64,000 bases of DNA from Phycomyces nitens (Eukaryota; Mucoromycota; Mucoromycetes; Mucorales; Phycomycetaceae), in contig JAHRBC010000007.1 of the NCBI GenBank assembly GCA_022702545.1, positions 124,001-188,000 on the forward strand, in the 5' to 3' direction. How positions within the stretch are numbered: the stretch's first letter is position 1; each line of letters opens with the position of its first letter. Shown one piece after another: positions 1-64,000 of the stretch. The notes under the pieces were generated by a model. The model was not told where the DNA came from. It made no database searches and was given only the letters and a program-made list of their open reading frames with translations. The position numbers were made by a program, and so were the translations under genes.

Positions 1-78
1 CCGAAATTATTAATTATCCTTGAATATTATTTTTTTATTTTAAAATATTGGTCATTATTATTATGTACACATCGATTC

Positions 79-377
79 TGTAAGGAACCAAGCTCATTGG
101 TTACTGAGTCGAACCAATTCCAATCATTAAAACACAATACCAATCAGAACGCATTCCGCTGTGTAGCTAGACGAACCATTAGGAACTCAGTTTCCTCTTC
201 TTATTATATCTTAGTACAACCTATACTATAATTATATCTCTTAGACACCTAGTTAGAAAAACATATAAATACCCATTGCGCTTGATCCCTAGAAGATCAA
301 GCGAACAACACGTTAAATAAAGGAACTTCTTCTTCTCTTCTCTTGTCTGTTCTTCCTGCCTAGTCCCGTTCCTGACA
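79..377 (+). mobile_element. Solo LTR, family S
   Basis: This 299-bp sequence starts TGTAAGGAACC and ends CCTGACA, so it has TG...CA termini. It is flanked by a perfect 5-bp target duplication, GATTC, at 74-78 and 378-382. It contains a TATA-like AACATATAAATA and a short hairpin around CTAGAAGATCAAGC. The sequence at 60155-60442 is the same family, with its own duplication. No internal coding region is present, so this is a solo LTR left by LTR-LTR recombination. The strand is taken from the TATA box. Confidence 0.9.
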
Positions 378-382
378 GATTC

Positions 383-689
383 ATCTTAAATATATTGAAT
401 GTTTTGTCTATAAAATCAATAAAAAAGCAAGAATCGTAAAAATTGATATAGTTAATAAAAATGAAAAAAAATAGTACCAATTTTATTTATTTGTTTTGCA
501 AAGTCATTTAAAATGTGTGCTATTTTGCGTCAAATCTGCGATTTAGAGCTCATATATGAAATAAAATGCGAAATTAGGTCTCATCATTAAAAAATCATCA
601 AAATGATGGAGTTAGAATTCATTTTTAAAAATTCGTAATAATTCAAAATCTCTAATTCTGGCTAATACAACCCTTCTTTTGCAGTGATT
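383..689. other. AT-rich spacer, no gene seen
   Basis: About 300 bp of AT-rich DNA lie between the solo LTR and the transposon fragment. I see no coding frame, repeat or RNA gene in it. Confidence 0.5.
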
Positions 690-1219
690 GCCCTGTACTG
701 GTGTTCAAATAAATATTTTTTACCCTCAACATCAACGTCCATCACGGCACTTTGTGTGCCTGAGTTCAATTAAAGGCTAATGGTTATTATTGCGCAGCAA
801 AGATAAAATTAATATTGAAAATAACATACTGTTTTCAAAATCCAAGACTTCTTCAAATCTTGCTCTCTTGGCATGATGCTGGGAAGTGCGCTTGGATACA
901 ATAGAGAATCCTTGCTGGTTGTTGTTGCATTTGTTGCAGTAACAGGCAGTGTTGTTAAGAGCGGAAATAGAAGACATTGTTTATATGATTTAATTGTGAG
1001 ATAAAAAAGGAAACAAGTGCTACATATTTTAATTTGCTGTCATTTTATAGATGAAAAAAAAGCTATTGTTTTTTAATCTTTTGCCCGAACCAATAGGATG
1101 GATTAGAATTACACTTTTTATTTGAAGTAAAAAAAATATCTGAGATGAAAAAAAGCTCTATATTTCCACTACCCTTTTGCCACATTGATACAATACTAAA
1201 TTTGGGAGTTTTTCCAGTG
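690..1219 (-). mobile_element. T3: 5'-end fragment of a tnp2-type transposon (same family as T2)
   Basis: From about 690 to 1219 this region matches the 5' end of the T2 transposon (about 54090-54620), including the untranslated leader and the first exon. The exon starts at 977 on the minus strand (MSSISALNNTACYC...) and carries a CxC..C cysteine cluster, a short histidine/cysteine zinc-binding-like motif. The element terminus, read inward, is CACTGGAAAAAC at 1219, and it matches T2's terminus at 54620. Nothing of the transposase body follows, so only the first exon and promoter remain. Confidence 0.75.
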
Positions 1220-1654
1220 TCAGAGAAGGAGAAAAGAGAAATAAAAGAAACAAGATGTTGGTTGGCGATTTCCAACAAATGACAAAAGAGGAAATGTAAA
1301 GAAGTGGTTGTTTAAATGTGATAGATGTTGACAGAAGGTTGAGGTGAGAAAGGTAAACACAAGTTTGTACAAAGAACGAGGTAAAAACATCACTTGCGAT
1401 CTTTCGTGCACATGCGTACACGAATAAAGTTTGGCGGGAAAATGTGACAGGCTTACCGACCCTCTCAACTATCCAAGGCACCAATTTCCAATGTCACGTG
1501 CTCCGTGACTTAGGCCAGGCTTTCCATACCAGCCTTCCACCTTCCGACCACGCGGACCGGACCAAGCTCCTGGGCCCTTCGGCTGGACTGGCCAGACTGG
1601 TCGGACCAAGGCGAGATTTGGGGTTCTGGTAATTATCCTACCACAACCGTGTCA
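1220..1654 (-). mobile_element. LTR5: fragment of a tRNA-associated LTR
   Basis: On the minus strand this begins TGACACGGTTGTGGT, closely resembling the start of LTR4 (TGACACGGTGTGTTGTGG), and it includes a GC-rich block around 1550-1630 like those of LTR3. Its tRNA-side end abuts the AAAA duplication (1655-1658) that separates it from LTR2. The distal part is cut at the T3 terminus. It is called an LTR from its terminus, its composition and its place in the stack. No second copy is in the window, so the left limit is uncertain. Confidence 0.5.
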
Positions 1655-1658
1655 AAAA

Positions 1659-2398
1659 TGATGCGTGTTGAGTTTGGTTGTGTAGCGTAAACTGGTCAAG
1701 AAGGTTTACGGACAGTTAAAGGCTAGTTGATTTCACTCGGGACAATCAACGGACAGAAATCGGGATAAGAACGGACAGAAAAATGGACAGCAACAGACAG
1801 AATATACGAACAACGGACAGTGGAACCAACAGTGAGACAGAGATCTTATAACTTTAACGGAAAACAGCCTTGTATTTCACTCAGGACAATACAAGCTCAA
1901 ATTGGGTTCAAAAGAAAATAATCGGAAAACTGAATGAATTTTATTGATAGAGATATTGCTCTTCTTTTATACAAAACTATTGAATAGTTCTTCTTACTAA
2001 TTATGTTATTCAAATGGCATTCCAATCATAGCTAAAGATAAAAGAGATTATATAAACAAATCCGGAAAAGTGTCAATGAACAAGAAGTATAAAATATGGG
2101 GGGTAAGCTGGAAAGAATTATCGAAGTGTGAACAATGGAATGGGTAAAGGTAAAAATGTCAGGGTAAATCGAAGTGAGGGGAAATAATCTTTAAAGATAA
2201 AAAGGGAAAAAGAATTGAGACAATATTCTGGACAAGAAATCCGGAAATTGGGGATAACTTCAGGTCCCGCTGAAGTTCTGACGATGGTAGTGATGGTTAG
2301 TTGTGACGTAGCACTCTTTCTTGGTGGGGCCCTTAGTGACGTCATGGGATTTCTGCTAGTTTTGTGGTGCAGATGGCAAATCTACAACACCTGTGTCA
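1659..2398 (-). mobile_element. LTR2 solo (G2 family), upstream of tRNA-Leu
   Basis: This 740-bp sequence is the reverse complement of the G2 LTRs at 23907-24636 and 29830-30546, matching along its whole length: termini TGACACAGG...CGCATCA, the TGTCCGT-rich stretch, the TATA-like box and the AATAAA region. It is flanked by AAAA at 1655-1658 and 2399-2402. No internal region is present. It is one of the LTRs stacked head to tail upstream of tRNA-Leu, oriented away from the tRNA. Confidence 0.93.
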
Positions 2399-2909
2399 AA
2401 AATGACGTGTGATGTGTGTATACGGTTGTATATAGTGACGAACGACGGCAAATAATAAAACGATAATAAAGATAAAGAAAATGACTAACGAAACTCAACA
2501 GTATATTCCCAAAATGTAACCGGGCAAAATATTACTGCTCTTCAGAGATCGAAAAGTACAAATAAAATAAAATAGAACTGGTATTAAACCCAATGAAAGA
2601 TATCTTTTATTGATTGAAAACTGAATGCCTTTTATAGACATTCAGAATCGAAAAAGAATAACCAAAAATAATAAAATAACTGGATGGAATTGTGCCATTG
2701 CAGTCAATGTAAAACAAAGAATAAAGAAATAAGTGAATAAAATGATGCAATTCTAGACAAGTGTGATAAAGTATAGTATAAAAATATTGTAAAAATAATA
2801 AAGGTAAAAATGGAAGAAGTACATTGTACAAAGACAATTGTTTAAAGAGGTGTTAAATGGTGCAATCCTGCAAGAAGGTGTCAAGGATTCACAAAAGAAA
2901 TAGAAAAGG

Positions 2910-3111
2910 TGTTACCGGCGAGACTTCCCTACACGTGATATGCTATCAGATATCAAGGGAGAGTCTAGCAAGGATCTTTTTGAAGACAACGTCTGGCAGA
3001 CAATAAAGTAGATGCGATCTTTAATAGGAAGAGAACTGTCTTTATTAAATATCGCTGTCTGAACTTATTTATAATAGTGATCCTTTGCTAAGTCACGTGT
3101 CGCTGGCGACA
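2910..3111 (-). repeat. G1 3' LTR
   Basis: Termini are TGTTACCGG...GGCGACA on the plus strand. It is 202 bp, with one mismatch to the copy at 7834-8035, and its inner edge is preceded on the coding strand by a polypurine tract. Confidence 0.95.
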
Positions 3112-3123
3112 CTACTCCCCTCC

Positions 3124-6100
3124 TCAAGACTGTTGACCTCCCGTTCTTGGTCGAGTAGTATCCCAAAGGGAACGGGGCGAGGCCTTGCCGAGTTTGATGG
3201 GCTTTAATAAGTTTGAATGGATGTAGCTACCCAGGATTCTTCCGGTTGGTGTCTTTAGCTGATAGGTGTCCATCGTGGTAGTTCGTACAACTTGAAATGG
3301 TCCTTTCCAAGCAAATTCGAACTTCTTTCTGTTTTCCTTCTTCATTACAACCCAATCATTCACTGCAAACGTTTGTCTCTTTCCCACTTTCTTCTCATGA
3401 CTTGCTGTTATTCTTTCCATTGCTTTTTGCTGATTCTCTTGTGCTATATCCCTTGCTGTGTTCAATGGTATGATTCTGTCATATACAGTTGAACTAGCTT
3501 CGCGAATCTCACAAAGGTTTGGTTCCGTGGGGTCTCCGGGTAACACCGGCTCACGACCATATACCAGGAAGAATGGACTATATCCTGTTACATCATGAAT
3601 CCTGACTCTGGTTGCGAACAATGCTTGTTCTAAGTATTTGTCCCATTGTTCCCTTCGATTTCCTGCTAACTTGATTATCATTCCACTGAGAGTTTGATTG
3701 AACCGTTCTGTTTTTCCATTTGTTCGTGGGTGATATGGTGATGTTCGAAGGTGGTGAATGTTTTGGATGTCTAAATACTGGTGTAATGTTCTGGCCATGA
3801 AGTTACGTCCTTGATCAGATAGTATTTCTTTGGGACATCCAAATGGGATCATGATTTCGTGATATATGAAATTAGCCACTGCGTCTTCTGTTGCTTCGGG
3901 TATAGCCTTGGCCACTGCCCAGTTAGTTGCGTGATCTATGGCAACGAGTATCCATTTGTTACCCCGTGGGCTGAGTGGGCATGGTCCGATAAAGTCAATA
4001 CCCCAACGCTCGAAAGGCTGTACAGGAGTAAGAGGGTGGAGGGCAGCTGTTTCTTGATGGTCTAGTGGACGATTTGCCATTTGACACTCGGGACAAGTAG
4101 AAATCCAGGCATGTACTTCGTCCCTCATCTTTGGCCACCATGCTCTTGAATTTAGAAGACTTAGAATACCATCCGCTCCCAAGTGGCCATGGCCTCGGTG
4201 GAAGGTGGTTACTAGATTGGCACGTTCTGAAAATGGGATGAAGCTACGGAATTGTCCGTTTGAGTTCGCCCGCAATATTTCGCCCTGTTCCCCAATCCTC
4301 CAAATAGGTCGTTGTAACTGCCCTACAACAAAAGGTGGTGTATTTTCTGGTATGGTGCCTTGCTGCAGATATGTGGGCACCAACAAAGGCCAATCATCGA
4401 TAACTGTATCCACCATGGGATTGAGGTGTGCCGTTGTCTGATCTGAATTGGTATCAGCACACTCCTCTCCCCCTCCATGATGATCTTCGTGGTCAGCTCA
4501 TCGTGATAAGGCATCGGGAACGATGTTGTCCTTGCCTTTCTTGTATTCATAAGTGACAAAGTAGTGTGCCAAGTCTTCAATCCATCGACGCATTCTTGGA
4601 GGCAACTCTTTCTGTGTAGGGTAATACGTCAAAGGTTTGTGGTCAGTTCTGACGGTTACCGGTCGGCCCTCGATATAACAACGCCATTCAGTCAGTGCAG
4701 CCACAATTGCCAGCATTTTGCGTTGCGTGGCAGCATAGTTGATTTCGGCATCTTTCAGCTTGCGACTGAAGAATGCGACAGGCCTCTCCTTCTGCAACAT
4801 CGTCGCTCCAATAGCAAAATCCGATGCGTCTGTCTCAATGACGACAGGAATAGTTGGATCATACGGTTGCAGAATTGGAGCATTAGTCATGGCATGCTTG
4901 AGAGTGGAGAATGCGACTTCACACTTGGGAGACCAGTCAACCTTCCGTGTCTTGAAACCGACACCGTTGGTCAAGGCATGTAGTGGTGCGGCAATCTTGG
5001 CAAAGTCCTTTATGAACCGTCAGTAGTAACTGGACAGGCCAAGGAAGGAACGAACCTCTCGAACTGTAGCTGGTTGGGGCCATTCCTTGATGGCTGCGAT
5101 CTTGGATTCCTCGACTTTGATACCCTCCTTACCAATGACATGACCCACATAATGGACTTCTTGCAAGCCAATGTGCGATTTCGCCGGGTTGGTATACAGA
5201 TGGTGTTTGCGAAGGCGGTCAAGTACCATACGAACATGCTTGATGTGGTCCTCCTTACTCTTACTGTATATAAGAATATCATCTAAATATACGCAAGCAA
5301 ACTGATCAATATATCCACGCAAGACTTCATTCATCAGGGCTTGGAAAACTGGTGGAGCATTGGTAAGTCCGAATGGCATCACCAGGAATTCAAATTGGCC
5401 ATAGCGTGTATTGAAGGCAGTTTTTGGGACATCCTTTGGATCGATCTGTAGTTGCCAATAACCAGAGGTGAGATCAATTGTTGAAAAGTACTGTGCACCA
5501 GCTAATTGATCAAAAGTCTCATCGATGCGTGGTAAAGGATAACGGTTTTTGACTGTGACATTGTTTAGAGCACGATAATCTATGCACATCCGCATTTGTC
5601 CATTCTTTTTACGCACAAATATCACAGGAGAGCTCCAAGGGGATGCCGAAGGACGGATCATTCCACGTTTCATTAGCGAAGCTAACTGTGTTTTCATTTC
5701 CTCCAGTTCTTGTGGCGACATTCGGTAAGTAGTACCCTTGATGGCGGTGGAATTGCCAGTATCGATTGTCATTAGAGGACCGTTATACTCTGGATTAGGA
5801 CCTGGGAGATCATCGCGGAAAACATCTTTGAATTCTCCTCGTATCTTATCCCAGAATTGCTCAGTGATCGTTTTCAACGGCTGCTCGGCTATACTCAATA
5901 AAAAATCATTGTCTTGCTTGGTGTGGGGTGTAAACACAATATTGAATTCATCGCAGATGAGCCTCCACCTGTCTTCTGTGTCCTCCTCACACTCTATTGT
6001 CATGTTAAGGAATTGTTCTGCAGTGTTGGGCATCTCATGCAACTCTCCCTTAACATCCAGCATAGCCAAGTACGCCTCACATCCATCTTTCAAGTATCTG

Positions 6101-6806
6101 CGTGCTTCTTTGAAAGTCAGCAGCGCAAAACTCTCACTTTCCTCTTCGCATTCCTTTTCCATACTTGATAACTTGATGGGCTTTCCCTTAGTATCACTTT
6201 CCCACACTGGGGCAACATAAGGGTCCAGTGTAATCCATTGACCATCTACTTGTAACTGCATACAATCCGTTCTCCAATCAATATTTGGATTCTCTGTTCT
6301 CAACCAGTCTTTTCCCAAGACCACATCGAACTTGGTCAAAGGGAACAAAACCATAGACAAGAGGACTTGATAATGAGAACCAATGTGTAGTATAGTGGAT
6401 GTTTCTTTATTGACTTGGACAAAGTTTCCATTGGCTACTTCCACTCTTGTATTGGAGTTGAGGATTGAGGTGATTGGTAGATTGTTTCGAGAACTGAATT
6501 CTTCAGATATGAAGCTCCTGGTGGCGCCGCTATCAATCAGGATTCTGACTGTTTGTCCCTTGATAGTGCCTGCAAAGAGTGTCAGTTCTGATCGGTTGGC
6601 CAAAGTGAAAGCTTGTTCTTCGTCATAATATACCTGAGGAACCTTGGTATCTTGGTCTTCGAACCTGTAGGCATGGCTTCCTCTGCTTGTATATCCTGTC
6701 TCCTCCTCTTGAGGACTGTGTTGTTCGTAATGTGTCATAGTGTTGTTTTGGGCAGGGTAAGTGCTGCCGGACGAGTTCCCCTGCATTAAACTGTCCGACT
6801 GTCTTT
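3124..6806 (-). pseudogene. pol: G1 Pol polyprotein with two TGA stops
   Basis: One reading frame runs from the gag overlap to 3124, broken only by TGA at 5020-5022 and at 4498-4500. Domains in order: aspartic protease (LIDSGATRSF); reverse transcriptase (CIDYRALNNVTVK, active site YLDD); RNase H (VVIETDASDFAIGATML, RTDHKPLTY); and integrase with an HHCC finger (H..H..CPEC), catalytic Asp in GIDFIGP and LSDQGRNF, and Glu in NGKTERFNQTL. Both stops fall where an Arg codon is expected (after SYY and after DALSR), consistent with CGA->TGA. It could be dead, or read through, and I favour dead. The C-terminus has no chromodomain. Confidence 0.88.
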
Positions 6807-7805
6807 TCCCGAACGGTCCGGACAGAATCGTACCAAGTGACCTGGCTGTCCACACTCGTAGCATGTACCTTGCTGTCGTGCTTCCTGTCGGTCTACCTTT
6901 CGTGGTGCATGGGTTTGCATGCGGTCCAAATCCATTGGTGCGGAGGTGTTGTTTCTTGCCCGAGGTGCAGAATATGCTTGTTGTCGAACCGGTTGCAGAT
7001 TGTTTTGCTTAGGATTTCTGATCCTAATGCCATCCCATTGCGTGGCTATTCTTATGGCGTCTTGCAACGTCTCTGGCTTGGCGTTCCACACATGGCCTTG
7101 TAGCTCTGGCTTGAGCCGATCGATATACCCATGTTTGCGTGTAAATGGATCCATGTTCCTGATCTGCAACATGATGTCGCAATATGCATTAGAGAAGTCA
7201 TTAACGGTGCCCGTCTGTTTCAAGTTGGCCCAATTATCATAAGCCATCTTTTCGTGGTCTACAGGCATGAATTGAGTCTTTAATTCGTCCGCAAACTCGT
7301 GAAAGGTAATTAGAGAGGTGCGGTTCTTGCCGTCAAGGAAATAATCTTTCCTGAGAGTAAACCAATCTGCGGCGGCCCCCGAGAGATAACTGGCTGCAAT
7401 GTCTAATGCGTCATCTTCGTGTACTTGACAATGATACAGATATCTCTCCATCCCATCTACCCATCGCACGATGTCGCTATGCTTGCGTTTTCCTTCGTAT
7501 GGTTGTGGCGGTGCGACCTTGACCGAGTGGTGTCTACGTGAGGAGCTGTCAGATCGTCTTGCCTCGTCTACATGGACCCCTCGTTGCTGGTGCAGGCTGT
7601 TCTCCTCGTTCCGCCTTTCCAAATGTTCCAAGGTCAAGGTGATCTGGGCCAAAATGCCCTGCTGCTCTCGCGTCTCAGCCATTAGCTCGCTCATGCTGTA
7701 TTCCACTTGTATCAACCGGCTGTTCAGTGGCACTGTCTCGTCTAAATGTAGGCGTTGTACCTCTTGTACCACCTCTTCAATACGATCGTTGGGATCGGTT
7801 GCCAT
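6786..7805 (-). CDS. gag: G1 Gag
   Basis: A 339-residue capsid/nucleocapsid precursor. The N-terminal third is a coiled-coil-like region. A retrotransposon-gag domain follows around residues 95-215 (WVDGMERYLYHCQ, ADWFTLRKDYF). A CCHC zinc knuckle (CYECGQPGHLVRFC) lies close to the end and should bind RNA. The start is the first ATG after the 5' LTR. The stop (6786-6788) lies just past a GGGAAAA heptamer that allows a shift into pol, which is in the -1 frame. The reading frame is intact. Confidence 0.92.
   Translation of the reverse strand: MATDPNDRIEEVVQEVQRLHLDETVPLNSRLIQVEYSMSELMAETREQQGILAQITLTLEHLERRNEENSLHQQRGVHVDEARRSDSSSRRHHSVKVAPPQPYEGKRKHSDIVRWVDGMERYLYHCQVHEDDALDIAASYLSGAAADWFTLRKDYFLDGKNRTSLITFHEFADELKTQFMPVDHEKMAYDNWANLKQTGTVNDFSNAYCDIMLQIRNMDPFTRKHGYIDRLKPELQGHVWNAKPETLQDAIRIATQWDGIRIRNPKQNNLQPVRQQAYSAPRARNNTSAPMDLDRMQTHAPRKVDRQEARQQGTCYECGQPGHLVRFCPDRSGKDSRTV
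6804..6810 (-). promoter_or_regulatory. Programmed -1 frameshift site, G1 gag-pol
   Basis: The coding strand reads TCG GGA AAA GAC in the gag frame, so the heptamer G GGA AAA has the X XXY YYZ form. Slipping back one base enters the pol frame, which is open across this point. A possible 5-bp stem (CGGAC...GTCCG) lies downstream. G2 has the same heptamer at the same place. Confidence 0.75.
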
Positions 7806-7833
7806 GATTTGTCTTTTGTACTTCAGCTACCAA

Positions 7834-8035
7834 TGTTACCGGCGAGACTTCCCTACACGTGATATGCTATCAGATATCAAGGGAGAGTCTAGCAAGGATC
7901 TTTTTGAAGACAACGTCTGGCAGACAATAAAGTAGATGCGATCTTTAATAGGAAGAGAACTGTCTTTATTAAATATCGCTGTCTGAACTTATTTATAATA
8001 GCGATCCTTTGCTAAGTCACGTGTCGCTGGCGACA
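7834..8035 (-). repeat. G1 5' LTR
   Basis: Partner of the LTR at 2910-3111. The gag ATG (7805) lies about 29 bp inside its inner edge, after a TTGGTAGCTGAAGT primer-binding candidate. Confidence 0.95.
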
Positions 8036-8288
8036 AAGGAAATAATATAAAAAAGGAAATAAATAAATGTGATAAAATAAAAACGGGAAAAGACTAGGAA
8101 GAAAGAAAAATATAGAAACTCGGGGATCGCCCTGCCAACGTCACCTCACCAGAAACCCGCCTAACTCACTCGGCTCGGACTTCTTACTCGGGCTAGCCCG
8201 GCCTCCGACACCTCCTACGTCTATGTCCGGGCCCTTGGTCCGACTTCATGGTCGAAACCGAACCTGTCAACAACACACGTGTCAGAAA

Positions 8289-9279
8289 TGACGCGTGTGG
8301 TACTTTGTTGTGTGTAGGAGGTGGACGAGAAAAGAAAGGTACGGGTAGTAATATGGATCGAAATCCGGAATGGAGGAAAAATAGGTTCGAAAAGGAGGAA
8401 ACGGGTGTAAATAAGATAGTCGCTTTGTTACCAAAGTGACTACAAGGACAGGAATAAGAAATGCTTTCACAAAAGTGAGAGCAAAAGGGGATACAAATAG
8501 GATGGATACAAATATATGATATTAACTTCACCACAGGTGAATCAATAACGAAATACAGCACAGGGATACAAATGAGAATAAAAAAAAGGGGGTAGTCAAT
8601 CTTCCAAGAAGACTTGACTAGTACAAATAAAAATATAAAGAACAACCAATCTTCCACGAAGACTTGGTAAGAAACAAAATATAACGGAAGAAATTCACAA
8701 GAAAGAATAAGGATTCAGACAACTTTGTCAGAGAAGAAACTTGTATCAGAATTCGACCTTGTTTATTGAGTGTTTGATTTTGAGATATTTATACTAATTG
8801 TTGGATAAAATAATATACGATAAAATAATAGAAAGATGTTGTATGAAATCATAAAATAACATACGGAAGAGTTGACAGAAGATTGGATAGAATAGAATCA
8901 ATAAAAATAATAATAATAATAAAACTAAATAAATGAGAAAATTGTTGGGAGATTTGTAGACTTGACTAACGAGAGATTCTTTACCAAAATTGTTAAAGAA
9001 GTGTACAACAAAACACAACACTAAATTTTAGTGTGAGTGGAAATCGAAAGAAAGGGGAAAAGGTTTTGTTAAGGAAAAATTAGAAAAATTGAGAGACAAA
9101 AAAAAAAAAAAAAAAAATGTCAAAGGGAAAAGGTGCAAAGGTCTTCGCCCGCCGTCGGCAAATGAAATAAATTGAGGACCACGTCACGACTACCTGCACC
9201 GTCAGTGACCTTGGCTACCCAAAACGGCCCAAAAATCGGGTTGCGACTGAGGCCGACAACACCACAACACACCGTGTCA
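8289..9279 (-). mobile_element. LTR4 solo, adjacent to tRNA-Leu
   Basis: This 991-bp sequence has minus-strand termini TGACACGGTGTGTTGTGG...CCACACGCGTCA. It is flanked by a perfect 4-bp duplication, GAAA, at 8285-8288 and 9280-9283. In its own orientation it has a TATA-like TATAAATAT (near 8795) and AATAAA (near 8763), the order expected in an LTR. It ends 10 bp before the first base of the tRNA. A run of 19 A lies at about 9099-9117. There is no coding content. Confidence 0.85.
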
Positions 9280-9289
9280 GAAACTATAT

Positions 9290-9372
9290 GGAGAGATGGC
9301 CGAGTTGGTCTAAGGCGTCACGTTAAGGCCGTGATCTCTTCGGAGGCGTGGGTTCGAATCCCACTCTCTTCA
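9290..9372 (+). tRNA. tRNA-Leu (AAG anticodon)
   Basis: The 83-nt sequence folds as a class II tRNA. The acceptor GGAGAGA pairs with TCTCTTC (one G-U pair), the D-arm is GCC/GGC, and the anticodon stem TCACG/CGTGA encloses the loop TTAAGGC, giving anticodon AAG. A long variable arm is followed by the T-arm GTGGG-TTCGAAT-CCCAC and discriminator A, as expected for leucine. No intron is seen. A T-run follows directly. Four LTRs are stacked upstream and an LTR-like sequence starts 8 bp downstream. Confidence 0.96.
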
Positions 9373-9376
9373 TGTA

Positions 9377-9381
9377 TTTTT
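9377..9381 (+). terminator. Pol III terminator of tRNA-Leu
   Basis: A run of five T starts 5 bp after the tRNA 3' end. Its last T is also the first base of the downstream LTR-like sequence. Confidence 0.7.
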
Positions 9382-9834
9382 GTTACCGGCGAGATTGTCG
9401 TTCCTGATCTGGGATGGTCTTCCTTTTACTATTGTCAGAGTTGACATCGGTGACCGAAATCAGCTCTTAATAGGTAACCAGTAATGGTTGACCCTGTTGG
9501 GTAAACACTCAGACCTTGCCGATTGGTCTTCTTGCATATGTTTTGGAAAATGTCTCAAATATCTCAAATGTCTCAAATGTCTTAGATTGCGAATATCTTG
9601 TCAGTATATCCTACTGGACAATCATCATCTAAGACATATTAACGTAGCTATACATTTAGCCTTAAATCTGATTATATTTTGTATAAATAGTAAAAGGATT
9701 TGTATCAATAAAAAGTATCTATCTATTACCTAAAAACTATTCTTTGAACTTGACGATCCCCAGTGGTATTGATTCTGCGACTTAGTTACAAGTGCCAGAA
9801 AAGAAATACCAGATCGATACCTGACACTATAACA
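9381..9834 (+). mobile_element. LTR6: LTR-like sequence downstream of tRNA-Leu
   Basis: It begins TGTTACCGGCGAGATT, sharing the first 14 bases of the G1 LTR, and ends CACTATAACA, so TGTTA...TAACA form 5-bp inverted termini. Inside are a TATA-like TATAAATAG (near 9679) and CAATAAAAAG (near 9707). No target duplication is visible, so it may be one end of a larger decayed element or a diverged solo LTR. The end point is a judgement from the termini. Confidence 0.5.
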
Positions 9835-10158
9835 AAGCCAAAAGGTCAATCCCACTGGGGAAACAGGAGTATACGTAAAATCAAAGAGAGGATAAAAGAT
9901 ACTTTTTATTATTATGACTTTGGTTATCTTATATACACACCCAGGGAGTTTCGTTTCCTTTTATAGTAAAAATTCCTCTCCCAGCCAATTAGATAACTCA
10001 AAATGGTGGAAATTCAATTTTTTTATTAAAAATCTGCGTTTCAAACACCAGAATCGATTGAAGCCACGACAGGATTTTTTTTCATCCAATAAAATAGCAT
10101 CGGAACTTCGGTTGCAAAAATGAGTCACCAAAAAGGCAAAATGGAATTTATTTTATTT
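9835..10158. other. Spacer between LTR6 and T1, no gene seen
   Basis: AT-rich DNA of unknown origin. The part nearest T1 should be T1's 3' untranslated region. CACTGGGGAAAC at about 9850 vaguely resembles the T2 terminus but has no partner. Confidence 0.4.
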
Positions 10159-10287
10159 TTATAAGTTGTTTTTGTGTGACAATGCCCACCAGAAGGTGCC
10201 AAACTTGCTGGTGTTGATTAAATTAAAGTGATCAGATCTTCTTGAAATGTCAAGCATTTCTATGAACTGACATTCTGTTTCTCTAAT

Positions 10288-10440
10288 AATTGTGAGGTTA
10301 GTCCGTAGGACTAACCGAACAGGAACAGAGAAGTGCTGTGATCATCTTATATTTTATTAAGCGAAAAGTAAATTTTGAAACAAATGTTTTAGAATTGAAT
10401 ATATAAGTTGCTATGATTCAAAGTAATGTACTTCGATCAT
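10288..10440 (+). repeat. DIRS left inverted terminal repeat
   Basis: It begins AATTGTGAGGTTAGTCCGTA. The first ~27 bp are specific to this end, and the rest (from ACCGAACAGG) is shared in inverted form with the right end. Confidence 0.9.
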
Positions 10441-10479
10441 AGGCGAGCAGGTCAAATTGGGAGGGATAGGGTGGGTGAC

Positions 10480-10590
10480 TTCTCTGTTCCTGTTCGGTTA
10501 GTCCTACGGACTAACCTCACAATTGTCCTATCGAAACAAGTTTCTCTGGACAATTAAGTGAGTCCATCGGACACCGAACAGGAACAGAGA
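10480..10590. repeat. DIRS internal complementary region
   Basis: It reads as the reverse complement of the left end (CTCTGTTCCTGTTCGG...CCTCACAATT), immediately followed by the reverse complement of the right end (AATTGTCCTATCG...CACCGAACAGG). The junction shows AATT once. In the DIRS model this segment templates closure of the circular cDNA. Confidence 0.92.
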
Positions 10591-10622
10591 AGTGCTGCTT
10601 CAGAGAAGCGCAAAAAGTAAAT

Positions 10623-11700
10623 TCAAAGAAAATGTAATACCGATTCAGTTATGTTCGATCGAAGAGCTCGAGAATGTCGATAGTGGGTATCAAAAACGGA
10701 AGGGTTGGACCAATTTCCCATGAACACTACATCGTCTAAAGGAACGCCGTTCTGGATGGCCAAATCAGATGCCAGTGATCGTATGGATGGGCAAGGGGTG
10801 ATAGAGGTGGACATCTGTGTGAGGGTTCGGAGCCAGGCAGAAATGGTGGCGACAGTGACAGAGATTGATGGATTCTTCGCACTGACAAAGAGAGATTCAG
10901 TGGGACGGTCAGTGGCAGAAGGGTGATCCCTAAGTGTGGAAAAGGCCAACACAGGACAAAGGGCGTTGTTGGATCGATGAGGCTGGAGAATTGGAGACTT
11001 TATTATTCTTCTGCCGTCTCTGGTTTCTTTGGGGGCTGAGATGACTAGGTGTAGACGTTGTTGACCATCAATAGAGCATTTGTTAAGGACAATGTGGTGT
11101 AAGTTGGAGGGACGGAGAAAGGCAGCCATGGCGAGGAGAAAGGCGGTTTTGCGTGAAAGGGATGACAGTGGAGTAGTAGAGGCCGAGGCGATTTTGGAAA
11201 GGAAGTTGAAGGTGGGGGACAAGTCTACCATCGGTCGTGACATAGGGATTGGAGGTGCGGCCCGCTTGAGAAGCTGGAATAGATCTCGAAGTCGGTCGTC
11301 ATCTGCTAAGGACGTAGGGTGATGGTGTAGTCTACGGATGGCAGCGCGGAAGAGTTGAAGAGTGTTAACACCGTAGTGAGAGATTTCAGGCGAAGTAAAG
11401 AAGTTGACCATATCTGTGGAAGTAAAGTGCGAGAGGGAAACCTCATTGGAAATGGCCCAGAGGATGAATAGACGTTGGCCACGGGCGTAACTGCGGTTGG
11501 TGGGTCTATCGTCAGTCAAGGAGTCCGAGAACAGTTGGCGTGAAGCATCTGAGAGTTGGGCATTGTCTAATGTGCGCTTGAGACTCGCCACACGGAGAGC
11601 TTCCACCTCATGTTGTCCAAGGGGTGTGATGTGAGAGGGGACATGGTCTCTATCGTCTTGGCGGTCAGGAGAAGTGGAGGAGAGAGAGCCATGGACTGGA
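10623..11700 (-). CDS. DIRS tyrosine recombinase
   Basis: The recombinase occupies the C-terminal ~350 residues of an open frame that overlaps the RT frame; its exact start is unclear. An N-terminal SAM-like domain (RLFILWAISNEVSL) precedes the catalytic domain, which has the first Arg in AAFLRPSNL, the second in SIRSLASDLA, and the nucleophile Tyr in FMGNWSN followed by FDTHYRHSR. The position that is normally His in the HxxR box is Pro (PSIR), which would impair activity. The product would integrate the circular cDNA. The stop is at 10623. Confidence 0.85.
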
Positions 11701-13535
11701 GGAGAGGGAACCAGATTGCGCTCGTCCAGAGAGGAACCACTATGGTCGCTGTGATCTTCTCTTTCTGAATCTTGTGTAGGCAAGATAAGATCAAGTTCCA
11801 CGGAGGATTCAGGTATGGGTTCTTGAAGTCGGTCCATGAGAGAGAAAGAGCATTGGTTGCCATTGAGCCTGGGTCGTTCTTCCATGAGACATAGTTGGGG
11901 AGCAGCGCAGTGAGGCGGTCGGCAAAGAGATCGACGTCGTGAGGCCCCCATGTGCTCTGTATGCCTTGGAAGTACTGAGGACGGATACGCCAAAGGTTCT
12001 TCGTGAATATCTGACGTGAGGCCCAGTCTGCTTGGATGTTCTGGTGTCCAGGGATGTGCTTGGCTTGGAGTGATATATTCCTGGAAATACACATTTCCCA
12101 GAGCTCGGTTGCTAGTGTGGACAATGGTAGAGATCGGGTGCCACCCTGTTTGTTGATGTAGCTCATCGAGGTAGTGTTGTCTGTGTGTACTAGGATCGTT
12201 GTGTCTGAGAGGTGAGGAAATGTCTGCAGGGTCAATTGTATGGCTTTCATTTCCTTCCAGTTGATCGAGTGTGCAGACTCGTTGGTGGTCCAATGTCCGT
12301 AGACATGTTGTCCTTGGAAGACACCCCCCCCAACCACTGTTGCTGGCATCGACATGGATCTGAAGCTGTGGGTCTGGAGCAATCAATGCCCGTCCATTCC
12401 ACTTTGAGAGGTTGGTGAGCCACCACTGGAGTTCTTGATGGCAAGAGGGAGGTAGGGATGTGGGGAGATCCCAAGAATGAGGAGAACGGACCGCTTGGTT
12501 CTTGAACCGGAGAAGGTGTTGTGTGTAAAGATTGGCTGGGAAGATGGCAATGGTTGCAGCCTTGATTCTCATGGTAAGGCTGTGGACCGTGCGGGGAGTC
12601 ACCGAGTCTGCGGACAAGAGTGTCTGTATGGATCATCGAAGATCCCGAATCTTCTTTCCGGGAAGACTGGCTGTCATGGTTTCCGTGTCTAAGACATAGC
12701 CCAAATGTTCCAGTCGTCGGGTCGGAGTCAGTTGGGATTTCTTCTGATTGACCAACCATCCCAGTTGTTCCAATTGGTGTAGGACTGCTGTCGTCTGAGT
12801 GGTTACCATGTCCTGGGTTTCTCCAAGTAATAGCCAATCGTCGAGATAAGCTGTCAAACGGATTCCTGAGGAACGGGCCCACTTGAGAATGGTCTTGGTC
12901 AGGCGGGAGAACAACCAGGGCACCAGTGAGAGGCCAAAGGGGGCAGTGCGGAATTGAAAGACTTGATTCTCCCAGGAGAATCGGAGGTACTTGCGTGAGT
13001 GCTTGTGTATGAGGATGTGTAAGAACGCATCGGAGAGGTCTATCGAGGTCATGTAAGCGTTGGGGCGGATCAAACGGATGACTTGTTTCATATCTTCCAT
13101 CTTGAAGTGGGGCGCATCGAGGTACTAGTTGAGGGACTTGAGGTTGAATACCGGTCGGTGGCCGCCATTGCGCTTGGGGATGACGAACATGTTGCTGTAA
13201 AATCCGGGGGACTGGTCTGATACAGGTTCGATAGCTTTCTTGAATAGTAGGTCGGAAATTTCTTGACGGAGGAGTTGGCGTTGTTCGAGAGTAGAAGGTT
13301 TTATATTGAAGGGACTGCACCGGAGAGGAGAGTTTTGACGAAAATGGATACGGAATCCTTCCTTGATTACGTTGTGAACCCAACGACTGTCGGTAAGGCG
13401 TTGCCATGCTTGATGGAATTTTTGTAGTCGACCACCTACTGGTGGTTGCCTTGTCGGAACGGATTGTTGCTTGCTGGGCCGCCACTGGTCTGGTTGCGCT
13501 GAGGTTGAAACTGGTTGTTTGTTTGAGGCTTCCAA
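11567..13535 (-). pseudogene. DIRS reverse transcriptase-RNase H-methylase-like protein, broken
   Basis: RT motifs: HRPVFNLKSLN, MTSIDLSDAFLHI, FRTAPFGLSLVPWLF and active site AYLDDWLLLG. RNase H follows: IHVDASNSGWGG, then INWKEMKAIQL and VHTDNTTSMSYI. The end (DVDLFADR...YLNPPW) matches the Dam-methylase-like domain of DIRS elements, with NPPW in the motif IV position. Breaks: TAG at 13125-13127 where Gln is expected (LNQYL), TGA at 12633-12635 where Arg is expected, and a shift at an eight-C tract (12324-12331) inside RNase H. Confidence 0.88.
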
Positions 13536-14362
13536 AAGTGGTTCTGACGGGATTGGTTCTGGCGAGGGGGGAAGGGCTGGTTGAAGGTTGATATGGGCTG
13601 CCCACCAGCGTTTTGTGGTGGGACGTCTCGAAAAAACTGTGGGGCATTAGCTGGCTGGCCAGAGGAACGGCTAAAACGGGAACGAGAGTGAGACTTGGCC
13701 TCTTGGAGGGCTTTATGTGCGGCAGTTTGTTGGGCAATTGTTTCACGGAATTCATCAGGGGACATAGTGTATTCCGTGGATTGGGAATTCACTGAGAAAG
13801 CAGGATTGATAGCTCGAATAGCTAATTCATTGCGTTGTTCGTTGATTGTACCCTCAACATGTAGTATCATAGCTCTAGCGTCATCCAAGATGGAGAAAAT
13901 GCGTAGCTTGTGTTCATCCGGAACAACCTGGGAGAGAGAGTGGGCTAGGACGTCAAAGGGTCGCAGAATGCCCGAGACAGCATATTGGATCTGTCGAAGA
14001 GAGGAATCTTCTCTCTGTTGGCTACGGTGAAAAACCTTCGTAGCTTGTGGTACAGTGGCTGGAGGAGAGTACTTGAGCCCTGAGACAGGTGGATATTTGT
14101 CTAGGAGAGCTCGTTTTTCTTCTTCTGTAAACGATTGAGAGAACAAGGTGTGCTGTAGGGATGGGACCAGACCCATGAGTTCTGGGGAGGGAGTCCATTC
14201 ATAAGTCTGACGGACAGGCAGATCGTGGAGGAGGATGGATGCTTGACTATCCATTGGTTCGGTAGAGGGCTCCAGGAGGTCAATTTGGGCCTGTAACTCG
14301 GCTCTTTGGGCTTCGGCTTGCTCCATGCGAGAGCGTAGGTTTTGGAGATCTTGGAAAGACAT
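13436..14362 (-). CDS. DIRS Gag-like protein
   Basis: I chose the ATG at 14362 (MSFQDLQNLRSRMEQAEAQR) because the earlier ATG (14422) lies in the terminal repeat and precedes a charged, repeat-encoded leader. The N-terminal ~40 residues look like a coiled coil. The centre (PEEKRALLDKYP-like, around TEEEKRALLDKYPPVSG) resembles DIRS ORF1 proteins. The C-terminus is low-complexity and rich in Gln, Asn, Arg and Pro, suggesting nucleic-acid binding. No zinc knuckle is seen. The frame is open throughout and overlaps the RT frame by about 100 bp. Confidence 0.75.
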   Translation of the reverse strand: MSFQDLQNLRSRMEQAEAQRAELQAQIDLLEPSTEPMDSQASILLHDLPVRQTYEWTPSPELMGLVPSLQHTLFSQSFTEEEKRALLDKYPPVSGLKYSPPATVPQATKVFHRSQQREDSSLRQIQYAVSGILRPFDVLAHSLSQVVPDEHKLRIFSILDDARAMILHVEGTINEQRNELAIRAINPAFSVNSQSTEYTMSPDEFRETIAQQTAAHKALQEAKSHSRSRFSRSSGQPANAPQFFRDVPPQNAGGQPISTFNQPFPPRQNQSRQNHFWKPQTNNQFQPQRNQTSGGPASNNPFRQGNHQ

Positions 14363-14409
14363 AATGGATATAGGCTTTTTGTGCGGTAATGACCTGCGAG
14401 CGAAAAGAT

Positions 14410-14586
14410 GATCGAAGTACATTACTTTGAATCATAGCAACTTATATATTCAATTCTAAAACATTTGTTTCAAAATTTACTTTTCGCTTAATAAAATATA
14501 AGATGATCACAGCACTTCTCTGTTCCTGTTCGGTGTCCGATGGACTCACTTAATTGTCCAGAGAAACTTGTTTCGATAGGACAATT
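14410..14586 (-). repeat. DIRS right inverted terminal repeat
   Basis: Inverted copy of the left repeat, with its own ~55-bp outer end (in minus orientation AATTGTCCTATCGAAACAAG...). It also carries the upstream region and the first possible ATG (14422) of Gag. Confidence 0.9.
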
Positions 14587-17429
14587 GATTTTGTCTGCAG
14601 CAGTTTTTCGGCATACAGATTTCCACCACGATCTTTTCTGCAAGTGTGATAGACACTAAGGCTTGCATCTTCATCACTGGATGGGCGAAATCTGGTGACT
14701 TGGCCTTGATCACACCAAAGAGCGTATTCAATGATGGTGTAAACACCATTTGTACTGTCAAACTTGGCGACCTCTCCAATAAGCAGGTTGTTGCTGCTGT
14801 TTTTAAAGATGCCAGTGGATCCAACCTTCATCGTTTTCTCATTGTCATCATTGTCAGCAAAGTCTCTTATTGTCGAGCCAAAGGAAGCAGAACTTCCAAG
14901 AACTTTGTGAGAAGCTTTGACAGGATTGACAATGTCCGCCACCGACCAAGAACCACCACTCAGGATATGATAAGCCATCATTCTTTTTGCAAAAGCAACA
15001 GCAACATCTTTAGAAGGATTATGTCTATTCGTCCGGAAAAGACACTCTCTGATAAACTTATTGAATTGCTCACCCTTTTCTGTTTCGTAGAAAATTGGGG
15101 AGCCAAAACGATAAATGGCATCGACAAGATGATGCATAATATGCATTTTGCTGGAATTATAGATGCTGTGACCTGATCTTGTTGGACGTTTCTGTTTGAT
15201 GAAGGCATTGTGATATAACACGGAAAGACGAAGATCATTGTATGTCGATGCAATTTGTCTCAGGTACAGATTTGAGTTGGACTTGATTCTACTGACATAG
15301 GAAAGCGAAGCCAACTTGCCCAGGTTTTCAAAACATGCTTTTATCAGCATGATTCCTTCGTCAGGTCTAATCTCTCCAGAGTCAATCAATTGATTCAACA
15401 AAATTGGAATTTGCTGGATAAGAATTTTGTAGTCTCTGCCCAAGAAAGAACCGTGTAAGCGAAGAGAGGAACGAAGTCTTCTTGAGAAACCATTTGAAAT
15501 ATATCCATGGAGTCTTGATTCGAGGATACTTTTCTCGGCAGGTTTCAAATGATCTCCGAGCAGACATTTCACTAAAGCTTTGCCTACACCAAGCATGATT
15601 GTATGAAGAAGCTCAATGGGGCAGTCCTTCATTGTATCAAAAGACTTTAGCTTCAGCAAAGCTTGGCCGCCAACAAGTTTATACCCTGCCTCAGCATCGA
15701 CCAACAACGTCTTATCTCCACCGGAAGCCACATACTGAGCATGCATTTGAGCAACAACATCTTCAGATCTTGGAGCACAATGATAGTCGCTACCATCTAC
15801 TGTTCCCGGTGTCTTCAGCTCCCAAACACACTTGCGACAAGGCATCTTCGATATCGCACCGCGACTTGAGGCAATTTCCGAGTGGCGAGCATTATCAGCA
15901 GTGATAAACTGTAGTGGAGCAACAACGACGACACCCTCACCACTAGGCAAAAACATTTCGACTCCTTTTTCCAACAAAACAAGATCATCGACAATTGCAG
16001 GGAGCATCTGCATTGCGGACAGCAAATGATCGGTACATATGAATGCAGTGTTTTGGAGGGCATGCCTTTCGGAAAGAGGTAAGGCAGCAGGAACCATGAT
16101 CCAACTATCAAACTTGTTGTGCTTTTTGGTTCGGTTTCCACTCATATCATCAGTAAAGAAATTCAAAGGAATTACTTTCACAGGCATGAATTTACGAGTG
16201 GGAGACAGAGAAGGACGTTTGAGTGGGTTTGGCATGGTGATTTTACTCATAATGGTGGTAGATATGGCATGAAGATCAGGATTACCAAGAACATTACTTT
16301 CAAAGTTCAAGGACAATGTTTCAGGACAATTGCAAACAATGCTTGAAATTTTCCCAGTTTCAACAGAAGTTTTCTCAGGCATATTGTGGAGGTAGAGTGT
16401 ATTATTGACAGTGACAACTTGATAACCCTCAGCCATAATGGTTGAATGATTCAGTGTATAGAATCTGTCCACAATCATTTGCATTTGACCAGCCTCGACA
16501 AGATCACCAACCCAGATATCTTTCACCATACTATTCATCTGAATAGACACCATTGGATGCTGAAACAAGCTTTCAGTTTTCCATTTCTGTGACTGGTAGC
16601 TATCCACAAGCTCGCCTTCAGTATGATCAGGAAGTTTTGACAGATGATCAGTGACTGAAGGGTTCGCAACCAACAACTTCAGCACCTCGGAAGGAGGATT
16701 CATATGGAAAGTCAAGGTTTGTTCAACTTCTTGACCATTGACAGTTTTTTGAACCTTAACCTTGTGCTCTGTCTGTTTTAGCAAGGGAATCTGGTTCTTC
16801 GTTCTTCTCTTATCATCAAAGTTGAATATAGAATCAGCTGCAGGTACTTTTGCTTCAGGATAATCAACCTTGGCTTTCGTAACATCATTGAGAAGCTTTA
16901 TGATGTCTTTCATCAAACTTTGTGAGATGTCTCCTCCAGATCGATAGTAGAATTGATACACCAATTGGTGTATCTTGTCTCTGAAAGGAAAAAACTCTCC
17001 ATTGGCAACAATTGGTGTTTGATCCTCAATCTCGTCGGCTACTGCTTCAGGTTCATTACCAACATATTCCGTGAATGTAACGTTTTCATCCAAAAGTTTG
17101 TCTTCATCCTCTTCCTCATCCACAGAATTGCGATATCTGGCCTCGTCGTTTTCATGGAACACCATGTCACTGAGATTGACAGGAACAGGGTCAACTGAGG
17201 CAGAGGAGGAGATATCTACCAATGGTTGTTCATTATTGAAAAAGTTGTTGTTTGGTGTCATGAGTGTTCTGAACTTCAGGGTGGAGGACTGGCCGGTCTC
17301 TGTAGATCTATGGGTTGTTTTCTTATGACGTCCAAGATCACTTGGGTATCGGAAGCACTTGCCACAATTGTTCAATTCACAAACGTGCTTTTTAGCAACG
17401 TTTTCGGTCTGGTTAAATTGGCTGTTCAT

Positions 17430-18812
17430 TGTTCAGGGAAGTAAATAAGGTACAAAACTGATTTGTCTTTGGACGATTTGTCAATTTAATTTATATCATA
17501 AATTTGAACCGCAGCAATCTTTCTAGCAGGTTCTTTATTTATTTATTTTTTATTTATTTTTTTATTTCTTTTCTTTTCTTTCTGCTTCTTCAACATTTTT
17601 TATGGTAAGTGATTTTCGTTTGACCTCTACTTTGTAACAAATTATATATAACAAAGCTTCTTTTTCTGTCTCTATTAAATAGACTACTCGAGCCTGCTTT
17701 ATGTTGCTGTAAGATATTCAAGTCTGCACTGTGTTCAACTAAAAACTAAATGAATGTCTTCTTTTATAATAGGCATTTCGTTTACAGTTTGAGATAGCAG
17801 TAGCTCATTCAATGTACAAGGCCCATCTATTGCCCATCCTCTTTGTTTAAGGTGTGTATAAGACTCCTATATATCTAGCAACAAATATAATGACGCGTTT
17901 TTAAAGAGTTGCTGCGTAAAATATTATAAGATATAAAATTAAACACTTTATTCCCTATGTATTCTTGTTGATTATTAACTTTCATACTTCTTTTGTTAGA
18001 TAAAATCAACTGTGAACAATATGTATGGTAAGGTAGTGTGTACATTATCATCTATCTATTCGAGTTTTGTTTGCTAATTATCATTAGTTAGGTTTGTATA
18101 TACTATCTTGTCCAGACATTCTATCAAATAATGGATACCGCTCTCCTGCCTTTTGGGTCAGACTTATTTGATTCTGCACTCATTCATATCATCTTGAAAG
18201 AGCATCAAGCAACTGACAAGGTAGGAATGCCCTCATTGCATCATTTTATGAAAGAAACCCCTGGCCCAAAGCTATGAGAATTTTATCCAATAAAAATCAT
18301 TTGTAAACCTATAAATCTATCCAATGAATGCTGTCTATAATTTGTACTATCAATAATTTTTGCATTTTGATTTGCAATTTTGATTTTTTTGGAAAAAATA
18401 TCTCTCCCGATAATTACTATATTAAGAATAATCAAAAAATATGAGTTTTGAAAACCCGAAAATAATCCTTGTTGGTGAAATTCTATCCAATGAAAACTGT
18501 TATAAACTGTATTATTAATGCTTTATTTCTGCATTGTTATTGGCTGTTGAGATTAAATAGGTGCAAAAAACTCTCCCAAAAATTACTATATATGGATGTC
18601 CAAAAAGAAATGAGCTTTTAAAACCCGAAATACTCCTTGGGTGTGTAGTTCTCAAACTAATACTGCGCATTATCCGCAGTAGTTATTATATGATATTTTC
18701 ATAAAAGAAGAGACATTGTACTGCGGTTAATGCTCAGGAAGATGTTACTGCGCATAAAGAAGTACTGCGGTTAATCATCTTCAGATTTTACGGATTCATC
18801 AAAATAATGTCC
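17430..18812. other. Intergenic DNA with a diverged tandem duplication
   Basis: No gene is seen. Two related units of about 190 bp start at 18281 and 18480 with TATCCAATRAAAA and end with AAAACCCGAAA and TCCTTG, diverged and gapped. Just right of them, ACTGCG/CGCAGT motifs recur at 18660-18775. The part nearest 17430 is pyrimidine-rich and probably T1's promoter or leader. T1's 5' terminus was not located. Confidence 0.5.
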
Positions 18813-19006
18813 GACAAGCTCTAGTGACTTGTCTTTACAAATGAGGCATGATTTGAAATGATTATTCATCTTTGACTATAACAAAGAGGTGTCTAATGTT
18901 CTTACAAAATTATTATAAACGGATTACCAATTTCTAAAATTACAAACAGATGAATAATCATTTCTAATCCTGCTTGATTTGTAAAGACAAGTCACTCGAA
19001 CTTGTC
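18813..19006. mobile_element. Foldback/MITE-like element beside tRNA-Ser
   Basis: The 194-bp segment has arms of about 58 bp: GACAAGCTCTAGTGACTTGT at the left matches, inverted, ...ACAAGTCACTCGAACTTGTC at the right, with further matches through TGATTATTCATCT. No protein is coded. The loop is AT-rich. It lies 56 bp from the tRNA 3' end. Confidence 0.7.
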
Positions 19007-19062
19007 TCACCAAAATTAAGCACGACACAAATGTCCAACACAACAAAATAAAAACGAATACA

Positions 19063-19144
19063 CGTCGACTGCAGGATTTGAACCTACGCGGGCAGAGCCC
19101 ATGTGATTTCTAGTCACACTCCTTAACCACTCGGACAAATCGAC
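19063..19144 (-). tRNA. tRNA-Ser (AGA anticodon)
   Basis: On the minus strand the 82-nt sequence folds as a class II tRNA. The acceptor GTCGATT pairs with AGTCGAC, the D-arm is TCC/GGA, and the stem TGTGA/TCACA encloses the loop CTAGAAA, giving anticodon AGA. A 14-nt variable arm is followed by the T-arm GTAGG-TTCAAAT-CCTGC and discriminator G, typical of serine. A T-rich stretch follows on the minus strand. A LINE starts at the base just upstream of nucleotide 1. Confidence 0.95.
19130..19144 (-). repeat. LINE target duplication, tRNA-side copy
   Basis: The 15 bp are tRNA-Ser nucleotides 1-15 and are repeated exactly at 23883-23897. Confidence 0.9.
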
Positions 19145-19382
19145 CGGCCAAACCACTACGGCTCTTTCGCTTAAGGATTTTTTTACCCCAAAAAATTTCC
19201 TTTTATAGTAATTTTACCGAACTTTCCATCCATCCTAACCAACACTGCCAACAACTACGCATCCATCGCCTACCACGCCCCATCCCGCCTCCGTAGCAAG
19301 TTTTCCATTAAGCTTACCAGTCCAAGCACCCACTGTCCAAGTTTCAGCCCAAACGAACGACATTTATTTTCCCCGATTCCCG

Positions 19383-20264
19383 ATGTCATCTTCAATGATG
19401 CCCCCAATCCCAGGCGCATCAAATGAGCTCATGTCTTTTTTGGCCTCCATGTTGACCCGCCTTGACAACACTGAGAAGCTTGCTGTCCAAGTGAAGGCTC
19501 TTGAAGCCGAGAACAACCGCCTCCAAGCAGAATTGGCGGACACCCGAAAACGTCTTGAGCAGGCTACGACCTCTCAAACCTCCCTTCCCCTGGGCAATAG
19601 CCCAAATGTTTCAACCTCCGACCCCGCCCCAAATCCCAGTTCCCAGGAACCAGGATTGGAAGCCTCCACTTGGGCTGCCAAGGCCAGCGTCAACCGCCCC
19701 CCTCCTGCCCGTAAGGGTCCTTCCCCACGCCGAGTTGCTGCTTCTCAGCGTATTTTCACTGCGGCCTCTGGCCCCCTTGGATATAAATACGTTTATATTC
19801 CTCGCTCCCGTCGCCTTACCCACAGGGAAGTGCGTAGCTCCCTCCGCACCCTTGGTATTGACACTGCTCGTCTGTTGGACATTAATTTCCCTGCTCGTGG
19901 AGTTGTTGGCATACTGGTCCACCTCCAGTTCATTGACGAATTTGAGGCACAACTCAATAGAGCCAAGGTGGAGATCATTGGTGACTTTGATCCCGTTGAC
20001 CCACAACACTTGGCAGACCCCAAGTACCACGATCTCCCTCTGGACGAGCGGGCAAATACTGCCATTCAAGTACAGAATGCGCGTTGTCTCCAGACCCTCA
20101 AGTTCCTCCGCCCCCATGTTGCCCTCCCAGTTGCCCACTTCTTTGTTGAAGAAGGGTGGATTAGCTCTGATGAGGTGCCTCCCCGTTCTGCTCTTGGTGG
20201 GGATGCTGAACAACTGTTTAAGAGAAAGCGCACTCTCGATCCAAGCAGCCTCATGGAAGAATGA
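19383..20264 (+). CDS. LINE L1 ORF1 protein
   Basis: A 293-residue protein, the RNA-binding partner of ORF2 in retrotransposition. Residues ~20-62 form a heptad coiled coil (LEAENNRLQAELADTRKRL). A Ser/Pro/Ala-rich linker follows, then a basic folded domain from about residue 135 (GYKYVYIPRSRRLTHREVRS...), whose nucleic-acid-binding role is inferred. No CCHC knuckle is seen. Its TGA overlaps the ATG of ORF2 (ATGA at 20261-20264). The frame is intact and nearly identical to L2's ORF1. Confidence 0.85.
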   Translation: MSSSMMPPIPGASNELMSFLASMLTRLDNTEKLAVQVKALEAENNRLQAELADTRKRLEQATTSQTSLPLGNSPNVSTSDPAPNPSSQEPGLEASTWAAKASVNRPPPARKGPSPRRVAASQRIFTAASGPLGYKYVYIPRSRRLTHREVRSSLRTLGIDTARLLDINFPARGVVGILVHLQFIDEFEAQLNRAKVEIIGDFDPVDPQHLADPKYHDLPLDERANTAIQVQNARCLQTLKFLRPHVALPVAHFFVEEGWISSDEVPPRSALGGDAEQLFKRKRTLDPSSLMEE

Positions 20265-23200
20265 GTGAGCTTTCTATAGGATTATGGAACGCCAATGGGC
20301 TTCAACCCCGTGCCATAAACGACGTGCTCAACCACTGTCAGTCCCTCCATATGCTCTTCATCACAGAAACATGGCTCCTGTCACCTGCGCGTATTCTCAC
20401 ATCATGGTCCCAATTTCATTTGTACGGACCCCCTGTTGCTGGGACATACAGTGGGTCAATGGGAGTTTCATTGTTAGTCTCCCCTTCCTGTCCTTACACC
20501 GTCACCCAAATCCCTATGCCCAACAACTATGCCCTCGCCGTCAAGATTGGCACCCTTCGATTGGTTTGTGTTTACCTCCCCCTCTATGTCCACTGCCGAT
20601 GCCCTTTCTGTTCTCTCTGACATTCCTTTGACTGAAGACACCCTCCTTTGTGGGGACTTCAATGCCCGTTTGGGTTCCATCACTGGAGATTATGCCACAA
20701 ATTCTCGCGGCCTAGCACTTAGTGCATGGCTAGAAGAAAGATCCCTCACTGTCCTTAATGGCTCACTCTCTCCTTGCACCCCCACCTACATTTCCTTTCG
20801 CCGTGAAGTCGAAATTAGCAGTATCATTGACCTATTCATCACCAACACCAATTTCGCCAATCCCTCTCTCCACATTCAAACCGAACTCTCCCTAGGCTCT
20901 GACCACCGACTTCTTTCACTTTCCTTCACCTATGACCTTGACCCTTCCCCTCCATCTCCACCCCCTCTCCGCCGACTCTGGAACCTCTCACGCCTCAAGG
21001 AACCAGACGTCCTTCAACTCTACACCGATTCCCTCATCCTCAACGCCACACCCCTCCTCAACACCTTGCAAGACATTGTACAAAACCCGCCCTCCTCTCC
21101 TCCCCCATTGATGCCCTTACTAACGATTTCAACACACTCATTTATGATTCTCTTAGTAGTTCAATAGGTACCCGCCCTCACCGCCCATCCAAATGGAAGA
21201 AATTCTGGACCCCTGCCCTTCAAGCGGCAGCCGACCATCGTGATGGTTGTTACAAGCAATGGCGTCGTGCTTGTGGCATTGACAAGATCAATTGGTGGAG
21301 CCGGCACCAACATGCACATCAGGAGTTCCGTCAACAAGTCCAGACAGCAAAACGTCAATCCTGGCACGCCTTCTGTAGGTCTCTGGAACGTGACTTTGCC
21401 AAGGCCACTTCCAAGATCAAACAGATCAAAAGGCGTCGACAACCCAAACATGTCTTCCAACATGACGATGGCCCAGCTGCTGCAGCAACCATCATGTGCA
21501 ACCACCTTGCTTCGGTGTATAGTGGCCACATCCTTCCTTCCTCCCGCCCTCCTCCTCCTCCATCAACCTCTCCTCACCTGCCTTTCGCCGCTGTTGACTC
21601 CCCATTTGATTCGTCAGTGGTGGAAGAATACATGCGATTTATGCCTAGCCGCAAGGCGCCGGGTCCTGACCATATCCGTGCAGAAATGCTTAAGCCCGTT
21701 CGGTCCAAACTCTCTCCTCTCCTTGCCCTGCTCTTCACTCTGTGTTGGCAGTGGTCTTATGTCCCCTCTCTCTGGCGCCAAGCCCAAGTTTTCCCAATCT
21801 TCAAGAAGGGTAACCCAAACGACGCTGCCAATTATCGGCCAATCTCTCTCACTTCTGTTCTTCGGAAATTACTTGAGATGTGTATTGCGCCTGATCTCAC
21901 CAAGTTCTCTCCTCCCTTGGACGTAGCACAAGGTGGATTTCGCCCCGACGTGGAGCACTGGACCAGGCCCTCTGCTTGCATGACCTTGTCAAAGCCCACT
22001 ACCGCCGCCACAACCGCTACCCTGTAGTCGCCTTCCTTGACATCAAGGCAGCTTATGACACCGTAGACCGACGTGTCATTTGGGATGCTCTTGTCCGCCG
22101 TCAAACTCCCCTGCCCTCGTTGGCCTCCTTGTCAACATGTTTGACGAAGTCTCCATCTCTGTCCTTCTTGGCAACTTCTCCTCCCATTCCTTCTCTCCTT
22201 CCACAGGTGTACTGCAAGGCTCAGTCCTCAGTCCCCACTTATACTCTATCTACATCAACTCCCTGCCGCCTCTCCTTCGCACAGTTGCTCTGTCTACATC
22301 CGCCGCCCATGTCCCATCGTCCTCTCCCTCCTCGTTGGATTCCTATCGCGCCCTTTTGGATCCTTCAGGTGTGGATGACTTTGGCGATTCCACCTCTCCC
22401 ACGCCGATTAACTCTCTTCTCTTTGCTGACGACGTTGCCATTTTTGGTTCCGTTCCTGACGTTCAGAAAATGTTGGATCTGGCCGCAGCCCACTCTCTGG
22501 AACTCGGTTACCGTTGGAGTCCATCCAAATGTGCATTTGTGTACCAAAACTCCCGCTCCCACTCTCCTCCCTCCCTCTCCCTGTATGGTGAGTTACTCCC
22601 TGCAGTGGATGAGTTTATCTACCTTGGCATGCCGTTCCGGAGTAAGGGAATTCATTCCCCCTCCATTGTAACCCATCGTCGAGCTGGTACCCTTGCTGCC
22701 ATGGCCACAATGCACGCCGTTGGTGCCTGCCGTTCTGGTTTCTCTCTGCTCTTGAGCTCTCGGTTATACCGAACGTTCATCCGTCCCAAGTTCGAGTATG
22801 GCCTGGCCATTGCCCCACTCCTAGAAAAGGATTTCAAGGCCTTGGAACTGATACAAGATAAGTGTCTTCGCATGATAGTTGGGGGCATGCCACGTCCTCC
22901 ACTATTGTGTTGAAGCACATCTGTAATATACCCAGCATGAGATTCCGCAAGGATATCCTTGTTACCAAGTTCTGCCTTCGGGCCCGTACCCTTCCTTCCC
23001 GCTGTCTCCTTTCTCTCCTCCACCAACACCACCGTTCCCATTCCTCCCTTGTCCCGCTGAGCCACCATCCATTCCTTCTCGATATGCCAGTTTCCCTCAA
23101 CGTACGTAGCATCAACGCCGTACAAAAATACCTTGACTCCCGTCGAGTGTCCCTTTTCGCCACCTTCCTCTCCAACACCACCCAAGTCTTGATCCAAGCA

Positions 23201-23584
23201 TGTCGCCCTGACCTTGGGGTTGACCCAATCCTGTTCCTCCCTGCTTCCCGAGTAGAACGTGGTCGCCTTGTTCGTTGGCGAATGGGTTGGCTACCCGGAA
23301 ACCCTCGTTCATGTGCATGTGAGACAGACCACACCTCTCGCCGTCATCTCGCCATCTGCCCTAGGATCCCATCAGAACTCCTTGCTTCCCTCCCAATCCC
23401 TCCCTCTCCTGCGAATCATCCCATTGATTTTGCCATCTCCTCCCTCCCTTCCTCTTCCTCGGCCCCATGTCCGCCATACTGGGTGCCATTGCTCACCATT
23501 CTCTGGCACATCGATCAATTGTGCAACCCTGATGGGGAGTACTCCCACGAGAAGAACCATGGTGCTTTGTGGCATGCTGCTTAG
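20261..23584 (+). pseudogene. LINE L1 ORF2: endonuclease-reverse transcriptase, frameshifted
   Basis: The APE-type endonuclease lies at the N-terminus (LWNANGL, ITETWL, CGDFNARLG, LGSDHRLLS). The reverse transcriptase follows: KAPGPDHIRAEML, FPIFKKGNPNDAANYRPISL, FLDIKAAYDTVDR, LQGSVLSPHLYSI and LFADDVAIF, the last being the catalytic pair. The C-terminal part ends with a Cys/His motif (CACETDHTSRRHLAIC). Frame breaks: a C5 tract at about 20580 (C7 in L2), about 21100 (one C fewer than L2), and further shifts near 21950-22100 and 22870. The protein was a target-primed RT and is now broken. Clade was not assigned. Confidence 0.88.
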
Positions 23585-23882
23585 CATTTTTTTTTTTATT
23601 TTATTTTATTTTATCTTTTTCTAGTTCTTTTCGCACAGGAAAAGTTGTCTGTCTGTTCTCCTATCTCCTCCCTTCCACTGTTACAACTATTTCACAGCTG
23701 CGAAGTGGAGAGTAGGGCTCAGCTTTCATCTTAGTACTGTTAGCTCACTCCATTTTTCTCTACTTTTTTTTGTCTTCCTTGTGCCCAAGAGACTTTTTTG
23801 CTTCCCTTCCAGTAGTTCTCGAGATGCTAAATGGTCTATAGACTGCCAGCACTATATCTCTCAATAAAACATAATCTTTAAC

Positions 23883-23906
23883 CTCGGACAAATCGACACG
23901 GCTCTT
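23883..23906. repeat. Copy of tRNA-Ser nucleotides 1-15 plus first bases of LINE L2
   Basis: 23883-23897 repeats the first 15 nt of tRNA-Ser. 23898-23906 (ACGGCTCTT) matches the L1 leader at 19158 onward, so it is the 5' tip of the second LINE copy, L2, 13 nt shorter than L1. G2 then interrupts. Confidence 0.85.
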
Positions 23907-24636
23907 TGACACAGGTGTTGTAGAATTGCCAGCTGCACCACAAAACTAGCAGAAACTCCGTGACGTCACTAAGGGCCCCACCAAGAAAAAGTGCTACGTC
24001 ACAACTAACCGTCACTACCATCGTCAGAACTTCAGCGGGACCTGAAGTTATCCCCAATTTCCGGATTCCTTGTCCAGAATATTGTCTCAACTCTTTTTCC
24101 TTTTTTATCTTTAAAGATTATTTCCCCTTACTTCGATTTACCCTGACATTTTTACCTTTACCCATTCCATTGTTCACACTTCGATAATTCTTTCCAGCTT
24201 ACCCCCCATATTTTATACCTCTTGTTCATTGACACTTTTCCGGATTTGTTCATATAATCTATTTTATCTTTAGTTGTAGTTGGAATGATATTTGAATAAC
24301 ATAATTAGTAAGAAGAGCTATTCAATAGTTTTGTATAAAAGAAGAGCAATATCTCTATCAATAAAATTCATTCAGTTTTCCGATTATTTTCTTTTGAACC
24401 CAATTCGAGCTTGTATTGTCCTGAGTGAAATACAAGGCTGTTTTCCGTTAAAGTTATAAGATCTCTGTCTCACTGTTGGTTCCGTTGTCCGTTGTCCGTA
24501 TTATCTGTCCGTTTTTCTGTCCGTTCTTATCCCGATTCCTGTCCGTTGATTGTCCCGAGTGAAATCAACTACCTCTTAACTGTCCGTAAACCTTCTTGAC
24601 CAGTTTACGCTACACAACCAAACTCAACACGCGTCA
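23907..24636 (+). repeat. G2 5' LTR
   Basis: Termini TGACACAGG...ACGCGTCA. TATA-like GTATAAAAGAAG at about 24331, AATAAAATTC at about 24360, then a U5 rich in TGTCCGT repeats. Confidence 0.95.
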
Positions 24637-24712
24637 AGTGGAGGTCGTGCCGAGGATTACAATACTATAACGTGTTGAGCATCCAAAAATCTTTCTTATT
24701 ATATAACAAAAA

Positions 24713-25531
24713 ATGACTACAAGCACCAAGTTTCTTGCTGCACCCGAATCCTTCAGTGGCACTAGCCAGCCAGACCCTCTTGCTTGGTTCCAGCACATGG
24801 ATCGAATCCGTCGCGCGGTTGGGATGACCGATGAGGAGGCTCTTCTGGTAGCAGCTACGCATTTCAAGGGAAATGCAATGCGTTGGTGGAACATCAATGA
24901 GGAGAATCTCACGACTTGGGAGACCTTTGAAGTGGCATTCAAGAAGCAGTTCATATCCCGCCATATGGAGGAGGTTTGGTGGAATGAACTAGAGACGATC
25001 AAGCAATTGCCTGGTCAGACCGTAGACGATCTGGTCCTTCGTCTTGGAGAACTGTTTTCATATCTTGGAATTCAGAACGAACAACAAAAGATCAGAGTCT
25101 TCTTGCGTGTGGTGAACGAAAGGATTGGTTACCTGCTGGAGCAAAGAGGTGTACCAAACCGAATGGAGAACCTTGCGACGTTGGCCCGTAAGATCGAACT
25201 TGTCGAGAACAAGTACCACCACCGCAACCGACCTGCGCCTAGCCAGGACGTCCGCCAGAACTGGAATGTGCCTTCCACAACTACTGCATCGGAGTACCCC
25301 GAATCCTTTCATTCCACGTTGAGCCAACTAGTGCAAGGCATCAACGCAATCCAATCCAGATTGAATCACCCTCCCCCTATTCCTGTTCCGGTAGTTGCCA
25401 CTGCTCCATACCAACGACCAGTATTTACATGTTACGAGTGTAACCAAGAAGGGCATAGGAAGGCGAATTGCCCCAGGTTACAGCAGACAAACCAGGGAGG
25501 CCAGACGGGAAAAGCCAACGGGCAACAGTAG
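24713..25531 (+). CDS. gag: G2 Gag
   Basis: A 272-residue Gag. The retrotransposon-gag domain spans about residues 20-165 (WFQHMDRIRRAVG, AMRWWNINEENLTTWETFE). A basic, Pro-rich linker leads to a single CCHC knuckle (CYECNQEGHRKANC). The start is the first ATG after the LTR. The stop (TAG) lies 16 bases after a GGGAAAA slippery heptamer that leads into pol in the -1 frame. Confidence 0.93.
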   Translation: MTTSTKFLAAPESFSGTSQPDPLAWFQHMDRIRRAVGMTDEEALLVAATHFKGNAMRWWNINEENLTTWETFEVAFKKQFISRHMEEVWWNELETIKQLPGQTVDDLVLRLGELFSYLGIQNEQQKIRVFLRVVNERIGYLLEQRGVPNRMENLATLARKIELVENKYHHRNRPAPSQDVRQNWNVPSTTTASEYPESFHSTLSQLVQGINAIQSRLNHPPPIPVPVVATAPYQRPVFTCYECNQEGHRKANCPRLQQTNQGGQTGKANGQQ

Positions 25532-28215
25532 ATCGGGATGCCGTTGCCCCCCAAACAAGAAACCCGACAAACCCGGTCAATGTAGTCCAAACAGCCCCGG
25601 CTGTGTATGCCGCAGAGAAGAGGGCTCCAAGGAAAAAGCCAGAAGAGACACCAATAAGCCGTAAGGGGAAAGAGCCAGTAAGGAACGAACATCCCTTAGA
25701 ATTCCAGAATCAGGGGACGTTCCTGCCCAATGGCATGTACCCACCGCAAGGATATACTGGTCACTACAACAACACACTGGTTCAACCACAAGTGCAGCCA
25801 GGACCAAGTAATTCCCAAGGTGCACCAAGACCAGTTCAACAACAGGAGCAGATGGAAGACGTGGTCCAAGAAACGGCGAACAAGAAAAAGAGGGCACCAC
25901 CAAGACTACTCCCAGTAAAGTTGAAGAAGAAGGAATTCTGGGAAAAGCTCAAGACAATGGATGCTGGCCTGTCGATGGCAGATTGGTTGTCAATGGATCG
26001 TGAAGCCAAGACCGATGTACGTGATGGATTGCGTTATCTTGCAAAACGTCAAGCACAAGGGGTCGCCAGCGGAAAGGTGCACATGGTGGAGCGAGATACG
26101 GATTCCGAGTACGAATCTGTAACCGATACAGTCCTTAGCGAGGAGGAGTATGAAGAAGACTGGGACGAAGGTTCACATGTAGCAGCCTATGATCAAGAAT
26201 CAGTGGATGGGTATTCCGTTGCGGATACGGGGTACGATAGCGATGACACAGAATATAGCTATCAATATGACTTCAAGAAGCTCACCCATAGTCAACCATT
26301 AAAGGCCCCAATTATGATCAATGGAGAGGTCATAGAGGCTATATTCGACTCAGGAGCAAGTGTTTCTGTGATAAGTAAGGAGCTGGCGACAAGACTACAC
26401 CTCGTTCCGAATGGTGATCGACTACCGATATCTTCACTTGATGGCATTCCTCATAAGCCTTGTGATATCGCGGTCGATGTACAAGTCAGAGTTTGTGGGA
26501 AACTGCGGCCAGAGACCATGTGCATTCAAGATAGCAAGACCAACCCTGACCTGTGCCTCTTGGGTATGACTTGGTGCCGGGCGTACAACATCCAATTGCG
26601 CCTACAAGACTCCACTATCGTAATTCCAACCAAGCATGGAGCAGGCTTCGTTGAATTACGTGGGCGGTCAGAGGATCTTGAGGATAGCGAGGTGAAGAAT
26701 CCAGGGGTTTTCTCGGTGACCGTAAGGGAGATTGGGGAGCAAGGTCAAGAAGAAGGGAAGAGGGAGGAAAGCTTGAAGAAGTATGAGGAAGAAGTGATGT
26801 CCGAGAGCGGGGATGAAGACGAGGTCCCAGATATCATCGCTGAGCTAGTAAAGGAGAACGAGAACACCTTTGTGGAGAACGCTGGCTTGGGCCGTATCTC
26901 AGTATTGTCTCACGACATACCGACCTTCAGCAATGTTCCAATCCGTTCGCGACCATACAGACTGACTTGGGAAGAAGAGGAAGCACTCAGTTCAGAAGTG
27001 GCTAGCTTGTTGGATCTCGGGTTGATCAGACCGTCGCGTGGTATATGGACCTCTCCAGTGTTCTTTGTCAAGAAAAGGGACAGTACACTGCGATTAGTAG
27101 TGGATTACCGAAGGCTTAATCAGATCACCACGAAGGATGCCTTCCCGTTGCCATACATTGATGATCTTTTGGACTCGCTGGGTGGGTCTTCATGGTTCTC
27201 CACACTGGATGCAGCGAGTGGGTTTTGGCAAGTCCCAGTATCAGAAGGTTCCATTGAGAAAACCGGTTTTGTGACGAAGCAAGGCACTTTTGAATTTACA
27301 GTCATGCCGTTTGGTTTGACTTCGGCGCCATCCACCTTTCAACGTGCTATGTCAGTCATCTTGAAGGAGTTCATTGGGAAATTTATATATGTGTTTATCG
27401 ACGACATTATTATATTCTCCAAGTCGTTGGAAGAGCATCGCGACCATCTCAAGGCGGTTTTTGATGCGTGCAAGAGGGCCAATCTACGATTGAAACTGAG
27501 CAAGTGTTCTTTCGCGAAGAAGCAAGTTGAATACTTGGGACATGTGGTGTCAGATCAAGGATTATCACCGTGCAACCGAAATGTAGAGAAGGTGCTTACT
27601 ATGACGGTTCCCAAGACAACCAACGAGGTGCACACATTCTTAGGAATGGCGGGTTATTACAGGCGCTTTGTTAATAACTATGCAGCGTTGGCTCAACCGC
27701 TCACCAAGCTGTTGAAGAAGGATACTCCGTTTGTCTGGAAGGAAGAACAAGACAAGGCTTTCCAAACTTTGCAACAATGTCTGGTGCATCCACCCATCTT
27801 GGATTTCCCAAACCGTGAGCAAGTGCAAATACTCACCACCGACGCTTCTACCCGTGGGTTAGGGGCCGTTCTCTCACAAGCTCCTGAGGACGATTTGACT
27901 CAAGAATCAGTCATAGCCTATGGATCAAGGGGACTAAGAGGGTCAGAAAGGAATTATGCGGCAACGCATTTGGAGGCCCTGGGATTGATTTGGGGAATCA
28001 CACGGTTCCGCCACTATTTAGCAGGAAGAAAATTCATTTTGCGTACTGACCACGCCGCTCTGGTCTTTATTGTCAATAATGTCAAGCCATCACCGAAATT
28101 GTCAAGATGGGCAGCCGCCCTTATGGAGTACGACTTTGTCATCCAACATCAACCTGGTCGTGACAATCCGGCCGATGCATTATCACGCCTACTTCCAGCC
28201 GGTGGTAACCAGTAA
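25468..28215 (+). CDS. pol: G2 Pol: protease-reverse transcriptase-RNase H
   Basis: The frame is reached by the shift at 25507. An acidic, low-complexity N-terminal region precedes the protease (AIFDSGASVSVISKEL), RT (VDYRRLNQITTKDAFP, active site FIDDIIIF) and RNase H (TTDASTRGLGAVLSQ, LRTDHAALVF, DNPADALSRLL). The frame ends with TAA right after RNase H; integrase is in another frame after a 245-bp AT-rich gap, which is unusual. There is no premature stop. A GTAAAA donor at 28212 would allow in-frame splicing to integrase. Confidence 0.92.
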   Translation: MPQVTADKPGRPDGKSQRATVDRDAVAPQTRNPTNPVNVVQTAPAVYAAEKRAPRKKPEETPISRKGKEPVRNEHPLEFQNQGTFLPNGMYPPQGYTGHYNNTLVQPQVQPGPSNSQGAPRPVQQQEQMEDVVQETANKKKRAPPRLLPVKLKKKEFWEKLKTMDAGLSMADWLSMDREAKTDVRDGLRYLAKRQAQGVASGKVHMVERDTDSEYESVTDTVLSEEEYEEDWDEGSHVAAYDQESVDGYSVADTGYDSDDTEYSYQYDFKKLTHSQPLKAPIMINGEVIEAIFDSGASVSVISKELATRLHLVPNGDRLPISSLDGIPHKPCDIAVDVQVRVCGKLRPETMCIQDSKTNPDLCLLGMTWCRAYNIQLRLQDSTIVIPTKHGAGFVELRGRSEDLEDSEVKNPGVFSVTVREIGEQGQEEGKREESLKKYEEEVMSESGDEDEVPDIIAELVKENENTFVENAGLGRISVLSHDIPTFSNVPIRSRPYRLTWEEEEALSSEVASLLDLGLIRPSRGIWTSPVFFVKKRDSTLRLVVDYRRLNQITTKDAFPLPYIDDLLDSLGGSSWFSTLDAASGFWQVPVSEGSIEKTGFVTKQGTFEFTVMPFGLTSAPSTFQRAMSVILKEFIGKFIYVFIDDIIIFSKSLEEHRDHLKAVFDACKRANLRLKLSKCSFAKKQVEYLGHVVSDQGLSPCNRNVEKVLTMTVPKTTNEVHTFLGMAGYYRRFVNNYAALAQPLTKLLKKDTPFVWKEEQDKAFQTLQQCLVHPPILDFPNREQVQILTTDASTRGLGAVLSQAPEDDLTQESVIAYGSRGLRGSERNYAATHLEALGLIWGITRFRHYLAGRKFILRTDHAALVFIVNNVKPSPKLSRWAAALMEYDFVIQHQPGRDNPADALSRLLPAGGNQ
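25507..25513 (+). promoter_or_regulatory. Programmed -1 frameshift site, G2 gag-pol
   Basis: In the gag frame the heptamer reads G GGA AAA. After a 6-nt spacer, GGGCAAC (25520-25526) pairs perfectly with GTTGCCC (25543-25549), giving a 7-bp hairpin with a 16-nt loop that contains the gag stop. The geometry is standard for -1 frameshifting. Confidence 0.85.
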
Positions 28216-28460
28216 AATATTTTACTACTCCTTTAAACCCTTGACATATTTCATTTTCGTTTTTTCTTGCTTGGCGGCAAAATTCTCATTTATTATTTTA
28301 TCACACACAAAAAATTACAAAATCCTTCAAAAACATTGTAAAAATTCCTTGAAAACATTCCCAAAAATATATATATCTTTATTTGCACAACGCCCACTCA
28401 TACTTATACACTTGTTTCTTTTGCTGGCGTTTCCCTCTCACAACTCTACCCTCGTTCACA
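28216..28460 (+). promoter_or_regulatory. Non-coding spacer inside G2 between RNase H and integrase
   Basis: This AT-rich stretch includes TATATATATC near 28367 and a pyrimidine-rich run before the ATG at 28461. It could be an internal promoter and leader for integrase, or part of an intron from 28212 (CA|GTAAAA) to 28504 (ACCAG|A), which would join the RNase H and integrase frames exactly. Confidence 0.4.
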
Positions 28461-29789
28461 ATGGAATACCCACTCTATTTATCCATATACTACTATCTTA
28501 CCAGAAATGGCGAATACCCGACTGACTCAAGTACAAGTATCAAGCGAAGGGTGCGCCGATTGGCATCCAAGTATGAGGCCCATGGTCACAAGTTGTTCAA
28601 GAAGAATACTGTCTCACCAGTGGCCCAAGAATTGTTGCACGAAGGAATTGTCGAAGAAGTCATCAAAAGAGTACACGAAGAAGGACATTATGGAGTGAAT
28701 AACACATACTCGCAACTCCGTTTGCAGTATACTGGACCAAGACTGTATGAATGGACACACAAGGTGGTCCAGAACTGTGTAACCTGTCAAGTAAGAACCA
28801 AGATCCCACACAATCGGGTTGAACCTGCACACCCAATCGAGACACCAATCCACCCCTTCTACATGGTCGGCTGTGATGCAGTCGGACCTATGGACCCAAC
28901 CAAAGAAGGATACCGGTACATTCTAGTAGCCGTTGATTACTTAACAAGATGGCCCATTGCCGCACCAGTCAAAGACATCACCGAAGAAACCACCGCAGAT
29001 TTCCTTTTCAACCATGTTGTGGTCCCGTACGGCGTCCCTAGGTACATCCTAACAGATAGAGGCAGCAATTTTACCTCTGGGTTCGTCCGTGAATTTTTTA
29101 ACTTGCTTAACTGTCGACATGTTACCACCACTGCTTATCGCCCACAAACCAATGGCCTTTGCGAAAGACTCAATCAAACTCTTGTCCAAACATTGGCGAA
29201 AATCGTAAGGGACAACGATGCTATCACTACTTGGGATCAATATATCACCTCAGCACTACTTGCACTGCGAACAATGCGTAGTGAAGCAACCAGACATACA
29301 CCCGCAAAATTGTTGTATGGATACAACCTCAGGACTCCTGCTACTTGGCCGGCCCCGCGAACCGACTTTGTGCAAGGAGATCCAATCGAAGAAATAGCAA
29401 GCCGAACAAGAGTAATCCACCATTTGATCGAACACTTGAGGCCAGAAGCTAGAAACAGATCTAACGAGAAGAAGAAAAAGTACAAGACTCGCTATGATCA
29501 ACAAGTATTCACCCGAAGTAGGTTCTCACCAGGAGAACAGGTCTTGATGCGTGATCAGAAACCGCCACACAAGTTGGCAGACCGTTGGCTTGGACCAATG
29601 ACAGTAACCAAGGTTAACAACAATGGCACCTATCACCTCATAGGGCCCAACTACCGAAGACTCCAAGGAGCAGTAAATGGCGATGTACTCCTACCCTTTC
29701 ACAATCACAAGTTGATGGTCCCAGATGTACAAGTCAAACGTGCCGAACAACAATTCTTAGCCTGGGTGTCACGCTATGATTCTCTTTGA
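28461..29789 (+). CDS. G2 integrase
   Basis: I chose the ATG at 28461 (MEYPLYLSIYYYLTRNGEYP) over 28383 because the family match starts about there. The HHCC finger is HEEGHYG...CVTCQ. The catalytic core has Asp in GCDAVGPM, Asp in LTDRGSNF and Glu in NGLCERLNQTL. A GPY-like module (WLGPMTVTKVNNNGTYHL) follows, with a short basic/hydrophobic tail and no chromodomain. Lack of a chromodomain fits a Ty3-like element that finds Pol III promoters by other contacts. Confidence 0.92.
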   Translation: MEYPLYLSIYYYLTRNGEYPTDSSTSIKRRVRRLASKYEAHGHKLFKKNTVSPVAQELLHEGIVEEVIKRVHEEGHYGVNNTYSQLRLQYTGPRLYEWTHKVVQNCVTCQVRTKIPHNRVEPAHPIETPIHPFYMVGCDAVGPMDPTKEGYRYILVAVDYLTRWPIAAPVKDITEETTADFLFNHVVVPYGVPRYILTDRGSNFTSGFVREFFNLLNCRHVTTTAYRPQTNGLCERLNQTLVQTLAKIVRDNDAITTWDQYITSALLALRTMRSEATRHTPAKLLYGYNLRTPATWPAPRTDFVQGDPIEEIASRTRVIHHLIEHLRPEARNRSNEKKKKYKTRYDQQVFTRSRFSPGEQVLMRDQKPPHKLADRWLGPMTVTKVNNNGTYHLIGPNYRRLQGAVNGDVLLPFHNHKLMVPDVQVKRAEQQFLAWVSRYDSL

Positions 29790-29829
29790 GTTCTGCCAGT
29801 TCATGTGGACTTGCTTAGAGGGGGAGCCT

Positions 29830-30546
29830 TGACACAGGTGTTGTAGAATTGCCAGCTGCACCACAAAACTAGCAGAAACTCCGTGACGTCACTAAGGGCC
29901 CCACCAAGAAAAAGTGCTACGTCACTACCATCGTCAGAACTTCAGCGGGACCTGAAGTTATCCCCAATTTCCGGATTCCTTGTCCAGAATATTGTCTCAA
30001 CTCTTTTTCCTTTTTTATCTTTAAAGATTATTTCCCCTTACTTCGATTTACCCTGACATTTTTACCTTTACCCATTCCATTGTTCACACTTCGATAATTC
30101 TTTCCAGCTTACCCCCCATATTTTATACCTCTTGTTCATTGACACTTTTCCGGATTTGTTCATATAATCTATTTTATCTTTAGTTGTAGTTGGAATGATA
30201 TTTGAATAACATAATTAGTAAGAAGAGCTATTCAATAGTTTTGTATAAAAGAAGAGCAATATCTCTATCAATAAAATTCATTCAGTTTTCCGATTATTTT
30301 CTTTTGAACCCAATTCGAGCTTGTATTGTCCTGAGTGAAATACAAGGCTGTTTTCCGTTAAAGTTATAAGATCTCTGTCTCACTGTTGGTTCCGTTGTCC
30401 GTTGTCCGTATTATCTGTCCGTTTTTCTGTCCGTTCTTATCCCGATTCCTGTCCGTTGATTGTCCCGAGTGAAATCAACTACCCCTTAACTGTCCGTAAA
30501 CCTTCTTGACCAGTTTACGCTACACAACCAAACTCAACACGCGTCA
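29830..30546 (+). repeat. G2 3' LTR
   Basis: Same as the 5' LTR except for loss of 13 bp (AACTAACCGTCAC in the 5' copy) and CCCCTT for CCTCTT near the end. Confidence 0.95.
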
Positions 30547-30552
30547 TCTTTC

Positions 30553-31229
30553 TGACACGTGTGTTGTGGACAGGTTCGGTTTCGACCATGAAGCCGGACC
30601 AAGGGCCCGGAAAAGGCCTAGGAGGGGTCGGATGCCGGACCAGTCCGAAGAAGAAGTCCGAGCCGAGTAAGGATGGCCGATCCCCGAGTTTCTTTATTTC
30701 TCTTTCTTTTCAATTTTTCTTTATTTTATTTTATCACATTTTATTATTTCCTTTTTATACTCTTTCCTTTTATATTTCCTTTGTGAATCCTTTCTCACTT
30801 TCTTGCAGGATTGCACCATTCTGTACTTCTTTAGTTTATTTCCCCTACTTCTTTGTCTTACCCCTTTCTTTACTATGTTATAGTATTTTTTTTTATTATA
30901 TTTTCCTTTGGCCTTGATGGCATCATTTTATTATTTTATTATTTCATTTTTCGGTTATTCTTTTAGTTATTTTCTTTGTCTATAAAAGACATTCTTTTCT
31001 AATGAATAAATATTATCAGTCAGTTTTACGATCAATTTTACGGTTATTTTATTCTTTTGAGTTTAAGCTCTCGATCTCTGAAGAGCAGTTATATTTTGCC
31101 CGGTCATTTTGGGGATATTTCTGTTGAGTTTCGTTAGTCTTTTACTGGTTCTTTCATTGTTTCTTTTATATATTTTATTTGTCGCCCGTTCGGTTACCAT
31201 ACACAACCATACAAACACATCACGCGTCA
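30553..31229 (+). mobile_element. LTR3 solo near tRNA-Ser
   Basis: This 677-bp LTR has termini TGACACGTGTGTTGTGG...ACACATCACGCGTCA and is flanked by TTTC at 30549-30552 and 31230-31233. It is related in full to the LTR3 stacked at tRNA-Leu. It has TCTATAAAAGAC near 30980 and GAATAAATATT near 31003. It interrupts the L2 leader and lies next to G2. Confidence 0.92.
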
Positions 31230-31446
31230 TTTCGCTTAAGGATTTTTTTACCCCAAAAATTTCCTTTTATAGTAATTTTACCGAACTTTCCATCCATCCT
31301 AATCAACACTGCCAACAACTACGCATCCATCGCCTACCACGCTCCATCCCGCCTCCGTAGCAAGTTTTCCATTAAGCTTACCAGTCCAAGCACCCACTGT
31401 CCAAGTTTCAGCCCAAACGAACGACATTTATTTTCCCTGATTCCCG

Positions 31447-32328
31447 ATGTCATCCTCAATGATGCCCCCAATCCCAGGCGCATCTAATGAACTCATGTCC
31501 TTTTTGGCCTCCATGTTGACGCGCCTTGACAACACTGAGAAGCTCGCTGACCAAGTGAAGGCTCTCGAAGCCGAAAACAGCCGCCTCCAAGCAGAATTGG
31601 CGGAAACCCGAAAACGTCTTGAGCAGGCTACGACCTCTCAAACTTCCCTTCCCCTGGGCAATAGCCCAAATGTTTCAACCTCCGACCATGCCCCAAATCC
31701 CAGTTCCCAGGAACCCGGATTGGAAGCCTCTACTTGGGCTGCCAAGGCCAGCGTCAACCGCCCCCCTCCTGCCCGTAAGGGTCCTTCCCCACGCCGAGTT
31801 GCTGCTTCTCAGCGTATTTTCACTGCGGCCTCTGGCCCCCTTGGATATAAATACGTTTATATTCCTCGCTCCTGTCGCCTCACCCACAGGGAAGTGCGTA
31901 GTTCTCTCCACACCCTTGGAATTGACACTGCTCGTCTGTTGGACATTAATTTCCCTGCTCGTGGAATTATTGGCATACTTGTCCATCTCCAGTTCGTTGA
32001 AGAATTCGAGGCACAACTCGATAGAGCCAAGGTTGAGGTCATTGGTGACTTTGATCCCGTTGACCCACAACACTTGGCAGACCCCAAGTACCACGATCTC
32101 TCTCTGGACAAGCAGGCAAATGCTGTCATACAAGTGCAGAATGCACGCTGCCTCCAGACTCTCAAGTTCCTCCGCCCCCATGTTGCCCTCCCAGTTGCCC
32201 ACTTCTTTGTTGAAGAAGGGTGGATTAGCGCCGATGAGATACCTACCCGTTCTGCTCTTGATGGTGATGGTGAATCACTGTTTAAGAGAAAGCACGCATT
32301 TGCTCCAAGCAACCTCATGGAAGAATGA
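31447..32328 (+). CDS. LINE L2 ORF1 protein
   Basis: A 293-residue homologue of L1 ORF1 of identical length, with scattered substitutions: coiled coil near residues 20-62, Pro/Ser linker, then the basic C-terminal domain. The frame is intact. The ORF1 stop and ORF2 start again overlap as ATGA (32325-32328). Confidence 0.85.
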   Translation: MSSSMMPPIPGASNELMSFLASMLTRLDNTEKLADQVKALEAENSRLQAELAETRKRLEQATTSQTSLPLGNSPNVSTSDHAPNPSSQEPGLEASTWAAKASVNRPPPARKGPSPRRVAASQRIFTAASGPLGYKYVYIPRSCRLTHREVRSSLHTLGIDTARLLDINFPARGIIGILVHLQFVEEFEAQLDRAKVEVIGDFDPVDPQHLADPKYHDLSLDKQANAVIQVQNARCLQTLKFLRPHVALPVAHFFVEEGWISADEIPTRSALDGDGESLFKRKHAFAPSNLMEE

Positions 32329-33300
32329 GTGAGCTTTCTATAGGCTTATGGAACGCCAATGGGCTTCAACCCCGTGCCATAAACGACGTGCTCAACCACT
32401 GTCAGTCCCTCCATATGCTCTTCATCACAGAAACATGGCTCCTGTCACCTGCGCGTATTCTCACATCATGGTCCCAATTTCATTTATACGGACCCCCTGT
32501 TGCTGGGACATACCGTGGGTCGATGGGAGTTTCATTGTTAGTCTCCCCTCCTGTCCTTACACCGTCACCCAAATCCCTATGCCCAACAACTATGCCCTCG
32601 CCGTCAAGATTGGCACCCTTCGACTGGTTTGTGTTTACCTCCCCCCCTCTATGTCCACTGCCGATGCCCTCTCTGTTCTCTCTGACATTCCTTTGACGGA
32701 AGACACCCTCCTTTGTGGGGACTTCAATGCCCGTCTGGGTTCCATCACTGGAGATTATGCCACAAATTCTCGCGGCCTAGCACTTAGTGCATGGCTAGAA
32801 GAAAGATCCCTCACTGTCCTTAATGGCTCACTCTCTCCTCGCACACCCACCTACATTTCCTTTCGCCGTGAAGTCGAAATTAGCAGTATCATTGACCTAT
32901 TCATCACCAACACCAATTTCGCCAATCCCTCTCTCCACATTCAAACCGAACTCTCCCTAGGCTCTGACCACCGACTTCTTTCACTTTCCTTCACCTATGA
33001 CCTTGACCCTTCCCCTCCATCTCCACCCCCTCTCCGCCGACTCTGGAACCTCTCACGCCTCAAGGAACCAGACGTCCTTCAACTCTACACCGATTCCCTC
33101 ATCCTCAACGCCACACCCCTCCTCAACACCTTGCAAGACATTGTACAGAACCCGCCCTCCTCCCCTCCCCCCATTGATGCCCTTACTAACGATTTCAACA
33201 CACTCATTTATGATTCTCTTAGTAGTTCAATAGGTACCCGCCCTCACCGCCCACCCAAATGGAAGAAATTCTGGACCCCTGCCCTCCAAGCGGCAGCCGA
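32325..33300 (+). pseudogene. LINE L2 ORF2 fragment (endonuclease domain)
   Basis: It contains the endonuclease motifs (ITETWL, CGDFNARLGS, LGSDHRLLS) and stops before RT. One base is missing near 32549 compared with L1 (CTCCCCTCC versus CTCCCCTTCC), shifting frame. Downstream the C7 tract keeps the frame that L1 has lost. The end is cut by E1. Confidence 0.85.
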
Positions 33301-33712
33301 CACTACGGCGGAAGGACCGGTAGCTGTGCCAAAAACGGTAGCATAACTACCGTTTTTTATGATTTTAGAGCACTTTATCTCCGCAGATTGTGGTTGAAAG
33401 GTAATGTCATCGATGCCGATTCATAAAAGTCGCATGGAATGTCTTTTCATCAGGCAATGAGGTAGTTGTAGTACCATAGAAAGGGCTCGTAAGTTTTTAG
33501 GCAACATTGTTTATTGAAATGAGCATTTTATTTGGTGTTAAAGATGTTGCACATTTTTGAGAAAAATAATTTTTCGCCTGTGTGAACAAAACGGTAGTTA
33601 TGCTACTGTTTTTTTTTGAAACAATTTTTTTGTTTTTGACATTATTAGCCATTTTATTTTATTTTATTTGGTATTGATATTTATAAGGAAAGAAAAAAGA
33701 AAAAGAAAATTT

Positions 33713-34799
33713 TTATAAAGTGGCAAGGTTCCCCATGGTCACACACAGATTGTCATTAAACACGTAATATGGTGCAATGATAGAGAACTGATTACTACTC
33801 GGAGGGTACTGGATGAGCCCAACTTGATGCTGAATGTCATCCACATTAACAGCATATTTTGGCTGGGTTGTTTGTCCAGTTGAGCTGTGTGACCGCCGTA
33901 TTACGATTGGCACAGATGAGTCATGGGCTGCTGTACCATGCTCTTTCATCACTTCAACGAATGGCAGAAAGTGCAGTGTGCCATCAACCTCTTTATGCTC
34001 AAAATAAAATTCTACGGTGCCAACAAACCAGCTTTGAATAGTTATATTGCAACGGCTAGATAAAAATATAAAAAATGTGAATGATCTCTATTTTGTATTT
34101 TGAATAATACCAATACTCACTTTCTGTACAGACAGGTAAACATCACATGATGATTGCCACGTCTGGTCTCGTTTTTTATTCTTCAGTACATACATGAAGA
34201 ATGTACGGTTGAATTTTTCCAAAGACGAGAAGCAACAACAATCGTCGGGTCATCAAGTTCAATACTGTTCATACCACTGTTTCGCACATAGTACTTTGCC
34301 AAAGTATTCTTGACAACAGGGCTGCTGACACCTTCCAAGTCATCATAATTCAAGCTGGCATGTCAGTTGAATAGCTCCCATAGCTGGGCAGCACTTACAC
34401 CATCTGGAAGATCTAAGAAACTTGCTTTATTATATGTGGATGGCTGACTTGTACTAGGATAATTCTGAGAGCTGTTTGCTGAACTGACAAAGCTATGAAC
34501 AGCAAAGCGCTCAACAAGCAAACTGGCATTTCTACCGCCCTTCAAGTTTGACGTGATAAGCTTGGAGTATACTCTAATTACTTTTTCCATGGGTAGGTAA
34601 GAGATTATTTGACTAATAATAGCAATAGCAGCAAAGACACTTCTTGGTCAATGATGACAAAATCAACATACCTGTCATCAATGATTGTGGCCAGTGAGGC
34701 ACGGCTAGGACAATAGCACTCCACATTTACAAGTGCAAAAGAATGTGGTGTGCCAAGAATCTTCTTCAAGACACCTTTAAGAGTGCAAACCAGACTCAT
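33713..34799 (-). pseudogene. Coding remnants inside E1
   Basis: Three open pieces on the minus strand (34799-34605, 34590-34363, 33952-33713) look like exons of one gene (e.g. ...HSFALVNVECYCPSRASL, then KVIRVYSKLITSNLKGG). I recognise no family with certainty. They may be the C-terminal part of a CACTA transposase or its partner. A plus-strand exon-like piece with a TAG-bounded acceptor lies at about 34900-35120. Confidence 0.35.
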
Positions 34800-35246
34800 A
34801 AGAGAAAAATAGCAGAGAACAGCCAGGCAAGTTTATTAATTAACAAACATTTGAATATACATTATAATTAATACAATATTTTTATTATGTTATAGCAGGA
34901 AAGAGCAAGCAGTTCTTTTCTTTTGGAAGATGAGGTATTTCAAATGGATGACGAGGCTGAATCCCCAATCATGACAGATGTACTATAAGTTAGAGCTTTT
35001 TTGTTGCTCATCTATTCTCAATTTAATATTAATATAATATTTCTACTGTTTGATATAGGTTTACACCACTAGGAATGAGCAATGAGCCTTCATCTAAGAG
35101 AAACAGACTAAGTCTTTAATATTCTTTAGGCTGCTCTTATTGGTTCTCTCATATTTTTAGTATATGTTTTAACGCACTTTTTCTTTTCCTCTTTTCCTTT
35201 AGCTGTTTTATCTTTGCTTTGGTCCTCTCCTTTGAAATAAAATCGA

Positions 35247-35640
35247 ATAACTCTCCATCACGTAAGATTGCCATCTTAATAAATGCCCGATTGGCATCTT
35301 GTATACCACATCTTCAGCTCTGTTGTTTCTAATCTAGGAATGAAACACACATCTCATCCTTTTTCAAGCACCAAAAAAAATGAAATTTTTTTATAGCTGT
35401 ATTATGCCGAGGTTAGTTTATATTTCTTTTCTTTTCTTTGCTCTACTTTTTTGAAGTAAAACTAAATGACCCTCCCTTATGTAAGGTTGTCAATGACATA
35501 AACATCCGATTGGCATCTTGTATACCACATCTTCAGCTCTGTTGTTTTTAATCTAGGAATGAAACACTCATCTCATAATTTTTCAGACACTAAAAAAAGG
35601 TGAAAATTTTTTACAGCTATATTACACTAAAGTTTGTCGT
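35247..35640. repeat. Direct duplication within E1 (period about 219 bp)
   Basis: ATTGGCATCTTGTATACCAC and the following ~60 bp occur at about 35290 and about 35509 with a few differences. No coding content is seen. Confidence 0.75.
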
Positions 35641-36482
35641 TCCCCACCTCCCCACCTGGGAATCTCTGTAGAATATGCATATTGTTTTCTTAATGATGTA
35701 CTCATTCTGCCAACTATCATTATATTTGAATTAGTTTTAAATCTTATGAGCTGACTTTACAGCAATATATTTTCTATGGTAAGAATATTATAATATGTTT
35801 ACACTCTTTAATTAATCATATTGCGCATTCTCTATTCTCCTTCTACTGCATCTAGTATTTATATCTGTACGTTTCATATAGTGGCATTAATTCAAGAGAT
35901 GCTTGGTATACCGATTAACAAGCACAATATATACTGGTATGCTATCCAAAACAATATGCTCGGTTTATTTGATCGCTTCATTCTCTGACCACGATATCTT
36001 TATAGCAATTGATGAAGACCAAAGGCCTTCCAAGTCATAACAACATGTTGTTGGCATCGTGTATAGATTGAGTAAAAGGTTTGTACCATATACATTTTAT
36101 AATATTAAATAGTATTTGCTTTTGATATGTTTCTATATTATTATTATATATATTTTAATATTATTTGAAATAAATCAAAATTATAATAAAAAATAAACCA
36201 TTATTTCAAATAAATGGCAGTAAAAAAAGAATGGGTGCTAGTATATAAAGTAATATAAAAGAGAGGCTATAGTATATAAAGAAACGATTTTGGTTAGATA
36301 AAAAAAACGGTAGCTGTGCCTATTCCTGCCTCATAACTACCCTTTTTTTTTTGCACTAAAAAAATGGTAACAGCTACTGAAATCGCCTTATACAGAGTCT
36401 TTACTACCATTTTTTTTGGTGGGAAAAAACGGTAGTAATGCTACCAAAATGGTAGTTAGCTACCGTTTTTTCTGCCGTAGTG

Positions 36483-38202
36483 CATAATGATATCTTACGT
36501 TTGTAGATCTTGTTTAGTCTTTCAAATAGAAACAAAGGGAGAATATATCCTCTATAATTAAGTCACATAGTTAGTAAAAGTAAAAAATATATTAAAAAAA
36601 ACTTACTATATATTGAGTATCAAAAATAATAAAAGAGGAAAAGAAGGAGAAAAAGGAAAAAAAAATGGACTCTGGCTGTGATATTTGTAGTAGAAAAATG
36701 GGACGGTAGAGACTTTGAGACTCTTTATTGTGGTTTAGAAAAAGTTAAAGTATATCCAGTTATTGATTCAAGGAGTATATTAACTTAGTATTCATAATTA
36801 TTTTATAATTCTTATCAGCTTGAATATTTATTATCATAATAGCTGTGTTATCAGTTAATAGATATTTTGGGACTTTGTCCCACAATAGATTGGGTATGGT
36901 ATTTTTATATTTGGATAAGGATTTCTGGATGGTATAGTTCACACCCACCGATTTTTTTCTAGTCCCGCAACTGAAAGGGTGTTTAAGGTTCAAGCGATTT
37001 ACCTGCCTTATATGGAGTCAAAGTTATACAAAGCTTCTGCTAAAAAAAGATTTGATATTTGGGGGGTAGGGTAAATAATTGGTAAAATACATAAAATGTA
37101 ATAATATTATTGGTTTAAAAATATATTTTTTTATTGAAATAAATTTTAGTTCCTAATAATACAGCCTACTATTTACATACTATTTACATACTATTTACAT
37201 ACTGTATAGCCTACTGCATAGCCTACTACACAGCCTACTACACAGCCTACTACACAGCCTACTACACAGCCTACTACACAGGCTGCAATAGCTACACTAC
37301 TAAATGCTTCATAGTAATGCCATAATGATGTCTAAAAGACTTACCTACAGTACAGTAAATGAGTTAGTTATGCTGAGCATGTATATCTTTAGGATAATAA
37401 TATAAATACCTCTTATTTACAATGGAAAGACAAGATGAAGGGCCTATAAATGTAGCAATGATAAATAAATGATGTATACATGTAATGTGGAAATAAGATA
37501 ATAGCATACGTACATACCAAGTACAAGGCCTATATTTCTTGGTCAGTCCATACATATAACAATATCTATTGACTAATGATAAAAAAAGTTAGTGTGGTAT
37601 ACACACCACATTTGAGTGAAATACAAACTCCACAACTGATATCTGGTTCCTCTTTGCTAATGACCATGGCAAGATAACATCCCAGGAGCAGTTACACACC
37701 AGGCACATGTACACTTCACACTACTACAGTGATAACCGACCATTACACAATAGAGATTAATAGAACAAGGGAACTAGAATAATAACTATATAAACCACCA
37801 TAATATTCTTTCTTCAATAAATAACACTCTCACAGTATCTATAAGTTCCCCAAAAACCCTTAATTACTACAGTTAGTAAAGGTAAATGTAACGCATGTTT
37901 TATCATACCTAGAGTGTTTTTCGTGTGAAAGTGTGTAGCTAAGCTTTTCTTACTATGAAGGTTACGTGGTAATGACATACAAGTAGATGATTAGCATTAA
38001 TAAGCTGATCTAATAGAGTCATCTTATTTTTTCTTTTGTTTAGAACGTGAAAAACAAAAGACAAAAATAAGAATTGCTTGGAAATTCCTACATAATGACA
38101 ATTGTGACTAGCATTAACTTGTGTCAAAAGGTTCCTTAATTCTATAAATTAGCCTACCTTTGTTTCTAACAAATTGTTAAAGTCCTTTCATACACTATAA
38201 TT
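36483..38202. other. AT-rich intergenic DNA with a minisatellite
   Basis: No convincing gene is seen. The last few hundred bases should include the promoter of T4. Confidence 0.5.
37161..37281. repeat. Minisatellite
   Basis: Three copies of an 11-mer (CTATTTACATA) are followed by about six copies of a 12-mer (CTACTACACAGC, the first ones variant). Both share a CTACT core. Confidence 0.85.
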
Positions 38203-38885
38203 ATGAACAACAATTACAATAACATCAACAAAAACAACAAAAACAATACTGGTTCTTCAAGCGTCCTTAACCTCAGGGTTAACAAGATCAGACAATCGCA
38301 AACATGTCCATGGTGCAAGGATGGAAAAGTCCATGGCTTTAACTCATTTTGCCAGCATGTTACTGCAAGTCATCCAGATGAGGTTGGCTCCAAGTATTTC
38401 AAGAACCTGTTTTCTTGGAAGAAAGACACGTAAGTTTATTTAACAAAACCATAAGTATTATATATTAATATTGTGACCTTAAATAGTCCCATCTCAATGA
38501 CTAGATCTAATCATGATGAATCAGTAGACCATTCTCGCTCTATGTCTATTAACCTTGGTGAATTTGCTTTCCAGCATTATGATCTTAATATTGACAACAA
38601 CAATGATTCTGGTGATGAAGATAGCCAAGACAATGATCAGAATGATGATGAATATGATGATATGTCAGATGCTGATGTCTATAACTTGGATGAAGATGAC
38701 AGCAATGAAACAGAGTCTGTACAGCCCCAGATTGATGAAGCATTCCTTCTCAATACGATTCTGCCTTTGTCGAGAAGCTTTGATGACCAATTGCATGATC
38801 CCATTTCAGACACTACTGAAGAGGATATTGGTCGATTGAATTATGCAACCAGCCAAGCAGAACAAGTGGATCACATTGTGGATAT

Positions 38886-39504
38886 TGTTGTGGGTAGAAA
38901 TAAACTTGGAAAGATACGAAAGAATTCGTAAGAACTTGTGTAGGGTGTTTATTTAAAAGAAAAAGGTTATGTTTCTACACAGAACTAACTACTGATATTT
39001 ATATGTTTTCTGATTTATAATTCAGTATATGCTTTGGTAATATTTATCACGATGAGTCATCTTCCAGGAGTATTGTCTTTCTGGAAAGATCCAGAGAGAC
39101 CTATTGATATGATACTTCTCCAGTCAGATCAGCCAGAGAGCTTTGGTAAAGAAGAGCATTTATGCTATTGGTAATATTTTAATATTCCGACCCAGATACT
39201 TGGGTAATGTTTTTAGAATTATTAATTCATTGTAGTTGTAGTCTCTCAATCAAGTATTCATATAATCAACGAAATATGTAGATGGAATATGATGATGCCA
39301 TTAGATAAATATGTGTATATCTGTATATCCCATATTATGGTGATAACAATAATAATAATAAATAATAATCAATTATGTGTATGATGATCTGTGTATTGGA
39401 TAATCTCATAAAGCCAGATCCGTTTGACTGGAATAGCTGAGGATATTATTTTATCCTTCAGTCTTACTCTCAGATTCAGCAGTGATCAATACTCATTTAC
39501 AACA
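38886..39504 (-). repeat. G3 3' LTR
   Basis: 619 bp. Eleven of its 12 differences from the other LTR are transitions. The purine-rich GGTGGAGGATAA lies against its inner edge on the coding strand. Confidence 0.93.
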
Positions 39505-39677
39505 TTATCCTCCACCAGATTCAACAATACCTTTTGTTGATTCGGCATGAAACATCTCATTTACTATTTCATGATCTGGCCAATTGCTTGTTTTATTCAA
39601 GTCAATCATGCACATAATTTTTTATACTTTTTATGGAGATCTACACTGTAAACTCAGCTTCGTGGATTACGTGTTCA

Positions 39678-40700
39678 TTATTTTTGATTTTTGATTGCTC
39701 TTCTTATGTGTAATCTTTCTTCTCTACTCAAAGTGGTAGGAAGCGTTCTTTTCTTGTGCTCATCATTATTGTTACTTTTACCATTTAGTTTAGAGGTGTG
39801 AACTGTTTTCTTATTTGAGGATGCACTCTTGTTAATCAAGTCTTCGGCTCTCTCATTCTCTAAACATTCCAACTCTCTAACTTTCTTCCAGTACTTTTGT
39901 ACGATTGTGGAATCAGTAAAGTCTTCAGCCATTTGCCATGTATTGGCACGTTCGCCATAACCAGCCCATTTGACCAAATATTCCCGTTGACCAGCAGTAC
40001 CACAATGATCTCTAATGTCTTCAACTTTGTAGAGCTCATTCTCAATTGTTGATTCATCAATGGTGATCATCTTGAGTTCGGAGGGTGTATAATTTCGGTG
40101 TAACAATTCACCTTGCTCATCCTTTAGCTCGTACAATCCTCCTTTATTCTTTCGAACCACTGTATATGGACCTTCATAAATAGGTGCCAATTTGTTTGAT
40201 CGATGTGGTAATCTGACCATTACGTGTGTTCCTTTGGGGATGTTGATTAGGATATTTTTATGATCATATTTCTTTTTCAATTCCTCATTAATCCTTAACA
40301 CACGTTCGTTAATGGCAGGAAATATGATATTTTCCATATGATCAATCTGCTTCTCTAGCTCATCAATTGTCATTGTGGCTTTAGGAAGAGAGTGTTTTCC
40401 TTTGTCACTATACTCATCAGGTACATTGACTCTGCGAGCATACATTAATGAAAACGGTGCGCTTAGTGTCTTTTGAGGAATATGTCTATTGATGCATAGC
40501 TGAACAATCGGCAGATAGTGACACCAGTCATTGCTGTTCGCTCTCATCATTTTACGTACAGTATTCTCTGCAATCTTTACACTAGCTTCAGCAATACCAT
40601 TCCCTTGTGAATGATATGCCGTAGAATATCTCCTATCTATCCCAAGCTCTTTAGATAGGCTTGACATCAAAGAGTTTCTGAATTCCAGACCATTGTCCAC
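39678..40700 (-). pseudogene. G3 integrase C-terminal half with chromodomain
   Basis: It starts at the second catalytic Asp (DNGLEF) where E2 cuts the gene, and contains the catalytic Glu region (GNGIAEASVKI), a GPY-like module (YEGPYTVVRKNKGGLYEL) and a chromodomain (YKVEDIRDHC...YLVKWAGYGERANTW). Chromodomains direct integration to modified histones. A Lys-rich tail follows. It lies in frame with the upstream half once E2 and one GTC copy are discounted. Confidence 0.9.
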
Positions 40701-43700
40701 TACGGCTAAGAAATCGGCAGTTATCTACCGTTTTGGTCACATAACTACCGTTTGTTTGGTGGGGCAAAACGGTGGATATGACCCTGTGTAAGGCGAGTTT
40801 GGTAGTAGCTACCGTTTTTTGCTAATAAAAAATCGGCAGATAACTACCGTTTTGGTAACATAACTACTGTTTTTCTTCACTAAAAATACGGTAGATATCT
40901 GCCGTTTTGGTAACATTGCTACCGTTTGTTTGGTGGGGCAAAACGGTGGATATGACCCTGTGTAAGGCGAGTTTGGTAGTAGCTACCGTTTTTTGCTAAT
41001 AAAAAAACGGCAGATAACTACCGTTTTGGTAACATAACTACCGTTTTTTATCCAACCAAAAATGCTTCCGTTATACACTATAACCTCTCTTTTATAGTAC
41101 TCTATTTGATAATGGGTTCTGCTATTCTTTTACGACCATTCTTTTGAAAGAATGGTTTATTCTTTATTATAGAATGTCTTGATTTAATTCATACCGTATT
41201 TTGCGCACAATTATTATAGAAAAATACTTAAAACTAATGCTATTTAATATTATAAAACATATATAGTACAAACCTTTGTTATAAGCTATACACGCATAAT
41301 AATACTACGTTGATATACATTAGATGATCCTTAGCATTCATCAATTGCTAAAAATTCATTGTGGTTAGAAAAAGAAGCGATCATATAAACCTAGTACATT
41401 ATTTTGTATTGCTTACAAGTATATATTATGCTTGTCAATTACTATACCATGCCTCTTGTTTTGAATGATTATACTGAAAGGGATCTCCAGAAATAAACAC
41501 TATATGTAATAGGAGGTCAATAGAATATGTACTGAAAAATTAGTTGAAGAATAATATAATTATTAGACAATCGTCTTACCATAGAAAATCAACTTTGGCA
41601 TATTCAAATCATATGATTCAAAACTGATTCGAATCTCATTGTAGCAAACAGAGTAATCAGCTCATTAGAAAAGAAAAGTGTATATCTTACAGAGATTGCC
41701 AAGTGTAAAAAGGACAAACCGTATTGTAATATAGCCGTAAAAAGTTTTCGCTCTTTTGTTTCTGGGGAAAAAAGAGCGAGCTGCATTTCATTCCTAAATC
41801 AAAGGTAATCGAGCTAAAGATGGTTCAATCGGGATGTCAATCAGGTGTTTATAACCGTGCCGATCTTACATGAAGGAGGCTCATTTGGTTTTAATTCAAA
41901 GAGTCATTGCAAAGACAAGACAAGAGAAGCAAAAAGAAAAAGAAAAAAGAAAGCACACTAAGCATATGCTAAAAATGCAACGGGGCCAATAAGAGTTGCC
42001 TAAAAGAACAATCTTAAACCCTTGTTTTATTGCTTAGCACTTACACAATACTCGTTTTTGGCGGTATAGAGCTATATTAAAGAGTAGAAATATTATATTG
42101 GCATTAGATTAGCAATAGATGATCAACAAAGCAATCACCCGTTGCAACATCTGTCATGATTGCTAATTCGACGCCATCACCAAGTTGCAACATCTCATCT
42201 TCAAAAAAGAAAAGAACGACTTGCACTTTGCTGCTATATTGTGATAAATAATATTGTATTAACTATAATGTGTATTCAAAACATATATTAAAGAGTCAAC
42301 TTACTTTATTATTCTCTATTATTTATTTATGAGCTTGGTTATTGATTGTAAAGCCTTTTCCAAGTCTTTTGGTGCACAGCATTCTATAATATTTATATTG
42401 ATTCTGAGATAGACCATTATATTATTTTATGGCCATAGGATAGTGTTCTCGTCAATTAAATAGTGTTTGATAATATAAGACCATGCTTTTAGTTGATGCC
42501 GCGATTCATAGTCAAAGGATGGTTTGAGAAAAATATTAACAAAAACAAAGGTTATTCTCTAGGGTTCTCTTGTGCCGTATTTTTTGATCTTAATGATAAA
42601 GCATATTATGTAAATGAAGTTTACTCTTTTCTTTGAGACCACCACCTGTATCAATTGCTAACTTACCAAGCTAATCAAGGTATTTGTCCAATAGATCCCT
42701 TTTTATACCAAATATCCATTTATAATAAATGAAAAATATATACAAACCAAACACTTTAACAAACTATTGACTTTTGAATGTCCCTTTGGGTTGATCAATC
42801 TTCATTTGACTGCAAAGGTTTTTGGTAAAAATATTAATAAAATAGCTTGCTGTCCGATACTTGCCAAGCATGGATAATAACCATATCCTTTACATTGTGA
42901 ACAAAGGAATGGCCCTTGTATCTTAATATAACTTTTGCGTTGCCAGATAAAATAAAAACACAAGTTAAATCATAGTATAGTATTTTATTGTTGTTACAAT
43001 CGATTATTACCTTTTCCATAAGATACACTTTAAGAATCTGCGCAACTTACTTTCCCAACAAGTTTATAGCAAGACTATATCTCGGTCTCTTATAAACTAT
43101 TCAAAATTACCTGACACACCTTTTTTCATATAATAAATCGCCGAGGCCCATTACAAAGCTGTTCCACTCAATTCATAGAGAGAATTATAAGTAAACTGGA
43201 TAAGCTCATTAGATACTTTGAAATTCGCGGCTATATCAATATAGCAATGAGTATGTATCATAATATTAAACTTTTGTAACCACATACATATACTAAAGCT
43301 CGTTTTTGGGATATTTTCAATGGGAGAAGTGGTGACCAACTGTGTAAGCTTTTCAGTCAATTTTTCTATTTAAATATTAATGTTATACATGGCATAAGAA
43401 TAGTATAAATGAAGTTCTGTTTAGTTATTACCTGTGACATACTGATTTGAATGCTATGGAGGTTGATTTTTCCACTGTCATTGTTAATGTCCATCATTGG
43501 ACGGATTCAACTTTGCATTCTTCATTTAAATACCCAATCGGCAAGATTAGCACCAACAATCACCACCCAACACCCCCTTGTCCTTGTAGAAAATAAATAT
43601 AGTATTAGTAAAAACACAAAGTAAGAATCACTTGCTATTTGTACATGCTTACCTAGTAATCACAATATAACTAATGAAAACCAGCTCATTACTATTGTTC

Positions 43701-44416
43701 ATCTCTACTTTTAGTATAGAGATTAAGACTCTAGTCAATACTTTGTTACTTTAGAAAAAACTCATGAAGGAGCACGGCATTGCAAACGATGACTTGTATG
43801 TAGCAGAAATAAAGTAGCAGCCCGTACTTTGTACAACGGGCTATATACTACAACCGACATTTGCAGTTGTTAATGTAGATGACGTCCAACATCAACGACT
43901 CAATCAATACCTACCAGACGGAAATAATTCTATTTTATTGCACTGTACTACATATTCAAGAATAATTGACGCGTCACCATGAGTAGCCTCTCTATTCTAT
44001 AATTCATTCTTTATAATGCCCTCTCTATACTTCTTTATATTATTATACGGACACCAAATAAAATAAAGCAGCTAATAATGTCAAAAACAAAAATTCGGTT
44101 TCAAAAAACGGTAGTTATGTTACCGTTTCGTTCACACAGGACAAAAATTATTTTTCTCAAGAATGCGCAACATCTTCAACACCAAATAAAATGCTCATTT
44201 CGATAAACAACGTTACCTAAAATTTTACAAGCCCTTTCTATGGTACTACAACTACCTCATTGCCAGAGGAAAAGAGATTCCATGCGACTTTTATGAATCG
44301 GGATCGATGACATTACCTTTCAACCACAATCTGCGGAGAAAAAGCAGTCTAAAATCAGAAAAAACGGCAGTTATGTTACCGTTTCGGTAGCTGTTCCCAC
44401 TCCTCTCGCCGTAGTG
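40698..44416 (-). mobile_element. E2: CACTA-superfamily transposon in the G3 integrase
   Basis: Termini CACTACGGCTAAG (left) and, inverted, CACTACGGCGAGAG (right). The duplication is GTC at 40695-40697 and 44417-44419, the 3 bp typical of CACTA. Subterminal ACGGTAG/ACGGCAG motifs crowd 40710-41050 and 44100-44400. It is homologous to E1 in reverse. The 3-kb interior has no convincing gene, so it is non-autonomous. The duplicated triplet is the codon of the integrase catalytic Asp. Confidence 0.92.
40720..41060. repeat. Tandem duplication in the E2 subterminal region (period 174 bp)
   Basis: ACCGTTTGTTTGGTGGGGCA and the following ~100 bp occur at 40747 and 40921. The copies differ by a few bases and carry several CTACCG motifs each, so the duplication doubles the putative binding sites at this end. 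Confidence 0.85.
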
Positions 44417-45457
44417 GTCACTTTGCATTACTTTGGGAAAACCATAATCTCCAAAAATATTTATCAATGCTTTAGCTATTGTTGTTGAGTTCTTGTTTGG
44501 CAGTGGTCTCAAGATCACATACTTGGAGCATACATCAACCAGAACCAACATGTACGTGTGTCCATCCTCTGATACAGGGAATTCACCGCATAAATCAATT
44601 GCAACATGATCAAATGGTCGGAATGCTACAACATTAGTCAATGGGTGATAGCCTCTCTTGCTAATATTGTGCTTCTGACATTCAGGGCAAGAACGGATAA
44701 TCTCTTTAGCCTCTTCATATATATTAGTCCAGTGTAAGCCTTGTGAATGAAGATCATTCACTATAGCTTGACTTCCAAAGTGACCAAACGAATGTGCTTC
44801 TTTTAATAAGCCATTATGCTTTTCTTCAGGAGGTGACATATAGTCAGATGTCTCTGATACATTTTCGACGAGTTGCGTTGCAAGTACATTTAGCACTCTG
44901 TCTTTACTATATTTTTTCTTTCGAACAATAACTCTACTTTTGGGTTGTAGGTTATCTGTTCTGATTTTTCTCAATCCATCATCCTCCACCAGCTTGTCAC
45001 TATCCTCTGGAGGATACAAGCGGCTTAATAAATCAGGTAGCTTATTCAATAAGCCAGGAATATGGACCACCTTAAAATCAAAGTCAAGGAGTGTCTCAAT
45101 CCAGCCAATCATCATTGGATTAGCGATTTTTTGAGTATGGAGATAAATGAGTGCTCGATGATCAGTAAAAATAGTGAACTGTCGGCCCCATAGAAATGGA
45201 CGGAATTTTTCAAGCGCCAGAACGACTGCATATAATTCTCTTTTAGTTGTGCTCCATCGTCGTTGCGATGGGCTCAATGAAGTTGATACAAAGCTGATAT
45301 ATTTATCGCGCCCTTGTTCATCTCGCTGAAACAATAAGCAGGCTGCTCCATAAAGGGATGCATCTGTGGCCACATACATTTCACGTGACATATCTGCGTA
45401 ATGAAGAATCAAATCTTTGTGCAATATGTCTTTTAGAGCTTTAAAGCTTTGTGTCTA
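44291..45457 (-). pseudogene. G3 RNase H and integrase N-terminal half
   Basis: RNase H (YVATDASLYGAACLL, STTKRELYAVVLALEKF, FTDHRALIYL) is followed by the integrase HHCC finger (EAHSFGHFG...CPECQKHN) and the first catalytic Asp (VAIDLCGEF). It is cut at PKVMQSD by E2; the last ~40 codons of the open frame are E2 sequence. It is in frame with the RT piece across a TAG at 45455-45457, where Gln is expected. Confidence 0.88.
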
Positions 45458-46396
45458 CTCATCTGTCCATTGATCAGATACATTCTTGGCATGACTTAAC
45501 CGTGAAATAGGCTCAGCTACCTTTGAAATCATAGGAATATAATCTCTAAAGTAATTGATCAAACCCATGAATTGCTGAATCTGTTTCGCAGTTCTAGGAA
45601 TAGGCCATTTGTCAACATTTGTCAACTTTCGCTTATCAACCTTGGTGCCTGTCTCATTGACGACAAAACCAAGCAATCTCACTGAATGTTGAAACCAGAC
45701 ACATTTTTCTGAGTTCAGGATCAACTTTACGGATGACAATTTCTCAATAACTAGTTTGACATCTTTGACATGCTGTTCAAATGTTTCACTGGCAATGATA
45801 CAATCATCAACAAAATTCTGTACACAGTCAATCTTATCAAATAAAGTAGCCATGACATGTTGAAATTGTGAAGTAAGCATCTTTAAGCCAAAACAGCCTT
45901 TAATAAAGCTATATTGTTGCCCATCTAAATGAGTAAATGTCAATTTATATACATCCTTGGGTGCAACTTTGAAACGATGATACGCATTGGATAAGTCAAG
46001 TGTGGTAAAGAATTTCTTTCCACTCAAGTTTTGGAATATTGTTTGGATTTTTGGAATTGGGTAATTGAATGTGGGAGGTAGGATCTGATTCAACAATCTT
46101 ACGTCCAAACACACTCTATGACTAACAATCTCACCAGCTTTGTTTCTCTTTGGAACAAGCAACATTGGACTGTTAAAGGAAGTGTTGGTCTTAGACTTTA
46201 CAATAGTCCCTGTCTCAACCCATTCTTTTACTTGCTTGTCAAGTGTTGGTCTTAGAGCGTGCGGTATGGGATACTGCCATCTGTAAGCCGTAGCACCTTC
46301 CTTAGTAGGTAAACAAATAATAGATTCTGATAAAGGACAGTATGACTCAACGGAGATATTCTTATTATCCTCCAAGGCTTCTTTAATAGAGCTCAT
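45458..46396 (-). pseudogene. G3 reverse transcriptase
   Basis: RT motifs are VCLDVRLLNQILPP, FFTTLDLSNAYHRFKV and the active site NFVDDCIIA, then LLGFVVNETG. The frame is continuous with the protease piece across TGA at 46406-46408 and with RNase H across TAG at 45455-45457, so it once belonged to a single polyprotein. The ATG at 46396 is internal, not a real start. Confidence 0.88.
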
Positions 46397-46405
46397 AAAT
46401 TCTGC

Positions 46406-46785
46406 TCATTGCTGTGCTGTGCCAGCCGGCGAATTATCAGGTTCAAACTTTTTCTCTTTATCGATATTCAGGTTTTCATAAATGGCGGCATAGTCTTTTG
46501 CATTATCTGAATGGACATATTCGCCTTCGATATCATATGCAACATTAATTAATCCAATATTCATTTTTGCCAAGATATCTCTTCCAAGGAGGATATCAAA
46601 ATTGAAACCCATATTAAACTCTAACACCTCTGGTACACACTGCAAAAGAGGGGCTGTTTGTAGTACCAGAAATCCGGCATTATGGTACTGAAAAGGGGTG
46701 GGTTTCACCTAGTTTAAATATTTTTTCAACTAGGAGGCATGCTAGCTTCACAGGTACCTCAGTGTTGTGGTTTGCAGTAGTAAAA
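46406..46785 (-). pseudogene. G3 protease fragment
   Basis: It retains the C-terminal part of a retroviral-type protease (FNFDILLGRDILAKMN). Upstream, related coding sequence continues in another frame to the T2 junction at about 46785, showing a frameshift near 46690. The catalytic Asp half lies with Gag on the far side of T2 (IGMIDTGSSRTF). Confidence 0.7.
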
Positions 46786-46791
46786 ACATGT

Positions 46792-48150
46792 AAAAATGTG
46801 CCGCAGGTGAGGTCTGTTAGCACTTTCGGTATATAGATCTGATTTGGAACGATGAAAAAAAGTATTTAAAAGAACGGTTCTATTTTGGTCGTCTCAACGT
46901 GGTCGTTGAAATGTTCAGATACGTCACATATCTTTATGTTGCGAGTTGTAGAAACTCGATGTATCTACTAGTGGTTACTACCCAAGACCAATCAAATCAA
47001 ACACTTGAAAGCCTCTTTATTCTTCTTCACCAGTAATATATCACCCATTATTTGATTTCCCGTTTATATTGGATTGGTAATGGTTTACGCTTTTATTTTT
47101 ATTGGAAAGAATAGAATGTTTCTAGGTTTAGGGTCTATTATTATGCCTATTCCTATGCCTAGCCGTTTCTACCCGGTTGCTTGCTGCTATTTGGATGGAA
47201 TATTTTTCTACATAAAAAATACCTGCAAAAATATGAATATCCAGCAATTTTTTGGGCTGCAGGAGTGTTCTGTAAAAGATAAAGAAGTGTTAATGATGTG
47301 GGGTACAAAGAGAAAATTTTTGTGTGTCAAAAGATACTTACATTGCAAGAGATGGGCAAGAGTGCGCAAAGGGGACTTGAATTTTAAGGCTGGATGGGCT
47401 GTGTGGCAGGTTTTACTATAAAAAAGGGAATAAAAATTAATATGGGTGAACAGAGTGATGATATATTTAATTTACATACCAGGAGCCAAATGGGTTATCA
47501 AAGTAGGGGTATGGTGTGTAAAGGAAGCCCAAGTGAGTCTATAAAACACATAATAATAATAATTAATAAATAATCTGAATAATATTTTGGATAAGCAAAA
47601 AGAGATTTATAAAGAATATTACCTTTATGATTACAATTGCGAATGATGGAAGAGGCCGATGGCATGAATAGAAAGGGCAGTCTACAATGGAATAGAGTCA
47701 GAGAGGGAACAAGTATGATTGAAAGAAAAAATTTTACCTGGTGCCGATGGCATCCCTATATAAGTTGTTTGGCCAATCTAAAAGAGAAAGTGAAAATAAT
47801 TTTTATCAAGATGATGGTACCAGTGAATGCGGCCAGTGAGTATTTGTCTAGATGGCCATTGTGGAAAGGATGAGTTGTAATGGGAGCGCACATCTATGAA
47901 AAAGAGGTTAATTTGTGTGTATAAAGAGGTATAAAAAATGTCTTACCAGAGAAAGGCGCCAATATCAAAAAAGCAAGGAAAAGGAAAAATAAAGGGAACC
48001 AAAAAAAAGGAGAGAGTCTGAAATTTTTTTTCACCTTTGAAGCATGCTGCGGAAAGCATGATGGATTGAGCCCAAAAACAATATCAAGGCCGATTTGCAT
48101 CTCAGTGCTTCAAGACAATAGAGGAACATCTTTATAGTCATTCAAAATGC
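46792..48150. other. Left part of the T2 block, no recognised gene
   Basis: AT-rich DNA with open frames (e.g. 47074-47421) that match nothing I know and are probably spurious. Several decayed GT-AG-like boundaries suggest a ruined gene. Confidence 0.4.
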
Positions 48151-48250
48151 CTATATATAACGGCCTTTTTGATATTCAACCTCTCTTACCTTTACACACA
48201 CACACACACACACACACACTTACTCACCCACCCAACAAAACAGTTTTTGT
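48151..48250 (+). promoter_or_regulatory. Probable gene A promoter with (CA)n
   Basis: TATATATAACGG at about 48152 is followed by TCAACCTCTCTTACC, also seen upstream of gene B (about 59988). A 26-bp (AC)n microsatellite lies at 48194-48219. The Tc1 element now separates this promoter from gene A. Confidence 0.5.
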
Positions 48251-48255
48251 ATGTA

Positions 48256-49864
48256 CAGTAGGTGGAAAAAGGGTTCGCATGTTCTATTAAAAATATATAT
48301 TTTGATAGTACTCTTTCAATTTTTAATATTTTTGTGTAAAACAAAATGTATTATATTCATTATATATAAAACTACCATATATAAAAATATCAATGACTGA
48401 GAATGAATATTGATATAATAAAACCCAGACAAATTTTTGAAAAGTATGCGAACCCTTTTTCCACTTTGGATAAATTAGTAGAAAATAAATTATTTCTCTG
48501 TGACTTTTGCTTATAAATCGTTCAAAGTCACATATAATAGTCAAAATGAGTCATATAATCGGAATATAAAATAAAAACATATATAAATGACTAAGTTTTT
48601 CTTTTTATTTCCATATTATTCCTTGTTTCTTTTAAAATGAAAATTCTACCTCTTTCTCTCAGAAATTCTATCCAAAGTCAGCTTCAAAGTGGGGCCTCTG
48701 TCAAGAAAACCTCCAAGAACCTTTCTATATCTGCTGGGACTGTATCCAAGTACAAAAGAAGATGAAAATCACTGAAAAAATCTCTATTGGTGGCCGAATT
48801 GCAAAAATTTCTCATGTCAGAAGGCGCCTGTTAGTAAGACAATTTGTAACTGGTGAAATACTAACTGCCAAAGAAGCACATATCCAATTGAGTCAAGAAG
48901 GGCTACAGCTTGACTACTCTACTGTTTGCAAGACTCTCAAGGCCCTTGGTTTCAGAGCAGCAATTAAAAAGAAGAAGCCAATGATATCTGAGAAAAATTG
49001 ACAAGCAAGACTTAAATGGGCTTTAGAACATCAACACTGGACTATTCATGATTGGAAACGTGTTATATTCTCAGATGAAACCAAAATCAATATTTGGGGA
49101 TCTGATGGAGTAAAGTATCATTGGAAAAGGCCAGATGACCCACTACGAGACCATCATCTTGATTTAACAGTAAAACATGGAGGAGGCAGTTTGATGATGT
49201 GGGGATGCATGACTTATGAAGGCATTGGATATGGTTGTCACATACAAGAGCTCATGACAAGCAAAGTTTACTGTGATATACTTGATGATAACCTGAAAGA
49301 AACTATAAATTTCTATGGTTTTAATAAGGAAAACATCATTTTTCAGCATGATAATGACCCAAAACACACAGCCAAGACAACAAAACAGTATATCAGTGAT
49401 ATAGAATTGCAAGTACTCCCTTGGCCAGCTCAATCCCCAGACCTGAATCCAATTGAACATCTTTGGCATCATTTAAAGTTGCACCTTTCTTTATATACTT
49501 TAAAGGCTAAAGGAGTGCATGAACTTTGGGAAAGATGTGATAAAGAATGGAACAATATCACACATGATATTTGTAAAAAGTATATAGATACAATGCCAGC
49601 AAGAGTTGAAGCAGTAATTAAGGCAAAAGGCAAAAATACTAAATATTAATAAAAGTGGCAAAAGGGTTCGCATGTAATAAAAATCTTTGTATTTATTTAT
49701 CTCAATATTTTTTGAATCTCCGCTTATAAAATTTACATTAAACATACACCTAAAAAATATCTTTCAGATACTTTTTGTTTTATGCTAATATGATGCATAT
49801 TCATAGAGATATTATAAGAATAATAAATAATATATAAACATGCGAACCCTTTATCCACCTACTG
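48256..49864 (+). mobile_element. Tc1/mariner element with hairpin ends
   Basis: This 1,609-bp element has termini CAGTAGGTGGAAAAAGGGTT and its inverse, flanked by TA (48254-48255 and 49865-49866). Each end also holds an inner, oppositely oriented copy of the GTGGAAAAAGGGTTCGCATG motif (about 48447-48466 left and 49655-49675 right), so each end can fold on itself. A DD34E transposase lies between. It is inserted in the leader region of gene A. Confidence 0.93.
48637..49649 (+). pseudogene. Tc1 transposase, broken
   Basis: The helix-turn-helix N-terminus starts at 48637 (SLRNSIQSQLQSGASVKKTS). A one- or two-base shift near 48757 breaks it from the rest, which begins KITEKISIGGRIAK. TGA at 48999-49001 sits where Arg is expected (EKN-stop-QARLKWA). 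Catalytic residues are D in VIFSDETKI, D in FQHDNDPKH and E in SPDLNPIEHLW, with the spacing of DD34E. Confidence 0.9.
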
Positions 49865-49942
49865 TATATTATTTTTATTTTTATTTCAATTGAACAAAAA
49901 CTAATAATTATAATTGAAATATACTTTACCATATTCTAGAAA

Positions 49943-51131
49943 ATGGTTAACCAAAGAAGATCGATTGCTCCTCGTCCCACTCCTGCTCCTGCTCTCACTC
50001 CTGCCAACATGGAGCAAATTGTCGAGATGCTCTCTGGAATTCAAGACAACATGACCAGAGTGGAAGATAAGGTCACCAATGTAGAAGGCAAGTTGGTGAC
50101 CTCCAACACCAAACTGGTAACGATGGATGCCAGACTTGGTGTCATCATTGCTGGAACCCGTGAAGCCATTAAGGCCATTGACAATCTTGGAGAAGAGGTT
50201 CCTGCCACTGCCACCAGTGAACCCAGCAATGTTGCGGTTGTGGAGGCCATTGGTTTGGCCGGACCCAGCCATAAAACATCAGTGGAGGTCAATGTAAGCA
50301 TTATACCTTATACTATATTATCAATTCATTAACTTGTTTACTATATCAGAGAAAGATCCGTGAGTTCTTGTGGGAGCCAAATTTCCATGCAAATACTCCA
50401 GCAGAGATCTTGGCCAACACTAACAAGCCCAGGTGGAACACGGATGTTCACTTTAATGTGACTCCAAACAAGGAGTTAGTGAACAGGCTTCTTGTCGTCC
50501 TGGAGCGCAAGTTTGCTGGTGATGGGATGAGAACCAAGGATCTTCATGATAAGCTCCACAAAAACTTCATCAACAGATGCAAACAGGAGAAGATCTCTGC
50601 TGCTGCAAAAGAGATCACGAACACACGTTCACGGAGAGCCAGACGTGCTGGTGAAGTAAGTTATCCTTGATATATTAAAAATCTATTCCAAAAAATAATA
50701 ACAAGGTTATTATTAGAACCACAAGCGCTGAACAAAGGCATACGGCAGCAACATGGTTGCCATCAACCAAGAGATGGGCCGGGATTGTGCCAATGCACTC
50801 CCCAAGGAAGCAATGTCCGGAGGAGAATCGGATGACAAGGTCACCGAAACTGGGAGAAGGCGTGTGGTTAAGACCATCCGCCCAAGTTGGAGAAGCGATG
50901 AAGTGAGTTGTTGAGCTGATTATAAATAATATTTTGGATGACTTTAGATTACTAATGTGTAATTGATAGTACAACCGATTTATCCAAGTCATTGATAGAT
51001 TCGTTGGTCTCCAACTTGGAGCAAACTCTCACCAGTTGCTGTCAAGGGTTTATGGCAGAACTGTGGACGTGGCAGTCCCGACCAATTTAAATCCCAGTCT
51101 TGCTCAGTGGGCTCTTAGACATGGGCTTTAA
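49943..51131 (+). pseudogene. Gene A: four-exon accessory gene of the T2 block
   Basis: Exons are 49943-50293, 50350-50655, 50717-50902 and 50970-51131, all joined in phase 0 by 56-67-bp GT-AG introns. About 333 codons. Exon 1 has a helical repeat (DKVTNVEGKLVTSNTKL) likely to coil. Exon 2 (102 codons) is basic and has PRWNTDVHFNVTPNKELVNR and FINRCKQEK. One TGA interrupts exon 3 (50729-50731, Arg context). Gene B has the same exon plan. I do not know the family. Position and composition suggest a DNA-binding partner of the transposase, by analogy with TnpA; that is inference. Confidence 0.65.
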
Positions 51132-51257
51132 TAAAATAATTTTTTTTATCTCTCCATCTATTTTTTTTTAACACGCGTTACATTTTGACGACATTTATAA
51201 AGGCAATGCTATTTCTGTTTGTTCTTTATAAAAGAGAAAAGATATTTATTTTTTTTA

Positions 51258-54200
51258 TTACACGCAAAGTTTCTTTGGCAAAGGAATGACCAGCATCCTT
51301 TTTATACCATTTCGGCTTGTGTGTGTGGCAGTCGCAACTTCCAAAAGAAGGCGATGCACTGGCAAGATGCACTCATTGGTAGCAGGAGAAAAACTGGGCA
51401 AACAGATGTCAACACCTTCATCTTCGCGTGATCGTTCATAACAGACACCATTCCATCGCACAAAGGCAAAGACTTGCTCGCTTTGATAGCCACGACAATT
51501 TAAACGGACAGAGGCAGAGAGAGGCGGCGTAAACTGATGAACAAAAATATATTGTATCTGCCCAGTATAGGCGGTCTGGTTCTCACCAGTGCTGCTACCA
51601 AACAAAGCTTGTACATGAGATCCACCATTTCCAGAGCTATTGTGTCCACGATAAACTTGGCCAAGGAGATTTATCGATTTCAGCTTCACGATCTGATTGT
51701 CAACAAACAACGAAGAAGAAGTGGCATGTTGATAATGCTGGAGGGTGTCAATGTCATACGTATCCACATAGTAAGCCAACAATTGAGGATAGTCAATATC
51801 ACTCATTTTTGTGGCAGACTTTTGAAGCAGAGGAAACGCAGAGGGGGGAAGAGGCTCGTTACCCTTGATTGGGAATTCAGAATTCTCTGAAGCTTTGATG
51901 AAATCCAGCAATCTGAACGGGCGTCGTGTTGGTGTTGGTGTGGGTGTGGGTGTGGGTGTGGGGGTAGGGATAGAGGCAGAGGTGGAGGCAGAGAGGAGGT
52001 TTGAAAAGAGAGGAGTGAAGATTTCTTGGCTTGGAGATTGTAGAACAGCATTGACATAATCATTCTTGAATACGTCCTGGATAAATTTCCGCATGTAGGT
52101 TGCCTCAAACCCATTCTTTCCATTTGTGCTCACGTTCTTTAGCAATCCGTTGTACCTCTCAAACCCAAAGAGCCAATAGCCGTACACCGGTCCAAAATCA
52201 TTGATGGTCTTATGAAGATGGAGGTGCAGGTGCATGTTGCAGGTGAGAAGACTTGGAGGGTAAAGGCGCTCGCACTCTTGGCAGAATTGCTGAAGGTGGT
52301 GATGGGCATTGTCAACATCCTGGAAGGACACAGATGGCTTGACAATCAGGCGGCAGGCATCCACAAAGTTCATCCAACTGTTAAACTTTTGACGCAGGAG
52401 AATGGGCTTCAACGCAACAGGCGAATATACCAGCACCCAAGATTTCCACTTGTCTGCTTTCATGAATGGAAATCCCCTGGCAATCTTTGTCTTTAGTGAA
52501 CTGTAATCACTTGGCAGCTCCATGGTGTCTGCTATCTCCTGCATCACAAGAAGATCGTCATTGGACAAATCACCACCAGAGATCCAGTTTTCAACCATTC
52601 TCTTGGCGGTTCCCAGGAAGAGGTTGTGCATGGGGTCCACCACAGTTGCGCGGACAAGATCAAGATACTGGAGGCGGTGAAGCTCTGACCATCGTACACC
52701 ATTCTCAACTTCAAGTCCATGCCTTTCGGAAATCGTCTGGGCATCTTTCCAAAGTGTTGCATGGTGTCTGTTGTCAACTGATGTCCGAAGAGACCATTGT
52801 GAATAGTCAAATCCACGGAAATCCACCTGGTTTGACCCCTCCAAACGAGAGAACTGACGATTTCACTTGTAGCATGCATTGGTGCTGTTGTGTGCCATAA
52901 ACCCACTCGTCTTCCTTGCAGCTGGGATATCGCACGCCACCATCAACAATGCAGCACGGACATTGACACCAGACGGGCACTCATAGGTCGGGATCCTTAT
53001 TCCAACAAACAACTGCTCCAGTTTATCGACCAACGGCTTGAGATAACTGTTGATCTCATCTGTCTTTGGCTCCTTGGGTCCAGGCATCAGACCGACAAGA
53101 ATAGTATTTTCGGCCTTGAACCTTTCCTCCCTAGGCAAATTATTGATTACAAGATAGATGGCACCACAAGAATAGCTGATTCCATCAAAGGGCTGGAACC
53201 AGTCAATGTTCAGTGTCAGCATCAAAGAACGTGGATCTGCAACGAACGAAACACCATCCATGTCCTGGAGACCCTTCCACATTGCACCATCGTAGATATC
53301 GCACATGGTGTCTACAACTTTTAGCTCCTGGTTCCAGTGACAAATCTTGGTCTCAAAATCCGGGTGGAGGAAAAGGACTCTCAACGCCTGCTTGACGGAC
53401 TGATAGACGTACGATCTCTTGGCAACCAAAGCACCAGATGACGATTGCTTCATCAATTGACAACCACATACAGATTGGGAACCGAGCTTAGCAGAATCAC
53501 ACCGAAGTGGAGCAGACCCAGCTTCCTCATACACCGTGTGGCAATCCTGGCACACAACAAATCTCTTTACACCCTTGGTCAAGGCAGTGAAACCCGTCAT
53601 GCTTTGGAGACCAGAAAGGCTTGAGGGCAATTGGAAGTCCTGTCCGTAAATCGTCAAGAGTTTGTTGATGAACTCAATCAAGACAACAGCACCCTTATTG
53701 ACCACATAACGGGATGCAAACAGAACAACGAAAATGGCAATTGCTCTGTGCACTGGGTTTTTGGGCATACCAGGAGTAGCAAAAGGGTCTATTATTTAAA
53801 AAGGAAAATTATTAACACTCAATTTTTGCTTGCTTTTGTATTATAGCTATTCAATACTGACCTTCACTATCAAACTCCTCGACCTCAATCTCCTCGACAT
53901 CGGCTTCATTATCACTGTCATTGTCAGAGTCGTTGGTGATTTCAGCACCATCGCCATTGACCTCATTGTCAAGTTGATCGGCATCAACCATTTGGTCATA
54001 ATCCCCAAAAGGTAAGCTGGGCTGACTGTCAACTGCCACGGATTCGGATTCAATAATCGGCATTGCTGCAAATATGGGTTAGATTAGTTTATTACTCTGC
54101 ACTGGTTTTCAAATAAATATATTTTACCCTCAACGTCCAAATCTATCATATCACTTTGTGTGCCTGAGTTCAATTGAAAAATACAAGTTATTATTGCGCA

Positions 54201-54378
54201 GTAAATGAAAATTAACACTAGTATACATACTGCTCTCAAATTCGCCAGTTTCTTCAGTTCTTGCTCTCTTACTATGGCGTTGGTAAGTGCGCTTGGATAC
54301 AATAGTGAATCCTTGCTGGTTATTGCTGCATTTTTTGCAGTAACAGGCAGTAGTGTTTTGTGCGGAAATAGAAGACAT
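51258..54378 (-). pseudogene. T2 transposase (Plavaka/tnp2 type)
   Basis: Exons are 54378-54231 (Cys/His cluster CYCKKC), 54066-53862 (acidic, NDSDNDSDNEADVEEIEVEEF) and 53788-51258, joined by GT-AG introns. Tnp2 motifs: DIYDGAMWKGL, LTLNIDWFQPFDGISYS, TVVDPMHNLFLGTAKRM, and CNMHLHLHLHKTINDFGPVY followed by FGFERYNGLLK. TGA at 52863-52865 interrupts it after NACYK, where Arg is expected. A Pro-Thr repeat is coded by the hexamer array at 51928-51968. The gene converges on gene A, 126 bp apart. Confidence 0.88.
51928..51968. repeat. Hexamer repeat coding Pro-Thr in T2
   Basis: GGTGTG units in tandem; on the coding strand they give a run of Thr-Pro pairs in the transposase. Confidence 0.85.
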
Positions 54379-54620
54379 AGTTTATATTATTTGATTGTGA
54401 GATAAAAAAGGAAACAAGTGCTACATATTTTTATTTGCTGTCATTTTATAGACAAGAAAAAGGCTATTGTTCTTTGATCCTTTGCCCGAACCAATAGGAT
54501 GCATCAAAATTATACTTTTTATTTTTAAAAAAAATAATGTCTGAGATGAAAAAAAGCTCTATGTTTCTAGTACCCATCTGCACCATTTATACTAGGTGAA
54601 ATCGAGGGGTTTTTCCAGTG

Positions 54621-56257
54621 ACATGTTTAAAGGTAATGCCATTTATATATTTAAAATTCAAAGGATCAGTTTTTCCTAATCTCTTTGCACTACTATTCTT
54701 GGACAGAAAGTTAAAGGAACCAATTGAAGCATTTATTTTTGTTATTTGTAAATTGTTATTTAAACATTTCAAATTTATAAATGTGCGGGAACTGCCTGTA
54801 TCGATCATCCCAATGAGCTTCTGGTTCTCTATAATGATTGGAGTTGTAAGATTAAATGCATCATTAGCTTTAATTCTTCTCTCAATTCTGTCAAGTAGAT
54901 ACTTACATTCAAACGATATCTCTTCCATGTCTTCATCAATCCTGTCCTGGATTGCCTTGAGCATCTGCTCAGACTTATCCTTCGCGGGAGACTGGGATAC
55001 CATTAGAATCGGCTCACTGTTCTTGCTCTTGCAGACATGACCATGGTAGTAGCTTTCGCCACAACGTCTGCATAGATTGCGACTGTTTGGACTACTGGCT
55101 TTGTTCTTGCGATTTATCAAGGTAAAACACTTGCTAGACTCATGAGTAGGATTCTTCCCATGGTGCGAGCAGAAAAATGTTTTCTCATGCTTTGTAATTT
55201 TGCTGGTGTGGTGGTGTGGCTTCTTTCTGGGATGATCCTCATATTTCTTCTCAGGTTGCCCATGGGCACCAGGAATCAAACGGGTTGCCTCAGCATAGAG
55301 CCTATTGTCATCCCCAAGGATGTCTCTGCCAATCTGCGTGATCTGCTCCACAGTCCACTCACGCTTTGCTTCCCCATTGGGAGAGCGAGCCATGGTAACT
55401 TTTATCAACGTTTGCACTGACAAGGCCAACGAAGCAAGGAAGCGATCAGCAATACGAGGATCGTCTTTGTTTAGACCAGCATTGTATACCGCTCGGAGGA
55501 ACTTCTTGGAGTAATCACCGATTGACTCAGTGTTCTTCATTACCATTGTAAAGACCTGGTCTGTAAATCGTTGAGACACCAGGCTGGAACCATGTCTTTT
55601 GTTGAAGCACGATTTCGCCGATTTCCAACTGTTACACTTCTTGAGATCCGTCTCTACCCATCCATCATCTGTATGAGGCAAGCAGAGCGGCAGGAATTTC
55701 ATCCAAACTTTTTCGATGTCCAAGGATGAAGACTCGATTACATTCTCAAAGGTATGTAGGAAATGTCCAACTGATTCAAACACCTCTTCACTTGGGAAGG
55801 GCTTTATGATACTAGCAGCCAATTGGAATTTGGGGAGATCTCTTCAGTTGAGAGTCAACCCTCCTCCACGGCCAGCTCTCTCTGTGTTCGCACCAGGAGA
55901 GGCAAGCATCTTGCTGCACTTTTCAAGGCTTGCAATAGCCAATCTTGTGCGCTCGATCCTGCGGAGTGCATCATCAGCTGCTTGCTCATTGTTTGCTACA
56001 TGAGCAGCACTGAAGGCCTCAATGTGATTGCCCAATTCGGCCTTAAGAGCAGCCACACAGGAGGAAGCAGTAGCTGCTTCTCTACCAACAGAAGGGAAAC
56101 CAGAACCAGAAACAGAACCAAAACCAGGGGCAGCATCCGGACACAGGACAGGTGCACTCAAGTCAGAGAAAAGTTCATCCGCAGACATGGGGGACAAGGT
56201 CGCCTCCTCAGGAACAGTGGTCAAACCAGCGGGGAACAAGTCAGCAGGAGAGTTCAT
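54621..56257 (-). pseudogene. G3 Gag and protease start
   Basis: It opens with MNSPADLFPAGLTTVPEEAT at 56257, just inside the 5' LTR. The long capsid-like region has TGA at 55844-55846 (LTLN-stop-RDLPKF, Arg expected) but is otherwise in one frame. Zinc knuckle-like motif: CRRCGESYYHGHVC. The protease catalytic motif IGMIDTGSSRTF follows. It is cut at FKHV by T2; the last few codons of the open frame are T2 sequence. G4 at the right edge has a related Gag. Confidence 0.85.
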
Positions 56258-56275
56258 TGTAGTTCACAAAAAAAA

Positions 56276-56894
56276 TGTTGTGGGTAGAAATAAACTTGGA
56301 AAGATACGAAAGAATTCGTGAGAACTTGTGTAGGGTGTTTATTCAAAAGAAAAAGATTATATTTCTACACAGAACTAACTACTGATATTTATATGTTTTC
56401 TGATTTATAATTCAGTATATGCTTTGGTAATATTTATCACGATGAGTCATCTTCCAAGAGTATTGTCTTTCTGGAAAGATCCAGAGAGACCTATTGATAT
56501 GATACTTCTCCAGTCAGATCAGCCAGAGAGCTTTGGTAAAGAAGAGCATTTATGCTATTGGTAATATTTTAATATTCCAACCCAGATACTTGGGTAATAT
56601 TTTTAAAATTATTAATTCATTGTAGTTGTAGTCTCTCAATCAAGTATTCATATAATCAACAAAATATGTAGATGGAATATAATGATGCCATTAGATAAAT
56701 ATGTGTATATCTGTATATCCCATATTATGGTGATAACAATAATAATAATAAATAATAATCAATTATGTGTATGATGATCTGTGTATTGGATAATCTCATA
56801 AAGGCAGATCTGTTTGACTGGAATAGCTGAGGATATTATTTTATCCTTCAGTCTTACTCTCAGATTCAGCAGTGATCAATACTCATTTACAACA
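56276..56894 (-). repeat. G3 5' LTR
   Basis: Partner of 38886-39504. It has A or T where the other has G or C at nine of 12 differing sites. On the minus strand the internal region starts TTTTTTTGTGAACTACA before the gag ATG. Confidence 0.93.
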
Positions 56895-59531
56895 GATATG
56901 ACGAATCCATTCAAGTCCAGTGTTGAAGGATTGATTCATGCCTTCTTTTATGGTGACAAAGATCTTTGCTCGGAACGCATGGTGAAGAAGATCCATTATC
57001 TGCTGAAGCTCACATTGAAGTTGCAAGAGGAATCTACAGAGACGTTAGTCTTACCAGCCCCAGACAGAATCCTCAATTTTCAAAGTCGTATCAAGTCAAA
57101 GGTCCCAGTTCTCAGTCCTGTCAAATGCAAAGGAACGAACAAGGATGGAGAAGAGCATTTGTTCTTTATGAACAAGCTCTCTGAGTACTTGAAGAACATT
57201 GCTGCCACACCGGGTATGATTGACCAAATATCTACCCTCCCTGATTTCACGACTGGCCAGATCATGAACTTGAATCAGGGTGATAAATAGAAACATCATG
57301 AAAGTCTCCAAACACCCATGATGGCAGTTAACGGCCAGGACTATTGGATTGGTAATATTGCAAAAGACAGACATGGCTACTGCTGGCTATTGAGCAAGTT
57401 CCTCACCAAAGAAGGCCAAACTGTTTCTGGAGACAATGCAAAGATGGCTTTTGTTGAATCGTTCTGTTTCCTAAGCAGCTCTCTCGACAATATCAAACTT
57501 GGCATAATGACTGGATTGACTACCAACTTTGCGATCCTTCCGGAGAGGTACTTGGTACCATTGAATGAACTTGTTTGCCCGATTCCGAAGGATCAGTCGT
57601 TTGGAGGAAATGGCTATACAGTAGTCTATGACAGTAACGGAAGGTTGTCTCTGGTTCATGATGGCCTTGATCCCCATATTGCTTGTCTTTGGTCTGGAGC
57701 TTGTCCCTCTAATGGATTCAAACGTGCCTATCCCAGCTCTTCTCATAATGGTGCATGATATATGAAGGTTGTGGTTGCTCCTATCATCCTCTGGTTGGAC
57801 AATACTTCTGGCAACAAGTCAAAGCAATACAATGTTTTTGACAGCTACTTGATGTACCTTGGCGCCATGTCTTTGGAAAAAAGAAGTCGTCGAGAGAATA
57901 CTTTGTTTGTCTGCACATCGGATAAAAATCTGCGAGCTGTTGATATGCTAGGCCCAATTATTGATGATCTTGCTCAGTTGGAACGTGATATCGAAGTATA
58001 TTCATATGATCATAATGAATACGTTCTTCTTGTCGCCCCTCTTCTCTTTTTGATGGCAGACAATCCTAGACACTCGCAGTTGGCTATGCACAAGGGTACC
58101 AACTCCAGATATCCATGCCATAAATGTTTCTGCCCAAAACATTCTACGCTTTCTGGTCTTGTCCAATCAATGCCAAACTCATCTGATACGTACATATCTC
58201 ATGAGTATCCCAAGAAGCACTTGGCACATTTCCGTGATGCTGTTCAATTGAAAGGAACCGATATTCAAAAGTACAAGGTTATGTCTGATACATATAGCTT
58301 TATTGTCAATGGTAGTGAAAAGTTTCTTCGTTTAGGTGCATTTGACCCAGCCCAAGATTGTCCAGTAGAGGTGCTCCATACTGTCCCACTTGGTTGCATT
58401 AAATATCTGGTAGACTATCTGTTGAAGGAAGTTCTTAAACCTTCAGAAAGAGATTGTCTTGGTAGAGCGATTATGTCTAGCAGAAACAGCTCTGCGTACT
58501 CAAGAACTTTCAGGAATAATCTTTGCCACAGTGGTTCATTTGTTGGCCAAGATTATAAGCAGCTCATACAGGTTTTACCTACGGTTCTTGGTACTGTATT
58601 CTCTGAACAAGTTGAACGTTTTGATATCTTTTTGCAATGCTTTACCTACTTGGGACAGTTGACCTCTTTGATATACCTTTGTGGTATTGAATGTGGCTCT
58701 GATGTGTATATCCATTCTTTACAAGTTGCATTATCAAATTTCACAAGATCTCTTTTTATGTTAGGTCAACACTTGATTGGAAGTTCTGGAAAGCCCCCCA
58801 TGTTCTCTTTGCGCCCCAAGATACACATGCTCCACCATTTGGTTGACGATATTCAAAGATTCGGATGCCCCCTTCAGTACGAGACCAAGAGTTCTGAACA
58901 GTTCAACAAGTTCATCCGTGAACATCTTTTCCAGACAAACCGACAGTACACTTCTCGCGATGTCGCCACTCGTTTTGGAAAGCAGTTCATGTGCCGGCAA
59001 CTGTTCAACGGTCTATCCTTTGTGTATACCAAGACCTGGAAAGAAAATGGTGTCAAGAAAGAATGCCTAGTCCATGGCAAAAGTGGTTCTCTGATCCAAA
59101 GATTGCAGACTGAAAACGTGGATTTCAACAAGAACTTCTTTGGTGCTCAAAAGAACCAAACCGACAGCTACTATATCAACAAGTCCCAAGTAGTTGATGG
59201 CTTAACTGGACTCTTTTTGCATGGCAATACCTTGTTGCTTGGTAAAGTCTTGAGAAATCAAGATGGATCTTTTAGCTTGCAAAAGTACTCATTAGTTACA
59301 GCCAACTATGATATTTGCTCTTCTCTTCCTGGTTTTTGCACTGATTCTTGTGGAAACCCGCATATCCGACCTTGTGAGATTATCCCTGTGGATACAACTC
59401 TGAAATGCAAAGAGGTTATGGACTTTGGCTTTATCATTAATGGGCATGGAAACATTCATGTAATTAATGTATCAAAATTCGGTTCCTATTGGTTGTTAAT
59501 TCTGAATGCCCATCTTTTTATTATCCAATAA

Positions 59532-60080
59532 AAATGCTTCAATATCAGTGATAAAATATAATTGGTTAGCTATTATTTATTTTAAGATAAACCCCCAGAA
59601 AAGCATAGGATATTAAAAAATATATCAAAAAATAGACCAAAAGTACAAAAAAACAGTGATTACAAACTCACAGCCAATAATAATTTTTTTCAGCGAAATA
59701 ATTGCCTAAAACATGTAAAAAATCAGTGGGTGTGTTTGTCTTGATTTTAGATAATCCAGCTATCTGGGTTTATATATCACTTTTCTCTGATATATCATTA
59801 TGCCAAATACAACACTGGCCAAGATGTCTGGATTGTAAAATAAAATATGATTGGTAAATCAAAAAAATCCAAAAGAAGGTGTCAATTTGTGTATCCAATG
59901 TTTATATTTCTCTGAGTTGAAAAGACGTTTTGATCTTATTAAAGAAGTAGAAAAATTCTCTTAAATATCTTCTTAAACAAACCAAATCAACCTCTCTTAC
60001 TTGCTCTTTTTACTTGTATATATATATACATATACCAACATATTTATTTATATTAATTGATATTAATTTATTTGTAGAAA
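59532..60080. other. Spacer between T4 and gene B
   Basis: AT-rich, no gene seen. TCAACCTCTCTTACTTGCTC and a (TA)n tract at about 60016-60030 precede gene B and resemble the gene A upstream region. Confidence 0.5.
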
Positions 60081-61497
60081 ATGTATAACTTTGACTCTTC
60101 CCAAATTTCAGTGAACAATCCCATGTTTGCTGCTATTACCTATAGTGCAATGGCTGTTAGGATTGGTTCCTAACAGCCTTCGTGCCACACTCCCGAAATG
60201 AAAACTAGCTAGAAGACCAATACATCATAGCTATCTTTAGACTTTCCTTTCTTGTACACCCACCCGCCACAGTTACCAACCATTATATTTAGACACATCT
60301 TTATCCTAGCTAGAAAACATATAAATACCAGTAGAAGCTTGATCGTAGAAAGATCAAGCAAACAACGTCTTTTATTAAATAACTTATCCTTGAATCTCCT
60401 GTTTCTGTCTCTTGCCTTGTCTGCTTGGATCAGTTTCTGACAATGGCCAACAATAGTAGCATGCAAGCACCTCTAATTGCTGCTATTAGCCCAGTACCAG
60501 CAGTTGTTCAAAACTTTCAAGGACTAGAAGATCCTGTTCTCACCTTGTTGCATTCAACTAATGCAAATATCAATAGTCTTGCTGATCAAATAAAAATGAT
60601 TACAACTATTGTTGGGGACTCCAAAGGTTTAATCACCCATTTGGAGCAAACAGTAAAGGAGATTGTTGCTGCCCAGACAGTCATCAGCACTACTCCAGTC
60701 AGCCAAAACACAGCAGTAGAGATCCAGAGGATGCCAGATTTTTGATCTCTTTTGGAGAAGAATCATATTCCTGAAAAAAGACATCGTCAGATATTTGTAA
60801 GTTTTGTTAGAAAGCATAGTGATAGTAAATATATTAAATGCTTTATTCATAGAAAATGATCAATGATTACTTGAAAAAGCCAGATTTTAAACACATTGAT
60901 CCTTTAAAAGAAGCTGAAAACAATGCGAAACCAGGGTGGTGCCTGACCAGCTACTTTAAAGGTGGATACAACCATGGTTTGGCTATGATGTTGACTGCCA
61001 ACCTGAGAAACCAGGAAGCTTCTGTTGGAGTCACAACAAGCAATCTTGCCAGAATGATTAAAAGCCATTTCTGTAATCAGATATGTCAGTTTCGCAGATC
61101 TCCAGAGGCTGCAGATAAAAAACAATTGGCATCTAGAAGACATCAGCGTAGTGTGGCAGTAAGTTTTGGGCAATTACTTTAATAAATATAGTTTTATTTA
61201 AATTGATGAAATAAATATCTAGCTTCTTTGACGTCATTCAGGTACATATGCCAAGTATAAAGAACAGATTGACCGAGAGATGGGAAAGGCTGACTGTGTC
61301 AAGGTGTTGCAAAAGGCCACAATGTCAGATGATGAGACTGATGGTAAATATCAGTTCACAGCCTACCAACCAAGCTGGAGAAGTGATAAGGTAATGTATA
61401 TTTAAATATTATTCTTTATATTAAAAATTAAATATACTTAATTATTATAATATAGCTCCAAAAGTTCCTGGATATGGTTGACAATTTTGCTTCCCAG
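60081..61497 (+). pseudogene. Gene B: paralogue of gene A, disrupted
   Basis: Start ATG at 60081 (MYNFDSSQISVNNPM). Exon 1 is interrupted by a solo LTR (60155-60442) and continues to 60796. Exon 2 is 60853-61158 (102 codons, as in gene A), exon 3 61223-61390, exon 4 from 61456. G4 cuts exon 4 after 14 codons (LQKFLDMVDNFASQ). TGA codons lie at 60743-60745 and 61229-61231. Exon 3 ends PSWRSDK, matching PSWRSDE of gene A. It sits downstream of T4, as gene A sits beside T2, so the two gene types recur together. Confidence 0.65.
60155..60442 (+). mobile_element. Solo LTR, family S, in gene B exon 1
   Basis: 288 bp, TGTTAGGATTGG...TTTCTGACA, flanked by a perfect ATGGC duplication (60150-60154 and 60443-60447). 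It shares TATA (AACATATAAATACC), the GATCAAGC hairpin and the end with the copy at 79-377. Removing it with one ATGGC restores the exon 1 frame. Confidence 0.93.
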
Positions 61498-61877
61498 TGT
61501 TGTATCCAACATAATTGTAGATTGAAACATTAACACAAATTACCAATATTGAAACATATTGAATAACCGACCTACTGGAAGTGCACTAAAGAGTGTACCT
61601 TTCCAAATACATTATTCATACGTAAAGACACACTAACAACCAGTACTAACACACTGGTTAATAGTACTAAGTAAAATAACAAGTCATATCTAATAGTTGG
61701 TAGAGAGAACAGACATTACATGATATCATCATATCATCACCAGCACTCATCTCAATGTCTATATAAACGCACAATACGAATAGCAATAGTCTTCATCTTA
61801 TTCACAAATTCTTTCTCTCTCAATAAACAAAGTCTCACCATACTCTTGTCCGTGCTTTGTTTTTCTCTGATTTAACA
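61498..61877 (+). repeat. G4 5' LTR
   Basis: About 380 bp, TGTTGTATCC...GATTTAACA, with TCTATATAAACGC near 61758 and CAATAAACAAAG near 61821. The boundaries rest on the termini and on the end of gene B homology; no second copy is available. Confidence 0.7.
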
Positions 61878-61930
61878 TTTTTTACGGTGAACTCTTTTTA
61901 AAAAACCAACTCCAAAACACAATTTCCGTC

Positions 61931-64000
61931 ATGTCTGTCCAGCAAGCAAACAACTCTCCCATTCTGGCCGCCTTGAGTGACCTCAGCATGTCTGAAGCTG
62001 CTGCTCCCAGCCAGCCTGTCAAGTCCTTGGCCGCCATCTCGCGTCTCCGTGAGAGACTCTCTGCCTGTACTGTTGCCCTGGCTGATGCCATTGAGCAAGA
62101 TCAGCCTGATGAGGCCAAAGCTCACCTCCGCCAGAGCATTACATCAATGGAGGGCGATCTAACTCTTTTGCTCTCCGCCCATGCCCACCTGGTACGTCCT
62201 GAACCTGTCTTTGCCGCACAGACAGCCCACCAGTCTCGTGTTGTCCCTCATGAGCTCCCTGTCTTCCAGTGGCAGGGTAACGAGTGGGACAGCACCCAGA
62301 AGACCTATTCCTCCATTGAGGAATGCCTCAACAAGTTCAAGGATGTTCTTCTCTCCTACAGCCTCAACCTGAACGAGGACTGGCACCGTCTTCTCCCCAT
62401 GGTTCTCTCAAGAGAACAACATTCCTGGTTTGACGACTACCTCCGTAGTTCTCCTGATCTCCCCTGGTCCTTTGCCCGCGGTGCCTTCGTAAAGGCATAT
62501 GGTATCAATGACATGGAGCGCCGCGTCCAGCTCACCCAGGAGCTCATGATGATGAAGATGTCCACTAAGGAGTCGGTCAACCAATACACTGACTGATTCC
62601 AACGGGTGCGCAGGGAAGCCCAGATCAACGATGATCTTCTCATGTCCGTGGCGTACACTGGTTCCCTGCTCCCCGAGCTCTCCAGACAGGTGTCACTCCT
62701 TCAAGTGAACATGCCTCTGGAGAAAAGAGACACGATTGACCAAGCTGCTTCCCTTGCCAGGTCCATCTACAGCAAGGTCATCACCAGCCGCCCTTCTGGT
62801 TCTCTTGCTTCGTCCGTGACCTCTTCTTCGGCCACATCTGTCTCTGCCTCTGCTTCTCCTGCTCGTTCCCCCTCTGGTCCCACTTCTGCTTCTGTTGGCC
62901 GTTCCGCCGGTTCCTCTTGTGTGTCTTCACACAGTCATGACCGCTTCGCCGTGAAGCGCTGTACCTTGCATGGCAAGGGAAACCATGACTCGGAAGATTG
63001 CCAAGTTCTGAAGAACGTCCTGGCCGCCAAGGGTGGTAATCGTGTGGAGAAGCACGCCACCAATACCAACAAGTACGTTGGGTCCTCTCCGTGTCGCTGG
63101 TGTGGTGAAGTCTGGTCACCAAGACACCGCTGCTCTTCTGTCTCCGGCTCTTCCGGTTCTACGTTGGGCTCTGCTCGGGGCTCTGCTCCCCACTTCGCCG
63201 TCCGTTCTGCCCACGCTGTCGTGGAAGACCCTCTTGTTCCCTTGGATGCCAGTTCATCCGAGGACGACCAGTCCATGGAAATGGACTTGGAACAGTACTC
63301 TCCTTGTAAGTACACGAGCGCTAACGTAGATGTCTCTCAACAGTCTACTCACTCTTATCTTGTTCCCATCTCCTTAGAAGGCGAGCAACTGTGGGCATTG
63401 GTGAACACCGGGGCTACTATCAGTTCGGTGAACACAAAAATCTGTGGCAAATTTGGTTGGGCCATACTTCCCCGCAAGGGAAAGATCGTGTTGGCAACCA
63501 AGGACGTTACAACCCATAGACTAGGAGTTACAAATAAAATAAATGTTTCATATAATGATAAAAAAATAGCACACTCGTTTGAAGTTATGGATCTCGCTGA
63601 GAATATAGATGTTAGTATTGGTACAGACTTGATGCCTAGCCTTGGCATTCATTTGTTAGGACTGGCAACTAGTTGGTATGGATCTAACGCGCCTCAGGCT
63701 CCTACTCCCATAATTGAAAAAGAAGAACCCAATAATTCACCAGCTGGAACACCTGCTGAACATAGTACTTTCATGAAGGCTCTTTTACCCTTTATTAAGT
63801 CAAACGAAGCTATCCCCATTTCCTCATTCTGTACAGTTAAAGAGTCTATCGTACGTCTGCCTACTCCTCCAGGTCAGGTAGTCTATTGGCGTCAATATCC
63901 CATCGCTCTGCAACTTGTACCACTGATGGCCAAACACATCAAACAATGGCTAACTGATGGCACAATCCAGCGTGCACCCGTCAACACTAAGTGGAATAGC
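61931..64000 (+). pseudogene. G4 Gag-protease-RT start, partial
   Basis: A single frame starting MSVQQANNSPILAALSDL, with one TGA at 62594-62596 (QYTD-stop-FQRV, Arg expected). Gag is followed by a Ser-rich region, two Cys/His knuckles (CTLHGKGNHDSEDC and CRWCGEVWSPRHRC) and a protease whose catalytic motif reads VNTGAT, with Asn for the essential Asp. RT begins near 63860 (YWRQYPIALQLVP, DGTIQRAPVNTKWNS). The element is related to G3. The stop and the Asn both point to a dead copy. Confidence 0.85.

What the first reader, a model, noticed from the sequence alone, without database searches (positions are those of the whole stretch)
1220..9372. Four LTRs stacked at one tetranucleotide, 10 bp upstream of tRNA-Leu
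LTR5, LTR2, LTR3 and LTR4 lie end to end, separated only by AAAA, AAAA and GAAA. LTR4 is closed by GAAA, exactly 10 bp before the tRNA. Adjacent elements sharing one duplicated 4-mer are what repeated integration at a single base-pair position leaves. Budding-yeast Ty3 does this at Pol III start sites with a 5-bp duplication; here it is 4 bp, in what looks like an early-diverging fungus. I read it as a Pol III-targeted gypsy lineage.
Basis: partly seen in the sequence, partly recalled or inferred. Interest (0 to 1): 0.95.

Follow-up and report, generated by a model that had tools for sequence, protein, structure and literature searches.

The report
One-way retrotransposon stacks at tRNA genes
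In a Mucor-like fungus, virus-like jumping genes have landed again and again at one spot about ten bases in front of tRNA genes, facing the same way, which suggests an unusually strict targeting machine.

Summary
Upstream of tRNA-Leu(AAG) lie LTR5 (outer end lost), AAAA, LTR2, AAAA, LTR3 (split by an unrelated 5.1-kb gypsy), GAAA, LTR4, GAAA, 6 bp, tRNA. LTR2 is the LTR of a full-length Ty3/gypsy element at 23907-30546, itself stacked at tRNA-Ser. In the 49-Mb genome, 28 LTR2 copies have their tRNA-facing end in hand: 10 face a tRNA, 3 a tRNA 5' fragment, 12 another stacked LTR, 1 the element's interior, 2 unmatched sequence. LTR ends lie 8-12 bp upstream of tRNAs (45 of 48 scored); 25 of 49 sampled tRNAs carry one. 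Junction pairs within 2 kb share their 4-mer in 16 of 16 cases, and 18 of 24 adjacent LTR pairs are different families: repeated independent integration.

Of known elements only Tj1 of fission yeast was described as one-way, and it points the opposite way. A LINE inserting at the tRNA A box shares the stacks. Co-localisation of Ty3 elements with tRNAs was already reported for Rhizopus. Verdict: new variant of a known kind.

The parts
1220..1654 (-). LTR5, outer part missing (another repeat of about 534 bp ends at about 1220)
   Evidence: relatives in L009, L016, L021 at 91-94%
1655..1658 (.). 4-mer AAAA
1659..2398 (-). LTR2, solo LTR of the family of the full-length element at 23907-30546; TSD AAAA/AAAA
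2399..2402 (.). 4-mer AAAA
2403..2909 (-). LTR3, first part
   Evidence: relative at 30553-31229
2910..8035 (-). unrelated full-length Ty3/gypsy element 'gypsy A' nested in LTR3; TSD AAGG
8036..8284 (-). LTR3, second part
8285..8288 (.). 4-mer GAAA
8289..9279 (-). LTR4; TSD GAAA/GAAA
   Evidence: 95% copy in L064
9280..9283 (.). 4-mer GAAA, tRNA-side target duplication
9290..9372 (+). tRNA-Leu (anticodon AAG)
19063..19144 (-). tRNA-Ser (anticodon AGA), anchor of the second stack
19145..23882 (+). LINE inserted at the tRNA-Ser A box; 15-bp duplication at 19130-19144 and 23883-23897 equals the tRNA 5' end
23907..30546 (+). full-length Ty3/gypsy element of the LTR2 family; TSD TCTT 23903-23906 / 30547-30550; 9 bp from the duplicated tRNA-Ser 5' end
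23907..24636 (+). 5' LTR (98% identical to the 3' LTR)
24713..25531 (+). gag: Retrotrans_gag, zinc knuckle
25459..28215 (+). pol part 1: protease, reverse transcriptase, RNase H
28461..29789 (+). integrase in a separate ORF, no chromodomain found
29830..30546 (+). 3' LTR
30553..31229 (+). LTR3-type solo LTR, older member of the tRNA-Ser stack; TSD TTTC 30549-30552 / 31230-31233
31234..33346 (+). 5' part of a second LINE copy, outermost of the tRNA-Ser stack examined here

Best explanation
The finding is a tRNA-anchored stack of solo LTRs left by a group of related Ty3/gypsy retrotransposons. Their integrase inserts cDNA at the Pol III start site of tRNA genes, LTR edge 8-12 bp before the mature tRNA, with a 4-bp duplication. 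Each insertion recreates the same 4-mer next to the tRNA, so the next element lands at the same base pair and pushes older ones outward; the stack reads as a time series, youngest nearest the tRNA. Insertion is found in only one of the two possible orientations: the 5' LTR end faces the tRNA and the element is transcribed away from it. Shown here: position, 4-bp duplication, repetition at one base pair by different families, orientation of standing copies, order of ages in one family. Inferred: the intasome docks on a tRNA-bound Pol III factor (TFIIIB is the likely one, by analogy with Ty3), and the docking distinguishes the U3 end from the U5 end. Solo LTRs arise later by LTR-LTR recombination (established for LTR elements, not tested here).
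For: Position: gaps of 8, 9, 10, 11, 12 bp in 1, 12, 20, 10, 2 of 48 scored junctions; 25 of 49 tRNAs outside C2 on the Rfam list have an LTR end 8-12 bp upstream. Genome-wide GTGTCA-N{58,88}-B-box: 92 matches, reversed control 1. Orientation: the other LTR end in the same pattern gives 1 match; all 25 occupied tRNAs of the sample have the same end facing. TSD equal in 18 of 26 LTR2 rows, plus AAGA/AAGA for the outer sides of the full-length pair. Same 4-mer in 16 of 16 junction pairs within 2 kb, shuffles 1.05 on average, maximum 6. Adjacent LTRs of different families in 18 of 24 pairs. Age order: 8 of 11 young LTR2 insertions touch the tRNA, against 2 of 13 older ones, Fisher p 0.011. Control family gypsy A: 0 of 27 matches within 120 bp of a known tRNA, LTR2 10 of 35. 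53 of 100 listed stack junctions have a same-strand anchor within 10 kb on the facing side, 0 opposite-strand; random placement gives 1.2.
Against: 47 of the 100 listed junctions have no known anchor within 10 kb on the facing side; within 50 kb the nearest anchor is same-strand for 75 and opposite-strand for 5. 31 loci with 1.5-kb flanks scanned with Rfam gave no Pol III gene other than the tRNA in L066. Long stacks, lost tRNAs and an incomplete tRNA list could each explain that. Two of 28 facing ends meet unmatched sequence (L066, L089), though L066 has a tRNA-Ala 565 bp on. Neighbouring junctions within 20 kb are on the same strand in 28 of 31, so 3 are not. Junction and nearest tRNA-side 4-mer differ in 6 of 24 cases. 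The opposite-orientation test used one spelling of the LTR 3' end (GCGTCA); variant ends would be missed. All data are standing copies, not new insertions.
Confidence: 0.9

Rival explanations
1. Integration is targeted but random in orientation; copies facing the other way are removed by selection because transcription from the element would run into the tRNA gene.
For: In the missing orientation the element would be transcribed toward the tRNA. Standing copies cannot separate integration bias from selection; the Tj1 authors raise the same caution (PMC4600332 Discussion).
Against: The young subfamily, 11 insertions each at least 99.6% identical to its nearest relative, also lies in tRNA-facing stacks in one orientation only. 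Tj1 shows that one orientation can arise in new insertions, and there the element reads in the direction of the tRNA and is tolerated.
Confidence: 0.2
2. Stacks grew by tandem duplication or unequal recombination between LTRs after one insertion.
For: 6 of 24 adjacent LTR pairs are of the same family; L072 and L075 look like copies of one duplicated segment.
Against: 18 of 24 adjacent pairs are of different families; LTR2, 3, 4 and 5 do not match each other; most LTR2 insertions carry their own 4-bp duplication.
Confidence: 0.05
3. The LTRs prefer an A-rich sequence that happens to lie upstream of tRNA genes, without any Pol III factor.
For: AAAA is the commonest 4-mer: 20 of 100 listed junctions (a list biased by the GAAA in its search pattern) and 9 of 48 tRNA-side junctions.
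Against: 29 different 4-mers appear among the 100 junctions, the distance to the tRNA stays at 8-12 bp across many isotypes, and orientation follows the tRNA strand.
Confidence: 0.03

Closest known systems
Tj1 of Schizosaccharomyces japonicus (Ty3/gypsy)
   Same: Inserts 5-11 bp before mature tRNAs and in one fixed orientation (PMC4600332, abstract, Results and Discussion seen).
   [quoted passage not shown] here away from it. Tj1 also hit 5S genes in 3 of 17 inserts; no sign of that here. Tj1 is self-primed; here a TGG-starting primer site follows the 5' LTR.
Ty3 of Saccharomyces cerevisiae
   Same: Ty3/gypsy order PR-RT-RH-IN, insertion at the tRNA start site.
DGLT-A of Dictyostelium
   Same: Ty3/gypsy, upstream of tRNAs, integrase without chromodomain (PMC5006619 passages).
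   Different: 13-33 bp upstream and either orientation (PMC5911963 passages).
Ty3-like elements of Rhizopus oryzae
   Same: Mucorales; reported as 'often co-localizing with tRNA genes' (PMC2699053 passages).
   Different: No distance, duplication, orientation or stacking in the three passages seen; its figure S1 was not available to me.
Beta/Tca8 of Candida and Ylt1, Tyl3, Tyl6 of Yarrowia
   Same: Ty3/gypsy at tRNA genes (PMC5911963 section 11).
   Different: Ascomycetes; orientation not stated in the section read.

Membership tests
Ty3/gypsy (Metaviridae) | gag, then protease-RT-RNase H, then integrase | tested here: met
   Pfam hits in that order, though integrase is a separate ORF
Ty3/gypsy (Metaviridae) | TG...CA LTRs with short target duplication | tested here: met
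   LTRs TGACAC...GCGTCA, 4-bp duplication
Ty3/gypsy (Metaviridae) | primer site and polypurine tract beside the LTRs | tested here: met
   TGGAGGTCG... 2 bp after the 5' LTR, AGAGGGGGAG just before the 3' LTR; primer tRNA not identified
Ty3 proper | insertion at the Pol III start site of tRNA genes | tested here: met
   8-12 bp before the mature tRNA; start site itself not mapped, taken as about 10 bp upstream (PMC5911963)
Ty3 proper | 5-bp target duplication | tested here: not met
   4 bp
Ty3 proper | chromodomain at the integrase C terminus | tested here: not met
   No Chromo hit; the model ends in a helix after the SH3-like strands
Ty3 proper | insertion in both orientations | tested here: not met
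   92 against 1; 25 of 25 in the sample
Ty3 proper | integrase binds TFIIIB | not testable with these tools
   needs biochemistry
Tj1 | fixed orientation relative to the Pol III gene | tested here: met
[quoted passage not shown]
   transcribed away in both window stacks and, by the LTR end facing the tRNA, genome-wide
Tj1 | self-primed reverse transcription | tested here: inconclusive
   a TGG-starting primer site suggests a tRNA primer; pairing of the RNA 5' end with it was not tested
DGLT-A | 13-33 bp upstream, either orientation | tested here: not met
   8-12 bp, one orientation

The most novel reading that the evidence does not exclude
In this fungus two unrelated retroelement classes, a group of Ty3-type elements with an integrase that tells its two DNA ends apart and a LINE that cuts inside the tRNA A box and recreates the tRNA 5' end, take turns at the same tRNA genes. 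They have turned about half of the sampled tRNA genes into growing, one-way stacks in which distance from the tRNA records age. The Ty3-type orientation lock is built into the intasome and is the mirror image of Tj1.
Probability: 0.55. Interest if true: 0.82.

Novelty: new variant of a known kind. Interest (0 to 1): 0.72.

Why it matters
Integrases act as near-symmetric complexes, so a strict one-way insertion means that something distinguishes the two LTR ends at the target. The Tj1 authors wrote that they knew of no other wild-type LTR element or retrovirus with fixed orientation (PMC4600332). This looks like a second natural case, pointing the other way and with many more insertions, in a distant fungal phylum and without a detectable chromodomain. 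Comparing the two could show which contact sets direction, a question that bears on directing retroviral integration safely. The stacks also give ordered insertion histories within one genome.

Tried and rejected
Rejected: the LTR-like start TGTTACCGGCGAGA 8 bp after tRNA-Leu as a downstream-targeting family; B-box-N{8,38}-TGTTACCGG has one match in the genome, this one, and one in the reversed control. No support: 5S genes as targets; 33 matches lie on C3, C7, C9 and C11, mostly at 11-12 kb spacing, and by eye none of the 100 listed junctions lies within 40 kb of one; LTR ends beside 5S genes were not searched directly. Rejected: simple closeness to Ty3 as the cause of targeting; gypsy A, not tRNA-associated, also has Ty3-like RT and integrase. 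The host species was not identified, and no fungal genome collection is offered, so related loci in other fungi were not read.

Dropped rows: of 36 LTR2 matches, 28 have the tRNA-facing end in a fetched locus; L087 and L088 are interrupted before it and six have no locus. One 70%-identity match (C5:5066054) was left out of the distance count. Of 52 rows with letters one overlapping duplicate was left out; of the 51 scored, 3 gave no A-box by the automatic rule (two tRNA-Ala by eye, one not a tRNA) and 3 gave gaps of 3, 3 and 5 (the two of 3 are explained by eye by an earlier GTGTCA or a misplaced A box; the one of 5 is unresolved). 40 rows show no letters. One search lists 100 of 119 matches; only those 100 were used, and its pattern favours GAAA-like 4-mers (the shuffle keeps that bias). 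Six of 30 loci had no second LTR end. The script ended with an error after printing the counts used. Some anchor positions were set approximately.
Full report
WHAT WAS CLAIMED AND WHAT IS THERE. The claim was four LTRs end to end before a tRNA, separated by 4-mers. The sequence shows this. The order is LTR5 fragment 1220-1654, AAAA, LTR2 1659-2398, AAAA, LTR3 (2403-2909 and 8036-8284), GAAA, LTR4 8289-9279, GAAA 9280-9283, six bases, tRNA-Leu from 9290. LTR3 is split by gypsy A, a full element on the minus strand with 202-bp LTRs and TSD AAGG. LTR5 has lost its outer end where another repeat begins. BLAST at 1e-5 finds no similarity among LTR2, 3, 4 and 5, so they are different families with alike tips. 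The 4-mers AAAA, AAAA, GAAA, GAAA fit one series at one base pair with a single A/G change between the third and fourth insertion (inference).

WHAT THE LTRS BELONG TO. LTR2 is 94% and 93% identical to the two LTRs of a full-length element at 23907-30546, whose own LTRs are 98% identical. It has gag, protease-RT-RNase H and integrase with Pfam matches in Ty3/gypsy order. RT matches Ty3 RT best among solved structures; integrase matches foamy virus and Ty3 integrase by sequence and by fold. Foamy virus integrase makes a 4-bp duplication (recalled), as here. The closest proteins are from Mucor saturninus, 86% for integrase, then other Mucorales. The host is therefore Mucorales-like; the species is not known.

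THE SECOND STACK IN THE WINDOW. The full-length element is itself stacked at tRNA-Ser(AGA) 19063-19144. From the tRNA outward come a LINE, a 15-bp copy of the tRNA 5' end, 9 bp (5 bp of spacer plus TCTT), the full-length element with TSD TCTT, an LTR3-type solo LTR with TSD TTTC, and a second LINE. The two LTR insertions are 2 bp apart in the target. The flanks outside the two LTR elements read together like the leader of the first LINE, so the second LINE was probably there first (inference from the sequence).

GENOME-WIDE TEST. The window lies in a 49-Mb, 11-contig genome. The LTR2 query finds 36 matches. For the 28 with the tRNA-facing end in a fetched locus, that side is a tRNA in 10 (8 or 10 bp before ARAGORN's start), a tRNA 5' fragment followed by a LINE end in 3, another LTR of the group by BLAST in 12, the interior of the full-length element in 1, and unmatched sequence in 2. 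One of those two, L066, has a tRNA-Ala 565 bp on. L066 and four of the 12 show a tRNA behind the next element in the same locus, with an LTR-like end 8-10 bp before it (in L066 the end reads GTGACA). Among the 26 rows L061-L086 the flanking 4-mers are equal in 18; the two rows of the full-length element give AAGA on both outer sides; two rows are truncated, two look like one duplicated segment, and two others differ.

From the tRNA side, the Rfam search listed 63 tRNAs, 49 of them outside C2, which looks mitochondrial. Of these 49, 25 have an LTR end 8-12 bp upstream: 9 of 22, 12 of 20, and 4 of 7 judged by the pattern positions only. One of the 25 ends in GTGTTA. Thirteen of the 49 are tRNA-Lys genes near contig ends, 9 of them occupied, so the sample is not evenly spread. 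The pattern GTGTCA-N{58,88}-B-box has 92 matches with 1 in the reversed control. Gap lengths scored in 48 rows are 8-12 in 45.

ONE BASE PAIR, MANY TIMES. Of 119 LTR-NNNN-LTR junctions I used the 100 listed. Neighbouring same-strand junctions within 2 kb share the 4-mer in 16 of 16 pairs, within 20 kb in 25 of 28; shuffling gives 1.05 and 1.86. The tRNA-side 4-mer equals the nearest junction's in 18 of 24. Adjacent LTRs are of different families in 18 of 24 pairs, which argues against simple tandem duplication. Neighbouring junctions within 20 kb are on the same strand in 28 of 31. A same-strand anchor lies within 10 kb on the facing side of 53 of 100 junctions, none on the opposite strand, none behind, against 1.2 expected at random; within 50 kb the nearest facing anchor is same-strand for 75 and opposite-strand for 5. 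The anchors are 122 occupied tRNAs or A-box LINE ends, an incomplete set. The other 47 remain without a near anchor; some lie in long stacks, and some I cannot explain.

CONTROL. Gypsy A, a Ty3/gypsy element of another family in the same genome, has 0 of 27 LTR matches within 120 bp of a known tRNA and 2 of 27 within 10 kb, both being the copy in this window; LTR2 has 10 and 20 of 35. The tRNA set used is incomplete and enriched for occupied tRNAs, so the comparison is between families, not an absolute rate.

ORIENTATION. In the occupied tRNAs whose letters I read, the LTR 5' end (TGACAC...) faces the tRNA, so the element is transcribed away from it. The mirror pattern with the 3' end (GCGTCA) has 1 match, at a tRNA-Asn whose upstream sequence looks like unrelated DNA (L054). 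The 3' end has variant spellings that this pattern would miss; the 21 occupied tRNAs of the sample read with 60 bases upstream do not depend on it. Ty3 uses both orientations and DGLT-A either (PMC5911963 passages). Tj1 used one orientation in all 16 Pol III-gene inserts, reading with the gene (PMC4600332 Results), and its authors knew of no other such case. I found no other in my searches, which cover open-licence papers only.

AGE ORDER. LTR2 copies split into a young group (each at least 99.6% identical to its nearest relative, 11 insertions) and an older one (13 after merging one duplicated segment). The young touch the tRNA in 8 of 11, the older in 2 of 13 (Fisher p 0.011). Counting tRNA fragments as tRNAs gives 9 of 11 and 4 of 13. 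This fits growth at the tRNA side.

MECHANISM. Most likely the integrase complex docks on a factor bound at the tRNA start site. For Ty3 this is TFIIIB, with the chromodomain in the contact (PMC8632968 passages). Here integrase ends soon after the SH3-like strands; no chromodomain is found by Pfam or seen in the model (mean pLDDT 82), nor in the precomputed domains of the 120 listed relatives. So the contact, if any, must use another surface; which one is unknown.

SPLIT POL. RT-RNase H ends at 28215 and integrase begins with an ATG at 28461, 245 bases on, in another frame. In M. saturninus (four pairs) and Rhizopus (two pairs) the RT and integrase proteins carry adjacent locus tags, so the split looks conserved, gene-model errors aside. 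How integrase is made is open.

KNOWN AND NEW. Ty3-type elements near tRNAs in Mucorales were noted for Rhizopus oryzae in 2009 (PMC2699053 passages), so targeting in this order is not new in outline. New here, as far as my searches go, are the base-pair precision, the 4-bp duplication, the one-way orientation opposite to Tj1, the mixed-family stacks and the shared use of tRNAs with an A-box LINE.

Noticed in passing
window 19145-23882; genome-wide: A LINE inserts directly after the A-box AG of tRNA genes: 20 of 23 exact LINE 3' ends are preceded by TRKYNNAG. At tRNA-Ser a 15-bp duplication recreates the tRNA 5' end, so the gene stays intact.
   Followed up: partly
window 28215-28461: Pol is split: integrase is a separate ORF with its own ATG, 245 bases after the RT-RNase H stop; adjacent locus tags in Mucor saturninus and Rhizopus suggest the split is conserved.
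   Followed up: partly
G000 contig ends: tRNA-Lys genes (judged by their first bases) lie within about 40 kb of 13 of the 20 ends of the contigs other than C2; 9 of the 13 have an LTR 9-12 bp upstream.
   Followed up: no
G000:C2: 187-kb contig with dense, repeated tRNA genes, probably mitochondrial with large repeats.
   Followed up: no
window 687-1220 and 54091-54623: A repeat of about 534 bp next to truncated LTR5; similar ends (CAGTG / CACTG) break LTR2-family copies in L069, L087, L088, L089 and L090, perhaps a DNA transposon.
   Followed up: no
window 9381: The 14 bases TGTTACCGGCGAGA, identical to the gypsy A LTR start, lie just after tRNA-Leu; the only such B-box case in the genome, unexplained.
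   Followed up: partly
G000 contigs C3, C7, C9, C11: 5S genes mostly at 11-12 kb spacing, in part at contig ends, looking like rDNA-linked 5S.
   Followed up: no
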